Shown: positions 1-54,456 of the stretch, in pieces
Position numbering within the stretch: the first letter of the stretch is position 1
How the letters are laid out: each line of letters opens with the position of its first letter
Source of the DNA: a virus
IMG/VR virus record: IMGVR_UViG_3300044295_000287
Coordinates: 1 to 54,456 of that record
Length of the DNA stretch: 54,456 nt
Reading direction: 5' to 3' (one strand)
Made by a program: the position numbers and the translations under genes
Notes under the pieces: model-generated
What the model was told of the DNA's origin: nothing
Databases searched by the model: none
Seen by the model: only the letters and a program-made list of their open reading frames with translations

Positions 1-100
1 TTTGAGCATCGCGCTGCTCTAAGGGTATACAATAAACGACGTCTAACTTGCTTTTTTCAACATCGTCTATGCGTTTTGGTTCTTTGATCTTGTCTGCCAT
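1..100 (-). CDS. Partial hypothetical protein (N-terminus only)
   Basis: The minus strand opens with ATG at 100-98 and stays open to the window edge, giving 33 residues that begin MADKIKEPKRIDDVEK. I do not recognise it. It follows the 791-aa class fibre gene on the same strand, so it is probably the next gene of the tail-fibre module. No good Shine-Dalgarno is visible, and an 8-bp stem-loop (100-121) touches the start codon. Confidence 0.5.
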   Translation of the reverse strand, partial: MADKIKEPKRIDDVEKSKLDVVYCIPLEQRDAQ

Positions 101-121
101 AGTAGTAATAATATACTACTA
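100..121 (-). promoter_or_regulatory. Stem-loop touching the start codon of the gene at 1-100
   Basis: TAGTAGTA (100-107) pairs with TACTACTA (114-121) around a 6-nt loop. No T-run follows, so it is not a standard terminator. Its position suggests an effect on translation of the partial downstream gene; this is inference. Confidence 0.35.
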
Positions 122-146
122 CTTATCAGCTTAAATTGTAGGAGAA

Positions 147-2516
147 TTATTTCAAACCAACTATGATTTCTATCATACCATCGGTACCATAAAAATCTTC
201 CAGTGCTTTGCCTATCAAACTACCGGGTTTGGGTGATCGTTCGGCACGAGCTCTACCGCCAGTTGTGCCCACCAGCAGATCTCCCCTATTGATAGGACCC
301 AAAACTTTGCAAGGTACACGTCCCAATAACGCAACAGGTACGACATATGAAGCTGTTAGTGTTGAGTTCATTAAATAAGCAGGCTGTCTACTAACAACTC
401 CCACTATCTTGTTGGTTTCATCGTTTTCACAGGCCGTTACTTCCGTTTCCGTACCAAACTGTAAAACAGTACCAGGTTCGTAGTTAGCATCGGCTGTGTA
501 ATTTTCTGCTAAGTCCGCATATACTGCGGTTACGCCACTGCCAGAAAAGTTATTTGCCGTCAAGTTACCAGTGAACCTCGCGGTTCCAGAAACATCTAAA
601 GTGTATGCAGGAGAGCTGGTGCCAATACCTACGTTACCAGTAGAAATAATACGCATACGTTCTGTTGGTGTGTCGGATCCACCGGTATTGTTACCACCAG
701 TCGCAAATACCAAAGCACCAGCAGTTTCATTAAATGACACGCTGGTATTACCATATGAATTAGTTATCCATACACCCATAGTGGAACCAACACCAGAAGT
801 TTCCAAAATTAACTTATTGTTATTGCTGGCCGAGGTTGATGCAATCCTAGCAGGTTTTGAATTTGAAGAAGATACTGCCAATAGTTCTGTAGGTGAGCTT
901 GTGCCTATACCTACATTGCCATTAGTATCCACACGTAATTTTTCAGAACTTGCAATTTGGAAGATTTGAGCCGCATAGCTGTTTAATACAAAGTTATTAC
1001 TGCCATCAGAACTTATAGTTTGAACATTCGCCGTGCCACCAAACGAAATAGAACCATTCACGTGTAGTTTGTTAACAGGAGTAGTGAGTCCTGTTCCAAT
1101 GCCCAGATTCGTACCAGTAAATGTTAGCAAATTACTTGTAGTAATAGCTTTGCTGCTGTTCAAATATACAACCGTGTTTGCATTATTATCTGATAACGTA
1201 ACAGTGCCGGTGAATGTTGGACTTGCTTTGGTTGCAAATACACTTGTAATAGCTGCACTGAGCGCCAAATCTGCGCTAACTCTGTTGGCAGTTTCTACAC
1301 TCACTGCGTTGCTAACAACGCTTACTGCATTGCTTACCGTATTAATAGCACTCTGTAATGCGGCACTTGCTGATTGGCGGTTTGCTACTTCTACCGATAC
1401 CGCATTACTTGCTGCGTTGGCTATACTAACTGCATTTGCTGCTGCCACTGATACAATACTCACGGCATTGCTTACCACACTTACCGCATTGCTAACTGTG
1501 TTTATTTTTACTACTGCGGAATCAATCCTAGAACTTAATTCGATACCTACACTAAGAAGTTTATCATTAAATGCTGATACAGTATTGCTTAAGGTATTTA
1601 CGGCTGCATTAATTGCACTAGTATCACCAGCTGCCGCACTTACTGCGTTTATGTGTGCTTCTAAAGCTGCACTAGTTGCAATTCTTGCACTTGTTTCCGT
1701 TGCTACGTTAACATTTACTACGCTAAGTGTTTGACTAATCACGCTAACTTGGTTGCTAATGGCGCTAATTTCTTGATTGATAGAAGCTACCGCCGCGCTT
1801 ATATCTTGTCCATTTAGATTTAAATTGCCGCCAATATAAACATTTCCGTCAATGCCAACACCACCACCGCCAGATATAACTAATGCTCCTGTGCTGGTTG
1901 ACGTTGCCGCGTTGCCGCTGCTTAAAGTTAATCTATTTGTATCGTAGCCAACGTTTGCTGCACCTTTGACTGACGTACCAGAATTTTGATAGTACGCGAA
2001 TTGTCCAGAAGTTCCGGAACCTACAACTCCGCTGCCACCACCGCCACCACCGCCAAATGGATCGCCATTGGCCAAATAGTAGTTGTCTGTATATAGTGCG
2101 CCAGCAAAAATATTACCAGCTACACCAGCACCACCGGCTATTACAACAGTCCCTGATCCCACGCTAGTACTGTTCGTTACGTGAGCGAAATCATATGTAG
2201 TACCATTTAATGTCGTATTACTATTAAGTATTGCACTTATTTTATTTGCAGTGCTGACTTGGTTTACGCTAATAGTATTAAGAGACGCACTTACTGCGTT
2301 TACATGTGATTCTATAACGGCACTTGCGGCCTGTCTATTTGTTATTTCTGTTTGTAATGCTGCACTAACTGCATCAACCGCAAGTTGGCTAGCACCCATG
2401 TTATTGACGTTGTAAAGTTCGGTAAAATTGCTGTTTACTTTGACAAAAGCATCTCTTATACCGTCACCAGTACCGTCGTTATTTTGATTACCTATATTGA
2501 CACTTAATCTACTCAT
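147..2516 (-). CDS. Tail fibre protein with coiled-coil repeats and conserved C-terminal head
   Basis: About 789 aa. The N-terminus (SVNIGNQNNDGTGDGIRDAF, then VNSNFTELY) is the attachment-type start seen in many T4-like aquatic phage fibres. The middle holds long runs of heptad-like VSNAVSVVSNAVS repeats, which suggest a trimeric coiled coil. Two copies of a GNVGIGTSSP motif and GALVISGGGGVG-type beta repeats follow. The C-terminus (DLAENYTADANYEPGTVLQF onward) is a domain common at fibre ends, possibly a chaperone-like or Peptidase_G2-like cap. An upstream GTG at 2522 would leave only 3 nt after AGGA, so I choose ATG at 2516, 9 nt after it. It is the last complete gene of the minus-strand tail module. 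Confidence 0.8.
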   Translation of the reverse strand: MSRLSVNIGNQNNDGTGDGIRDAFVKVNSNFTELYNVNNMGASQLAVDAVSAALQTEITNRQAASAVIESHVNAVSASLNTISVNQVSTANKISAILNSNTTLNGTTYDFAHVTNSTSVGSGTVVIAGGAGVAGNIFAGALYTDNYYLANGDPFGGGGGGGSGVVGSGTSGQFAYYQNSGTSVKGAANVGYDTNRLTLSSGNAATSTSTGALVISGGGGVGIDGNVYIGGNLNLNGQDISAAVASINQEISAISNQVSVISQTLSVVNVNVATETSARIATSAALEAHINAVSAAAGDTSAINAAVNTLSNTVSAFNDKLLSVGIELSSRIDSAVVKINTVSNAVSVVSNAVSIVSVAAANAVSIANAASNAVSVEVANRQSASAALQSAINTVSNAVSVVSNAVSVETANRVSADLALSAAITSVFATKASPTFTGTVTLSDNNANTVVYLNSSKAITTSNLLTFTGTNLGIGTGLTTPVNKLHVNGSISFGGTANVQTISSDGSNNFVLNSYAAQIFQIASSEKLRVDTNGNVGIGTSSPTELLAVSSSNSKPARIASTSASNNNKLILETSGVGSTMGVWITNSYGNTSVSFNETAGALVFATGGNNTGGSDTPTERMRIISTGNVGIGTSSPAYTLDVSGTARFTGNLTANNFSGSGVTAVYADLAENYTADANYEPGTVLQFGTETEVTACENDETNKIVGVVSRQPAYLMNSTLTASYVVPVALLGRVPCKVLGPINRGDLLVGTTGGRARAERSPKPGSLIGKALEDFYGTDGMIEIIVGLK

Positions 2517-2522
2517 GAGCAC

Positions 2523-2561
2523 TAATCCTGTTAATATAGTATTTATTTGACCACAGGATTA
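2523..2561 (-). promoter_or_regulatory. Late promoter inside a hairpin that hides the fibre gene's ribosome site
   Basis: On the minus strand AATAAATA (2547-2540) resembles the T4 late promoter TATAAATA and would start RNA near 2534. It lies in the loop of a perfect 9-bp inverted repeat: 2553-2561 pairs with 2523-2531. The 3' arm contains the AGGA ribosome site of the fibre gene. RNA reading through from upstream would form the hairpin; RNA started at this promoter lacks the 5' arm. Same layout as at 42365-42399 and 49299-49343. Confidence 0.6.
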
Positions 2562-2601
2562 AATACCGCTCACTATATAGTTGAATACAAATATTCCTGT
2601 A

Positions 2602-5600
2602 CTATTGGGTAGGTTTTGGTTTTGATGCATTTGCATACTTATCTGGCGCTTCTGCAAAAGCAGCAAATATCTGTTTTATACCACTAGGATTTGATACTAG
2701 GCCACGTAATTTAAATCCATTTGATAAAATGTCAACATTCGTTGAAGTGTTGCCATCACCGGATAATTCCTGGACTGGATTATTTGGATTCAGCTCAGAA
2801 TTTGATACATTAAACCTGTTACGAGCTGTGTCAATAATTGCCCAATAGTTTGTTTGCTCTACTGCTTTCATTAAAATAAAAGCAGGCCTAAATCCACAAT
2901 AAACAAATGTGCCATCGGTACCGCCATTACCTATGTAACTACCAAATTTACTAAAACCCGGCACTTCTGCCCAACAATAAGCAACATAGTTGTCATTACT
3001 TTTATTAGTATTTTGATAATCGGTTTGACCCGTACCACCAACCGAAAATACTTGGTTTGTAGGTAAGGTGTTATTGAAATTGCCAGCTCTTGTATAATAT
3101 GCAGTTGTTTCTTCTAAATAGGGAACATTTACCGCACCTTGATCTTTATGGAATACCGGCCACTGCGCTGACCCTGTAATTAATGCGCCAGAAGTTCTAT
3201 TCTTTATGATTATAAAATCAGGCTTAACCCCTAAACCATGAGCGATAGTTGCGCCGGCTTGTCCATTGCCAGTATACGTTACAATACTAAATTTACTTAG
3301 AGTGTTTGCCGAATATGTAGAACTAATAGTAGCATTATTTTGTCCAGCTGTATTTGTAGTAGTGTTATTCCCAGCTCGCCACACCCAGTCAACATAAGTT
3401 TTTCCTGTGGCATTTTGGCTTGCATCAACAGTATATCCGTCATTACTAAACCCTGTTATAATATTTCCAGTAACTTCCTGTGTCACTACATTAGTGCTCA
3501 ATAATTTGTTCACACCACGAACCGAATCAACCAAATAATGATTGCCGGTATCGTTTCTTATTTTAGTCCAAACCAGATCAGGTTTGAATCCCAACCCTGT
3601 AACTGTCACAGATGTCCCTGTTCCAGTTCTAGTTATCACATCAAAATATTTGTTGCCTTTGTATATCTGTGGCAATTGCAAATTGGCATTAGTCCAAGCT
3701 TTAAATCCAGCAGGAGGTAATCCGGATCCAGTATAAGTATTTCCTGACCCTGATACATAAGCACCACGGAATGACTGTTGACCAAAATTGGCGTAGGATA
3801 TGGTACTATCATAAACACTGCCGCCTGGTGCGAACACGCTAGAACTCTTAACCGTGTATGTTGTTAACGGGTTTGTGCCTGCGGCTGGATCTCCTCGGTT
3901 GCCACTGCTATTATTGTACCAAACACCATTGCGTCCAGCCCAAAATTTACCTGTGTCAGCATCAAAAGCTATCATTATCACGTCACTTGTGTTCCATACC
4001 CCACTAGGATCTGGGGAAGTGAGATATGTTAAAGAGTAATTACCGTTATCGTTTAAATAAATCCTAGTATAGCCATCGCCTGTGTATGGACCAATACTTA
4101 CGCCCCAACCTGTTACCCCATCTCTACCAGGATAGCCGGTCACATTTTTATTGTGGGACAAATCATGTATACCCCAAACTGGGTAACCGGTATTTGTAGT
4201 TGCGCCAGTTCTTACTTCATAATACCATTTGCCTTTGTTAACCGTCATTGTTCCCACTGCTGTGCGATTTCCATCAGCTGCAACAGAAAGTCCGCCATCG
4301 GCTATTGTAGACGTTGATGGGTAAACAGAATTCCAAACACAATAATTACCAGTTGGTTGTATTTTGTTACCAAAAGCGGATGGGCTGTCTTTCAAGCTAT
4401 CAAAATCTTTTTCGTAAATGGCTGGAGATAATAAACTTAAAGACCCATCAGGATACCAATTTATGGGCAAATTATTCCCATCTATTGTAATCTGTACCAT
4501 ACCGTTGCCACCGCGGCCGCCACTCCATGTTCCTTGATTAGGATATGCAGGATCTCCCGCGCCGCCGTTCCCAACAAAAATTGTAATATTTTGTCCAGGC
4601 GTCAAGTCACCTACTGCAAAAACTTTTCTGACATAAGCACCAGAGCCGCCGCCGCCGCCATCGCCGGTTCCATAATCATAACCGCCAGCACCGCCACCGC
4701 CGGGCGCCCAGCCTGGTGCACCATTGAGACTGGTTGCTCCTCCCGGGCCACCGCCGCTGGGTGCTGTGGCGCCAGCATTGCCGCTACCACTGTCACCATT
4801 TGTGTTAACTGTTCCGCCCGAAGCTGTGCCCCCCGACCCAACCGAGAACACAGGAGAGCCACCTGATCCACCACCAGCAGTCAATGTTACTGTTCCTATA
4901 GGATGTGGGCTAGTGATTGAAACAGTAGTAGTCTGTCCTAATCCGCCGCCGCCATAACCTACACGCCCAGCACCACCGCCACCGCCCGCGCCCCATGCCT
5001 CTATGGTTATGTTACTTGTGTAACTTGGTACCACAAACGTAGTAGCACCTGGCGTGGTCAATCTTGTGATTTTTTGTCTTTGATCAAATCCCAATGATAC
5101 AGGATATAAATTTCCATCTGTATATGTTCTAATATCAGTAAAGGGTAAATAAACACCATAAGTGCCATAGCCACCGGTGTATTTTTTAGCGATCCATTCG
5201 CCAGTCTTGTAATCTGTACGCCCAAACGAAGCGGGTGTTAATGCAACACCATCAACATAATGAAACTCTGCTAGATTACCGCTGAAATAATAGCCATAAC
5301 CTTTGCCTATATTTTGTTTATAACTAGTATTGCCCCAACGCGATACTGTGCCAGCATTGATACCATAGCCTGCATATCCGGGGTAAAATTCTAGAGTTTG
5401 CCTCTGCCCATTTACATAGATTTTTAATCTTTCTGCTTGGGTGGCGTTGGTTATATCACAAACTGCTACGATATGATACCAAGCATTAGGGTCTCTGAAT
5501 TGTGCGCTGGTTCTGACCCAAAAGTAATAACTGTTTGGATTACCGCCAACAACGTTTACCCAATCAATGTGATCGTCTGCATCGAAAAATATATTTTCGC

Positions 5601-6591
5601 CTGCATAGTAGGCACTTGGATTGTCGCCTGCTTGTAATAAACCAGATGTGCCCATTTTATTGCGCTTGCACCAAACGCTCACGGTCCAGCGTTTACTGTT
5701 AGCTGCACTTACTGCTGTTCCCAATCGTGTGCCAGTTACGCTCCAGGTCACAAAATTGCTGCCTACTACATAATTACCAGCAGCACCGCCAGAACCTGCT
5801 AGATATGCGCCACTACCACCCAGAGGCCAACCCGCACTTGCATATTTTTGTTGGCCATTGGTTCCTGCTTGACCTAAATCACCACCGTTGCCGCCATAGT
5901 TGTTACACTGATATGTTCCTTCAGGAGAACCAAGTCCACCAGTTGTTAGGGTACCATTGCTTCCAGGATAAGCACCTTGGCCCGCTGTGCCGGCAACAAG
6001 CCCTGCACCGCCGCCACCGCTACCACCTGTAGTATATGCACTGACTGAGTATGGACCGCTGCAACCAATATCACCGCCGCCACCACCGCCACCACCGCCA
6101 CCGCCAGCTACTGTACCATTATTGCTAATAGTCACATAACCGTTGGTCCAAATAGCGTCACCACCAGGCGTTCCGTTAGTGCCCGGTGTTCCCTGATATC
6201 CACCTACACCACCTGTACCACCCGCGCCAACAATATATGCACCACTGTTTACAAAAACAGTAATAGCGCAACCAGTTGGAAATCCGCGTATATCTAACGC
6301 TGGCAAGTAAACACTGGTGGAACCAACTTTAATATTATTGTTGATGGTTAAATTTACTGTGCAAAGACTATAACCATCGTAACCGGCAGTTTTAGCAGCA
6401 TCATACAGCACATAGTTGTTTGTATCAGCACTAATAGTTAAATTGAATGTAGTGGCCAAAGATCCACCGGTAGCTGCTTGCGTAGTTAGATTCTTAAACA
6501 AATACGAACCGCCCTCGCTTTTAAAACGCAAAGATTTGGTTATCTTAAAATGATCTAGTTTTTCTGTGCCACCAGCTGACTCATTAAACAT
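2602..6591 (-). CDS. Large mosaic adhesin/tail fibre (Gly-rich, LamG-like, SPRY-like domains)
   Basis: 1329 aa, probably a receptor-binding virion protein. Rough domain order: N-terminal beta region (1-120); poly-Gly region including eleven Gly in a row (about 120-280); concanavalin A/LamG-like domain (about 297-485; SVWCKRNK, WYHIVAVCD, KIYVNGQR, GNLAEFHYVDG); second Gly-rich domain (about 513-703); SPRY-like domain (about 750-940; KGKWYYEV, WGVSIG, IMIAFDADTGKFWAGRNGVW); C-terminal repeats of the FKPDLVWTKIR/VKPDFIIIKNR type (about 970-1320). Gly-rich lattices of this kind form polyglycine-II adhesins such as S16 gp38. The start lies 1 nt past the stop of the 602-aa gene, so they share a transcript. 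Which domain binds the receptor cannot be told from sequence. Confidence 0.8.
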   Translation of the reverse strand: MFNESAGGTEKLDHFKITKSLRFKSEGGSYLFKNLTTQAATGGSLATTFNLTISADTNNYVLYDAAKTAGYDGYSLCTVNLTINNNIKVGSTSVYLPALDIRGFPTGCAITVFVNSGAYIVGAGGTGGVGGYQGTPGTNGTPGGDAIWTNGYVTISNNGTVAGGGGGGGGGGGDIGCSGPYSVSAYTTGGSGGGGAGLVAGTAGQGAYPGSNGTLTTGGLGSPEGTYQCNNYGGNGGDLGQAGTNGQQKYASAGWPLGGSGAYLAGSGGAAGNYVVGSNFVTWSVTGTRLGTAVSAANSKRWTVSVWCKRNKMGTSGLLQAGDNPSAYYAGENIFFDADDHIDWVNVVGGNPNSYYFWVRTSAQFRDPNAWYHIVAVCDITNATQAERLKIYVNGQRQTLEFYPGYAGYGINAGTVSRWGNTSYKQNIGKGYGYYFSGNLAEFHYVDGVALTPASFGRTDYKTGEWIAKKYTGGYGTYGVYLPFTDIRTYTDGNLYPVSLGFDQRQKITRLTTPGATTFVVPSYTSNITIEAWGAGGGGGAGRVGYGGGGLGQTTTVSITSPHPIGTVTLTAGGGSGGSPVFSVGSGGTASGGTVNTNGDSGSGNAGATAPSGGGPGGATSLNGAPGWAPGGGGAGGYDYGTGDGGGGGSGAYVRKVFAVGDLTPGQNITIFVGNGGAGDPAYPNQGTWSGGRGGNGMVQITIDGNNLPINWYPDGSLSLLSPAIYEKDFDSLKDSPSAFGNKIQPTGNYCVWNSVYPSTSTIADGGLSVAADGNRTAVGTMTVNKGKWYYEVRTGATTNTGYPVWGIHDLSHNKNVTGYPGRDGVTGWGVSIGPYTGDGYTRIYLNDNGNYSLTYLTSPDPSGVWNTSDVIMIAFDADTGKFWAGRNGVWYNNSSGNRGDPAAGTNPLTTYTVKSSSVFAPGGSVYDSTISYANFGQQSFRGAYVSGSGNTYTGSGLPPAGFKAWTNANLQLPQIYKGNKYFDVITRTGTGTSVTVTGLGFKPDLVWTKIRNDTGNHYLVDSVRGVNKLLSTNVVTQEVTGNIITGFSNDGYTVDASQNATGKTYVDWVWRAGNNTTTNTAGQNNATISSTYSANTLSKFSIVTYTGNGQAGATIAHGLGVKPDFIIIKNRTSGALITGSAQWPVFHKDQGAVNVPYLEETTAYYTRAGNFNNTLPTNQVFSVGGTGQTDYQNTNKSNDNYVAYCWAEVPGFSKFGSYIGNGGTDGTFVYCGFRPAFILMKAVEQTNYWAIIDTARNRFNVSNSELNPNNPVQELSGDGNTSTNVDILSNGFKLRGLVSNPSGIKQIFAAFAEAPDKYANASKPKPTQ

Positions 6592-6592
6592 C

Positions 6593-8401
6593 TTATGCTA
6601 CTTCCTGTGCTCTGCCTTGCTCATACATATATGTGCCATCACTAAAGAAACTAAAGAAATCAACCGCTCCCGCCGTCGTTGATAAGTCAGGAGAACTTCC
6701 GCCAATCCATTTATAATTTGCACTCCAACTTAAAGTTCTATTGCCAGTACTATCCTGTATTACCATAACTGTGTAGAAACCGCCATCCAATAAATTAGTT
6801 GGCGTTGCCATAGTCGCGTTACCTGTTAAGGTTACGCGAGCGGTTTGGCCATTAGCCGTATTCCAGTTAATAGTGGAACCATAAGTCAACGCTAAAGTTG
6901 GTGAGTACCCCACATTTGCTGCAAGATATCCTGCTCGCAAAGTTGTACCATCATAAGTTAAATTGGTAGGGGTCTGTGATACTGCTGCACCAGTAGAAAC
7001 ATAATATGCTAGTCTGTTTGCTGTACCACTATTAACTGTGCCGCTACTGGATCCATAAGCAACACCATTTGCATAATATAAGTTATCTGTATACAAACCA
7101 ATATTAGCACGTAATTTACCCTGAACCGCTACACCTCCCGAAACTACCAATGCACCTGTTGATAAACTGGCTGCATCTGTGGTATCAGTGATGCTAGTGC
7201 TCTTTGTAATTTGCAGTGTCGTTGCAGGAGTTAATGTCAACGTACCAGAAGCAGAAGTTACTATACCCGCACTTAAATTTCCAGAAGCTATGTTGCCCGA
7301 TACTGTCAAGGATGATAGTGTGCCTAGACTTGTGATATTTGTCTGCGCCGCAGTTGTAAGAGTACCAACAATACTTGTACCACTTAAATTACCAGCTGCT
7401 ACGTTACCAGTTACTGCAAGCGAAGTTAGCGTACCCAGGCTAGTGACGTTTGGCTGCGCTGCGGTACTTAATGTTCCCGCTAGTGTGGTTGCAGTGGCGG
7501 TTCCGCTTACGGTAAGACCTGTCAACGTACCAACGCTAGTGACGTTAGGTTGCGCTGCGGTGCTCAATGTTCCAGAAATATTAGTTCCAGTCAAGTTGCC
7601 GGTTGCAACAATATTGCCACCAGCATAAACGTTGCCAGATACGCCAGCGCCACCGGAAACTTTTAATGCACCTGTGCTAGAACTTGTACTTGCGGTAGCA
7701 TTGGTGATGGCTAAATTTCCGCTTGTACCTGTATTAGTATCAGATCGCATAAATTGCGTGCTGTCTAATCCATCCAATAAATCAGCGTTTGCAACTTTTG
7801 CATTAAGTGTGCTGTTTAGGTTGAGACCCGGCTCTATAGTTGCAAATCCGGTGATAGCTGGGCTGGGAGTAAATGCGGCATCTCCACTGAAAATAGCTAC
7901 TACTTGACCGCCAGCATTAATGTTAACCACTGCGTGTGTTGTTACACCGTCAGATACCTTAGCTACTTCCTGACCAAATCTATAACCAGCAGAATATAGT
8001 CCCAAATCACCGGTCCAGTCAGGTCCTATTAGATCCCAGCCCGATCCATTGTATGTTTTAAGTTGTTTATTGGTGGTGTCGTACCATAAATCACCTACGT
8101 TTGCGCCTGTTGGGGCTGAGCCATCTGCTGTGGCGCTGCCAATGTTTTTCCACGCTGTACCTGTGTAAACTTTAGGTAGTTTGTTGCCGGAGTCATACCA
8201 AAACTGACCCGTCATAGGTTGACTGGGTTGTGTGGTATTTGCAAAATTTTCCAGCATTTTGACAAAGTTTTCATTCAAACTTTGTCCATAATTCGTGTAA
8301 TTTTTACCAATCAGCGCGATATCTAGCGTAGTAGTATCTAGGCTGCCATCAGTTACAGTGGCTACTGTTCCACCCGCTGTTTTTGTAATAGTATAACTCA
8401 T
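6593..8401 (-). CDS. Tail fibre protein with internal 'GTLSTAAQPNVTSVGTL' repeats
   Basis: 602 aa. The first 150 residues (ALIGKNYTNYGQSLNENFVK, then MTGQFWYDS and W..IG..) match the N-terminus of the 548-aa neighbour at 9406-11052, so the two are paralogous fibres attached the same way. Residues about 270-370 hold three tandem copies of a roughly 32-aa unit (GTLSTAAQPNVTSVGTLTGL). This unit type is common in aquatic phage fibres. A GALKVSGGAGVSGN repeat also appears, shared with the fibre at 147-2516. The C-terminal 90 residues look like a compact tip domain. A late promoter lies directly upstream, and the next gene begins 1 nt after the stop. Confidence 0.8.
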   Translation of the reverse strand: MSYTITKTAGGTVATVTDGSLDTTTLDIALIGKNYTNYGQSLNENFVKMLENFANTTQPSQPMTGQFWYDSGNKLPKVYTGTAWKNIGSATADGSAPTGANVGDLWYDTTNKQLKTYNGSGWDLIGPDWTGDLGLYSAGYRFGQEVAKVSDGVTTHAVVNINAGGQVVAIFSGDAAFTPSPAITGFATIEPGLNLNSTLNAKVANADLLDGLDSTQFMRSDTNTGTSGNLAITNATASTSSSTGALKVSGGAGVSGNVYAGGNIVATGNLTGTNISGTLSTAAQPNVTSVGTLTGLTVSGTATATTLAGTLSTAAQPNVTSLGTLTSLAVTGNVAAGNLSGTSIVGTLTTAAQTNITSLGTLSSLTVSGNIASGNLSAGIVTSASGTLTLTPATTLQITKSTSITDTTDAASLSTGALVVSGGVAVQGKLRANIGLYTDNLYYANGVAYGSSSGTVNSGTANRLAYYVSTGAAVSQTPTNLTYDGTTLRAGYLAANVGYSPTLALTYGSTINWNTANGQTARVTLTGNATMATPTNLLDGGFYTVMVIQDSTGNRTLSWSANYKWIGGSSPDLSTTAGAVDFFSFFSDGTYMYEQGRAQEVA

Positions 8402-8425
8402 TGTTGCTAATCCTTTTATCTAATG

Positions 8426-8433
8426 TATTTATA
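8426..8433 (-). promoter_or_regulatory. T4-type late promoter for the fibre operon
   Basis: The minus strand reads TATAAATA exactly, in a 67-bp gap between genes. RNA would start near 8420, giving a leader of about 19 nt with AAAGGA before the ATG at 8401. This is the best consensus match in the minus-strand module. Confidence 0.75.
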
Positions 8434-8468
8434 ACTAAACAATATTTAAAATTTGATGCCCAACATTG

Positions 8469-9404
8469 TTATCCAAACGTAATTGTCCAGGAACCTACAT
8501 TAGTCCATTTATAAATTTTGTATCCTGGAATAGTGCTGAATGCAGGAGATCCCGTAGTTGAGATTGCGTTTGGATAAGTATCTGGGTATCTAACTATTAC
8601 TACACCATCAGCACCTGATGCTCCGGAATAATTGTTATAGTAGAAATATCCCCCTCCACCACCGGAACCTGTATTTGCAGCACCTGTAGTTGGAGGTCTA
8701 CCATAACCTCCGCCGTTGCCGCCTATACCGGATCCACCAACGCCATAGTCAGCACTATGATCTCCAAGAATACCAACATAAGCTCCGCTGCCGCCGCCCG
8801 CTGCATACATGACCGAAGTTCCTGTGATTGCTGAAGCTATGCCAGGACCACCATCATATCCGGTACTAGCGCCACCAGCGCCACCACCTCCACCGCCCCA
8901 AGCAGAAAAGTAACCATCGTATCCCTGTCTAGGCTCACTTTTATATGGACTTCCTGGATATACGCCATAACCAGCTCTGTATGCTTGATATAATGCACCA
9001 CCCCCAGAGCCGCCATCTCCACCATGCTGACCAGCAGCTTGAACACTACCACCGCCACCATAAGCAGATAAATTGTAAAATGTTGAATTTCCAGCGTCGC
9101 CAATTGATCCTGCCCCCACAGTGACAGCTATTGGGGAACCTGTGGGAACCTGAAGCAGCGAGCCGCCCACATTCGTCAATAAACCACCAGCACCACCACC
9201 GCCTCCCCATGCGCCAGATCCGCCGCCACCACCACCAACAATGAGATATTCCACAGTAACTACACTAGGCCACACCTGTTTCCAACTACCACTGTTTTTA
9301 ATAAAAACTGCTGTGGGAGTTTTCCAAACACCACTTTGTTTAATGTATGGTACAGAAATTGGCTTCCAAACACCAGCATGTTTTACATAGAAGTTGCGTG
9401 CCAT
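8469..9404 (-). CDS. Glycine-rich adhesin / fibre tip protein
   Basis: 311 aa. The N-terminus carries three copies of a 15-17 residue motif (VKHAGVWKPI, IKQSGVWKTP, IKNSGSWKQV; residues 8-50) ending in a Trp-Lys pair, probably an attachment or oligomerisation segment. From residue 55 on it is a Gly-rich domain with several GGGGG runs (VEYLIVGGGGGGSGAWGG) and a C-terminal YKIYKWTNVGSWTITFG strand. This composition is that of the Gly-rich adhesin domains placed at tail-fibre tips, where loops between polyglycine helices vary to change host range. It lies 1 nt after the 548-aa fibre gene, in the same operon. Confidence 0.75.
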   Translation of the reverse strand: MARNFYVKHAGVWKPISVPYIKQSGVWKTPTAVFIKNSGSWKQVWPSVVTVEYLIVGGGGGGSGAWGGGGGAGGLLTNVGGSLLQVPTGSPIAVTVGAGSIGDAGNSTFYNLSAYGGGGSVQAAGQHGGDGGSGGGALYQAYRAGYGVYPGSPYKSEPRQGYDGYFSAWGGGGGGAGGASTGYDGGPGIASAITGTSVMYAAGGGSGAYVGILGDHSADYGVGGSGIGGNGGGYGRPPTTGAANTGSGGGGGYFYYNNYSGASGADGVVIVRYPDTYPNAISTTGSPAFSTIPGYKIYKWTNVGSWTITFG

Positions 9405-9405
9405 A

Positions 9406-11052
9406 TTAAGAAGCTACCTGGTACCAAACATCTCCATCACTTCCACCAGAAGGTGCACTTGTACTTACATATCTAGTTCCATAACCATTAGAAGTCGGTC
9501 CTATAATAGTTGTCCATGATAATATCCCACTACCATTTGTAGTCAATGTTTGACCTGAACTTCCATCAGCACTTGGCAAAGTATAAACTGCAGATCCAGC
9601 CACCGCCGATGCTTGTAATCCAACATTACCAGACGTTGCTCCAGATAATCTTAAAATAGAGCCAATGAGTGAAGCACCTGTTATAGTAGTGCCATTTAAT
9701 GTAGTAGCAGTAACCGTAGTCACATTTACGTTACTTGCGTTGATATTTCTAAATGCGCCAACATTACCTATATCATAAATTCCGGTTATGGTGGGATTTA
9801 TATGTCCACCAACTGATGTTGCACCGTTAACCGTTAAAGTTGAAGCAGTAACGGCATTATTAGCTGTCACATTAGCTGCGGTTAAATTACCAGTAAGTGT
9901 AGTCGTTGCGCCTGTAACATTGCCGCTTAAATTACCTGTAAAACTGGTAGAATAAATGTTTTTAAACGTAGCACTACTGGTACCCAACGTGAATGTATTT
10001 GTATTACCATTGGCAGCGGCAATATTACCCTCAATATAATTAGTACCGTCTTTATACAGAACTAAATTACCTACACTAGTATTTGCTGCAATTACCGCAC
10101 TATCAACATATGACTTGGTGGCTAAACTCCAAGTATCTGTCACTGTGTAACCTGAAGGAGCTAATATTTGTCCAGTTCCAACTAACAGGGATAAATTACC
10201 AGTTCCTGTAACAGACAGCGCCATGTGTCCATTGGTTGTTTGATTTTTTATTCTTACATCCTGACCACCGGTAATATCTAATAATAAATCATTACCTGCA
10301 CCAACTACAAATCCCGCATCTGTTTGCACTGTAAGTGTGCCGGTAGTTGTTGCTGCTATATTTGCTCTCAAAAAGTCGGTGGTGAGTAAGCTACCAAACT
10401 TTGTTGCATTTGCTGCGGTACCATTAAACTGAATATTACCTATGTCTGTAGCTAGATTAATACCGGGCTGTACTAAACTAAACCCAGTTATCATGTCTGT
10501 TGCATTTACATTGCCATAGTTTGGTTGCCAAGCTACTGGATCTTTGCTGTATACTGCTACTAAATTACCGCCTATGTATTCCTTAATAATAGTGTGATTA
10601 GCAGTAGGTACTACTCCGTAATCTGGTACCGAATAGGCAAATTGACCAGTTTTGCCTAACGCTCCGGGTGCAGCTGGTCCTACTAATGTCCAACCTGTGC
10701 CATTGTAACCATACAATTGAAAATTTAGATTATCCCACCATAAATCACCATTTGTACCAGTTCCTGGCTGCGAACCACTTACCGTCATCTTGGCCAAGTC
10801 TTGCCAATTTGTGCCAGTATATACACGTAATGAATTAGTATCGGATTTGTACCAAAGTTGCCCCTTTATAGGATTACTGGGTGCAGATGTATTGCTAAAA
10901 TTTTCCAGCATGTGCAAAAAATTTGTGGCGATTTCGTCGCCATATGCTGCAAAATTTTTACCCAGTAAACTTAAACTAGTGGTAGTATCCACATCACCAT
11001 CGGCTATAACCGTTTGTACATTTCCGTTACTTTTATTAATGGTATATGGCAT
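9406..11052 (-). CDS. Tail fibre protein, paralogue of the 602-aa fibre
   Basis: 548 aa. The N-terminal 130 residues (SLLGKNFAAYGDEIATNFLH, then IKGQLWYKSDTNSLRVYTG) are homologous to the start of the protein at 6593-8401. The middle has fibre-type beta repeats (GNLSGNVTGATTTLTGNLTA), and the C-terminus (about 480-548; GLQASAVAGSAVYTLPSADG) is a small tip domain. The ribosome site AGAGGA is formed by the last codons of the HNH endonuclease gene just upstream, so the fibre is probably translated together with it or from the same mRNA. Confidence 0.78.
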   Translation of the reverse strand: MPYTINKSNGNVQTVIADGDVDTTTSLSLLGKNFAAYGDEIATNFLHMLENFSNTSAPSNPIKGQLWYKSDTNSLRVYTGTNWQDLAKMTVSGSQPGTGTNGDLWWDNLNFQLYGYNGTGWTLVGPAAPGALGKTGQFAYSVPDYGVVPTANHTIIKEYIGGNLVAVYSKDPVAWQPNYGNVNATDMITGFSLVQPGINLATDIGNIQFNGTAANATKFGSLLTTDFLRANIAATTTGTLTVQTDAGFVVGAGNDLLLDITGGQDVRIKNQTTNGHMALSVTGTGNLSLLVGTGQILAPSGYTVTDTWSLATKSYVDSAVIAANTSVGNLVLYKDGTNYIEGNIAAANGNTNTFTLGTSSATFKNIYSTSFTGNLSGNVTGATTTLTGNLTAANVTANNAVTASTLTVNGATSVGGHINPTITGIYDIGNVGAFRNINASNVNVTTVTATTLNGTTITGASLIGSILRLSGATSGNVGLQASAVAGSAVYTLPSADGSSGQTLTTNGSGILSWTTIIGPTSNGYGTRYVSTSAPSGGSDGDVWYQVAS

Positions 11053-11055
11053 AGT

Positions 11056-11817
11056 TTATTCCTCTATGTACTTATATTCGGGAAAATTTTTACTTAACAC
11101 CCGCTTAATAAGCGTTATTTTTTTAAGGCCAAGGGCTGCGGCCGCTTTTGTCGCGGATTCATATATTCTTCCATCAACCTGTGTTCGTTTTTGTATCGCC
11201 AAAAGTCTATTGGGCTCTCCTATGCGGCTGGCGTCTCGAAGTTGTTCCTTCCATTCAGGATGTCCTTCCCTATATTTTTTAAGAGATTCCATTCTCTTTT
11301 TCTTTTTTTCTACAGCTTCTTTTTTTCCTCGATTCCATGCCGGTTTACCAAGTAATCCCATATATGCATTTTCACGCATTTTTTCAATTGAATCAGGTCG
11401 ATGTTTTTTACCTTTCATCCCACTTGATGATTTGCTCCTTGCATAAGCATTGGCTTCTTTAAGTTTTTTATATTCCCAACTTGTTAGTTTAAGTTTTCCA
11501 TTGCGCCCCAAAATCCTACGCATAGAATGCAATGCAAAACACATTTTAATTTTGAACTCACCATCAAACATTTTTGTCAATAATAAATGGCACAAAAAAT
11601 GCTCGTCTGCAGACAAGTATGCATAATTCATTTTATCCTTTTCTCCGCCCAATTTGAAAGACTTGGGAAGAATGTGGTGGCGTTCTGTATAACCAAGCAA
11701 TTTTTTTGCTGCTTTTCGAGTTTTTGCTCTACTTTGCGCTTTTGATATTATTGAGCAGTACCACTTGGTATATTTGCCCAGATGCGCAATTCCTATAATC
11801 TTATCTATGTAATTCAT
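11056..11817 (-). CDS. HNH homing endonuclease with NUMOD DNA-binding motifs
   Basis: 253 aa. An HNH-type core is visible around residues 45-80: ERHHILPKSFK, then NYAYLSADEHFLCH, giving the His-His, Asn and His pattern. It is followed by a NUMOD3-like segment (GMKGKKHRPDSIEKM, about residue 133) and a C-terminal NUMOD1-like helix-turn-helix (IYESATKAAAALGLKKI, about 217-233). Such free-standing enzymes cut a site in a related phage lacking the gene and spread by repair. It sits between a baseplate-type gene and a fibre gene with gaps of only 2-3 nt on each side. The start has only a weak GGA ribosome site within the upstream gene's stop. Confidence 0.85.
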   Translation of the reverse strand: MNYIDKIIGIAHLGKYTKWYCSIISKAQSRAKTRKAAKKLLGYTERHHILPKSFKLGGEKDKMNYAYLSADEHFLCHLLLTKMFDGEFKIKMCFALHSMRRILGRNGKLKLTSWEYKKLKEANAYARSKSSSGMKGKKHRPDSIEKMRENAYMGLLGKPAWNRGKKEAVEKKKKRMESLKKYREGHPEWKEQLRDASRIGEPNRLLAIQKRTQVDGRIYESATKAAAALGLKKITLIKRVLSKNFPEYKYIEE

Positions 11818-11819
11818 AG

Positions 11820-12467
11820 TTATCCAGAAATAAGTTGGGTCAGGGTCTGTACCCGAATGGTGTATTCAATTTGAATTAATCTGTTTAGACTTTTTTGCAC
11901 TGGGTGGAAAACAACATGGGTTAGTAATTTGCCGTTACCCACGCCAACTTCGGTGCCTTCCCAGGACTTTAGACCCAATTCATCAAACACATAATCGCTG
12001 TTTAAGTCAGTAGCATTGTCAAATGCCGCTTGTCCACTGGGTTCACCATAATCCAACAAACATGTAATTAGTATATCAGTGTATAATTTACCAGCTATAT
12101 GTCGTATGGTTATATTGTTACGCACCGGATCCGTATTCAAATTGCTGTTGTCATCTACAACTTTATAATAAGTGGGATTGTATAATTGACTGTTGGCACC
12201 TGTTGTATTGGGCGGCAAATATGTAATAATGCCTGTGGCATCTACGCTTGTGCCGCCATTACCAAAGTGCATTTCATGTATAAATCCTGTAGCTTTATTT
12301 CCCACACTTAGAGCTAATGCTTGACTAAAATTTTCATAATGTATTGCATTAGACTTGTCCACAAAGACTTCTTGGGTTTCAGGATCAAATATCTTAATAT
12401 GCCCCTGCAATAGCACTGATCCCATGTCGTCTGGCTTGGGATTATTGGTTTGAGTTTGTAAAGTCAT
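11820..12467 (-). CDS. Conserved baseplate/fibre-module protein of unknown function
   Basis: 215 aa from the start chosen here. An in-frame ATG at 12491 exists, but it overlaps a late promoter and has no ribosome site. The ATG at 12467 has AGGA 7 nt upstream and lies about 18 nt after the predicted late RNA start. The protein (SVLLQGHIKIFDPETQEVFV near the N-terminus, FHPVQKSLNRLIQIEYTIRV near the C-terminus) has no motif I can name. It occupies the place between the giant baseplate protein and the fibres, so it may be a baseplate-periphery or fibre-attachment protein (gp8-, gp9- or gp10-like role). That is inference from position only. Confidence 0.65.
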   Translation of the reverse strand: MTLQTQTNNPKPDDMGSVLLQGHIKIFDPETQEVFVDKSNAIHYENFSQALALSVGNKATGFIHEMHFGNGGTSVDATGIITYLPPNTTGANSQLYNPTYYKVVDDNSNLNTDPVRNNITIRHIAGKLYTDILITCLLDYGEPSGQAAFDNATDLNSDYVFDELGLKSWEGTEVGVGNGKLLTHVVFHPVQKSLNRLIQIEYTIRVQTLTQLISG

Positions 12468-12490
12468 GTTTTCGTCCTGATTCATAGTCA

Positions 12491-12498
12491 TATTTATG
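12491..12498 (-). promoter_or_regulatory. Late promoter overlapping the stop codon of the giant gene
   Basis: The minus strand reads CATAAATA, one base from the T4 late consensus. The TAA at 12496-12494 is also the stop codon of the 4353-aa gene. RNA would start near 12485, 18 nt before the ATG at 12467. Confidence 0.5.
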
Positions 12499-15400
12499 TT
12501 GGAATAAAGCCCGCTTTTTGTCTTAAAAATACTGCTTGAGTAGTATCTGCTTCCACTAAACTCAAGGTTTTGTTATTCATATCATACCATACCATATCTC
12601 TAAATTGCGCACGATAAGTTAAATTGGCTGTTGTAAATGAGGCTCCACTAGTGAAAGTAGTGGTAACTTGATAAATGCTGCCCTCAAATAATACGTAGGT
12701 ATCCTGTTTAAACTGAGTAAGCGGTTGCCATTTTGCTACAATACTGTTGTCGTATAGGCTAGTAATTTCCTGGTTTTTGCCTGCACTAACCAAATCTGAC
12801 CCCGCAGCATGTACTTGAGGCGCACCAGTACCACCGGTGGCACGTATAATACGTCCCAGCTTGTTGTTTACTGTGTCGCGTTCCCAATAAGCTATGCGTT
12901 CTCCATTTATGAATATAACACCGGGTTTAGCATAGGCAGTGCTGGGTGCGGGCAATGCTAGGGCATTTTGCACACTGATTTCTGTGTCAAAAATACCCAA
13001 ATCAGCTGACAATTTAGTACTGTCAGAATAGTTGATAGCATAGTAATTAGTTTGATCCAGTAAGTTCTTAAAGATCCTAAAGCTGGTTAGACCGCCCTGA
13101 CTGTTTTCAGTAAATTCTGTGATTATGATTATGTCACTTGCACTAATGTTTCTATGAATTTCAACTTGCGAACCGCTATCAGCCAAATCCCAATCTGTGT
13201 TGGGCTGCAAAAACTGTCCGTTTTGATAAACTAGCACATAATTTGTGTTAGTATGCGTGTATTGCAATGGATATTTGTTGGTAGTGATGATCAAGGAAGA
13301 GGATGAATCGAATCCTGAATCCTCACTATCAAATCCTATTGTATCGAACCCGTGTGGTATACTGATTGTAGCTGCGCCGGCGCCGGAATATACTTTAGTC
13401 TTAATTAAACTGGTGTCATGATCTGCATAGCTAATAATGCGAACTTTACTATTTACAGTCAACGCCACACTAGCTGCTATCAATATAGTTTGCGCATCTA
13501 TCATACTAAATTGTGCACCTGTTGTCTCACTTAACACCACAACATCGCCCATGGCAGGTGCAGTATTAAAAATAACAGAACGTAAGGTACTGCCGTCTAG
13601 CGCGGTCAATGTATAATCGGCACCAAAAGTTTTACGCTGTCCATTTACATATACTTCTATGTCGTTTCCGTCCACCGTGGCACCATTGATGTCTGCTACA
13701 TAGTTGGGCGTAAATGTTATAGTGCTGCCATCGCCGGTCAGATAGGTATTTTCTGGTGTACGCAGTCTGTTATTATTAACTAACACTATAATATTGGCAT
13801 GATAGGGCCCACTGGTTTTCAGTGGTCTGTCTAAGGTTATTGTATAGTCAGTTGGATAGCTAACTGATGGTAGCGTGTCAAAACTCTGGTATGTATTGTG
13901 TATTTCTCTATAGGTTTGTGGTTGACTATAGACATAAACATGCACATAGTCACCAGACACCAATGCCGTGTTAAACTGTATATTGTACAGATTGTTGCTT
14001 ACCGCATGTGTAAACTGATTTGATGCTGTGCCTTCAAATACACGTTGACCGTTAACAAAAACTAGTAGATCCTGTACCAAGTTATCATAAGTTGGCAGAA
14101 TTATTTGTGTTGTAGCTGCTAGAATTTGGTAAGTCTTATCATACAACAAGAAGTTACCACCATGACTTTGTACCGATATAAACACTGTTTCGTTAGCTAA
14201 TGGTGCGATAGCAAAATTGATTGATTTATCATTGTAGTTAACTGTAAAATCTGTGTTCTCTTTTTGTAATCCGCGATTTTTTGTATACACAAACAATACA
14301 TCATCACTGTGTCCAACTTCACGGAAACTGAACTGGGTAGTAGTTCCGTCAGCAGTAAAGCTTAGGTTAGTTATTTCTGGTCCGGCCCCAGCAGTTAATG
14401 GATCGCGAGCTGTTAATGCAATAGTGCTGCCATCTGGCCCATATATTGAAAATGCAGCACCAGTTGTATATGCAAACAGAGCTTGATATAACTGTGTACC
14501 GTATTTTATGTAATCACCTTTGGCGTAATAGCTATAAGCTGCCCACGTTTTTATTATGTAATTGTAATCAGTACGCGGCACTGTATGCACTTGCATATTC
14601 AGAGTGTCATACATTCTACCGGGAATTAATTCTTGTGGTGCATGGCTAGAGTAAACGTCTATAAATGCTTTACCATCAACTAGAATATCCTCTGCCCTAG
14701 TGCCTAGATCAGTATCTGTAAACTGGCTAGTAATAACTGTGTCATCTAATCCGCTGGCAATTGTAGGATAGTTGGTTGGCAAATCGGTAAAGTTTTGTGC
14801 ATCCACTATTACGCCAGGATAATCAATACCAGTTTGTACCTGAGCGAGATCCTGTCCCGGCATGCCATCACGAGGCTGGTAGTATGCAGTTATCCTGTCA
14901 TTAGCACTGCCAAAGTCGCCATCCATCAAAGCAGCCAAATCTTGATTGGAAATTTTCACCAAGTTATCGGTGTCAAAAGTTGTGCTACTGGTAAAGCCTG
15001 CACTGCTACCGTCAGCTACTTCTACTTTATATAAAACATGATTGTGTGCTATGTATTGACCCTGCAGATAATATGTACTTGCTGCCCAAGTAAGAACTGC
15101 GGTGCCATAGGTATAACGATCAAAGCGTATTGTAGTGTTCCATTTCCTAATGGTTTTGTTACCCAACTGAGCATATAGTTTGCCGCTAGTGCCCGAATCA
15201 TTTGCAACAACTTCTACAGTAGGTGTCTTTGTATAATTTTTGCCAGGATCTGTCACAATAATTTCACGTAATTTGCCACCGCTTACCAATGCATAAGCTT
15301 TGGCACCACTACCCGTGTCTCCCGTCGCAGCAATGATATTGATATCTGGTGCTACAAGGTAATTCACACCTGCGTTTTCTATCATTACACTATCAACACC

Positions 15401-18400
15401 ATACCCATGGTTAAGATTCCACATTCTATAATGCAAATCTGTTTCTAGTTTGTTAGCATCTGTGGATTTTTCTCCGCTGGGACTTCTAAATACAGATAAA
15501 TCACCGTCATAATAAGCAGGCAAATCAAAGTCAGAAGGATCTCCAGCCCAATCATCTAATCCGGTATAGTTGATTAAGTATTCACGTATTTTGGTATGAT
15601 AGGGTTTGGTTTCTGTAATGTAATCTAGTAAGAATGTTTGATTGTCTTTCAAATAAACACTTTGCTGTTCCAGCTTTCTAAAGTAGTGTTTGATGTCTAT
15701 TAAGCTGGTCTTAAACAGCCAATCCACATTCTTCTGCTCGCGTAGAATATATCGTATAGCCACAAAGAACAATTCGTTTACATGTTTTTCCAATTCATTT
15801 GTGAATAGATCGTTAAACAAAAGTTCAAACAAATTACGCAGCTCTTTACTGTAAGTTTGGCTTAGTGTACTGCCGTCATTTACTAAAGCTTGAGTATAAA
15901 GTTCATTGGTAAAGTTTACTGTACCGTTTTCTAAAACTAGGGTTTCAGTAATTAGATTACCAGTGTCATCGTTTACATATTTGATGATCTCGTATCTGCC
16001 GGATCCATTGTCCATGATCTTTACTGTGTCATTCAACACATATTGATTTTTAAGCAGATCATATTTGTTTTCTACAGTGTATTTAGGCAGCTTGGATGCA
16101 TCGTAACTGCTGGCCACATAGTCAACATATTGCCAGAATCTATTTAAATTGTAAGACTGATGACTGGTTACCGACCATCCCCCGCTGTAGGTATGGATTG
16201 ACCAACCGTTGTAATAGTTGCTGTCATTTTCCACCAGAACTTTATAACCAGGAGTTAATGTTGAGGTATTGATGTAACTTAGTTCAGTTAAGTTTGCCAC
16301 AGACTCGTCCCATGCCCCACTTACTGCACTAGGTGCAGGTTCAGCTATTTTGAGCCTATCTGTGTCATATATTTCTACCAGTTTGTATGAACTAAAGATC
16401 TCATTTACCTTTAACAGCATGACTTTCAATGCCGTCAAACGATTAACAAACATTCCCTGACGTGGCCTGTTCTCTATTCCGTATTTTAATGTACCATACA
16501 GATTAGTATCCGGCACTTCTTTACCCATGGCATCTTGCCCAGACAAACTATCAATTAATTTGCTCAGCAGGGAGTCTGCTGGGCGGCTGCGTGGGTTATT
16601 TTCCTGTACTAGGTCGTATTCTGCATGTATAACGTCGGTGTTAAGTTGTACATCATAGTCCACATGTAGCAAGGTATTGCTTGCATTTAGATATGTTGCT
16701 GTATTGTAGAGACCAATGCTGTTATTTGACAACACCACAGCATAGGCTAGTCCTTGAGCTTTGGGGTCTGTTATTAAATCTTCAACTGCAGAAATAGTAA
16801 GAGTTCTGCCACTATTAGTATTAACCGTAGTTTTCCTGCGTACCCAATAGTAGTAATTGGTCATTGTTAAACCAGTTGCTGCATCAGTTCTTGTTTCAGT
16901 TACTACTCGCGCATCACCAAATACTGGATAGCCGTCAAAGTTATTGCCATTCACAGCCACATATGAGCTAGGTAGCACTGAACTGCGTGTCCACTCACAG
17001 ATTTCAATTTCGCTGCCAGGGAAAGTATCGCCCCAATGTGTGCTGCGATACTGAAAATCTCCCTGCTCATAGTCTAAGTAACGAACTTTGTCGGTATTCC
17101 ACCATACCTTGCCCACTTGCATACTGCCCCAGATTTCATTGATACTAGCTGCGGTATCTCCATATACGGCAGGATCTAAATCTTCTACAAAATCTATTTG
17201 ACTTATAGCATTACCTGGTACTTTGACTTTGACTGGGTCGATTAGTTCTAGATCAACTAGTTTAGTATGTGTAACGCTGTCATATAGGAACAGCCTATTA
17301 ATTGCGTCGGTGTTGACCCGGGGCACAGCTTGTCCATCTACATACCATGCCGTGGATTTAGCTGCTGCGAACACATACATGGCACCATAATTACTGCCAA
17401 ACTTGTCGTCGCCTATTGCACCTACTGCGATATAACTGCCATTCATAGCCACACTGCTGCCAAATTTATTAGCTAACTGCAGATTGCCCGGTTCTAAATA
17501 ACGATCTAATATAAAAGAACCTGGAGAGCTGTCATTATCAATTCTATCGCTGACATATTCGTACACCAGCACTGCACCACTTTGACCAACTTGATCAACG
17601 AACTTTAAACTACCTAAATCAAATGTTGTAGTGTTGCCGTCAAAGCTAGTAGTTTCTATAGATGTTTCCAATGCACTGCCAATCGCCAACTTCAACGCAT
17701 CATCACTTATAGCCAAAACTGTACCAAACTGATCATCAGCGATAGGATTAGGATTACTTATAGTTTGAGTATTTTTAAATACGTCTAATCCAAGATCTGT
17801 TAGTGCAGTTCCTGATCCTGGCAATATTCTTAACTTGTCTGCCACTAAAACAATATCGCATTCAATATACAATTGATTATTAACTGCGCTGGCCCCAATA
17901 CCTGGAATAGCTTTATTGTTAATATCGTTGACCACGCTGGTTAAACTTGTGCCTGTAAACACAACGTCAAAGTCATTTATTCGTATACCATGACCTATGG
18001 TTACTGCTGGGTTAGTAACTGTTCCCGTTGCTTTACCATACAAACGTCCCATGTTGGTATATCTGTACACAGCACCAGCATTTTGTACGCTATTGGCGCT
18101 GTCGACTAAAGGTGCACCTACATAAGCGGTACAATCAAAAGGACATAATACGGTACTAGTGCCAAACTGCTGTTGCGACTGTGTGACGGGTGTGGTTAAT
18201 TTCTTTAACAATTGGAAATTGTTTGAAGCAATTTTTATCAAACTACCGTTACCGGGCGCTGTTGAGAATGTAACTGTTTTGTTACCGCTGCCAGTGTAAG
18301 TCTCGCCTGTTTGAACTACACCCTCAACCGTTGACAGTTTGATATTGGTATCAGGGCTGCGCAATAAAGTGTAAACAGTAGTGGATCCATCTCCCACAAA

Positions 18401-21400
18401 TGATTCTATGCTTCTATCATAAATGTAGACCGCACCGGCGTCTGTGCTACCAGTGTCATTAAATGGTGCACCAACTAAGACTTGTGCGCCATCGGTGCTA
18501 CAACTTACGCTGTAACCAAATTGATCGCCAGCACCTATATCAGCAGGTGTTATATACGTTCCAACCTGATAAAATGTTGTTGAGCTACGCCCCCAAATAT
18601 AAACTCGGTTAACACCGGGTGCGCCCACATATAGCCATAGGCCATCTTTACTAAAGCTTAAACTTTGTCCTAAATAAGAACCTGTGCTGGGTCCGGTCTT
18701 TACAGAACCCACCAAAGACACTGTTCCTAAACTAGTGTTGATCTTGTATATGTAAACAAATCCAGTGTTAGTGTCACTGGTTGGGCAACCTACTGCAAAA
18801 TAATCTGCATTGCTGCCGGTTAATGTCGTACCAAAGCCGGACAAGTTGGCTGTGCTTTGTGTAATAGATGTTAAATGTTGATATTGGCCATTACTATCTT
18901 TGATGTAAACAAAAACTTTACCGGTGCCTTCTGCTGGTGCACCCACAAGCATATAATCACCCGTGTTCACGAAGGCAACACTAGAACCGTAGTTTTGATT
19001 GGTGCTAGCATCCCAAGCATCTAACGTTTGATTTTTGCTCCAGATATCGCGTTTCTTAAATACTGCCCAGTCCACATAGTTTGGTCCCCAGTGATCTATG
19101 GCTGCGACATCATCAGTTTGCCAACCTTCTCTTGGGGTGTATGCAGCCCAGTCAGAGACTGTGTTGAAACGAACAGTACTTAACTTGTACAAGACACCAG
19201 TACCATCTAAACTGTTGAACCCAGAAAGATTAGAAGTTAATGTTGTATTAGCATCAACTTTGAAGGTTTTAAGATCTAGTATTTCTTTGACGCGATAGAT
19301 AAAGTTAAAGTTTATGTCAAAGTTCTTAATAACAATGTAATCGTTTATAGCAAGATTGTGCCTATCGCTTGTTTTTACTGCCAATGTGTTGTCTAACGCA
19401 TTAGTTATGTTAATAACTTGAACTTGCGTTTGTTCTGCTCTAAGTAGTGTCCAGTCCTTATTGTTCTTTTTTGCTACCCAAATTTTGTGCCCAGACCCAA
19501 TAGGATCTATTAATGTAGCGGGGCTATCGGCGTTGATATTAGTAAGATCAAATATGAAAGTATCGGCATGTGTTGTTTTCAAATAGCCAGCCGTAAGTAA
19601 TTCTTCCTCGACGTTTAACTTGTCCGTAGTTGTTAAAAACAGATTCTTGGTGTAATTCTTAGGAACAATTACAATCTTACCATCACCAACCGCATTTGGG
19701 CTGTAACCTGTTGTCCCAGATTCAGCAGTATCACCATCATTTAATAATGATAGGAAACTGGGATTAGCCGCAAAATTATTTTCTGTTAGAACAAGTTCCA
19801 ATACCTGAGTGCTGTCTATTGCACCAAATTCTCCAACTCTAATAGCCCAGTTCTCATAAGCATCTATCTCGGTAGTAAATCTATCAAACTTTGCGCCTAA
19901 CAACGCATTCAATGCGCTGTTGGTACCTTTTTCTCTAATATATCCTTGGTAAAACTTCACTTGGCTAATGTCATCAATGCCCAGCTCCGTTAAGTAACTG
20001 CGCGGTCTAAATCCTATTAAACCTTTACTGTATAGGTCTATACTACTTTCAAAGTTAGCATTTGTTATGTCATAAAAGCGTTCACTACGACCAGCTAGAT
20101 TGCTGAAATTAGGCAGCAATCCCGTCTTTATCTTATTTTTGTCTATTATCTGCCACTTATTAAACTCAAACACATTCTCTGCTGCTACATCCATTAGTGC
20201 AGTATAATATTGATTCTTATATTCTACCAACGCACCAGCTTTGTAGTCAACACCAGCAGTCCATGCGTCAACATTTGTACTGTTGTAAATAAATCCCGGC
20301 GCATAAACTGAACCGTCCCACTCTCTAGTTTTGTATCCTACCAGTTTGATGCGTAACTGTCTATTACCAGTTTCTGGTTCGTAAATAACGTCATTAAAAA
20401 TCGTCCTGTTATCGTAAACAATGGCATGTTCATATTGAACTAAATTCATTTCAACTAAGGCCAAATTGCTATTGACAGCATTTATTGTAAAACTGTTGTT
20501 GATGCGTACTACATTAAACTGATCATCACGTAGGTAGTTAAAGTTCTGATCTAACACACGGCTGGCGCCTACTTGACTGCCGTTTATTTCATCCACTACA
20601 TATCCGGGCCTAGTCAAAAATACTTTATTAGCCAATGGGTTTAATACTATTACGGTTTGACTATCCCAACCCTGTTGGCTCCAGTTTAAAAATTCTTGGG
20701 CCGATAGTATAAAGTCTCTATTTGCACCCAAGTCACCTTCGTATTCATTAAAACGTATGCCTTGCGAAACCAAATATCTGTTGTAGCTGATTAGGAAATC
20801 TACGACTTGTTGTTTGTTAACAAACTCTGTGCCATAAGGAATTGTAGTTTTTACTGCATCATAGTCGTTGTAAACCGTAGCAGTATTGCCCATAACCGTT
20901 ATTGTAGTGCTGTTGCTATTAGCCAGGCTAGGTATAATAGTAAAATAAGGTTCAGCTATATCGTAACCCTGTACTTTAAATCCAGTTCCTGTACGCTCTA
21001 TAATTACTGCACTATAAACAATTTTCAATAAGGGCACAGATTTTTTAATTACTATTGACTGATTCTCTTCCGGCACTAAAATACTTTTACCCACACTGTT
21101 AGGGCTGGCCTGTTCTGCAAAAGAATTCAACATTGCTGGGCCAGTATATCCAGCAAATGCATAGGTTAAATTTACTGTTAAATTGTCGATCAAAGATCTT
21201 ATTCTATCAACGCCATTGACACCTTGGCCGTTTAGTCTATCTATAATCCAATTAAGGTAACTGGCCTTGGATACAATTTCAGTATCTACAGTTTCACTAT
21301 TCAATACGTAGTCAGAAACCTGTAAACGTCGGTTCAAACCATTAAATGTGAATTCATTAATAGCGGCATCATACAAGTATTTGTCGTTATCAATAAACAG

Positions 21401-24400
21401 TCCAAAGTATTTTGCGGGTTTAGCAACGGACATAGCCGCTTGGCTAGCAAATGCAAATTCACTACTGCGACGCCATGCAGCTTCTACTGGGCCAATGTCA
21501 CCAAATGCCCAACTTATTTTTGTTTTTCTGCTGTCAAATGCTTTAACAAAAATTTCAACTGGCGGTCTTAATTCACCATATTCATCCGTGGGTATAATAT
21601 CTAGCAGATCTGGTCTTGCAAATCTTGCATCTATGCCAGCACGATCGCCAGTAAATATTCTGCCATCGCGCAAATCTTCCCACAAAACTAAGTTACCACT
21701 TGTATAGGGTGCGGCGCCATAACGCTGTTGCCACCAGCTGGGTTTTTGATCAAAACCCAACATTTCCCAAGGATGCGTATGTGGACGCATGGTATCATAG
21801 AAATGATCAAATATTGCGCGCCAACCACCCTGTAATAGTTCTCCAAACACACGATCACTTAGCTTCTTATAATTCCATGTAAAACTGTTGTTACTTAAGA
21901 ATGTGTCGTTGGTAGTGTAATCTAGCCCATATTTGCTGGCCCAGGCATTGAAAAATTGCGACAGTATATTGTTGTATTGATCTCTGCTGTAATCAGTTGT
22001 TCTGAAAGCACCAGATTTTACGTCAAATACTGATAACTTGTTTAAATTCCACTGTACTTTTAAATTGTTATAGATACGTTTTTCAAATTCTAACAAAATG
22101 TCATCGCGGAAATCACCAAATGCAGGTATAATACTACCATCATGACCTTCAATGCATAGAGTTTCCGTAACAAATGTGTCATCGGTGTATAATCTTGGGC
22201 TCTTGCTGGGCCATAGTCCTAGTTTAGTTGGAGTTTCTGGTATATATGAGCCGTTAGTTGTATTATATTCGACAATTTTGAGGACATCATACGTTGCAAT
22301 AGTACCGGCCGTCAATGCTATCGCAGGTCTAATTGTTAAAAACGTATAGTCAATTCCATGTACTAATTGATTGTCATTAACATAAACACAAACTCCACGC
22401 CGACTGGGCTGTGTTAAGTCAAATTTAGTATATAGGTCATATTCTAACTGCGCATCATTTTCAATTGTGATCGTCGTTACATTCTCAACGCTGTCCTCAC
22501 CATAAGCCAGCATATCACTATAATACCATGCAAAGTCCTTGGTTTTAACCGCGTTTATTGTGCCCAATATTTCATCCAACATTTGTGGCACAGTTAAAGA
22601 TTTTGTCAGGTCCAATTTTAATGCTTGGTCCAGTACCTTATTCTTAAAGCGGGTATATTCTCTAGCAGCATTGTTTATGGCGTCAATTAGGTTAGCGTCC
22701 GGATGCGTCATGAATAGCGCAGCCGGTACAACACTTGCACTGTGTTGCAGTAAGGTACCACCTATGTCTTTAATTTTAGGCAAGTCACGTAAATTACTGC
22801 TGCCAAGATACGAACCTGTTACTTGTTTACTGTTTTGATAGATTTGTCCAATATGTCTACGTAGTTGTCCCAGTGTAAATGTTGATGCCACTGCATTTAA
22901 CGCATTTACTTCTAAGTTTTTAGGAATTTCGTAATAGGCATTTGGTATTGTTTGTGTACTTGCGTAAACAAAAATATCTACTTTGTCGTTCAAACTAAGA
23001 GCACTGGTTAGAATTATATAAGCTCTGTCATGAATAGTTTCAAATACATAATTATCTGAGTTAACAAACTTGTTGTTGACAAAAAGTTTAAAGTTGTTTA
23101 CATAATTACTGGGATCGCCAAAACTATACACTAAAAATTCTGTTTGTCCTTGTTCAGCTAGATATTCCAAATGCTGGAACTGTTTACTGTCCTCAAAGAC
23201 CGGTGTCCAAACTGTTTTTTGCGTGTAGTTGGTCAAAGAATTGTTTACATGTAGTTTGCCATCAAATAGTTGTATGGTTTTTACTGTATTATCTAAGGTA
23301 TACGCAAAACTTTCTGCGTCAAGATTGTTATCAAAAACTATGTCACCAATATTTGCAATAGACTTATAAGTTAGTGCCAATCCTAAATTAATGTCGTTTT
23401 TGCCATTACCAGGCCTATAGCTGAATATCTTATTGCCGGCAAATGTGGTTGAAGGATATTTACTAGTATCACTGTAGCTTATTCCGCTGTCGTCAAATAC
23501 ATCAAACAATGGCGACTGATTGACTCCTAACTTTTGTTGTGCCGTGTGCCAGGCCGTGCCATCGAACCAAACCATTTTTCCTTGATAGTTTGTGCCTTGA
23601 CGTACTAATAGCCCTTCTTTTGCTAATACTTGAGCATGTTCAACTAGGGTTAAATGTGTAATAGAGCTGCCATCACCACTGGGATCAACAATGTTTACCT
23701 TATACACTTTGTTTCTTACATTTTCATCAGTCTCGGCCGCAAAAACTACGAACATACCATTGGTCAATGTTATGCCATCTATGGCGTATCCACTGCTGCC
23801 CTCAACATGACTAAATGCATCCGTAGTTACCGTATCAAATGCATTTATCGCTTGTTTGAATACACTGCCACTATTGTAAAGTTGAACATCATAGTTAAAT
23901 TCTATAATGGGTCGTTTTGCATTAGCATTTTTATCAATAGTTGGCGTGTAATTATTATATTCGGCTACTGCATTAATAACATCAATGTGGAACCAACGGT
24001 TGGTTCTGCTCCATGAGTTTCTATCACGGCTAGCTCTATTAATGGTAAAGTAATCTGGTTGTGTGGGTCCTAAACTAACATTAGGATCCCAGGGCTGGCT
24101 ATCCCATTTATTACTATCCCAGGGCACCGCAGCACTGGGAATCCAAGTTTCCGGCACAATTAATTCAGAGACTGGAACCAAACGTATTGCATCTCCCACG
24201 CCCTCCACATAATATTCTTTTAGTTGATAACTGGGTGGAGTTGCTGTAGTGTCAAATTGCACACGTAATCCGTTTGTGAACACAACATTATTTGGGCTAG
24301 TGTAATTCTTTTGCCCAACGATGTCAGTATCTACATTGATAGGCGTATCAATTTGCGTATCAATTAGTTTGATAAGACCCAACATGTTTGTGTTGGTGCT

Positions 24401-25555
24401 GTCCTGATAGTACAGTGTATCTATATTTGCTGTAACTGGTGGCAATAGTTCAAGTTGTAGATGCACCGGTTCTTTATAGAAATATCTATAACCATAATCA
24501 TTTCCGCCCAAAACTTTAAATTTATAGTTTGCACCAACTAGAATATATTCCTCTACACGCAATGTTGGCGCCGAGCCTGTTGTATCTACTCTAACAATGA
24601 AAGTGTTTGCTCTTTTTGCCGTTGGTATAATTGAATCGGTATAAGGATCATACCAATCAGCATCATTGCTACTGGGGTTAACAAATACGATTACTTTGTT
24701 ATTGAGATCTTTTACTCCATCTATACCGCCATAGGTATTAATGAAACTGTCAAAATTTGCGCCCTGGATTTGTGCATAATTTAGTGTAGTTGCATAGTTA
24801 ACACTGTCCTGCTCTGGCAAATCCAGTATCCAGTCCTGTGCACTACGTTGCGGCACTACAAATGTCACGGTGCCATTATCTGCGCCATTGTTAGTAACTC
24901 CGTATACTTCTCTTGCGCTAATATTAGTTTGGAATGGGTATTCGCCCGCAGTTCCAGGTGCAGCTTGAATATAAAACTGCGATGTTTGGTTAACTGTAAA
25001 AGTGTATGTACCGCCTCGTGCCAATACCAACAATGGATTTAGCTGGACATAGTCGGTGATTTTATAAGCATCATCCACAGAATCTCTAGTTATGGTATAC
25101 TGTGCTGCTGTGGCGATGTCACCTGTGCTTACTACAACAGGATCCAAACCATTTGGTAACCAATAATATTGATTGTAGTTTACTAACTTATCAAAATCAA
25201 ATAAACCATCATAACTGTAGTATTTGTTTGCGAATAATTTATTATGATCAATATTATCACCGCCAGCAAAATTGACAGCATTGACCATGTCATTGTAGTT
25301 GGCTATGAATGCATCCTTGTTGGGTTCTTTAACCACAACACTGGGCTCTAATTGATATTGCTGTCTATTAAGCGCAGGCTCTATTACATAATTGTCTGTA
25401 GGAATAAATGCCGGACTAGTTTTTTTACCTACATACCCATTCAAACGTGCAAAATTAGGTTCAGTCGTTAACTGATCCAACGTTGCGTTTAAAAACTTCT
25501 TGTTGTGGTCTGTTTGAAAGACTTTTGGTAGCAAATTTAATGTTCTAATTGGCAT
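12494..25555 (-). CDS. Giant baseplate wedge-type structural protein with seven-bladed FG-GAP propeller
   Basis: 4353 aa, far longer than T4 gp7 (1032 aa), whose place after gp6 it occupies. Residues about 2185-2730 hold seven FG-GAP/integrin-like blades, each with an FGxS...VGAP core (YGSSVAFVNTGDYMLVGAP, FGYSVSCSTDGAQVLVGAPF, FGSSVAMNGSYIAVGAIGDD). Between blades, and again at about 3550-4100, are copies of a GDGSTTxYxF...VYVNGxxxxxxxDY module typical of phage tail proteins. The N-terminus (LNLLPKVFQTDHNKKFLNAT) and a WYQQR-like region (WWQQRYGAAPYT) suggest a conserved wedge scaffold. It starts 2 nt after the stop of gp6, so both are on one transcript. The function as a wedge or arm protein is inferred from order; the propeller is read directly. 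Confidence 0.8.
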   Translation of the reverse strand: MPIRTLNLLPKVFQTDHNKKFLNATLDQLTTEPNFARLNGYVGKKTSPAFIPTDNYVIEPALNRQQYQLEPSVVVKEPNKDAFIANYNDMVNAVNFAGGDNIDHNKLFANKYYSYDGLFDFDKLVNYNQYYWLPNGLDPVVVSTGDIATAAQYTITRDSVDDAYKITDYVQLNPLLVLARGGTYTFTVNQTSQFYIQAAPGTAGEYPFQTNISAREVYGVTNNGADNGTVTFVVPQRSAQDWILDLPEQDSVNYATTLNYAQIQGANFDSFINTYGGIDGVKDLNNKVIVFVNPSSNDADWYDPYTDSIIPTAKRANTFIVRVDTTGSAPTLRVEEYILVGANYKFKVLGGNDYGYRYFYKEPVHLQLELLPPVTANIDTLYYQDSTNTNMLGLIKLIDTQIDTPINVDTDIVGQKNYTSPNNVVFTNGLRVQFDTTATPPSYQLKEYYVEGVGDAIRLVPVSELIVPETWIPSAAVPWDSNKWDSQPWDPNVSLGPTQPDYFTINRASRDRNSWSRTNRWFHIDVINAVAEYNNYTPTIDKNANAKRPIIEFNYDVQLYNSGSVFKQAINAFDTVTTDAFSHVEGSSGYAIDGITLTNGMFVVFAAETDENVRNKVYKVNIVDPSGDGSSITHLTLVEHAQVLAKEGLLVRQGTNYQGKMVWFDGTAWHTAQQKLGVNQSPLFDVFDDSGISYSDTSKYPSTTFAGNKIFSYRPGNGKNDINLGLALTYKSIANIGDIVFDNNLDAESFAYTLDNTVKTIQLFDGKLHVNNSLTNYTQKTVWTPVFEDSKQFQHLEYLAEQGQTEFLVYSFGDPSNYVNNFKLFVNNKFVNSDNYVFETIHDRAYIILTSALSLNDKVDIFVYASTQTIPNAYYEIPKNLEVNALNAVASTFTLGQLRRHIGQIYQNSKQVTGSYLGSSNLRDLPKIKDIGGTLLQHSASVVPAALFMTHPDANLIDAINNAAREYTRFKNKVLDQALKLDLTKSLTVPQMLDEILGTINAVKTKDFAWYYSDMLAYGEDSVENVTTITIENDAQLEYDLYTKFDLTQPSRRGVCVYVNDNQLVHGIDYTFLTIRPAIALTAGTIATYDVLKIVEYNTTNGSYIPETPTKLGLWPSKSPRLYTDDTFVTETLCIEGHDGSIIPAFGDFRDDILLEFEKRIYNNLKVQWNLNKLSVFDVKSGAFRTTDYSRDQYNNILSQFFNAWASKYGLDYTTNDTFLSNNSFTWNYKKLSDRVFGELLQGGWRAIFDHFYDTMRPHTHPWEMLGFDQKPSWWQQRYGAAPYTSGNLVLWEDLRDGRIFTGDRAGIDARFARPDLLDIIPTDEYGELRPPVEIFVKAFDSRKTKISWAFGDIGPVEAAWRRSSEFAFASQAAMSVAKPAKYFGLFIDNDKYLYDAAINEFTFNGLNRRLQVSDYVLNSETVDTEIVSKASYLNWIIDRLNGQGVNGVDRIRSLIDNLTVNLTYAFAGYTGPAMLNSFAEQASPNSVGKSILVPEENQSIVIKKSVPLLKIVYSAVIIERTGTGFKVQGYDIAEPYFTIIPSLANSNSTTITVMGNTATVYNDYDAVKTTIPYGTEFVNKQQVVDFLISYNRYLVSQGIRFNEYEGDLGANRDFILSAQEFLNWSQQGWDSQTVIVLNPLANKVFLTRPGYVVDEINGSQVGASRVLDQNFNYLRDDQFNVVRINNSFTINAVNSNLALVEMNLVQYEHAIVYDNRTIFNDVIYEPETGNRQLRIKLVGYKTREWDGSVYAPGFIYNSTNVDAWTAGVDYKAGALVEYKNQYYTALMDVAAENVFEFNKWQIIDKNKIKTGLLPNFSNLAGRSERFYDITNANFESSIDLYSKGLIGFRPRSYLTELGIDDISQVKFYQGYIREKGTNSALNALLGAKFDRFTTEIDAYENWAIRVGEFGAIDSTQVLELVLTENNFAANPSFLSLLNDGDTAESGTTGYSPNAVGDGKIVIVPKNYTKNLFLTTTDKLNVEEELLTAGYLKTTHADTFIFDLTNINADSPATLIDPIGSGHKIWVAKKNNKDWTLLRAEQTQVQVINITNALDNTLAVKTSDRHNLAINDYIVIKNFDINFNFIYRVKEILDLKTFKVDANTTLTSNLSGFNSLDGTGVLYKLSTVRFNTVSDWAAYTPREGWQTDDVAAIDHWGPNYVDWAVFKKRDIWSKNQTLDAWDASTNQNYGSSVAFVNTGDYMLVGAPAEGTGKVFVYIKDSNGQYQHLTSITQSTANLSGFGTTLTGSNADYFAVGCPTSDTNTGFVYIYKINTSLGTVSLVGSVKTGPSTGSYLGQSLSFSKDGLWLYVGAPGVNRVYIWGRSSTTFYQVGTYITPADIGAGDQFGYSVSCSTDGAQVLVGAPFNDTGSTDAGAVYIYDRSIESFVGDGSTTVYTLLRSPDTNIKLSTVEGVVQTGETYTGSGNKTVTFSTAPGNGSLIKIASNNFQLLKKLTTPVTQSQQQFGTSTVLCPFDCTAYVGAPLVDSANSVQNAGAVYRYTNMGRLYGKATGTVTNPAVTIGHGIRINDFDVVFTGTSLTSVVNDINNKAIPGIGASAVNNQLYIECDIVLVADKLRILPGSGTALTDLGLDVFKNTQTISNPNPIADDQFGTVLAISDDALKLAIGSALETSIETTSFDGNTTTFDLGSLKFVDQVGQSGAVLVYEYVSDRIDNDSSPGSFILDRYLEPGNLQLANKFGSSVAMNGSYIAVGAIGDDKFGSNYGAMYVFAAAKSTAWYVDGQAVPRVNTDAINRLFLYDSVTHTKLVDLELIDPVKVKVPGNAISQIDFVEDLDPAVYGDTAASINEIWGSMQVGKVWWNTDKVRYLDYEQGDFQYRSTHWGDTFPGSEIEICEWTRSSVLPSSYVAVNGNNFDGYPVFGDARVVTETRTDAATGLTMTNYYYWVRRKTTVNTNSGRTLTISAVEDLITDPKAQGLAYAVVLSNNSIGLYNTATYLNASNTLLHVDYDVQLNTDVIHAEYDLVQENNPRSRPADSLLSKLIDSLSGQDAMGKEVPDTNLYGTLKYGIENRPRQGMFVNRLTALKVMLLKVNEIFSSYKLVEIYDTDRLKIAEPAPSAVSGAWDESVANLTELSYINTSTLTPGYKVLVENDSNYYNGWSIHTYSGGWSVTSHQSYNLNRFWQYVDYVASSYDASKLPKYTVENKYDLLKNQYVLNDTVKIMDNGSGRYEIIKYVNDDTGNLITETLVLENGTVNFTNELYTQALVNDGSTLSQTYSKELRNLFELLFNDLFTNELEKHVNELFFVAIRYILREQKNVDWLFKTSLIDIKHYFRKLEQQSVYLKDNQTFLLDYITETKPYHTKIREYLINYTGLDDWAGDPSDFDLPAYYDGDLSVFRSPSGEKSTDANKLETDLHYRMWNLNHGYGVDSVMIENAGVNYLVAPDINIIAATGDTGSGAKAYALVSGGKLREIIVTDPGKNYTKTPTVEVVANDSGTSGKLYAQLGNKTIRKWNTTIRFDRYTYGTAVLTWAASTYYLQGQYIAHNHVLYKVEVADGSSAGFTSSTTFDTDNLVKISNQDLAALMDGDFGSANDRITAYYQPRDGMPGQDLAQVQTGIDYPGVIVDAQNFTDLPTNYPTIASGLDDTVITSQFTDTDLGTRAEDILVDGKAFIDVYSSHAPQELIPGRMYDTLNMQVHTVPRTDYNYIIKTWAAYSYYAKGDYIKYGTQLYQALFAYTTGAAFSIYGPDGSTIALTARDPLTAGAGPEITNLSFTADGTTTQFSFREVGHSDDVLFVYTKNRGLQKENTDFTVNYNDKSINFAIAPLANETVFISVQSHGGNFLLYDKTYQILAATTQIILPTYDNLVQDLLVFVNGQRVFEGTASNQFTHAVSNNLYNIQFNTALVSGDYVHVYVYSQPQTYREIHNTYQSFDTLPSVSYPTDYTITLDRPLKTSGPYHANIIVLVNNNRLRTPENTYLTGDGSTITFTPNYVADINGATVDGNDIEVYVNGQRKTFGADYTLTALDGSTLRSVIFNTAPAMGDVVVLSETTGAQFSMIDAQTILIAASVALTVNSKVRIISYADHDTSLIKTKVYSGAGAATISIPHGFDTIGFDSEDSGFDSSSSLIITTNKYPLQYTHTNTNYVLVYQNGQFLQPNTDWDLADSGSQVEIHRNISASDIIIITEFTENSQGGLTSFRIFKNLLDQTNYYAINYSDSTKLSADLGIFDTEISVQNALALPAPSTAYAKPGVIFINGERIAYWERDTVNNKLGRIIRATGGTGAPQVHAAGSDLVSAGKNQEITSLYDNSIVAKWQPLTQFKQDTYVLFEGSIYQVTTTFTSGASFTTANLTYRAQFRDMVWYDMNNKTLSLVEADTTQAVFLRQKAGFIPT

Positions 25556-25557
25556 CT

Positions 25558-28500
25558 CTAAACCTGATTAAGTTGCGCTGCTGTAATTGCAGAAATAATT
25601 TCAATATCAGCAGCAGTTGCTGAATTTACAAAGATCTCATCTATGTTAGCATTTACTTGGAATAAGTCACCAAACTGTTGATTCACATCTTGTGGCACTA
25701 ATATCACACTACTGATATATGTCGCTAAACTAGTGTGCAGATAGGCGCTGAGTTCAGTAAAATAAAAAGTCTCACCGAAATCCCAGTTGTCTATGCTAAA
25801 ATACGTATTCAACGCAGTCAACACACGGCTTTTAATTTCAGTGTCACTGATATTAGTAATAGGGTTTTTAACTATTTTAAATTTGGCCTGTAATGCTGTT
25901 TCTGCTTTAGTACCAAACAAAGGTCTAAACTTCGCAGTATTGTAAATGATGGTGTCACTAATCATTTTATAGCTTTCTAATTCCTGAAAGTTCAGTCGCA
26001 AATCTTCACTACTGGGTTCTTCTGGTTCCATTACCGAACCAGTTACATCGGCTAACCACGCATAATAATCATCGCTATAAGTTTTCGTCAACAAATAAAG
26101 ATCAATTATATTGTTTGGGGCAGGGTCAATACGTCTGTTGTTTGGACTATTGTGTCTATATTGAAAATAAATGTTTTGTCTGCCAGTTCTGTAAGCATAA
26201 TTGGTAACTTGCGACACGGTGCGAACTGAACCGTTTACGCTTAGAGTATAAAATTTGTCATCAGTACTAGCATAAAACAGTGTGCCATCTACATATTTGG
26301 TTTTGTTAGCCTGTATAGCTGCTAATGTTGCATAGGTTAATACTATGTCAGTAGAAGCTATGGGTGCATAATCGCCCGAAGCTAAAATTTCGTAGTAGAC
26401 TTTTTTACTGTCAGGATTTGTTGTTGGATCAACAATGGTTTGAAAGAAATCTGGATTATTTGGGAGACCATCATTATCAGGATCGGCAAATGTAACTTTG
26501 ACTATTTCATTATTAACATAACCATCTTGACCAATTACATTATCATTGATTTCTACAGTGACCGGGGTAACCAGCGGTAAACTAGAATCTGGTTTGTTAT
26601 TTACTTTTAGTATTTTGATATTGTCTTTAACCACTGTACCCACTTTGGCATCATAGCTGCGTTGGGTTTTATCAAAATAGAACCTAGTTTCTAATTCGCT
26701 TTCAAAGTAATAGTCCATACCACGATATTTGACCGTATAAACATGACTAGTACCACTGGTTGTAAAAGTTAAAATCCAACTATTATCAAGATGGCTGTTA
26801 GTTGTGTCCATTCGGTAAGTTTCGCTGAACGTTTCGGCGGTGTTCAGATTAGCTGCTGTAATTACATACCAAATATGATCGGTAGTATCATAACCCAGGC
26901 CAAAGTTTTTATTTTGTTCAACATTGTCCACAATACTTTGACGTACGGCACTAGTCAGAGAATCCGCAAAATCAGATATGACTTCCACGGCTTCTGCATC
27001 TGAAGGCACAATGTCGCTCAATGCCACAGGACCTACGCCATAAGTGTTCAATTCCTCAGTGGTATATGTTCCGTCCTTGTCAACAGTGCGAACTGCACTA
27101 TACAAGTATTGAGATTCATTTTCTGCACTGGGAGTACCATTTTGAATAACATGATTGGCGTCAAAGTACTTGCCAGATCCTGCATAAAATTTAATAATAG
27201 CGCCTGGTATTAGTTGCGCTCTGCTGCCAGTTACAGTATTACCTATTTGCCATGGTATACCTCCTGATTGGAAATATCCAGTAGAACTGTTATTGCCCAA
27301 GGTAACTGCGGTCCAAAAAGTATTTGTAAGTGCGTATCTGTTAAAATAGTAGTAATAGAAATTCTTCATGCTTTGACTTTCTATTACTGGCAATATCTTA
27401 GTTTCTATGGCCTGTTGAACGTCACTAACAGTAGTCCATTCAAAGGTAAAAGTCTTGAAGGTGTCAGCTTTGGACAAAATACCATCCTGACAAAATATGT
27501 TTGTGCTGCTGTACTTGCCGGTAGTATCTAATACATCTAAGAATCTACTAATTCCGCTACTGGTTCTGTTTACAGCTTTGACTTTTACTAAATTACTAAA
27601 CTTGGTAAATGGCAGAATGTTATAGTCTTCACCATTCACCATACGATTTTGTGTGTAGTACTGCTGCGGAGCATTAGTTTTAATACTGGCCAATGTTTCA
27701 CGAGCACGAGCATTACTTACCGTGTATTTTAAGCTTACGGTTAAGGTTAACGTTTCAGACCTGTTGCTCTTACTGGTATAGGGAATATTGATTTGAATGT
27801 TGTTTACTTCGGCAGGAGTAATTCTGTAGTCTAAATTATTACTAGTTCTGTAATAGAATGTGAAGTTTCCCTGCGGTATATTTGCAAAAGTGCCATCACC
27901 AAAAATTAAATCAACTTGATCATTGGCGCGGGTGCCTACTTCAAAAATGTCTCTATTTGTAGCATTAACTTGATTGTAAGCTATGTTTGTGCCGTTTACA
28001 CTGGGCACTGGTAACCACTCTGTAATGGGATTACCACTGTTACTTAATTGGTATAACCAGTAATCTGTATTGTTTATATTGTCTGAGCTTACAGACAAAA
28101 CTCTGTTTGACAAGCTTTCTGCTAAGTTGAAAGTATCGCTTTGTAGTGTTCCCTGTTTGAACATAACAAAGAATCCAGTGTTATTACTTGCGTTGCCTAA
28201 GTTATCATTACGAGCAATTAAGTTAAACACTGAACTATAGGCCGGGCTGCTTTCGTATATGTAGTTTTGTCCTATGCTTGTGCCGCTTACTGCCTCAAAA
28301 CTCATACTCACGCCCTGCACTGTGCTTTTAAACTTGTAAATGTTGCTGCCGCCAGCTGCTAGGTTGATGCCATACTCATCGGTTTTTATACCAGTTAGAT
28401 ATTGACTATTGCCGGGATTACCTATTCTTTGGCCGGAAATTAGTGCGGAATTTATTATAGTTACGAATTGCTCGTACCAGTTTGCATTAGTGTTGTCGTT

Positions 28501-28932
28501 CCAGTATATATTTGCATTAGTTAGATCTACGCCATCACTATCTGTAAGTGCTTCTGTAGTACTTACTGTGTCAATTTTAAGTAGACCCACAGCATTGATG
28601 TTGCGTTGTGGCACATAACTTACTAGTTTAGCCAATCTCAATATGCTGTCACGACGTTCTGCTGTGTCTATGAAATTTTCACGAGCGTTTAGATCTGCGC
28701 GGAATGCAATACTTTGACCCAGAAATGCTATTAGGTCTATAAGCGCAATATATTCGCTGCTTTCTATAAAATCGTTAAAATCTTCGGGATAGTATAGGCG
28801 CAGATAGTCAATCATGCTTTTACGCAAAGTTTCGTAGTCGTAGGCCTGGAAATCAGCATTTCTGAAACTTTGATATACTTTGGTCCAGTCCTCAGCTACT
28901 AGTAAGTTGGTTTGTCGTGTTGTTAGCGCCAT
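25558..28932 (-). CDS. gp6: Baseplate wedge protein gp6-like
   Basis: 1124 aa (T4 gp6 is 660 aa). The N-terminus (QAYDYETLRKSMIDYLRLYY, then EYIALIDLIAFLGQSIAFRA and DLNARENFIDTAERRDSILR) is the strongly conserved gp6 signature. A second conserved block (ARARETLASIKTNAP, QNRMVNGEDYNILPF, about residues 410-450) is the gp6/J-like core that forms the inner baseplate ring. The C-terminus (EIKSRVLTALNTYFSIDNWD) also fits. gp6 dimers with gp7 and gp53 make the wedge around the hub. It is preceded by a late-type promoter in the 45-bp gap after gp25. Confidence 0.92.
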   Translation of the reverse strand: MALTTRQTNLLVAEDWTKVYQSFRNADFQAYDYETLRKSMIDYLRLYYPEDFNDFIESSEYIALIDLIAFLGQSIAFRADLNARENFIDTAERRDSILRLAKLVSYVPQRNINAVGLLKIDTVSTTEALTDSDGVDLTNANIYWNDNTNANWYEQFVTIINSALISGQRIGNPGNSQYLTGIKTDEYGINLAAGGSNIYKFKSTVQGVSMSFEAVSGTSIGQNYIYESSPAYSSVFNLIARNDNLGNASNNTGFFVMFKQGTLQSDTFNLAESLSNRVLSVSSDNINNTDYWLYQLSNSGNPITEWLPVPSVNGTNIAYNQVNATNRDIFEVGTRANDQVDLIFGDGTFANIPQGNFTFYYRTSNNLDYRITPAEVNNIQINIPYTSKSNRSETLTLTVSLKYTVSNARARETLASIKTNAPQQYYTQNRMVNGEDYNILPFTKFSNLVKVKAVNRTSSGISRFLDVLDTTGKYSSTNIFCQDGILSKADTFKTFTFEWTTVSDVQQAIETKILPVIESQSMKNFYYYYFNRYALTNTFWTAVTLGNNSSTGYFQSGGIPWQIGNTVTGSRAQLIPGAIIKFYAGSGKYFDANHVIQNGTPSAENESQYLYSAVRTVDKDGTYTTEELNTYGVGPVALSDIVPSDAEAVEVISDFADSLTSAVRQSIVDNVEQNKNFGLGYDTTDHIWYVITAANLNTAETFSETYRMDTTNSHLDNSWILTFTTSGTSHVYTVKYRGMDYYFESELETRFYFDKTQRSYDAKVGTVVKDNIKILKVNNKPDSSLPLVTPVTVEINDNVIGQDGYVNNEIVKVTFADPDNDGLPNNPDFFQTIVDPTTNPDSKKVYYEILASGDYAPIASTDIVLTYATLAAIQANKTKYVDGTLFYASTDDKFYTLSVNGSVRTVSQVTNYAYRTGRQNIYFQYRHNSPNNRRIDPAPNNIIDLYLLTKTYSDDYYAWLADVTGSVMEPEEPSSEDLRLNFQELESYKMISDTIIYNTAKFRPLFGTKAETALQAKFKIVKNPITNISDTEIKSRVLTALNTYFSIDNWDFGETFYFTELSAYLHTSLATYISSVILVPQDVNQQFGDLFQVNANIDEIFVNSATAADIEIISAITAAQLNQV

Positions 28933-28950
28933 AATTATTGTCTATTCTGA

Positions 28951-28958
28951 TATTTATT
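28951..28958 (-). promoter_or_regulatory. Late-type promoter for gp6 and the giant gene
   Basis: The minus strand reads AATAAATA (one base from TATAAATA) in the gap between gp25 and gp6. RNA would start near 28945, giving a leader of about 13 nt before the ATG at 28932. Confidence 0.45.
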
Positions 28959-28977
28959 AGTGTTGTTAACCGGTAGT

Positions 28978-29352
28978 TTAATAGCTTAATACCGCGCTTT
29001 GATTCTGATCAAAGCGTAAAACCATGTTGGAGGTTTGATTTGTACCCACCAAACTAAGTTCTAACTCAATTTGTATACCCTGTTCATAGCTAGTAATAGT
29101 AATTTTGTCAGCATTAACTCTCGGATCATAGTCAATCACTGCTTTTACTTCGTCAATTACTTGTTGGCGTGTTGTTTCCGTCATGGGTTCAAACAAATAG
29201 GTCCAAATACTACATCCAAACCCTGGACGCATAAGTTTTTCGCCACGACGCACATTAAAATGATTCAATAAATCACGTTTGATTAGCTCAAAGTCAGTTA
29301 GTCTAAATCTGCGACTGTTGCTCTGTGTGTCAAATCCTTTGTATGTTGCCAT
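28978..29352 (-). CDS. gp25: Baseplate wedge protein gp25
   Basis: 124 aa, close to T4 gp25 (132 aa). The conserved gp25/TssE core is present: GEKLMRPGFGCSIWTYLFEP, then VIDEVKAVIDYDPRV. gp25 belongs to the inner baseplate and serves to start sheath assembly; it is the phage counterpart of the type VI secretion component TssE. Its ATG overlaps the last base of the gp5-like gene, which indicates translational coupling. gp6 follows, as in T4-like gene order. Confidence 0.92.
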   Translation of the reverse strand: MATYKGFDTQSNSRRFRLTDFELIKRDLLNHFNVRRGEKLMRPGFGCSIWTYLFEPMTETTRQQVIDEVKAVIDYDPRVNADKITITSYEQGIQIELELSLVGTNQTSNMVLRFDQNQSAVLSY

Positions 29353-31508
29353 TATACTAAGCTTCCATTCTTGGTTAGGCTGTTAATAGAGTATTTACCT
29401 ATTGCAAAATACGTGTTTCCGGTATTACCCGCAGCGTCAGTTGTGCCACCACTGTAACGAGTAGCAAATGCTCCGGCTGCGCCAAATTTATGTGCCACTG
29501 CTAACGATCCCGCCGCAATTTCACTGCTATCGGTTGCACGTATAGCGCCATTACTCACAAGTGCCGTATAATTTGTTTCCGTCACTGACTGCATCACACT
29601 TTCCTGGACACCTGGTGCATTTAAAAACGCTGCTTTACTGGTTATGCCTGTTGCTGCTGCTTCAACGCCGGTCCATGCTGCTGGATTATCCATTACTGCA
29701 TTACTGCCGCCATACTTTTGAAACAGGTCCTTACTGATAAAGTTTTGATCTACCAAAGTAGATGCACTCATTTGGTATTTGCCTATATTTCCCATGCCGC
29801 CTATTAGGTTATAGTTGCCGCCGCTTTCTGCTTGTCCAATAGTTGTCATAAATGCTTTGGTTTCGTCTTTGGTCAGCGTTCCCACTGCTCTACTGGGATC
29901 TGGCTGTTTATCAATAGCATTAGGCAAATTTGCTAGTGTGTTAGGTACGGGTGCAGTAATATTTGGCGCTGCATCCGTCTTGTCACTGACGTTAGGTGTA
30001 GCTACCGGCACACCAGTTCCACTTAAAATTGCATTACCATGGCTGTCAGTTAAAACACTGACTGGGGGCGCAGGCACACGCCCAGCTTGTGGTGGTAAAT
30101 TAGCTATAGCGTCATCAGCCATGTTTATAGCAGCGGCATTACGCACTTGATCTGCCTTAGCCGCATGACCTACGTCAGGTTCGTGTGTAGGAACTCTAGT
30201 TGATATACTGTTTATACGTTTGGCTACACTCTTGTAGCTGTCTAAATTACGTAAAGCATTAGGAAAGCCACTGCGTTTGATGTCATTAAGTGGCGTCACT
30301 GTTTTTGCACCGCCAGAGTTTAGCTTAATAGTAGGTCCACCATTAAGGAATAATGTACCATCTGACTTGATGCTAAAATTGCCGGTAGCGTCAAAGTTGC
30401 TGGCCGCACCACTTTTAAGGTTTAAAACTTTACAGGCATGGATAGTGGTATCTTCTACCGAGTTCAAATTAATATAATTACTTTGCAAGTCCATGCCACT
30501 TTCAGCCACAACTTTGAGCTTGTTGCCTGCATACATATTGATGTCACCGTCAGCATGAAGGTTAATATTAGTGGCTGCACGTAAGCTAAAATTACCGTTG
30601 CTGAATATTTCTATATCACCAACAGAATTTATTTCAACCCACGCTGTGCCTTTGCTGTTGCTGATGTACATAAAATCACCAGTGTCGTGCATTAAAATTT
30701 GATGCCCGCCCGCTGTACGTAATCTTGTAAAGTTATTGTCACCTACACTGTCACCATCATCCATTACGAAAGTATGACCACCGCGTCTTACTTTATAACC
30801 TTCTGTTTTGCCATCGTCAATTAATCTACCTGGTGTGCTAATACCAAATACTTGGCTAGGACTTTCGCGTTGACTTGACGTCAAAATTGCACCACGCAAA
30901 TAATCAAAGTCTAGACCCTGTTCCTGTAGAATCCGTTCCTGTGTTTGATGCATGGGTTTAGGGTTTTTAAACCACGCTGGATTGCCGTCTAATGTGGGAT
31001 TATTGTCATTGTATTCTACCACTGGCACACGATCAGGACGCTGATCCTGTGGTATAGTTGTACTGGGACCTGTTTTAAAGTCGCTGTTTATACTTGCGCC
31101 CAGACCCGGCACCATGTAATGACTGTGACCTTCAAAAATACAGCTGATCCAAAATGCTTTGTCTGACTGACCATCCGCAAACACTACCAGCACTTTTACG
31201 CCAATGTCTGGCGGTATAAACCACATACCGTAGGCATGTTTTGTATTTGTAAAATTGTCAGTACCATCATTATTAGGTGGTCTAGTAAAGCCTGCAAATG
31301 GACTAGCATATGAACAGCATACCCATTTAGTTTGATCTTCTTCGTCTGGGCTTAATAGTGGCAACCACACCCATAATCTTCCCATACGCTGTTGATCTGC
31401 ATTTTGTTTTACAATGCCAACATAGGGACCTGGACTTAAATTTTGACTGGCCGCGGCTGCTGATTGACTGTAACTAGCTGGTCTACTAAATTTTGCATTA
31501 TCTCTCAT
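29352..31508 (-). CDS. gp5: gp5-like baseplate spike with C-terminal lysozyme-like domain
   Basis: 718 aa. The N-terminal OB-fold (about residues 25-150; GPYVGIVKQNADQQRMGRLW, then GMWFIPPDIGVKVLVVFADG) is typical of gp5/VgrG spikes. Residues about 265-400 contain short repeats (WVEINSVGDIEIFSNGNFSL) expected of the triple beta-helix needle. After a Pro/Ala linker, residues about 550-718 form a lytic-transglycosylase/lysozyme-like domain (IGQAESGGNYN, then GNIGKYQMS) with the likely catalytic Glu in AESGG. T4 gp5 instead has its lysozyme between the OB-fold and the helix. The role is membrane puncture and local peptidoglycan cutting. It overlaps gp25 by one base. Confidence 0.88.
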   Translation of the reverse strand: MRDNAKFSRPASYSQSAAAASQNLSPGPYVGIVKQNADQQRMGRLWVWLPLLSPDEEDQTKWVCCSYASPFAGFTRPPNNDGTDNFTNTKHAYGMWFIPPDIGVKVLVVFADGQSDKAFWISCIFEGHSHYMVPGLGASINSDFKTGPSTTIPQDQRPDRVPVVEYNDNNPTLDGNPAWFKNPKPMHQTQERILQEQGLDFDYLRGAILTSSQRESPSQVFGISTPGRLIDDGKTEGYKVRRGGHTFVMDDGDSVGDNNFTRLRTAGGHQILMHDTGDFMYISNSKGTAWVEINSVGDIEIFSNGNFSLRAATNINLHADGDINMYAGNKLKVVAESGMDLQSNYINLNSVEDTTIHACKVLNLKSGAASNFDATGNFSIKSDGTLFLNGGPTIKLNSGGAKTVTPLNDIKRSGFPNALRNLDSYKSVAKRINSISTRVPTHEPDVGHAAKADQVRNAAAINMADDAIANLPPQAGRVPAPPVSVLTDSHGNAILSGTGVPVATPNVSDKTDAAPNITAPVPNTLANLPNAIDKQPDPSRAVGTLTKDETKAFMTTIGQAESGGNYNLIGGMGNIGKYQMSASTLVDQNFISKDLFQKYGGSNAVMDNPAAWTGVEAAATGITSKAAFLNAPGVQESVMQSVTETNYTALVSNGAIRATDSSEIAAGSLAVAHKFGAAGAFATRYSGGTTDAAGNTGNTYFAIGKYSINSLTKNGSLV

Positions 31509-31511
31509 TGT

Positions 31512-34500
31512 TTACCAATCACCTTCCTGGATTGGGCTCTCATTACCCACTCGTGATTTCTTCAAATTTTCTAATTCCTGTATGTTCAGTGTTTGCGCCT
31601 TGGCAATCACAGCATTTCTATCTGCTTGTTGTGCAGCTTCATAAACTTTGTTAACGCCAACTACATTGCCCTTGTCATCATAGACTGCGGTAGTTGTAGT
31701 TGAGCCGCCGCCCGTAACCGTTTCCGTAACTGTGGATGTTACCGTAGTTACTGTTCCGTCTCCAGATATTGTAGTTGTTGCAGTACCGCTAGCTGTGCTA
31801 ACTTGTGATACACTGGGCAGTGGTGGTACTTGTGGTAACGGATTAGGTGTTGGAAGCAGATCTGGGCTAGGTAGTTGGGCATCACTTGCTGCCTCTGTAT
31901 TACTATTAGTTTGACTAATTGAGCTTACCGGTGCAGGTGGACCCATAAGTTCACCTGTAGTCCCGTCCCTGTTAGGATCAGGAGCACCTTGATTATCTTT
32001 TTCTAAGGTTTGTGGATCGTTGTAGACCCGTACCGTTTGTAACTTTTGTTTGAATTGTCCACCTTGAAACGTGTGATCAATTGTCAGAATTTTGTATATA
32101 CCAGTAAAGAAGCTACTATCTTTACTACTTTTCCGTAGATCCCCATCTTCAAATTTGTATAGTCCTGTTGTGGTATCAATATCTAAGGGTAGTCTAAATT
32201 CCACTTTAACGAATAGATCGCCATCATTAATTACCAAACTACCATTGTCAAATACTCGCACATCTGTTTTGTCTAGATAATCATCTTTTCTGTCGGGATT
32301 TAACGTAAATTCTTCTGTCTGTATATAACAGGGGTCACCAACAATATCAAAATCTAAAGTCAACATATCAGCCTGCGACTTACCATACAAATTTCCAAAT
32401 AGATCGTTTGCTCTGATAGCTTCAACACTTTCCTGTGTAAGCTTATTGTTACCCATAATATTAGGAACGAACTGCAAAGACGCCGGTAAAGTTTTTGAAT
32501 GTTTAGCGATAATGGTTGCATTTGGTGCAGAGTCTCCGCCCACTTTGGGGGGATCTGTTTTGGCTTGATCTATTGTTGCCTGTTGGAACCGCTGTGACCT
32601 AGCCGACATCGCAGTATAAAATAGGGCATCAAAACTAACCTTTAAGTCTAAAATATCAGTATTTTTTCCAGTGAAATAATAATTGTATTGTTTAACACAA
32701 TCTATATCCCTAGGGCGTGTTCCTTTTTTAATATCCGGAAAACGCAATCCTTTGACCTTGTAGGTTTTGATAAAGAACGTAATTATTTTAGTGTAGTCAT
32801 TACGCACAGGATCAAACTTACCCAGCTCCACTTTTGGAATAATTTTAAAGTGGTTGTAGGGTTCAAACTCTCTTTCAACTTTTGCTTTCTTTTCAGCATC
32901 ATCGCCGGCTCCTGCTTCGTCAAGTTTTAATTGCAACTGATCTTGTATATAAGACGATGCTTTCATTATAGTGTTAATAACTTCTATTACACTAGTGCCT
33001 TGCTGAAACGAAATAAATTGATCAGAGTCTACAGAGGTGTCTATACTAGATGCGGCAGTATTAAATGAATCGGGGGTTGGTGTTTGGGTTTGCGGTTCCG
33101 AGTTCGTATTGGTGACACCCGAAGAAAATAATGATCCTTCGTGTTCTCTTCTACGAACCAGTGCTGGCAATATTTTTCCATTAGCAGTTCTTATACCTTT
33201 TTGTGCAATAATTTGTCCAGCACTTGTGAAGTCTCCCTTGTTAATGGCATCAACGATTCCATTATTTACCAAGCTTTCGGTACTACCAGTGTTGTAGGCA
33301 TAACTAATTAATGCTGCTTTTTGGTTATCATTCAGCTTGGCCCACGCAGCACTTCCCAAAGGCCCCGCGGCTCTTGATGAATATCTAGGAAGATCCAACT
33401 CTAGCAAAGCACCCGCTTGATTCTTTGTTAATACAGTGTCTATGCCTCTATTACCAACAATTTTAATCTGCTCAGCACCTGCTTGAATAAATCCCTGATC
33501 ATATTCATTTTTTTGAATTTGATGACCATAGCCTATGGATACTAGGACATTTTGGCCGGCAGGATCCCAATACGCTTTGCCGCCTTTAGGTAATCCTTCT
33601 TCCTTCTGTAGCATTTCTCTAGCCACTGCTACGTAAGAGCCCCCTGCGGGCGGCGTATTAGATCCTCCCGCAGAAGCTGCACGTCTAGGTGCGCGTATCA
33701 CTCCCGTGGCTGCTCCGCCGGCATTGGATTGAAAACCTACAATTTGTCCTGTAGCAGGTGCAGGTGGATATGTTGGGGTGGCCGTTTCGGCCGTAGCTTT
33801 AACCGGCGCATCTGCTTTGGGTGATTTTCTGCTGTGATCAGTTAGAAGTTTAGTATTAATTGTACTTTGGCCTATCTCTGGATCAAAGCTAAATTTATAT
33901 AATATTGGTGCACCGTTGCCGTCTAACAGGTTATATTCTTTCGCAATGAATTTTTGGTATGTGTTTAAGGCAACACCCAGACCGCCCGCATTTACTTCTG
34001 TAGCATAAATGGCTGAATTACTTGATTGTTCCTTCCACTTTTCTTCCGCGTTCTTTTCCAAGGTAGCATCATCTATTGCTGGCACCGGGCGCGGGTAGTT
34101 ACTCTTTTTAAGTTCTTCAATCACAATAGTGCCTGTGGGCTTGTCAATTTCAGCCGATAGTTTAGGATTTTTCTTTTTCCATTCCTCTAATTTTTTCTGT
34201 TGTGTTTCTTGAGCTGTTTTATAATCATCTTTATATCTTTTCTTAAACTGCTCGCGTACATTATCTTGAATTCCACCTTTCTCTGTACTTGTTATTTGTT
34301 TTAGTAATTTCTCTGTTTCAATGTCTTCTTGGTCCGAAGTAAAAAAGGATTCAACTGTGCCCTTTGATTTTATATTTGTTAGCGACGGTAAATTTAGATT
34401 CAATTCATTAAATGCAGAATGATTATAAGGTACTGCTGAAAATTTATACAATGTGCCCTTTGCATCGAAGCTCATGTCCATAGACAATAATCTAATAGCT

Positions 34501-35588
34501 ATGTTTTTTGTTGCTTTTTCTATCAACTTTGGTTCATGTGAGTCTTGATTGTATCCAAAAAAGTCAATTTGCAACATGTATGGCACTGCTATATAATTTT
34601 CTATAGGCTTTTTTTCACCACTTATGTCCACATAATCGTCACAAGTTTTAATTAATCGATCTAGTAAACTTATACCATAAGGTTCAATTATTGTAAAATC
34701 TAATGTAATTGCATTACTACCTTTGGTTCTGGAATTAAAACCCATAACCGTAGAAAAATGCAGATTGTCAAAATAGAAATCTTCAGTCCAGTAAGGATTT
34801 CTTGCAAAGGTTTGATCATTATGCCTGCCTGCAGATGCAATTAAAACTCTGTTTCTATCTACAACATATTTGCCAGTCTTTTGCATTTCATCATACGCAT
34901 CTATGGGTAAAATATGCAAGCTAATATTGTATGTGTAGGTAGAGTAGCCGTGTAACAAGTTTGGTATAGGATTAATAGTTACCGTATCTGATTTTTCTTT
35001 GGTGCCTGCAGAACTAGCTGTTATATTGTCACTGACAGGTTCGGATAACTGTTTTACTTCGTCATTGGATTTATCAGTGTCAGCTTGATTGGCCTGTTCC
35101 TCTTCCGGCGTTATCTCATTGCCATTAGCATCAAAAGTGGTTATCCGTGCTGGAACTTCATCTTGGGGTTGCTTATTAGCTGAGTTTAAATTGTTTTTTT
35201 CTTCTTCGTTTAGTGACCCAGACGCAGCAGGCTGCGGAGCGTCTGCTACACTTTGTTTAGGTGTCTCTGTGGCAGTCTCTGCTGGTGGAGGTGTGTAGTT
35301 AGCTTTGGCTTGATTAAAATCTTGCTGGGCCGCTGCCACAGATGCTTGTGATTCCTGTACCGTGGCTTTGCGTGTGTCGACATTTTGTTGAAGCTTGAGC
35401 TGTAATTCCGGTGTTAACGGCTGGTTGGTTAATGGATCAACACCTTGAGAAATTGCTGTGTTTAATCTCTTTTCTGCTTGTTGGAGGAATTTTTGATCTC
35501 CATTTAATATACTCTGTTGTTCATTAAGCGCCGCTTGAGCAGTATTGTACTTGGCACTTTGCTCCGCTTTGGTTCTATCCACGGTCAT
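31512..35588 (-). CDS. Large baseplate hub-type protein with internal GH24 lysozyme
   Basis: 1358 aa. Residues 1-190 are a charged, coiled-coil-like Gln/Ala/Glu region. Residues about 205-400 (NLLHGYSTYTYNISLHILPI, then VPYMLQIDFFGYNQD) look like a hub beta domain. Residues about 652-820 are a GH24 (T4 lysozyme-like) muramidase: MLQKEEG with the catalytic Glu, YWDPAG with the Asp, SIGYGH in place of T4's TIGIGH, and a C-terminal PALVRRREHEGSLF. The C-terminal half resumes a structural domain (KIITFFIKTYKVKGLRFPDI, ADMLTLDFDIVGDPCYIQTE). Position between gp53-like and gp5-like genes fits a hub protein (gp27-type role) carrying the cell-wall enzyme. The role is inferred; the GH24 domain is read directly. 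Confidence 0.82.
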   Translation of the reverse strand: MTVDRTKAEQSAKYNTAQAALNEQQSILNGDQKFLQQAEKRLNTAISQGVDPLTNQPLTPELQLKLQQNVDTRKATVQESQASVAAAQQDFNQAKANYTPPPAETATETPKQSVADAPQPAASGSLNEEEKNNLNSANKQPQDEVPARITTFDANGNEITPEEEQANQADTDKSNDEVKQLSEPVSDNITASSAGTKEKSDTVTINPIPNLLHGYSTYTYNISLHILPIDAYDEMQKTGKYVVDRNRVLIASAGRHNDQTFARNPYWTEDFYFDNLHFSTVMGFNSRTKGSNAITLDFTIIEPYGISLLDRLIKTCDDYVDISGEKKPIENYIAVPYMLQIDFFGYNQDSHEPKLIEKATKNIAIRLLSMDMSFDAKGTLYKFSAVPYNHSAFNELNLNLPSLTNIKSKGTVESFFTSDQEDIETEKLLKQITSTEKGGIQDNVREQFKKRYKDDYKTAQETQQKKLEEWKKKNPKLSAEIDKPTGTIVIEELKKSNYPRPVPAIDDATLEKNAEEKWKEQSSNSAIYATEVNAGGLGVALNTYQKFIAKEYNLLDGNGAPILYKFSFDPEIGQSTINTKLLTDHSRKSPKADAPVKATAETATPTYPPAPATGQIVGFQSNAGGAATGVIRAPRRAASAGGSNTPPAGGSYVAVAREMLQKEEGLPKGGKAYWDPAGQNVLVSIGYGHQIQKNEYDQGFIQAGAEQIKIVGNRGIDTVLTKNQAGALLELDLPRYSSRAAGPLGSAAWAKLNDNQKAALISYAYNTGSTESLVNNGIVDAINKGDFTSAGQIIAQKGIRTANGKILPALVRRREHEGSLFSSGVTNTNSEPQTQTPTPDSFNTAASSIDTSVDSDQFISFQQGTSVIEVINTIMKASSYIQDQLQLKLDEAGAGDDAEKKAKVEREFEPYNHFKIIPKVELGKFDPVRNDYTKIITFFIKTYKVKGLRFPDIKKGTRPRDIDCVKQYNYYFTGKNTDILDLKVSFDALFYTAMSARSQRFQQATIDQAKTDPPKVGGDSAPNATIIAKHSKTLPASLQFVPNIMGNNKLTQESVEAIRANDLFGNLYGKSQADMLTLDFDIVGDPCYIQTEEFTLNPDRKDDYLDKTDVRVFDNGSLVINDGDLFVKVEFRLPLDIDTTTGLYKFEDGDLRKSSKDSSFFTGIYKILTIDHTFQGGQFKQKLQTVRVYNDPQTLEKDNQGAPDPNRDGTTGELMGPPAPVSSISQTNSNTEAASDAQLPSPDLLPTPNPLPQVPPLPSVSQVSTASGTATTTISGDGTVTTVTSTVTETVTGGGSTTTTAVYDDKGNVVGVNKVYEAAQQADRNAVIAKAQTLNIQELENLKKSRVGNESPIQEGDW

Positions 35589-35589
35589 A

Positions 35590-35889
35590 TTACAATCCCA
35601 GTGCTGTAGTTAAAGTTTCTTTCTTGGGCACATAAATTTTACGTCCAGGTACAAAATCAAACACAGGATTTTTTATATTGTTGGGATTTCTTACTGCAAA
35701 TACCCACCACAAACGTGAATCCTGATACAGGTCAAATGCCAACAAATCTGGTCTATTCCTATATGATTCAGTTAAAGTGATAATTTGATCATCAGGCTGT
35801 GCTGGAAAGGATCTGTAATTTAATACGTCTAAGTATCCACCATATGTACCAGTAGAATAATAGGGACTTGCTTTTGAATATGTGGCCAT
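35590..35889 (-). CDS. gp53: gp53-like baseplate wedge protein (LysM-like)
   Basis: 99 aa. The core DLYQDSRLWWVFAVRNPNNI followed by PVFDFVPGRKIYVPKKE is the gp53/LysM-like fold signature (residue pair WW, then a Gly-hydrophobic-Ile-Tyr-Val-Pro strand). gp53 clamps neighbouring wedges together when they join the hub. It is shorter than T4 gp53 (196 aa) but similar to small versions in large myoviruses. The ATG shares one base with the stop of the upstream gp48/54-like gene (TAATG-type coupling). Confidence 0.75.
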   Translation of the reverse strand: MATYSKASPYYSTGTYGGYLDVLNYRSFPAQPDDQIITLTESYRNRPDLLAFDLYQDSRLWWVFAVRNPNNIKNPVFDFVPGRKIYVPKKETLTTALGL

Positions 35890-36800
35890 TAGATGAATCC
35901 CCCTTTAATCAATTCGCCGCTTGCAAACTTTTCGTAACTCCAAGTGCTCATTTGTTTTCTACTGTATACCGGTGCGACGGTCCAAGAAAAGCTTTCTACT
36001 ATTGTAGGTACTCTGGCTATGGGCTTGCCGTCTCGTAATACTGGCATATAATCTACATCGGGCGATAAAGAGTACTGAACGTTCTTTACTATAACTGGCA
36101 CACGATTCCATTGATATTCACCATGTCCATATAGATGCATAATAGGTGGCGGATTTCCTACATTGCTGCTTTCACCAAAAAACATTTTTGTTATTAACTT
36201 GCTAAAGGTCATAACTGCCAGCAGATATTCTGCTTCGGCTTGATTTTGGGCAGTAAATGTTCCCTGTATTTGTATGTCCTGTACTTCGCTACTGTTATAG
36301 AATTGTGCCGCATAGTTGCTGTGTGTTAGCTTCTGAGCTTGCCAATCCGCAGCATAGGTAACTGTGATGTTAGGAGTATATGGAAAAATTACACCGCGGA
36401 AAACTTGACTGCCATCATCCTGTCCACCGCCCAGGGGTTTTAATAGATCCAGTTGATACAATTCTCCCGCTAGCCCATCTGGCAATAATAAACGAACACG
36501 CCAGTCTTTATCATAGGATAACCCCTGGTCTAAGATTGGTGTGGCGACATCTGCTATGTTTACGTTTTGTTTTTTATTTGGCGATTTGCCACCCGACAAT
36601 ATACCTATACCAGCCAGTCTACCCAAACTACCCAGTAGACCATTTTGATCGCCCATTAAATTACGTGCACCACTAGCGAAGTTTTTCAGCGTATTTGAAA
36701 TTCCACTGGTACTAAACGCGCCAGGTTGATCCGTTGCTGGTTGTGTTGTTGGCAACGGATTGCCGTCGTCATCGTTTGTAATTGTAAAGTTTTCTGGCAT
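35889..36800 (-). CDS. Baseplate tail-tube cap/initiator, gp48/gp54-like
   Basis: 303 aa. The conserved block FPYTPNITVTYAADWQAQKL, HSNYAAQFYNSSEVQDIQIQ, AEAEYLLAVMTFSKLITKMF and VPVIVKNVQYSLSPDVDYMP is the signature of the gp48/gp54 tail-tube junction proteins. These sit on the hub and seed polymerisation of the tail tube. A low-complexity Gly/Ser region (residues 25-85) precedes it. I cannot decide between gp48 and gp54, since only one copy is in the window. It is the first gene of the minus-strand late module, with a late-type promoter upstream. Confidence 0.75.
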   Translation of the reverse strand: MPENFTITNDDDGNPLPTTQPATDQPGAFSTSGISNTLKNFASGARNLMGDQNGLLGSLGRLAGIGILSGGKSPNKKQNVNIADVATPILDQGLSYDKDWRVRLLLPDGLAGELYQLDLLKPLGGGQDDGSQVFRGVIFPYTPNITVTYAADWQAQKLTHSNYAAQFYNSSEVQDIQIQGTFTAQNQAEAEYLLAVMTFSKLITKMFFGESSNVGNPPPIMHLYGHGEYQWNRVPVIVKNVQYSLSPDVDYMPVLRDGKPIARVPTIVESFSWTVAPVYSRKQMSTWSYEKFASGELIKGGFI

Positions 36801-36826
36801 AAATTGTAGTAAACCCTTGTTTTATA

Positions 36827-36834
36827 TATTTATT
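36827..36834 (-). promoter_or_regulatory. Late-type promoter for the minus-strand tail module
   Basis: The minus strand reads AATAAATA followed by TATATAAAAC in the 82-bp divergent gap between this module and gp55. RNA would start near 36821, giving a leader of about 21 nt before the ATG at 36800. Confidence 0.45.
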
Positions 36835-36882
36835 TTTGCTAAAATGTGCTAGTATTAAGTACATATAAGGAGAACCTATTGA

Positions 36883-37734
36883 ATGGCCCGCGTAAATTAC
36901 CTCAACAACAGAGATTTATTAGCAGAAATACACAAAAGTAAGACATCATACTGTAGTTATAAGACGGAACGAGATGTTGATTATGACATGATACTTAAAA
37001 ATGTTGACCAAATCGTACCCAAAAACATTAAAAAAGCCAAAAAAGCTAGAGCAGAACGACTTTGTAAACTAGCACACGAACAAGCAGTAAAAATCGACCC
37101 CACAGCGAAACTAGACAAAAACAAAATAAAACCCAAAGATATTACTGATACCGAACTGGTGTTTAGAATAATGACCTGGGAACATATACCTGTAGATAAA
37201 GTAAAAATGGCTGCTATGGATGCAGAAGAACCCGACGATCACACAGAATACGATGGCGACGTTGAACCCGTTACTCAATATATTAAAGTAAACTTCCCTC
37301 CCTTCCAACACTATAGAATAGATAAAAACGGTATTCCCAAATGTGTGGCAAAAAGTCACTGGACCGGTACGCTGAGTCGTGGACAATTTTGCAAAGATCA
37401 TGGTAAAATGACCAATAAGCTAGCTCTGATGTTCATGAAGTTGTGTGAGCGTTACGGCACTCGTAGCAATTGGCGAGGATATACGTACAATGACGAAATG
37501 CGCAGCCAAGCATTATTGCAGTTAAGCCAAATAGGTTTACAGTTTGATGAAAGCAAAAGTAACAATCCATTCGCTTACTATACCGCAGTTATCACTAACT
37601 CATTTACTCGTGTATTAAATGTAGAAAAACGCAATCAAAACTTGCGTGACGATATTTTGGAGATGAATAACTTTGCACCAAGCTATACAAGGCAAATGAA
37701 TTGGCACGGCGGGTCTGGCAATATAGATGACTGA
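36883..37734 (+). CDS. gp55: Late-transcription sigma factor gp55
   Basis: 283 aa (T4 gp55 is 185 aa). The sigma region-2-like block is clear: YNDEMRSQALLQLSQIGLQF, then SKSNNPFAYYTAVITNSFTR and VLNVEKRNQNLRDDILE. gp55 binds host RNA polymerase core and directs it to TATAAATA late promoters, several of which occur here. An N-terminal region of about 90 residues rich in Lys is extra relative to T4. AAGGAGA lies 9 nt before the ATG. It is the first gene on the plus side of the divergent gap and is probably expressed before the late genes. Confidence 0.88.
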   Translation: MARVNYLNNRDLLAEIHKSKTSYCSYKTERDVDYDMILKNVDQIVPKNIKKAKKARAERLCKLAHEQAVKIDPTAKLDKNKIKPKDITDTELVFRIMTWEHIPVDKVKMAAMDAEEPDDHTEYDGDVEPVTQYIKVNFPPFQHYRIDKNGIPKCVAKSHWTGTLSRGQFCKDHGKMTNKLALMFMKLCERYGTRSNWRGYTYNDEMRSQALLQLSQIGLQFDESKSNNPFAYYTAVITNSFTRVLNVEKRNQNLRDDILEMNNFAPSYTRQMNWHGGSGNIDD

Positions 37735-37739
37735 AAAAC

Positions 37740-37769
37740 TTGATCTTGTACTACTGAGATCTATATAAT
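37740..37769 (+). promoter_or_regulatory. Candidate sigma70-like early promoter for gp47/gp46
   Basis: TTGATC (37740-37745) and TATAAT (37764-37769) are separated by 18 bp. RNA would start near 37776, almost at the gp47 ATG (37778), which is oddly close; the mRNA would be nearly leaderless. Candidate only. Confidence 0.35.
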
Positions 37770-37777
37770 ACGTAGGT

Positions 37778-38791
37778 ATGAATTTATTTAAACGTGCTAT
37801 TGTTTTTACAGATCTGCATCTTGGCTTAAAATCTAACAGTAAACTTCACAATGAAGATTGCCTAGCATTTATAAACTGGGCCTGCGAGCTGGGGCGCCAA
37901 AACGATTGTGATACTTGTTTATTCCTGGGCGATTACCACAATAATCGCGCCAGTATCAATATCATGACTCTTAATTATAGCTTACGCTGTTTAGAGTTAA
38001 TGAGCCAAAGTTTTAATCGTGTGTTTTTTATTCCTGGCAACCACGATCTCTACTATAGAGACAAGCGCGACATTCAAAGTGTTGAGTGGGCTAGACATAT
38101 TGACAATATCACTATCGTAAATGACTTCTTTAAGGAAGGCGACGTCAGTATTGTACCTTGGCTAGTGGGTGATGACCACAAACGACTGCAGAAGATTAAT
38201 GCTCAGTATATGTTTGGTCACTTTGAGCTGCCACACTTTTACATGAATGCAATGGTACAGATGCCAGAGCATGGTGAAATACGCCGTGAACACCTTGGGC
38301 ATATAGGGCACGTATTCAGCGGGCATTTCCATAAACGACAATCAGAACGCAACATTACGTATATTGGTAATTGCTTCCCACATAATTACGCCGATGCAGG
38401 CGATGCTGAACGTGGTGTCATGATACTGCCCTGGGGCGAAGATCCAGTATTTCATAGTTGGCCCGATCAACCCACTTATTTGGTGGCTAAACTCAGTGAT
38501 ATCGTAGCTGATCCCAGTGCGATACTCAAACCACGGCAGCATGTGCGTATCAATTTAGACGTTGATCTCAGCTATGAAGAAGCTAACTATCTCAAAGAAA
38601 CATTTGTGGATCAGTTTCAACTGCGTGAGATTACATTAATCCCGCCTAAGAAAACAGAATTATCAGACATGACTGGCGCTGCCGAGATCACGTTTGAAAG
38701 TGTGGATCAAATTGTCACAAATCAAATTACTAGTATTGAAAGCGAACACTTTGATAAAAAGATACTGCTAGATATCTATAGGAACCTATAA
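37778..38791 (+). CDS. gp47: Recombination nuclease subunit gp47 (SbcD/Mre11-like phosphoesterase)
   Basis: 337 aa (T4 gp47 is 339 aa). All metallophosphoesterase motifs are present: FTDLHLG (Asp12, His14), GDYHNNR (Asp52), GNHD (87-90), GHFEL (His148) and GHFHKR (His183, His185). These bind the two metal ions. With gp46 it forms the Mre11/Rad50-like complex that resects DNA ends for recombination-dependent replication and degrades host DNA. The stop overlaps the gp46 ATG (TAATG), so the two are translationally coupled. The partner gp46 is split by an intein. Confidence 0.95.
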   Translation: MNLFKRAIVFTDLHLGLKSNSKLHNEDCLAFINWACELGRQNDCDTCLFLGDYHNNRASINIMTLNYSLRCLELMSQSFNRVFFIPGNHDLYYRDKRDIQSVEWARHIDNITIVNDFFKEGDVSIVPWLVGDDHKRLQKINAQYMFGHFELPHFYMNAMVQMPEHGEIRREHLGHIGHVFSGHFHKRQSERNITYIGNCFPHNYADAGDAERGVMILPWGEDPVFHSWPDQPTYLVAKLSDIVADPSAILKPRQHVRINLDVDLSYEEANYLKETFVDQFQLREITLIPPKKTELSDMTGAAEITFESVDQIVTNQITSIESEHFDKKILLDIYRNL

Positions 38792-39060
38792 TGTTCAAAG
38801 TTAAGAATCTCACTGTAAAGAACTTCCTAAGTGTGGGTAATGTCACACAAGCTATTGACTTCAATCGCCAGGACCTAACACTGGTGCTGGGGGAAAACTT
38901 AGATCTAGGCGGTGATGATGCTGGTGCTCGCAATGGCACGGGTAAATGTGTTGGGATAAATACTTTAGTTAAAGTTCGTAACACCGAAACCGGTGAAGTT
39001 ATGGAACTTACTATAGGAGAATTATATAATGCCGCGCTGGAACAAAGAACTCAAAGTTAA
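38791..39060 (+). CDS. gp46: gp46 N-terminal fragment fused to a split-intein N part
   Basis: 89 aa. Residues 1-52 are the start of a Rad50/SbcC-like ATPase (VKNLTVKNFLSVGNVTQAID, then VLGENLDLGGDDAGARNGTG and Lys52). They break off inside the Walker A loop. Residue 53 is Cys, which starts an intein N part of 37 aa and ends at a TAA stop. The stop is in the same frame as the C-terminal fragment 1 kb downstream. It can give working gp46 only by joining with the product of 40105-42108. The end overlaps the start of the endonuclease gene by 32 nt. Confidence 0.92.
   Translation: MFKVKNLTVKNFLSVGNVTQAIDFNRQDLTLVLGENLDLGGDDAGARNGTGKCVGINTLVKVRNTETGEVMELTIGELYNAALEQRTQS
38947..39057 (+). other. 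Split intein, N-terminal part (37 aa)
   Basis: Begins with the nucleophile Cys1 directly after the Lys of gp46 Walker A. CVGINTLVKV is a typical intein block A, followed by TGEVMELTIGELYN. The fragment ends after 37 residues at a stop codon, before the intein block B would be expected. The matching rest is at 40105-40473. The size and sequence style resemble atypically split inteins such as AceL-TerL (short N part, long C part). Confidence 0.9.
39015..39020 (+). promoter_or_regulatory. Ribosome site of the endonuclease gene inside intein codons
   Basis: AGGAGA lies 8 nt before the ATG at 39029 and is made by the codons for Ile-Gly-Glu of the intein N part. It supports independent translation of the endonuclease. 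Confidence 0.7.
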
Positions 39061-40129
39061 TTGTCAAGAAGTAATGGAACAAACTATCAAAAATTTAAAT
39101 CCTGATCTGTATCAAAAATTGTTAGTCGACTTGTTGAGTATCAAAATTGAAAACAACAAGAAAATTATTGAGCAATTCATTCGTCAAAAATTAAACCTAA
39201 CAACCAATGCTGCGCCACGCACAAAATCTTATTGGTTATCACGAGGCTGGACCTATGAGGAGTCGCATATAAAGGCCAAAAAACATAAATCAGGGAATCC
39301 GTGTAGTGTTTATAGCAGAAATTTTTGGCTTAACAAGATCAATCCCATAACCGGAAAAAACTATACCGAGGACGAAGCTGATCAAGAAAGAAATAGTCGA
39401 AGGCCGATTAGGAAAGAGTATTGGATCAACAAAGGATTTTCTCTTGAAGAAGCTATTAAATTAGCTAAAGAAACGAAAAGGTCCAATAATAAATTAGGTG
39501 CCGAAAAAAAATCTAGATCAAACTTACATCGAGTTTCATCACCTCGATGTATTGAATACTATACTGCTAGGGGATATTCCGCAGAAGAGTCAGCACTCAT
39601 GTTGTCAAACTCGCAAAAATATTTTTCAAAAGAAATATGCGTACAAAAATATGGAGAAAATGAGGGGATGAAGATTTGGCAAGATCGACAAAATAAATGG
39701 CAGGGCACCTTAAATTCCAAATCCGCAGAAGAAAAGTCTAGAATTAATCGTTTAAAGTTAACTAAAGGAATTACTGTTTCAAAAGCAGAAAAATTAATAC
39801 TGAAAGCAATAAAAGAAACAATACCAGATGCCATACATCAATTTACTTTACATGAATCAGGTAAAAAACAATACATCTATGATATTATGGCCAATAATAA
39901 AATCATAGAATATAATGGTGATTTTTGGCACTCTAACCCTTCTATATATTCGCCAGATTTTATAAATCCAAGAACTAAAGTTAAATCTATTGATAAATGG
40001 GCATCAGATGCTGTAAAATTACAATGTGCTCGTGATCAAGGATATGAAGTTTTAATTATCTGGGAACATGATTTCAAGAAAAATCAAAAGGAAACAATTA
40101 AAAAATGCATTCAATTTCTGACATCGTAA
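39029..40129 (+). CDS. Vsr-like homing endonuclease between split-intein halves
   Basis: 366 aa, in a different frame from gp46 and overlapping both intein parts (32 and 25 nt). Residues about 65-200 contain repeated short modules (SYWLSRGWTYEESHIKA, EYWINKGFSLEEAIKLA, EYYTARGYSAEESALML), probably DNA-binding. Then KYGENEGMKIWQDRQNKWQ. The C-terminal 110 residues are a Vsr/PD-(D/E)XK-like nuclease: KAEKLILKAIKE, YIYDI, KIIEYNGDFWHSNP and CARDQGYEVLIIWEHDF. This enzyme type is known from fractured phage genes where it sits between split-intein halves. It should cut gp46 alleles without the insertion and so spread the element. No intein motifs occur in it. Confidence 0.88.
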   Translation: MPRWNKELKVNCQEVMEQTIKNLNPDLYQKLLVDLLSIKIENNKKIIEQFIRQKLNLTTNAAPRTKSYWLSRGWTYEESHIKAKKHKSGNPCSVYSRNFWLNKINPITGKNYTEDEADQERNSRRPIRKEYWINKGFSLEEAIKLAKETKRSNNKLGAEKKSRSNLHRVSSPRCIEYYTARGYSAEESALMLSNSQKYFSKEICVQKYGENEGMKIWQDRQNKWQGTLNSKSAEEKSRINRLKLTKGITVSKAEKLILKAIKETIPDAIHQFTLHESGKKQYIYDIMANNKIIEYNGDFWHSNPSIYSPDFINPRTKVKSIDKWASDAVKLQCARDQGYEVLIIWEHDFKKNQKETIKKCIQFLTS

Positions 40130-40473
40130 ATAGAAAATTTATCAACTCTGTAAATCTAAAAAATTTAGAGATTGAAACAGATTCTGGATGGAGTCCCATT
40201 ACGTCCATACATAAAACAATTCCATATCATGTATGGACGGTCAAAACCGAATCAGGGAAAAATCTCAGGTGCGCGGACGATCATATTTTATTTAATGATG
40301 AATTCAACGAAATTTTTGTAAAAGACATTAGGCTTAATTCATTTATTCAAACCATTGATGGGTTAGAGAAAGTATCAGACATACAAGCTTCTGAACAAGA
40401 AGAAAATATGTTTGACATTGCCGTTAATTCTGATGAACACAGATACTATACCAATGGGATTCTGTCGCACAAT
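40105..40473 (+). other. Split intein, C-terminal part (123 aa)
   Basis: Contains the block B region on this half (LRCADDHILF, with the His), blocks F/G at the end (FDIAVNSDEHRYYTNGILSH and the last Asn123), and is followed by Thr as the +1 residue. Ending in HN before Ser/Thr/Cys is required for intein splicing. Because block B is on the C half, the split is at an unusual early position. Confidence 0.9.
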
Positions 40474-42108
40474 ACTACTATTGCCAATGCTCTTAGCTAT
40501 GGGTTATTTGGCAATGCACTAACCAATATCAAAAAAGACAATCTTATTAATAAGACCAACGGCAAAAACATGCTGGTCACAGTGGATTTTGAGCATGGCG
40601 GCAACCACTATCGCATTGAGCGCGGTCGTAAACCCACACTGCTGAAGTTTTATGTAAATGACGTTGAGCGAGTAGATGCTGCAAATAACGAAGCTGACGA
40701 AAGTCAGGGCGACAGCCGCGAAACACAACAGGAAATAGAACGTATATTAAGTATCAGCCCTGATATGTTTAAGCATATCGTGGCGCTAAACACTTATACT
40801 GAGCCGTTCCTAAGTCTTAGAGCAGCTGACCAGCGCAGTATCATTGAGCAACTGCTGGGTATTACACTGCTAAGTGAAAAAGCTGATCATCTCAAAGAGC
40901 AAATCAAAGATACCAAAGATCTCATTACCCAGGAACAATACAAGATTAAGGCCACAGAAGAAGCCAATGCGAGAATCAAGGAACAAATTGAATCACTAGA
41001 GCGTAGACAGCGGCTGTGGCAGAATAAACACGAAGAAGACAAGGCCAAACTGTCTAGATCCATAGGCGATCTAGTAAACATAGACATTGAGCAAGAATTA
41101 CAACTACATCGTGACCTTGATGCTTATAACGAACGCAAGAAGCAAATTGATGAATGCAAAAAGCTGATTAAACAGTCTGCAGATGATAAAGCTAAGTTAG
41201 AAAAAGCTCAGGAAAAGCTGCGCAAAGAGATCGCATCACTGGATAATCACGAATGCTATGCTTGTGGACAAACTATACATGATGGCAAGCAGGAAGAAAT
41301 CCGCAGAGACAAACAAGAGTCACTGACGGAAGCAGAAACGCAGTGGAACCGGTCTGATGCAGAGGAAAAAGAGCATAACGCATCACTAAAACAGCTAGGA
41401 GCCCTGGGCGCCATGCCCAAAGTGTTTTATGATACGCTGGCGGATGCATTGGATCATAAAAACCGGTTGGATGGACTAGTTAGGGATCTTGAAAACAAAG
41501 AAAACGAAACTGATCCCTACGTCGAGCAAATCGACGAGATGCAGAACAAAGCCGTGATTGAGATTAACTATGAAACCATCAATCAATTGGAAATGTTACG
41601 TGAGCATCAGGAGTTTTTGCTTAAATTGCTGACCAACAAAGATAGCTTTGTACGTAAACGCATCATTGATCAAAACTTAGGCTATTTGAATACACGTCTA
41701 AGCCAGTATTTGGAACGTATTGGGTTGCCACATACTGTAACCTTTATGAATGACCTCACAGTTGAGATCACAGAACTGGGCCGTGAGCTGGACTTTGATA
41801 ATTTATCGAGGGGCGAAAGAACACGACTGATACTGAGCCTTAGCTGGGCATTTCGTGATGTTTGGGAAAGTTTATATCAGCCCATTAATCTCATGTTTAT
41901 TGACGAGCTAATTGACAGCGGTCTGGATAGTAGCGGCGTAGATAATGCACTAGGTATGCTTAAACGCATGAGTCGTGAGCTCAATAAAAGTGTTTGGTTA
42001 GTAAGTCACAAGGATGAATTAGCAGGTAGGGTAAACAATATACTACGAGTCATCAAAGAAAATGGCTTTACCACGTATGAAACCAGTACGGAAATAGCAA
42101 ATATTTAG
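40105..42108 (+). CDS. gp46: gp46 C-terminal fragment preceded by a split-intein C part
   Basis: 667 aa. Residues 1-123 are the intein C part. From Thr124 (40474) the Rad50/SbcC-like ATPase resumes: TTIANALSYGLFG completes Walker A. A long coiled coil follows, with a CYAC zinc hook at about residue 384, then the signature LSRGERTR (about 567) and Walker B LMFIDELIDSGLD (about 595). Spliced gp46 would be 596 aa, close to T4 gp46 (560). A TAA lies just 4 nt upstream of the ATG in the same frame, so this is a true separate start; AAAAGGAAA is about 11 nt before it. gp46 powers the gp47 nuclease. Confidence 0.93.
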   Translation: MHSISDIVNRKFINSVNLKNLEIETDSGWSPITSIHKTIPYHVWTVKTESGKNLRCADDHILFNDEFNEIFVKDIRLNSFIQTIDGLEKVSDIQASEQEENMFDIAVNSDEHRYYTNGILSHNTTIANALSYGLFGNALTNIKKDNLINKTNGKNMLVTVDFEHGGNHYRIERGRKPTLLKFYVNDVERVDAANNEADESQGDSRETQQEIERILSISPDMFKHIVALNTYTEPFLSLRAADQRSIIEQLLGITLLSEKADHLKEQIKDTKDLITQEQYKIKATEEANARIKEQIESLERRQRLWQNKHEEDKAKLSRSIGDLVNIDIEQELQLHRDLDAYNERKKQIDECKKLIKQSADDKAKLEKAQEKLRKEIASLDNHECYACGQTIHDGKQEEIRRDKQESLTEAETQWNRSDAEEKEHNASLKQLGALGAMPKVFYDTLADALDHKNRLDGLVRDLENKENETDPYVEQIDEMQNKAVIEINYETINQLEMLREHQEFLLKLLTNKDSFVRKRIIDQNLGYLNTRLSQYLERIGLPHTVTFMNDLTVEITELGRELDFDNLSRGERTRLILSLSWAFRDVWESLYQPINLMFIDELIDSGLDSSGVDNALGMLKRMSRELNKSVWLVSHKDELAGRVNNILRVIKENGFTTYETSTEIANI

Positions 42109-42160
42109 AAATATTACAGGTCAAATTGGTAGCACTAATTAAGATTACAAGGAGATAGCA

Positions 42161-42346
42161 ATGACAACACATGAACAAATTCTAGCAGCCGTTGATGCAT
42201 ACAAAAAGGAACAGGACAGTTTTGAGATCAAGGGCGTTAAAGCCGCTGCTGGTCGTGCCCGTAAAGCACTAAGCGAGCTTGCAAAACTAACTAAAGTTCG
42301 TCGTGGTGAGATCCAGGACAAGAAAAACGCTATGTCAGCTAAGTAA
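42161..42346 (+). CDS. Small Hc1/histone H1-like protein
   Basis: 61 aa, Lys/Arg/Ala-rich. The segment IKGVKAAAGRARKALSELAK resembles the Hc1 family of small DNA-binding proteins and similar proteins in other T4-like aquatic phages. It would bind DNA, perhaps the phage or host nucleoid; this role is inferred. AAGGAG lies about 8 nt before the ATG. It ends just before a terminator-like hairpin at 42365-42398. Confidence 0.7.
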   Translation: MTTHEQILAAVDAYKKEQDSFEIKGVKAAAGRARKALSELAKLTKVRRGEIQDKKNAMSAK

Positions 42347-42364
42347 GTATTTTGCCAAAAAGAG

Positions 42365-42398
42365 CTCCAGTGTATAAATAAATATACTGGAGGCTTTT
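42365..42398 (+). terminator. Terminator-like hairpin that also hides the GIY-YIG gene's ribosome site
   Basis: CTCCAGTGTAT (42365-42375) pairs with ATATACTGGAG (42382-42392; 11 bp, one G-U), followed by GCTTTT. It can end transcription from gp46/Hc1-like. The 3' arm contains most of GGAGG (42389-42393), the ribosome site 5 nt before the ATG at 42399. Confidence 0.7.
42373..42380 (+). promoter_or_regulatory. T4-type late promoter in the hairpin loop
   Basis: Exact TATAAATA. RNA would start near 42386, within the 3' arm. Such late mRNA lacks the 5' arm, so GGAGG is free and the endonuclease can be made. The same arrangement is known for T4 I-TevI. Confidence 0.72.
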
Positions 42399-43463
42399 AT
42401 GGATTTAGGACATTGGCAATATCCAAAAAAATTTGACGTTAATGAATGGGTTGGGTTTATATATAGGATAATTGATACTGAAACTTCTCGAGAGTACATT
42501 GGGAAAAAATTATTTTTTAGTAAGAGAAGCAAACGTCTCAAAAGTAGGAAAAACAAAGTTTGGACCACCAAAGAATCTGATTGGAAAACATATACTAGTT
42601 CTTCCGAAACGATTAATAAATTGATTAAAGAGCATGGAAAATCTCGATTCGTTTTTATTATTGAATCACTTCATAAATCAAAAGCGGCATTGACCTATGC
42701 GGAGGTTGAAAAAATGATCGTGGAAGATGCATTAAGAACAAAATTGCCCAATGGCGAGCGGCGTTATTACAATGCTATTATTCCTCCAATTAAGTTTTTG
42801 CCGCCGCACGAAGAAAGTGACGAGGAGGCATCAAGACTGTGGACTTTGATTAAGGACAGATACCCAAATGAAAACTTTCTTTGGGAGCATGGTATGCTTG
42901 AGGAAGAGAAGGAAAATTACAGAGCAAAATTTAGGTTGGGAGAAAATAATTCAACAAAAAGAAATAAAACCGATGAAGAATATGAGGCCTGGTTGAATCA
43001 GAATTATAGAGGGGTTAACAATCCAATGTATGGTCGAAAAGGTATGTTGAGTCCAAGATATGGAACACATCCTTTTGAAAAACTAACCGAAGAAGAATTA
43101 ATTGTAGCAAAATCAAAAATGGCACATAAAGGCAAAGATAATGGTATGTTTGGTCGGCACCCATTCGCAAATTTAACTGAGGAAGAATTGGCAGTGGTAA
43201 AAGAAAAAATGCGTCACGAAGGCAAAGATAATGGCATGTATGGCAAACCTTGTTATTACAAAATGACCGAAGAGCAAAAGGCACAGTGGAAACTAAATAT
43301 AGGCAAAAGTAAAAAAGGCAAAATATTAACAGAAGAAACTAAACAAAAAATGCGTAAGCCCAAGGGCCCACAAATTCAGGTTACATGCCCGCATTGTGGC
43401 AAAATGGGCGGTACATCAAATATGGCACGATATCATTTAGACAATTGTAAGCTCAAATCTTAA
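42399..43463 (+). CDS. GIY-YIG-type homing endonuclease with NUMOD3 repeats and zinc finger
   Basis: 354 aa. The N-terminal domain (about 15-130) has a GIY-YIG-like pattern: GFIYRIID, then EYIGKKLFF, and a conserved EVEKMIVEDAL with Glu. Residues about 205-310 hold repeated NUMOD3-type DNA-binding motifs (NNPMYGRKGM, KDNGMFGRHPF, KDNGMYGKPCY, KSKKGKILTEETKQKM). The C-terminus has a Cys2-His-Cys-type finger (CPHCGKMGGTSNMARYHLDN, then Cys). It is free-standing, not within a recognisable intron. Expression appears limited to late times by the hairpin/promoter upstream. A structured non-coding region follows directly. Confidence 0.83.
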   Translation: MDLGHWQYPKKFDVNEWVGFIYRIIDTETSREYIGKKLFFSKRSKRLKSRKNKVWTTKESDWKTYTSSSETINKLIKEHGKSRFVFIIESLHKSKAALTYAEVEKMIVEDALRTKLPNGERRYYNAIIPPIKFLPPHEESDEEASRLWTLIKDRYPNENFLWEHGMLEEEKENYRAKFRLGENNSTKRNKTDEEYEAWLNQNYRGVNNPMYGRKGMLSPRYGTHPFEKLTEEELIVAKSKMAHKGKDNGMFGRHPFANLTEEELAVVKEKMRHEGKDNGMYGKPCYYKMTEEQKAQWKLNIGKSKKGKILTEETKQKMRKPKGPQIQVTCPHCGKMGGTSNMARYHLDNCKLKS

Positions 43464-43960
43464 GAATAATTTAGGCAATACATAGCAACCGCGTTTGGTC
43501 TAGGCTGCTAGACCCCTGTCGAGACTGCCAGTCAGCTGATGCCGTCGGATTTCAGGTGTTGCAAGGCAAGAACTACCTTAGGCTCCAAAGGATCTTGGGC
43601 TCTGTGAAACAGGCACAACCCATAACTTACATTACGCCGCTGATCCGTGTAATGTAGGTCCCGTTGATAACAAGCAATGCTAGAGTAGGGCGTACCGATC
43701 AACCGCGTCCGTGCAAATAAATTTGTAATCTCTTTAGATCAGTGACTGTAACGACTCGGATGAAGCGTTTCTTTCATAATATGTCTGTCAAGGCATATTA
43801 TGACTGATTGATCTGGATGAATACCACAGTCAAAAGCATACAGTCTTAAAAGCAATTAAGGTATCAACAAAATGCATGAGCGTAAGCGAAATGCAGATGT
43901 GCGTTAGCACATCTTTAAAGAATACCTAAAATAAAATAATTGTGTGTATAACTATGGCTT
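43464..43960 (+). ncRNA. Candidate large structured RNA of unknown class (gene-free 497 bp)
   Basis: No ORF of note. Many stems are visible: GGTCTAG/CTAGACC with GCTG loop (43497-43514); 10-bp stem 43626-43635/43649-43658; AGATCA/TGATCT (43736-43741/43809-43814) enclosing a 10-bp stem 43774-43783/43794-43803; AGGTAT/ATACCT (43859-43864/43922-43927) enclosing two hairpins, TGCAT/ATGCA (43873-43877/43891-43895) with inner GC-GUAA-GC (GNRA loop) and GATGTGC/GCACATC (43896-43913). The GNRA loop favours the plus strand. I see no tmRNA, RNase P, tRNA, or group I/II intron core. It lies between the 3' ends of two convergent genes. Confidence 0.5.
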
Positions 43961-44179
43961 CTAAAAGAAGGGTAACCCTGACTTTTTTGTAGTTTCTATA
44001 TTGTCTTCTACAATTTTAGCTACGATTTCACGTTCGGCCTTGCTTAGGTCCATGGCTTCGGTGTAGGTAAGACCGCCTCGCATATACCAACAAAACTTTA
44101 ACGCTTCTGTTTTTAAGGCCTTTGATTCTTTATCATAGCCATCAAGCATTGCTATGATAGCGTCGTTATCTAATGTCAA
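43961..44179 (-). CDS. Small conserved protein downstream of gp26-like (possible gp51-type hub assembly factor)
   Basis: 72 aa: RFCWYMRGGLTYTEAMDLS-like core (here KFCWYMRGGL), then KAEREIVAKIVEDN and a C-terminal KKSGLPFF. Similar small proteins accompany the gp26-like hub subunit in aquatic T4-like phages. Its ATG overlaps the gp26-like stop (ATGA, 44176-44179), so it is translationally coupled. The function, perhaps a baseplate hub assembly helper, is inferred from this pairing alone. Confidence 0.65.
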   Translation of the reverse strand: MTLDNDAIIAMLDGYDKESKALKTEALKFCWYMRGGLTYTEAMDLSKAEREIVAKIVEDNIETTKKSGLPFF

Positions 44180-45015
44180 AAGCCTACGCCGAAAAAACTT
44201 GAATAATTAAACTCAATTGCCATTTCGTAATTTTCGCCACATTCATTGCATTTTACCGCGTATGGTTTTATATTAGCTTCTTTTGCCAAATCTTCAACTT
44301 TGTCCTGCAGTTTCTTAATTATAGTAGACTGGGCATTTTGATAAAATTCCTTTATGTGCTCTGTGTTATCGACTTTAGTCCCATCTTCTGCTACAATGTA
44401 AGCCGTGCTTTTTGTTAATATGTCTGTTGTTATATCTGCCAAACGTTTCATCCTCTGGGCCAACGCAGCTACCTTTTCTTCGGTCGCTAAATCAGACTCA
44501 TTTATAGACATAACCATACGTTGTTCTTCAAAACCCAGTGTATTAGCTTCGTTTGCCTGTTGATAAGGCTGCGGTTTCAGCATGATTTTCAAATTATCAA
44601 CATCTAATGGCTGTGTATAATCTGGGCATTTGACAGAATCAAGTGCTAATCTCAAATCAATGCTATAGGTATTAGACTTTTGGCAATGCGGGCAGTCAGA
44701 ATCAAAATCCATGTCATGTCCATAACTAGCGATTCTTATAGCTATTAGTAGGGCATCAATGTCAACATTGGGTGCTACCCATGCATTTTTAACATTTGGG
44801 CAGCAACTTTGTATGGTCTCAACTAATCCAGCACCATTCATTAGGGCATCTGGGGTACGAAGCACAATCTCATCCTTGGTGGTCATAGGGTAAACTGGTA
44901 ATTCTCCAGTTATTGGTAAATCTAAGCTGCCTTCTGGCCAAAATTTACCCAGGCTGGGCAATTTAATATAGATTGATGGCTGTCTAAAATGTTTTGCAAG
45001 CGGGTTTGAACTCAT
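44176..45015 (-). CDS. gp26: Baseplate hub subunit gp26-like
   Basis: 279 aa (T4 gp26 is 208 aa). Conserved features: IKLPSLGKFWPEG, ELPVYPMTTKDEIVLRTPDA and DIDALLIAIRIASYG, which mark the T4 baseplate hub family. Two CxxC pairs (CPHC about residue 108; CNEC near residue 257) probably bind one or two zinc ions. The C-terminus is EFNYSSFFGVGF. It is needed for assembly of the central hub. It is divergent from the tape-measure gene across a 56-bp gap with late promoters facing both ways. Confidence 0.82.
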   Translation of the reverse strand: MSSNPLAKHFRQPSIYIKLPSLGKFWPEGSLDLPITGELPVYPMTTKDEIVLRTPDALMNGAGLVETIQSCCPNVKNAWVAPNVDIDALLIAIRIASYGHDMDFDSDCPHCQKSNTYSIDLRLALDSVKCPDYTQPLDVDNLKIMLKPQPYQQANEANTLGFEEQRMVMSINESDLATEEKVAALAQRMKRLADITTDILTKSTAYIVAEDGTKVDNTEHIKEFYQNAQSTIIKKLQDKVEDLAKEANIKPYAVKCNECGENYEMAIEFNYSSFFGVGF

Positions 45016-45026
45016 GGAATTATTCC

Positions 45027-45034
45027 TATAAATA
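45027..45034 (+). promoter_or_regulatory. T4-type late promoter for the tape-measure gene
   Basis: Exact TATAAATA; RNA would start near 45040, giving a leader of about 32 nt before the ATG at 45072. No clear Shine-Dalgarno precedes that ATG. Confidence 0.65.
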
Positions 45035-45048
45035 ATTGATATTATTAT

Positions 45049-45056
45049 TATTTATG
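45049..45056 (-). promoter_or_regulatory. Late-type promoter for gp26-like
   Basis: The minus strand reads CATAAATA, facing away from the plus-strand promoter 15 bp off. RNA would start near 45043, with AGGAA 7 nt before the gp26-like ATG. Confidence 0.5.
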
Positions 45057-45071
45057 ACTTGAAATTACCCT

Positions 45072-47615
45072 ATGGATCAAACTGAACTAAACAAATTGCT
45101 TGAAGAGCTAGGAAAAGCCAAAAATTTTGGTATCGAATCGGAAGCATACCAAAAGTCTTTGAAGCGGTTGAACACTGCCACGCAGCAGATAATCAAAGAT
45201 TTCGATGCTGCAAAAAAACTGTCTGCGGATTACAATAAAGCTGTTCAAAATGCCAAGGCTGGATTAATCAGCAGCGAAGAAAAAAATAGAACTTGGTCCA
45301 ACCGGTTAAAGGAATCGGTTAAGGTAATAAACGATAATATAGATGCATTGGAAGAAGAACGCCAGTCTTTGTTAAAAACTGGTAATCTTAGAGATGCAAC
45401 AGAAAAACTCAAACAAATTGAAGAGAAAAAATCTCTTGCTGCGGAGCAGGCCAAAAAAGCTGCGGTAGAAGAGTCAACAGCTGAACTTAAAAACTTTGGT
45501 AAAACCATTACTAATATAACTGTTGGAGCTGTTGGTGGGTTAGCTAGAAATTTAACTAGTAATGCAGGTGCAATAGAAACCGGTGGCGCTATAATGAACG
45601 CGGCAATAGATGGTGCCGCTGCTGCTGGTAGTTCTGCTGGTAAATCAATAGGTGCATTTGGTCAAGCAGCTATGCAGAGCGGCGGCAAATTGCGTACTGT
45701 TGGTATTGCCGCAACATTAGCTGGTGGCGCACTAGAAAGTCTTGCCGATAATGGTGCAAAAGCTGCTAAGTTTGCAGTTGAAATTTTAGGCAAACAACTT
45801 GGTCAATTACGAGACGGTTTCCAAGCAGGAAGTAAATCCGGTGCTGTTTTTGCTGATGGTATGACTGGTATGAAAAATGCGGCCGGTGAAGCAGGTTTAA
45901 CGGTTCAGCAGTTTGGCAAAGTAGTTTCAGAAAATGCAAAAAGTTTGGGTGCAAGTGGCATGGGTATGACTGCCGCGGCAGAACGTATGGCCAGAATTAA
46001 AGGAGACATAGACAAATCTGGTGTAGGAGTTCGTTTGCAAAACTTAGGTTATAGTTTTGAAGAACAAGCTGGTTTAGTTTCTGAAGTAATGGGAAATTTA
46101 AATCGTTTTGGTAAAGGTCGCAGCTTAAGTGATAAAGAAATAATGCAGGAGACAGAGAAGTATGCAAAAGACTTACGTTTACTAAGTGCGGTAAGCGGCG
46201 AAGAAGCCAAATCAAAAATGCAACAAGCACGTGATGCCGCAAACAATTTGGCATTCCAAAATAAACTAGCAGAGATGCCGGCAAAGCAAGCAGAAGAAAT
46301 TCAGAGAGCGATGGCAGCAATGAGTCCAATGCAACAAAAAGCTTTTATGGAAATGCAGCTTTTTGGAACGGCGATAAGCAAAGAAAGTGCCATAATGATG
46401 TCAACTAATCGTGGATTTTCACAAAGCGTAAGTGAATTCAGCGATAAAGCCAACAAGGGTATACTAACACAGGAAGAAACTCTTAAGATACAAGCAAACA
46501 CTAAAGAATTAACGCTCAAAGATAGAAAAAATACAAAAGAAATAGGATTAGCTGGCTTTGCGGGTAAGGGAGGTTTGGAAGGCTTATCTGCTAGTATGAA
46601 TCAAACTTTTGCAGAAGCCGCAAAGAATTTAGATCCTGAACAACTGGCAAAACAATTAGCAACATTAGGTAAAGCAGCAGAAACGCAGGATGATCTAACT
46701 AAAAAATTCTTAGCCTCAGAAAAGGCATATCAAGATTCCATGGTAGGCTTGCAGAAAATGGCGATAGAACACATGGATACATATGTTTCGGGACTTAAAG
46801 GAATTAATGAAGCAATATCCAAACAATTGAATGATTCAGGTTCCATTACAAATTCGCTAATGAGTGGCATTGGTGATGTAATAACTACAGTTGTTGGAGC
46901 CATGATTCCAGGACTGTTGTCTAAAATACCCAGTATCTTTAATAAATCTGGACAAGGTGGGCCAGAGAGTTTAGGTCCAAGTGGTGGCGGGTCTAGTCCA
47001 GCGGGTGATGGAGGATCTGGTGGGCTGCGTCAAAATAAAAAAGGTCAATGGATTACAGACAAAGGCAAATTCGCATCAAAAGCGCAGATTGCAGAACACA
47101 TGGCACAGTCCGGGGGAGGTAAAGGTCTTGCAGGAAGAATTGGTGGATTTTTAGGAAACCTAGGAAGTAGAGCTGCTGGATTAGCAGGGGGACTTGGAAC
47201 TACTCTGGGCACTAGCGTAGGTGCAGTAGGAGCAGGTACATTGGCTAGCAGTGCATTAGCTGCAGGTGCAGCAGGATATGGAGCCGGAACCTTATTAAAT
47301 GAATATACCCCAATACAAGATTGGCTAGCTTCTGGAATTGACAAAATTACAGGGATAGAAAGTAAGGGAAAATCCTTAACCGAACCCACATTAGCGCCAG
47401 CAACAAGTCTAAGCTCGAAAGCAACTGGTTTAGCACTCGCTGCGGGAAGTGATACATCTTCCGGAGCCGTGCAAAAAACTTCCGAAACAACGGCCAAACT
47501 GGCACAGGATCAACTGGACAGTGTACGCAGCGGCGTAGATTTAAACGCCCAAATATTAGCAGAGATAAAAAATAGTAATAGTATTATGAAGCAAATGGCT
47601 GCTAATATGGCATAA
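45072..47615 (+). CDS. Putative tail tape-measure protein
   Basis: 847 aa. The N-terminal 130 residues are a charged coiled coil. A hydrophobic Gly/Ala stretch (about 148-235) follows, then a long helical middle. The C-terminal part has two hydrophobic segments (GIGDVITTVVGAMIPGLLSK about residue 600; GLGTTLGTSVGAVGAGTLAS about 715) and the motif YGAGTLLNEY followed by WLASGIDKITGI, typical of phage tape measures. These proteins set tail length and are ejected into the host. Longer than T4 gp29 (590 aa). Placement next to the hub gene gp26 supports the call. A late promoter lies upstream. Confidence 0.72.
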   Translation: MDQTELNKLLEELGKAKNFGIESEAYQKSLKRLNTATQQIIKDFDAAKKLSADYNKAVQNAKAGLISSEEKNRTWSNRLKESVKVINDNIDALEEERQSLLKTGNLRDATEKLKQIEEKKSLAAEQAKKAAVEESTAELKNFGKTITNITVGAVGGLARNLTSNAGAIETGGAIMNAAIDGAAAAGSSAGKSIGAFGQAAMQSGGKLRTVGIAATLAGGALESLADNGAKAAKFAVEILGKQLGQLRDGFQAGSKSGAVFADGMTGMKNAAGEAGLTVQQFGKVVSENAKSLGASGMGMTAAAERMARIKGDIDKSGVGVRLQNLGYSFEEQAGLVSEVMGNLNRFGKGRSLSDKEIMQETEKYAKDLRLLSAVSGEEAKSKMQQARDAANNLAFQNKLAEMPAKQAEEIQRAMAAMSPMQQKAFMEMQLFGTAISKESAIMMSTNRGFSQSVSEFSDKANKGILTQEETLKIQANTKELTLKDRKNTKEIGLAGFAGKGGLEGLSASMNQTFAEAAKNLDPEQLAKQLATLGKAAETQDDLTKKFLASEKAYQDSMVGLQKMAIEHMDTYVSGLKGINEAISKQLNDSGSITNSLMSGIGDVITTVVGAMIPGLLSKIPSIFNKSGQGGPESLGPSGGGSSPAGDGGSGGLRQNKKGQWITDKGKFASKAQIAEHMAQSGGGKGLAGRIGGFLGNLGSRAAGLAGGLGTTLGTSVGAVGAGTLASSALAAGAAGYGAGTLLNEYTPIQDWLASGIDKITGIESKGKSLTEPTLAPATSLSSKATGLALAAGSDTSSGAVQKTSETTAKLAQDQLDSVRSGVDLNAQILAEIKNSNSIMKQMAANMA

Positions 47616-47618
47616 ATA
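47611..47618 (+). promoter_or_regulatory. Candidate late promoter overlapping the tape-measure stop codon
   Basis: CATAAATA; the TAA is the stop of the tape-measure gene. RNA would start near 47624, 11 nt before the ATG at 47635, with GGAAA between. Confidence 0.4.
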
Positions 47619-47634
47619 TTACTGGAAATATATT

Positions 47635-48087
47635 ATGAAAACCAAAGACATTGTAAGATTGGACGAATTTTGGCCCTTTGGCAACAAACAAGATAAAGCT
47701 GCGGCTGCAGAACAGAAAAAAGGGCAAGATTGGTTGTATAAATTAATCAGCCAAACTTACAGTGCTTGGAATCAACGCCTAGGAACAAATAAATATACAC
47801 CAGATGCTACTGGTTTTAACAAATTTAAAACAGAATTTCTAACCCCATTGAAAAACTGGCCACCAGATCCTGAATCTTTTGACAATCAGTCAATATACAA
47901 ATATATTGAAGCTTATCACAAACAATTAGCAGCAGAGGAAGATACTGCGCCACAACCCTCACAACCCCCAAAAACCTCACAAACGGTACAAACAATCCAA
48001 AACGTTATTAAGGCAATACGATCTTTGTCTGTAGAAGAAGCTGGTGAATTGATAGATGAACTTAGAGCAGATGGATATAAAATATGA
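47635..48087 (+). CDS. Hypothetical late protein (150 aa)
   Basis: I do not recognise it. The N-terminus has LDEFWPFGNKQD, a helical middle includes WLYKLISQTYSAWNQRLGT, a Pro/Gln/Thr linker (about 107-120) follows, and the C-terminus is a helical SLSVEEAGELIDELRADGYK segment. The stop overlaps the next ATG (ATGA), so it is coupled to the 399-aa gene. Location between the tape measure and portal, with late promoters on both sides, suggests a virion or assembly protein. Confidence 0.7.
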   Translation: MKTKDIVRLDEFWPFGNKQDKAAAAEQKKGQDWLYKLISQTYSAWNQRLGTNKYTPDATGFNKFKTEFLTPLKNWPPDPESFDNQSIYKYIEAYHKQLAAEEDTAPQPSQPPKTSQTVQTIQNVIKAIRSLSVEEAGELIDELRADGYKI

Positions 48088-49283
48088 AAAACAACAAACG
48101 TTCGATCAAAGAAGGACCATTTGATTTTTTACGTGGACTAGCCGGAAAAGCAAAGAAACGACTGGCGCCAGCTACACAAACAAGCCCTGCAATAACTGAT
48201 TTTGGAACGGTGGGCGCTAAACGAGCAATGGCTAGAACTGCACAACCTACCGCAGCGAAGGTACCAAACACTACTCCTGCGTCCGCCGCAACAACTACTC
48301 CTGAACCTATTCAAAGAGTAGTTACTGCACCAAACCCAGCACAGAAAACAAATGCTGAATGGGCGCAATCTGCAGGATTTGCAAGTGTAGCTGATTGGTA
48401 CAATGATATCAATAAAAAAGCCATGTCACCTGACCCAAAAGTCGCAGCTCAAGCGCAGGTAGATTTGAGAAACTACAAGAAGAATGCCGAAGAAGATAGA
48501 GCAGAACTAGAGGCGCAAAAAGCCGCAGCACAGCAGGCAGCTCAACCATCAACGCAAGCAGCACAGACGGCTCAACCAATACAAGCAACTGCGGCACAGG
48601 CTCCTAAACTTTCAGTAAGCGATATCAAAGAAGCAATGCTCAAATTATCTCAAACGGAGTTTCAACAGGCTGTTCGAGCGTTACAATATGTGGTAAGCAA
48701 AAAGACCAAACCCACACAAACACAACCTGGGAAACAGCAGGAACCAATTAGCATCGGTGGTCAAAAATTAGATCCGAATAACCCAAAAGACGCCAAATTG
48801 ATTGCGCAGATTTCGGCACAGCCTAATGCACCAACAGCACCAACAGCACCAACAGCAGCAACCACTGCTCCTACCATGGCATCTTACACCGAGCCAATGT
48901 CAACAAAAGGCACAGCTTCAATGGCGGCACCTGCGACGGCGGCACAAATAACTCCTACTAAGGTTAAGGCGACGGTAAATGCAACCCCAACAGCTCGTTC
49001 ACCGAGCGAAATGTCCCAAGCTGATTACGTGAGACAATTCCAACAACGGCAAGCAGCCGGAGAATCTCGTGTTACTCGTACAGCGGAAAATGCATTGAGT
49101 ATGTTTGAAAGCTTTGTAGCTAATCCAAAAGCAACAAAGCCCAAAGCCGACCTCAAACAACTAACCGAAAGTCGATTGGTTAAAAAGTCCAAGCCGCAGC
49201 CAAAAGTAGCCAAAAAGTCAGTAATCCTGGAATCAAAAACATCCAATGACATTATGGCACTTTGGAAAAAGATGGACCGTTAA
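48084..49283 (+). CDS. Hypothetical Ala/Pro/Thr-rich late protein (399 aa)
   Basis: No known family seen. The N-terminus (IKEGPFDFLRGLAGKAKKRL) is basic and helical; long low-complexity Ala/Pro/Thr/Gln stretches fill about 35-300, including tandem APTAPTAPTAA. The C-terminal 80 residues (NALSMFESFVANP, then ESKTSNDIMALWKKMDR) look like a folded helical tail. The helical segment SVSDIKEAMLKLSQTEFQQA resembles the C-terminal segment of the 150-aa partner in position and style, so the two could interact. Composition suggests a virion-internal or scaffold-type protein; unproven. Confidence 0.7.
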   Translation: MKNNKRSIKEGPFDFLRGLAGKAKKRLAPATQTSPAITDFGTVGAKRAMARTAQPTAAKVPNTTPASAATTTPEPIQRVVTAPNPAQKTNAEWAQSAGFASVADWYNDINKKAMSPDPKVAAQAQVDLRNYKKNAEEDRAELEAQKAAAQQAAQPSTQAAQTAQPIQATAAQAPKLSVSDIKEAMLKLSQTEFQQAVRALQYVVSKKTKPTQTQPGKQQEPISIGGQKLDPNNPKDAKLIAQISAQPNAPTAPTAPTAATTAPTMASYTEPMSTKGTASMAAPATAAQITPTKVKATVNATPTARSPSEMSQADYVRQFQQRQAAGESRVTRTAENALSMFESFVANPKATKPKADLKQLTESRLVKKSKPQPKVAKKSVILESKTSNDIMALWKKMDR

Positions 49284-49298
49284 GAGTTGTTTGGCTAC

Positions 49299-49343
49299 CA
49301 CGATGAGTCTATAAATAGCTAATATATTGAAGGATTCATCGTG
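49299..49343 (+). promoter_or_regulatory. Late promoter inside a hairpin that buries the portal start codon
   Basis: TATAAATA (49310-49317) lies in the loop of an 11-bp inverted repeat: CACGATGAGTC (49299-49309) pairs with GATTCATCGTG (49333-49343), with one G-U. The 3' arm includes the GTG start codon (49341-49343). RNA from this promoter starts near 49323 and lacks the 5' arm; AAGGA (49330-49334) is then free. Read-through RNA would have the start site closed. Confidence 0.72.
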
Positions 49344-51074
49344 AGCTGGAAAAAGCATTTTAAAGTCGTAGAGATTAACAACGTAAGCCCACTGTCTAAT
49401 GCTGGGCAAAACGTTAACGATTTTGCGTATAGAAACTACCAATACCAATTACCAGAAGTTTATATTGGACACCCCAACCGACTAGATCGTTACAATCAAT
49501 ACGAACAAATGGATTGTGACAGCGAGGTCAATGCGGCACTGGACGTGTTGGCTGAATTCTGTACACAATCCAATAAAGAAACACATACACCATTTGATCT
49601 CAAGTTCAAAGAACGACCTACTGATCGTGAAATCAATATACTTAAAGAACAACTACAAACTTGGTGTAATCTAAACAAACTAAACAAGCGTATCTTCAAA
49701 CTATTTAGAAATACTTTGAAGTATGGAGACCAAGTTTTTTTACGTGATCCGGAAACCTTTGAACTTTATTGGGTAGAAATGAGTAAAGTTACTAAAGTTA
49801 TTGTGAATGAAAGCAAGGGCAAAGAACCAGAGCAATATATAGTGAAAGAAATAAACCCTAACTTTCAAAACTTAACAGTCACACAGGTTAGTACTAGCGA
49901 TACATTTGTCAATCATCCACAGGTGGGTGGTCCCAGTGGGGCTTATGTGCAACCCAAGACGCCTTACAGTGGCGGCACACGGTTCAGTCATGCACAAAAC
50001 GAATCCTGCATCAATGCAGAACATGTGGTACATTTTAGCTTAACTGAAGGCCTGGATGTAAACTGGCCATTTGGTAACAGTATATTGGAACAGATTTTCA
50101 AAGTATTCAAACAAAAAGAATTGCTGGAAGACAGCATCATCATTTACCGCGTACAACGTGCCCCTGAGCGTAGAGTATTTAAGATTGACGTGGGTAATAT
50201 GCCCAGCCACATGGCCATGGCATTTGTTGAGCGGGTAAAAAATGAAGTTTGGCAGCGCCGCATACCTACACAAGCCGGTGGCGGCAGCAATATGATGGAT
50301 GCAACATACAATCCATTATCTATAAATGAAGATTATTTCTTTCCAGTGGGCGAAGGTGGTCGTGGTAGTGATGTAACCACTCTTGCCGGTGGTCAAAATC
50401 TAGGTGAGATTGACGACCTGCGTTTCTTCACAAACAAATTATTCCGTGGCCTACGTATACCCAGTAGCTATTTGCCTACTGGCCCCGAAGATGGCACACA
50501 AGCATTTACCGATGGCAAAGTAGGAACCGCACTGATACAGGAATGGCGTTTCAATCAATATTGTAAACGACTGCAGAACATGTTGTCTGAAAAACTGGAC
50601 AAAGAGTTTAAAATGTATTGCCGTTGGCGTGGTGTGAATATTGATGGTAGTATTTTTGAACTAGCATTCTGTGAGCCACAAAACTTTAGCACATACAAAC
50701 AGGCCGAAGTAGATTCAGCCAAAGTACAAACATTTACCAGCTTGGAACAAGTGCCTTACTTGAGCAAACGTTTCTTGCTCAAGCGTTATTTGGGCTTGAC
50801 TGAGGAAGAAATGGCGGAAAATGATGACTTGTGGCAGGAAGAAAAAGGTGATGCCTCAGAGTCCACACCGGGCGATGTTGGTTTACGTGGTGTGGGTGTG
50901 ACACCGGGCGGTATTGAAACAGACATGTCCATGGCAGATAGTTTAACACCGCCAGATGAAGGCGGTATGTTGGGTGCAGAGCCTGCGCCTGGTGCAGCAG
51001 GTATAGCACCAGTACCGGGCGCAGCACCGGCAGCAGCTGGGCCACCGGGCATGGCGGGTGCACCTACAGCATAA
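49341..51074 (+). CDS. gp20: Portal vertex protein gp20
   Basis: 577 aa (T4 gp20 is 524). Conserved gp20 features include VNAALDVLAEFCTQSN, FKLFRNTLKYGDQVFLRDPE, HVVHFSLTEGLDVNWPFGNS, IYRVQRAPERRVFKIDVGNM and DDLRFFTNKLFRGLRIPSSY. The portal forms the dodecameric ring through which DNA enters the head. Start GTG at 49341 with AAGGA 6 nt before it. The last 70 residues are a Gly/Ala/Pro-rich tail beyond the usual fold. It begins the head-assembly cluster portal, core proteins, protease, scaffold. Confidence 0.95.
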   Translation: MSWKKHFKVVEINNVSPLSNAGQNVNDFAYRNYQYQLPEVYIGHPNRLDRYNQYEQMDCDSEVNAALDVLAEFCTQSNKETHTPFDLKFKERPTDREINILKEQLQTWCNLNKLNKRIFKLFRNTLKYGDQVFLRDPETFELYWVEMSKVTKVIVNESKGKEPEQYIVKEINPNFQNLTVTQVSTSDTFVNHPQVGGPSGAYVQPKTPYSGGTRFSHAQNESCINAEHVVHFSLTEGLDVNWPFGNSILEQIFKVFKQKELLEDSIIIYRVQRAPERRVFKIDVGNMPSHMAMAFVERVKNEVWQRRIPTQAGGGSNMMDATYNPLSINEDYFFPVGEGGRGSDVTTLAGGQNLGEIDDLRFFTNKLFRGLRIPSSYLPTGPEDGTQAFTDGKVGTALIQEWRFNQYCKRLQNMLSEKLDKEFKMYCRWRGVNIDGSIFELAFCEPQNFSTYKQAEVDSAKVQTFTSLEQVPYLSKRFLLKRYLGLTEEEMAENDDLWQEEKGDASESTPGDVGLRGVGVTPGGIETDMSMADSLTPPDEGGMLGAEPAPGAAGIAPVPGAAPAAAGPPGMAGAPTA

Positions 51075-51077
51075 ATA
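51070..51077 (+). promoter_or_regulatory. Candidate late promoter overlapping the portal stop codon
   Basis: CATAAATA; TAA at 51072-51074 is the portal stop. RNA would start near 51083, which would fit an ATG at 51100 better than the one at 51085. Confidence 0.3.
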
Positions 51078-51084
51078 ATTGATC

Positions 51085-51348
51085 ATGTTTATAGTTGAAA
51101 TGTTCCCAGCCACTAGCCGCGATGCCGACGATGCAGATACAAGTCGCAAGGATACTGACTACAGGTTCAGTCCTGGCGAGGACAATACCAAGCTAAAAAT
51201 ATCAAACACTAGAAAAACTCGTCTAACTCTTGGTCATATTAACAAACTGAGGCTTATGAATGAATTGCGAGCAATTGAAAAGCAGCAGGATATTAAACGA
51301 GTACGTAAACAATATGCTGCACCTGCACAGCCAGGACCTGGATTATAG
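51085..51348 (+). CDS. Small hypothetical protein after the portal
   Basis: About 87 aa from the ATG at 51085; another ATG at 51100 (MFPATSRDADDADTSRK) is equally possible, and neither has a good ribosome site. The protein is charged, with a basic helical C-terminal half (LRLMNELRAIEKQQDIKRVR) and a Pro/Gly end. Small proteins at this place in T4-like phages are prohead core components (gp67/gp68), but I see no clear sequence match. It is followed by a strong terminator. Confidence 0.55.
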   Translation: MFIVEMFPATSRDADDADTSRKDTDYRFSPGEDNTKLKISNTRKTRLTLGHINKLRLMNELRAIEKQQDIKRVRKQYAAPAQPGPGL

Positions 51349-51371
51349 ATAATTTTTGCAAGAAAAACCCC

Positions 51372-51400
51372 AAAAACCGCTTATATCAAGCGGTTTTTTT
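51372..51400 (+). terminator. Strong rho-independent terminator
   Basis: AACCGCTT (51375-51382) pairs with AAGCGGTT (51388-51395), extended by A-T pairs, with a 5-nt loop and a run of seven T. It separates the portal transcript from the acidic core-protein gene. Confidence 0.88.
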
Positions 51401-51452
51401 ATGTATGTAGTAAATATCCATGTAGATATGCTAACCCTAAAAGGAGTCTTAT

Positions 51453-52502
51453 ATGAGCAAAAGAACATCTAACCAGTATGAGCAGCTGATTGAGTACATC
51501 CTAAACGATGAGACCGACAAAGCTCGTGCTGTATTTCATGATATAGTAGTTAATCGCAGCCGTCAAATTTACGAAAGTGTACTTGACGAAACCGATTTAG
51601 AAGAAGTAGCAATGGATCCTGCTATGGCCGATGAAGGTATGAGCGATATGCAGGGCGAAGTTGAAGAAGATTTAGTCAGCGAAGAAGATGACGAAATGGC
51701 CATGGATATGCCCAGTGACGATCAAGCACAGGACATGGCTGGCGAGTTTGGTGACGAGCCAGCAGGCGATGGCATGGGCGATGAAATGGGTGCCGATGAC
51801 ATGGGTGGCGAAGAAGAACTTGAAGATCGCGTTATGGATCTAGAAGATGCGCTGGAAGAATTAAAGCGTGAATTTGACGATCTTATGGCCGATGAAAAGA
51901 ACGAGCCAGAGCACAACGATGGCATTGATGACCCAGACTTTGGCGGTGAAGACGACGGCGAAGAAGAAATGGGTGACGAAGAAGAAGCCGGTGAAGAAGA
52001 AGCTGGCGAAGAGGATGAAGAGTCGCTAGACGAAGCTTCTGAGGAAGAAACCGTAGAAGAAGCAGCTGAAGAAGAGGAAGAAGAATCCTTGGAAGAGTCT
52101 GCCGAAGAAGACGAGGAAGAAGAGGAAGAAGAAACTGTGGAAGAAAGCAAACAATTTCGTACAAAAAGCGTAGCAGAACTAATGCGTGAATATGTTGAAA
52201 AAGTTTCTACACCTGAGAACACCGAAGGTAAAGGTGTTGGTAACGCAGGTAGAGTAGCTACGGTTTACACAAAAAATCCCGTTGCAGGAAAGAATGACAT
52301 GGGCGGTACTACAAAAAATATCGCACGTGGCAGCGGTGGTCAAGCAAATCCAGATGGCAAGAGCGCACCTAGCTCAGAGAAGCCAAAAGATTTGATTGGC
52401 AAAGTGCAAAATACTGCTGGTGGTAGCAAGAAGTTGGAAGCTGCAAAGAAGCCAACTACAAGCCAAGCTAGTGGTACAAACAAAAATAGCGTGATTGATT
52501 AA
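51453..52502 (+). CDS. Very acidic prohead core-type protein
   Basis: 349 aa. Residues 1-45 (NQYEQLIEYILNDETDKARA, then VFHDIVVNRSRQIYES) resemble the N-terminus of gp68-like prohead core proteins. Residues about 50-230 are extremely rich in Glu and Asp, with Gly/Met in the first part and unbroken Glu/Ala/Ser repeats in the second. The last 110 residues are Gly/Lys/Ser/Thr-rich and basic (NAGRVATVYTKNPVAGKND). Core proteins help shape the prohead and are cleaved by gp21. AAAAGGAG lies about 9 nt before the ATG. gp67 versus gp68 cannot be settled. Confidence 0.7.
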   Translation: MSKRTSNQYEQLIEYILNDETDKARAVFHDIVVNRSRQIYESVLDETDLEEVAMDPAMADEGMSDMQGEVEEDLVSEEDDEMAMDMPSDDQAQDMAGEFGDEPAGDGMGDEMGADDMGGEEELEDRVMDLEDALEELKREFDDLMADEKNEPEHNDGIDDPDFGGEDDGEEEMGDEEEAGEEEAGEEDEESLDEASEEETVEEAAEEEEEESLEESAEEDEEEEEEETVEESKQFRTKSVAELMREYVEKVSTPENTEGKGVGNAGRVATVYTKNPVAGKNDMGGTTKNIARGSGGQANPDGKSAPSSEKPKDLIGKVQNTAGGSKKLEAAKKPTTSQASGTNKNSVID

Positions 52503-52516
52503 GTAATAAGACCAGC

Positions 52517-53155
52517 ATGTCTACAACATTACTTAGAGAACAACTTTCGTTCGACCAGGCAAACTTAGTACTAGAGACTGAGGGCACTGGCGAACGAAAG
52601 GATCTTTTTCTCAAAGGTATCTTTATTCAGGCAGCGGTTGAGAATCAAAATAAACGCATCTACCCAGTTGAAGAAATTAGCAAGGCAGTAGATTTTATTA
52701 ACGAACAAATTGCCAAAGGACACAGCGTATTGGGCGAGGTAGATCACCCAGCTGACCTAAAAATTAACTTAGACCGTGTTAGTCACGTAATTACTAAAAT
52801 GTGGATGGATGGTCCTAATGGTTTTGGAAAAATGAGAATTATTCCAACACCCATGGGCAACATAGTTAAAACCATGTTGGATTGTGGTGTAAAACTAGGT
52901 GTCAGTTCACGTGGCAGTGGTGAAGTTGATGACGGCACGGGCAAGGTACGTAACTTTGAAATAGTAACAGTTGATATCGTGGCACAACCCAGTGCCCCAA
53001 ATGCTTATCCTAAACCTGTATTTGAAGGGTTGATGAATATGCAGGGTGGACATAGGGTGATCGAAGCATCTAAGGATGTTAGTGCCGATCTAAGAGTACA
53101 AAAGTATTTGAGAGAATCGGTATTAAAACTTATAAACGAACTGAAATTAAAATGA
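52517..53155 (+). CDS. gp21: Prohead core protease gp21
   Basis: 212 aa, the same length as T4 gp21. The herpesvirus-type serine protease motifs are visible: GEVDHP with His77 and GVSSRGSG with Ser130/Ser131. QNKRIYP and FEIVTVDIVAQPSAP are also conserved. It cleaves scaffold, core and shell proteins during head maturation. The C-terminus is intact even though an endonuclease gene starts within its stop codon (ATGA overlap, 53152-53155). Confidence 0.93.
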   Translation: MSTTLLREQLSFDQANLVLETEGTGERKDLFLKGIFIQAAVENQNKRIYPVEEISKAVDFINEQIAKGHSVLGEVDHPADLKINLDRVSHVITKMWMDGPNGFGKMRIIPTPMGNIVKTMLDCGVKLGVSSRGSGEVDDGTGKVRNFEIVTVDIVAQPSAPNAYPKPVFEGLMNMQGGHRVIEASKDVSADLRVQKYLRESVLKLINELKLK

Positions 53156-53757
53156 CTACAGCTTTTCTTTACAAATGGACCCACATACCCACGTTGAATT
53201 GGTATGTGGGGTCACGAACAGCAAGAGGTTGCCATCCAGATGATGGTTACATCTGTTCAAGCAAGTTAGTCAAACCTATGATCTTAGAAAATAAAGAAGA
53301 GTGGTATCGACATATAATTGCAACAGGTAGCCCGTCCGAAATGATTGAACTAGAAAGTGAAATTCTACAGTTATTAGATGCCAAAAACGATTCTAGAAGT
53401 TTTAACCAATCTAATAATGATAAAAAATTTTCAATGTCTGGTAAGCAAAAAGGACCAATGAGTCAGAGGCATAAAGATAAATTATCAAAATCTAAAAAAG
53501 GTCGAGTCGCTTGGAATAAAGGTTTGACGAAAGAAACTAATGAAAAAGTACGATTAAATGGCATTAGATCAGGAAATACCAGAAAAGGTAAACCAGGACA
53601 TTCATTTACACCCGAACAACGTCTAAAAATTGGTAACACAGAAAGATTAACTAAGCAAAACAAAAAGAGAATTTGCGGTGCCCAAGAACTCGACACCGGA
53701 ATAACCCAACAGGACAGAGGGTTACAAGAAGTCCTATTAAGGAGAACCAAATGCTAG
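53152..53757 (+). CDS. GIY-YIG homing endonuclease between gp21 and gp22
   Basis: 201 aa. The N-terminus is a GIY-YIG variant: FLYKWTHIPTLNWYVGSRTA, with GCHPDDGYICSS next, and MIELESEILQLL carrying the expected Glu. NUMOD3-like motifs (QRHKDKLSKSKKGRVAWNKG, TRKGKPGHSFTPEQRLKIGN) bind DNA. Its ATG overlaps the gp21 stop and its TAG lies inside the gp22 start region, overlapping by 7 nt; the gp22 ribosome site AAGGAG is in its last codons. The insertion therefore leaves both head genes intact and joins their translation. Confidence 0.85.
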   Translation: MTTAFLYKWTHIPTLNWYVGSRTARGCHPDDGYICSSKLVKPMILENKEEWYRHIIATGSPSEMIELESEILQLLDAKNDSRSFNQSNNDKKFSMSGKQKGPMSQRHKDKLSKSKKGRVAWNKGLTKETNEKVRLNGIRSGNTRKGKPGHSFTPEQRLKIGNTERLTKQNKKRICGAQELDTGITQQDRGLQEVLLRRTKC

Positions 53758-54456
53758 AAGCGATAAAACCCCTGATCGATAGTGGATTGGTGAACGAAGA
53801 TACCAAGCAAGCTATTAGCGAAGCTTGGGAATCAAAGTTGGCAGAGACCCGTGAACAGGTCCGCGCCGAGCTACGTGAAGAATTCGCCAGAAACTACGAG
53901 CATGATAAGTCGGTTATGGTTGAAGCTTTAGACAAAATGGTGACCGAAAGTCTGAAACAAGAGTTGCAAGAATTTGCAGAAGACAAGCGCAAGTTGATGG
54001 AAGACCGCGTTGCATTTAAGAATCATGCAATGGAAACTGGTCGTAAATTCAACAAGTTCTTGACTGGTAAACTTGCTGAAGAAATTCAGGAACTACGTGC
54101 AGATCGCAAAACTCAAAACGAAGCAATCGCTCGTCTAGAGAAATTTGTGATCAAGCAATTAGCTGAAGAGATTCAGGAGTTCACCATCGACAAGCGCGAT
54201 TTGGCTGAAACCAAAGTTCGCTTGATGTCCAACGCAAAAGCTCAACTGGAATCACTAGAAAAGAAATTTGTGACCCAGAGCGCAGCTATTGTTAAGGAAT
54301 CAGTGGCCAAGAATCTAAGAGCTGAACTTACACAGTTCAAGAAAGACATCAAAGAAGCTCGCGAAAATATGTTTGGTCGCCGCATTTTTGAAGCCTTTGC
54401 AAGTGAATTTACAGTTACTCACCTAAATGAAAACACAGAGATCAGTAAGCTTAATA
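53751..54456 (+). CDS. gp22: Prohead scaffold core protein gp22 (partial, C-terminus outside window)
   Basis: The first 235 residues are visible, starting MLEAIKPLIDSGLVNEDTKQ. Almost wholly helical and charged, with repeated LAEEIQEL/LAEEIQEF segments, as expected of the major scaffold gp22 (T4 gp22 is 269 aa). It forms the inner core on which the head shell assembles and is destroyed by gp21 afterwards. AAGGAG lies 6 nt before the ATG at 53751. The frame is open at the window end. Confidence 0.88.
   Translation, partial: MLEAIKPLIDSGLVNEDTKQAISEAWESKLAETREQVRAELREEFARNYEHDKSVMVEALDKMVTESLKQELQEFAEDKRKLMEDRVAFKNHAMETGRKFNKFLTGKLAEEIQELRADRKTQNEAIARLEKFVIKQLAEEIQEFTIDKRDLAETKVRLMSNAKAQLESLEKKFVTQSAAIVKESVAKNLRAELTQFKKDIKEARENMFGRRIFEAFASEFTVTHLNENTEISKLN

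What the first reader, a model, noticed from the sequence alone, without database searches (positions are those of the whole stretch)
38791..42108. Recombination ATPase gp46 is a fractured gene: a split intein sits exactly in its Walker A loop
The gp46 frame breaks after ...ARNGTGK (Lys52) and resumes 1.5 kb later with TTIANALSYGLFG. The missing pieces start with Cys and end with SHN followed by Thr, the rules for intein splicing. A stop ends the first part, and the second part has its own start and ribosome site, so splicing must be in trans. Split inteins with endonuclease genes between them are known in phage-like helicase, reductase and terminase genes; I do not know of one described in a gp46/Rad50-type P-loop. 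The spliced protein would be 596 aa with all motifs.
Basis: partly seen in the sequence, partly recalled or inferred. Interest (0 to 1): 0.93.

Follow-up and report, generated by a model that had tools for sequence, protein, structure and literature searches.

The report
Split intein breaks phage Rad50 gene
In many environmental phages the gene for the DNA-repair motor gp46 (the phage Rad50) is broken in two exactly inside its ATP-binding loop by a self-splicing protein element that very probably rejoins the two halves after translation; the kind of element is known, but we found no report of this host gene.

Summary
gp46 breaks after Lys52 of Walker A (ARNGTGK) and resumes 1.5 kb later with Thr in a separate ORF. 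Between lie a 37-aa intein N-part, an endonuclease ORF and a 123-aa intein C-part. It is no one-off: 113 fetched loci reduce to 56 distinct ones with this intein (window's phage included), 34 in gp46 of two lineages. Fifty-three are split, one is cis, two lack an N half in the copy examined. Visible junctions are GK|C (54 of 54) and HN|[T/S] (56 of 56). In 76 of 80 gp46 homologues the site is empty and seamless. Thirteen split loci have no room for an endonuclease gene yet stay split, which argues against frameshifting. AlphaFold2 on a sister locus gives a confident Hint fold, disordered only at the split; best PDB match, VidaL intein. The endonuclease C-domain resembles I-Bth0305I/Vsr. In one pair synonymous sites are far less diverged in the insert than in saturated flanks, as homing predicts. 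Best reading: an atypically (S2) split trans-splicing intein in a fractured-gene arrangement, in a host gene we did not find in print. Splicing was not tested; the key 2009 paper could not be read.

The parts
38791..38946 (+). gp46 N-extein, 52 aa, ends in Walker A ...GARNGTGK (Lys52)
   Evidence: phrog_77 profile 295-333; 58% to intact MIJ3 gp46
38947..39057 (+). intein N-part (IntN), 37 aa, Cys1; stop codon 39058-39060
   Evidence: Cys1 in 54 of 54 distinct loci whose N half is visible; the homologous part forms beta1-beta2-alpha1 in the model of the L085 intein
39029..40129 (+). free-standing homing endonuclease ORF, 366 aa, helical N region + Vsr/EDxHD-like C-domain (about residues 250-366); start inside IntN, end inside IntC
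   Evidence: AF2; Foldseek 3r3p I-Bth0305I prob 0.99 and 1vsr prob 0.97, whole-chain E 0.16-0.18; phrog_13076 endonuclease E 2.7e-4
40105..40473 (+). intein C-part (IntC), 123 aa, ends ...ILSHN (Asn123)
   Evidence: 32 loci in IMG/VR, 455 stretches by profile; TIGR01443 intein C-term 15.8 bits against cut-off 15.6 for IntC alone, Pfam PF14890 below cut-off; PDB Cat, gp41-1 and VidaL inteins by phmmer
40474..42105 (+). gp46 C-extein, 544 aa: begins Thr+1 of Walker A; CxxC hook, LSRGE signature and Walker B read by eye
   Evidence: phrog_77 profile 334-956, E 1.8e-86; sequence
37778..38791 (+). gp47 (Mre11/SbcD partner), last base shared with the first of gp46-N
   Evidence: phrog_100 E 2.3e-55, PF00149

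Best explanation
The gp46 gene is a fractured gene. A mobile Hint-fold intein lies exactly between Lys and Thr of the Walker A loop, and the intein itself is cut in two in the loop after its first helix. Its 37-aa N-part ends the first protein; its 123-aa C-part begins the second; a separate Vsr/EDxHD-type homing endonuclease gene sits between them. The two proteins are made separately, the intein halves associate, and protein trans-splicing (Cys1, Asn123, Thr+1) joins Lys52 to Thr53 of a 596-aa gp46. Before splicing neither half has a whole ATP site, so gp46 should be inactive until spliced. The endonuclease presumably cuts the empty, conserved Walker A DNA of other phages, and repair copies the whole element in. 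Shown by sequence comparison: the anatomy, conservation of the splice-site residues, empty sites in relatives, persistence of the split without an endonuclease gene, purifying selection, and recent horizontal movement in one pair. Inferred: the splicing reaction, the endonuclease target, and inactivity of the unspliced halves.
For: Empty site: in 76 of 80 gp46 homologues the two exteins are joined in frame with nothing between, RNGTGK|TTII in 74. Occupied sites: 56 distinct loci, of which 53 split, 1 cis, 2 with no N half in the copy examined; junctions GK|C 54 of 54; HN end 56 of 56 (55 SHN, 1 HHN); +1 T 39, S 17. 13 of the 53 split loci have at most 261 nt between N stop and C part, so no full endonuclease gene, yet remain split at spacings from -8 to 261 nt; L085 and L090 differ from a cis gene by one in-frame TAA. 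Model of the L085 intein with that TAA read as Gln: pLDDT 91.7, pTM 0.83, the only stretch under 50 is 41-49, at the split; best PDB hit VidaL 6vgv, TM 0.84 by target length. Endonuclease C-domain resembles 3r3p/1vsr. Selection, L089/L091: dN/dS IntC 0.055, endonuclease 0.15, IntN 0.33. Mobility, same pair: synonymous differences relative to codon-shuffled saturation are gp47 0.94 and N-extein 1.05, against IntN 0.49, endonuclease 0.61, IntC 0.59, the last three below all 50 shuffles. The occupied label needs 5 changes on the C-extein tree, 2 forced by well-supported branches. Rfam gives one sub-threshold hit, outside the insert. Nine intein-bearing contigs (63-289 kb), eight with the gp46 element, hold one gp46-like match each; they are fragments.
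Against: No spliced product has been seen. Curated intein models reach it weakly: PF14890 32.7 bits against cut-off 35.8 even for the L085 read-through; TIGR01445 N-term below cut-off, TIGR01443 below it on the whole C-half. Block B has Ala where the recalled TxxH motif has Thr. The model is of a sister locus as one chain. Endonuclease fold matches rank 4-5 behind unrelated low-probability hits, with E above 0.1; its target is untested. An AGGA ribosome-site-like motif before the C part is seen in 11 of 23 loci printed, all gp46 (11 of 15), none of the 8 others. The insert is clearly less diverged than its flanks in one pair of the 12 examined for all its segments. 2 of 15 distinct gp46 loci of the first set have a broken C-extein (L094 TAG, L089 frameshift).
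Confidence: 0.92

Rival explanations
1. One continuous intein precursor is made by two programmed ribosomal frameshifts (or stop read-through), so splicing is in cis.
For: The three ORFs overlap at both ends (32 and 25 nt). In L085 and L090 the halves are separated by one in-frame TAA. A ribosome-site-like AGGA before the C part is missing in 12 of 23 loci printed.
Against: The N-stop to C-part distance and relative frame vary among loci (-8, 3, 32, 46, 54, 76, 88, 90 ... about 1000 nt). In 11 of 12 loci printed a GGAG or GGGG motif lies 6-9 nt before the endonuclease start (L094 lacks it; the L086 start reads ATT). True cis relatives exist as plain continuous ORFs (Magnus and VPALA TerL; L184).
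Confidence: 0.04
2. gp46 is a decaying pseudogene and the element is dead.
For: L094 and L089 carry a stop or frameshift in the C-extein.
Against: Amino-acid change is far below synonymous change in both exteins and the intein: N-extein dN/dS 0.04-0.05 in the pairs with finite dS, C-extein pN 0.17-0.34 against saturated pS about 0.8 in the pairs without L089. Splice residues are kept in all visible junctions. One gp46-like match per contig in nine contigs. A jumbo-phage survey calls the SbcC and SbcD orthologues practically universally conserved (PMC7824862, passages).
Confidence: 0.02
3. The two halves never splice but act as a two-chain gp46, with the intein parts serving only as a docking clamp.
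For: Intein halves associate tightly by themselves (general knowledge of split inteins).
Against: The break is inside the Walker A loop, where a 160-aa Hint domain would separate the catalytic Lys and Thr. Cys1 and the final Asn are invariant, which docking alone would not need.
Confidence: 0.02

Closest known systems
Fractured genes with split inteins and Vsr/EDxHD-type homing endonucleases (Dassa et al. 2009, PMC2677866; not held, contents recalled)
   Same: Enzyme gene interrupted by a split intein with a free-standing endonuclease gene between the intein parts; environmental phages
   Different: Host is gp46 here; the genes I recall from that paper are gp41 helicase, NrdA/NrdJ, IMPDH, TerL and similar. 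Whether gp46 was in it could not be checked
Atypically split inteins VidaL, AceL-TerL, GOS-TerL, PolB16 (PMC13014065 and PMC10189870, passages)
   Same: Short IntN; AceL-TerL and GOS-TerL are described as split after helix alpha-1, as in the model here. VidaL is the best structural match
   Different: IntN 37 aa is at the top of the 15-37 aa quoted there; host gene differs; VidaL is split after beta-2 and is 22% identical in the structural alignment
TerL cis mini-inteins of Ackermannviridae (e.g. Klebsiella phage Magnus, annotated intein of 159 aa)
   Same: Among the nearest sequence relatives in 323 phage records: window IntC 46%; L085 intein 33% over its whole length; same GK|C ... SHN|T site
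   Different: Contiguous, no endonuclease, in terminase
gp46 of Salicola phage SCTP-2 (annotated 'hypothetical protein')
   Same: An intein at the same gp46 Walker A K|T bond
   Different: Cis, Ala at position 1, larger inner domain; a different intein
P-loop inteins such as mycobacteriophage TerL1-a (PMC5050341, passages)
   Different: Cis inteins, other hosts
MIJ3 split PolB intein (PMC6892783, passages)
   Same: MIJ3 belongs to the isolates with the nearest intact gp46; split intein with an endonuclease gene
   Different: In DNA polymerase B; HNH endonuclease by that paper

Membership tests
Intein (Hint protein-splicing domain) | Nucleophile at position 1, His-Asn (or Asn) end, Cys/Ser/Thr at +1 | tested here: met
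   C1 54/54, HN 56/56, +1 T/S 56/56 distinct loci
Intein (Hint protein-splicing domain) | Hint fold | tested here: met
   L085 read-through model pLDDT 91.7; top PDB matches are inteins. Predicted, and for a sister locus
Intein (Hint protein-splicing domain) | Passes curated sequence models | tested here: inconclusive
   TIGR01443 just above cut-off for IntC alone (15.8 vs 15.6), below it on the whole C-half (14.1); PF14890 and TIGR01445 below cut-off
Intein (Hint protein-splicing domain) | Exact insertion: empty allele lacks only the insert | tested here: met
   76 of 80 homologues have the seamless empty site
Intein (Hint protein-splicing domain) | Self-excision and extein ligation | not testable with these tools
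   needs expression and mass spectrometry
Naturally split intein, atypical (S2) split | Two separate ORFs, short IntN cut after alpha-1 | tested here: met
   IntN 31-60 aa, commonest 37, in 53 split loci; disordered 41-49 soon after helix 23-37; definition of S2 from PMC13014065 passages
Fractured-gene arrangement | Free-standing endonuclease gene between intein halves | tested here: met
   366-aa ORF 39029-40129 in the window; strict match in 32 of 53 other split loci, 13 have no room for one, 8 have 387-1235 nt without a strict match
EDxHD/Vsr-type homing endonuclease | Vsr-like nuclease fold and catalytic residues | tested here: inconclusive
   Fold: 3r3p prob 0.99, TM 0.63 by target, E 0.18. 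E294, G297, H301, P304, E346 invariant in 15 homologues; the catalytic motif was not aligned residue by residue
EDxHD/Vsr-type homing endonuclease | Cuts the empty gp46 site | not tested
   bench assay
gp46/Rad50/SbcC | ABC-type ATPase with Walker A, hook, signature, Walker B across the two halves | tested here: met
   adjacent phrog_77 hits on both halves; motifs by eye

The most novel reading that the evidence does not exclude
The site is not just a convenient conserved target. The element sits in the ATPase that opens DNA ends for recombination-dependent repair, the step its own endonuclease cut needs for homing. Because each half lacks a whole ATP site, splicing would be an on-switch for gp46/47, timing or limiting end resection during infection, and the split would be kept for this control even after endonuclease loss.
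Probability: 0.15. Interest if true: 0.82.

Novelty: new member of a known kind. Interest (0 to 1): 0.6.

Why it matters
It adds the phage Rad50 (gp46) to the proteins that seem to reach an unbroken form only by protein trans-splicing, in 34 distinct environmental phage loci of two gp46 lineages, one of them the gp46 of T4-like cyanophages. It offers dozens of new short-IntN split inteins with Walker A flanks, possible tools for protein ligation. Within one family it shows cis, split with endonuclease, split without one, and an apparent return to cis (L184). It also puts a homing element inside the repair ATPase that homing may depend on, which can be tested.

Tried and rejected
Sequence search of the endonuclease against PDB found nothing with one sequence and only Vsr and a Vsr-like protein at E 0.9-1.5 with the profile; the fold search gave the better lead. 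Rfam for an intron: one sub-threshold snoRNA hit, before gp46. Promoter/terminator scan: no excess over shuffles. I first thought BF, GAP32, Hallingskeid and Vibrio 2.275.O gp46 (714-719 codons) might hold cis inteins because some matches began before residue 124; their translations show an unbroken Walker A and no intein. The 37-aa IntN alone hits nothing in Pfam, too short to score. Tree placement of the window gp46 is weakly supported (92 C-exteins gave 85 after identical ones were dropped, and L089 and L094 were left out), so I do not claim where it acquired the element. The IntC tree has few supported branches; 9 host changes for 5 hosts (shuffled mean 27.6) are a minimum on an unsure tree. 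Low synonymous divergence of the insert could reflect codon use, so it was set against codon-shuffled saturation: of 12 pairs L089/L091 is clear for all three insert segments; L088/L089 for IntN and IntC (0.53, 0.50) but hardly the endonuclease (0.86); the rest are near saturation or low only in IntN, which is short (22 codons) and overlaps the endonuclease ribosome-site region. In one search the window's own phage was represented by its truncated copy L082, hence counted among the two without an N half.

Literature, open-licence PMC only: 'split intein'+'gp46' 0 papers; 'intein'+'gp46' 5, all looked into by passages, none with an intein in gp46; 'intein'+'Rad50' 38, of which 20 seen as listing; 'intein'+'SbcC' 13, listing plus passages of two; 'split intein'+'jumbo phage' 1, the MIJ3 paper (passages); 'fractured gene'+'split intein'+'homing endonuclease' 28, 25 listed; others seen as listings, with passages of PMC10189870, PMC7090010, PMC3229294, PMC5050341, PMC5874633, PMC12619734, PMC13014065. 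No paper was read whole. The key paper, Dassa 2009, is not held.
Full report
What is in the sequence. Reading, gp46 begins at 38791, on the last base of the gp47 stop codon (gp47 37778-38791; phrog_100, PF00149). It runs 52 residues to the Walker A Lys (GARNGTGK), then 37 residues starting with Cys, then a stop. A 366-aa ORF in another frame (39029-40129) starts within that tail, 9 nt behind AGGAG, overlapping it by 32 nt. A 667-aa ORF (40105-42108) begins 25 nt before the 366-aa ORF ends; its first 123 residues end in ILSHN, and the next residue is Thr of TTIANALSYGLFG. The two gp46 pieces hit phrog_77 (SbcC-like subunit) at profile positions 295-333 and 334-956, i.e. they abut. The intact gp46 of Pseudomonas phage MIJ3 aligns to both.

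Not a one-off. Record 3300048694_001005 (180,565 bp, L083) equals the window over the 12,369 nt held, whole element included; record 3300047566_000366 (8,542 bp, L002) equals it from mid-endonuclease onward and lacks the N half. Independence of these assemblies is unknown. Of these 80, 76 have the N-extein joined directly and in frame to the C-extein (RNGTGK|TTII in 74), 3 are occupied (one the window's own phage) and 1 is cut by the contig end. This is the empty allele, in relatives 60-65% identical.

The element recurs. A scan with the C-part found 32 loci among 34 candidate stretches; a profile scan found 455 of 513 and the best 80 were kept. From 113 loci (the 32, 79 of the 80, and L003/L004; L088 was in both scans) I kept one of each group with at most 6 differences in the last 330 nt of the intein: 56 distinct. 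Hosts by best C-extein match: gp46 of the window's type 20, gp46 of a second type 14, TerL 20, DnaB-type helicase 1, Clp ATPase 1. PHROG or Pfam scans confirm the host names on the window, four second-type gp46 C-halves (L107, L162, L165, L175), one TerL (L104), the helicase and the Clp protein; the others rest on tblastn. The second type is T4-like: L162's C-extein is 62.8% identical to annotated gp46 of Synechococcus phage S-SM2, and L107's is 53.1% to a Stenotrophomonas phage protein annotated recombination endonuclease. 53 are split, 1 cis (L184), and 2 show no N half: L082, a contig-end copy of the window's own phage, whose other copy L083 is split, and L185. Visible N junctions are GK|C in 54 of 54; C ends are HN in 56 of 56; +1 is Thr in 39 and Ser in 17. 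So in this sample the family sits only between Lys and Thr/Ser of Walker A. The sample was drawn by similarity to this intein and capped, so it cannot speak for more distant ones. A divergent TerL relative in record LR756500.1 ends SSQ, not HN.

Why trans. The N frame stops before or at the C part in the 53. The distance is about 1 kb where an endonuclease gene is present, but between -8 and 261 nt in 13 loci with no room for a whole one (L106 and L111 keep remnants). In L085 the halves are separated by one in-frame TAA and 3 nt; in L090 by TAA and 54 nt that retain the end of the endonuclease gene with its AGGA. A split kept without the endonuclease gene, at changing distances and frames, is hard to reconcile with programmed frameshifting. 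Ribosome sites: a GGAG or GGGG motif 6-9 nt before the endonuclease start in 11 of 12 loci printed; AGGA before the C part in 11 of 15 gp46 loci but in none of 8 others. Relatives that are truly cis are plain continuous ORFs: TerL of Klebsiella phage Magnus (annotated intein) and of Vibrio phage VPALA. L184 TerL appears to have become cis again: its linker holds, in another frame, a zinc-finger-like endonuclease relic (by eye).

Fold. For AlphaFold2 I used the L085 intein with its TAA read as Gln, with 38 other rows. Mean pLDDT 91.7, pTM 0.83; the only stretch of three or more residues under 50 is 41-49, soon after helix 23-37, where the N part ends. Foldseek's best PDB match is VidaL (6vgv, E 9.4e-9, TM 0.84 by target), followed by many inteins, the atypically split consensus intein Cat among them. 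PMC13014065 (passages) says natural atypically split inteins have N parts of 15-37 aa and that AceL-TerL and GOS-TerL are split after the first helix; the present one fits. Sequence models alone are weak: TIGR01443 15.8 bits against 15.6 for the C part alone but 14.1 for the whole C-half; PF14890 and TIGR01445 below cut-off.

The endonuclease. Fifteen homologues align with invariant E294, G297, H301, P304 and E346. AF2 gives a confident C-domain, about residues 250-366, in a model of pTM 0.36 overall. Foldseek finds I-Bth0305I catalytic domain 3r3p (prob 0.99, TM 0.63 by target) and Vsr 1vsr (0.97), with E 0.16-0.18 and three unrelated low-probability hits ranked above them. The N-terminal region is helical, with YW..RG[WY]..EEA-like repeats read by eye. 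Its target was not tested; in 68 distinct empty sequences the DNA around the Walker A junction is among the most conserved of the 360 nt examined, but not uniquely so.

Selection and movement. In the pair L089/L091 dN/dS is 0.055 for IntC, 0.15 for the endonuclease and 0.33 for IntN. Synonymous sites of gp47 and the N-extein are saturated there (0.94 and 1.05 of a codon-shuffled expectation), while IntN, endonuclease and IntC stand at 0.49, 0.61 and 0.59, each below all 50 shuffles. The insert is therefore younger in common descent than its flanks, as homing predicts. Of the 12 pairs, L088/L089 shows it for IntN and IntC; the rest are near saturation or low only in the short IntN. On a C-extein tree of 85 rows the occupied state needs 5 changes (2 forced by well-supported branches), so gain or loss happened more than once.

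Mechanism. Shown: anatomy, residue conservation, predicted fold, empty sites, persistence. Inferred from established intein chemistry: association of the halves, acyl shift at Cys1, attack by Thr+1, Asn123 cyclisation, ligation of Lys52 to Thr53. Inferred: neither half can bind ATP properly, so gp46/47 waits for splicing. T4 intron homing depends on recombination functions, 'possibly gp46, gp47' (PMC2988022, passages), which makes this host gene a pointed choice; that the phage uses the control is speculation.

What is known and new. Fractured genes with split inteins and an endonuclease gene between them are known (Dassa 2009, recalled; not held), atypical splits are known, and the K|T P-loop site is a 'classic' one (PMC5050341). 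A split PolB intein is reported in MIJ3 (PMC6892783). No paper seen here puts an intein in gp46; the searches and their limits are under Tried and rejected. SCTP-2 gp46 carries a different, cis intein at the same bond, annotated only as hypothetical protein. In the 50,697 phage records a query across the intein-gp46 junction covered 80% or more in 2 records: the one listed is LR756500.1, which proved to be TerL; the other listed rows matched one side, TerL inteins or the SCTP-2 intein, and 304 of 329 records were not listed. I therefore file this as a new member of a known kind: a host gene not found in print, with deep comparative support.

Noticed in passing
window 42399-43463: A second mobile-type gene right after gp46: a 354-aa GIY-YIG SegE-like endonuclease ORF (PF19835 E 2.9e-30).
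   Followed up: no
L115 2352-5117 (Salicola phage SCTP-2 gp46): A cis intein with Ala at position 1 and a large inner domain at the same Walker A K|T bond of gp46; annotated hypothetical protein.
   Followed up: partly
L122 3004-3897 (SCTP-2 TerL): The TerL ORF begins with an intein C-part of this family, and the two genes before it lie on the other strand; the N half was not looked for, so this TerL may be fractured over a distance.
   Followed up: no
L113 2586-7107: A Clp-type AAA+ ATPase fractured at its second Walker A (GVGK|C ... SHN|T) with a 501-aa endonuclease ORF between.
   Followed up: partly
L109 5135-7062: A DnaB-type replicative helicase fractured at NVGK|C ... SHN|S, about 100 nt between the ORFs and no endonuclease gene.
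   Followed up: partly
L184 1-2400: TerL intein of this family in cis, with an endonuclease relic in another frame of its linker: apparent return from split to cis (by eye).
   Followed up: partly
L124 1978-5566 (uncultured phage LR756500.1, 462 kb): Fractured TerL with endonuclease ORF whose intein C-part ends SSQ|T, i.e. Gln and no His-Asn.
   Followed up: no
L149 near 3600-3860: Second-type gp46 split with the two ORFs overlapping by about 8 nt and no endonuclease gene.
   Followed up: partly
L094 6538 and L089 about 6900: An in-frame TAG and a frameshift in the gp46 C-extein downstream of the intein: sequencing error, recoding or decay.
   Followed up: no
window 12494-25555 (-): A single ORF of 4353 aa on the minus strand, among genes of which several hit tail or baseplate families.
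   Followed up: no
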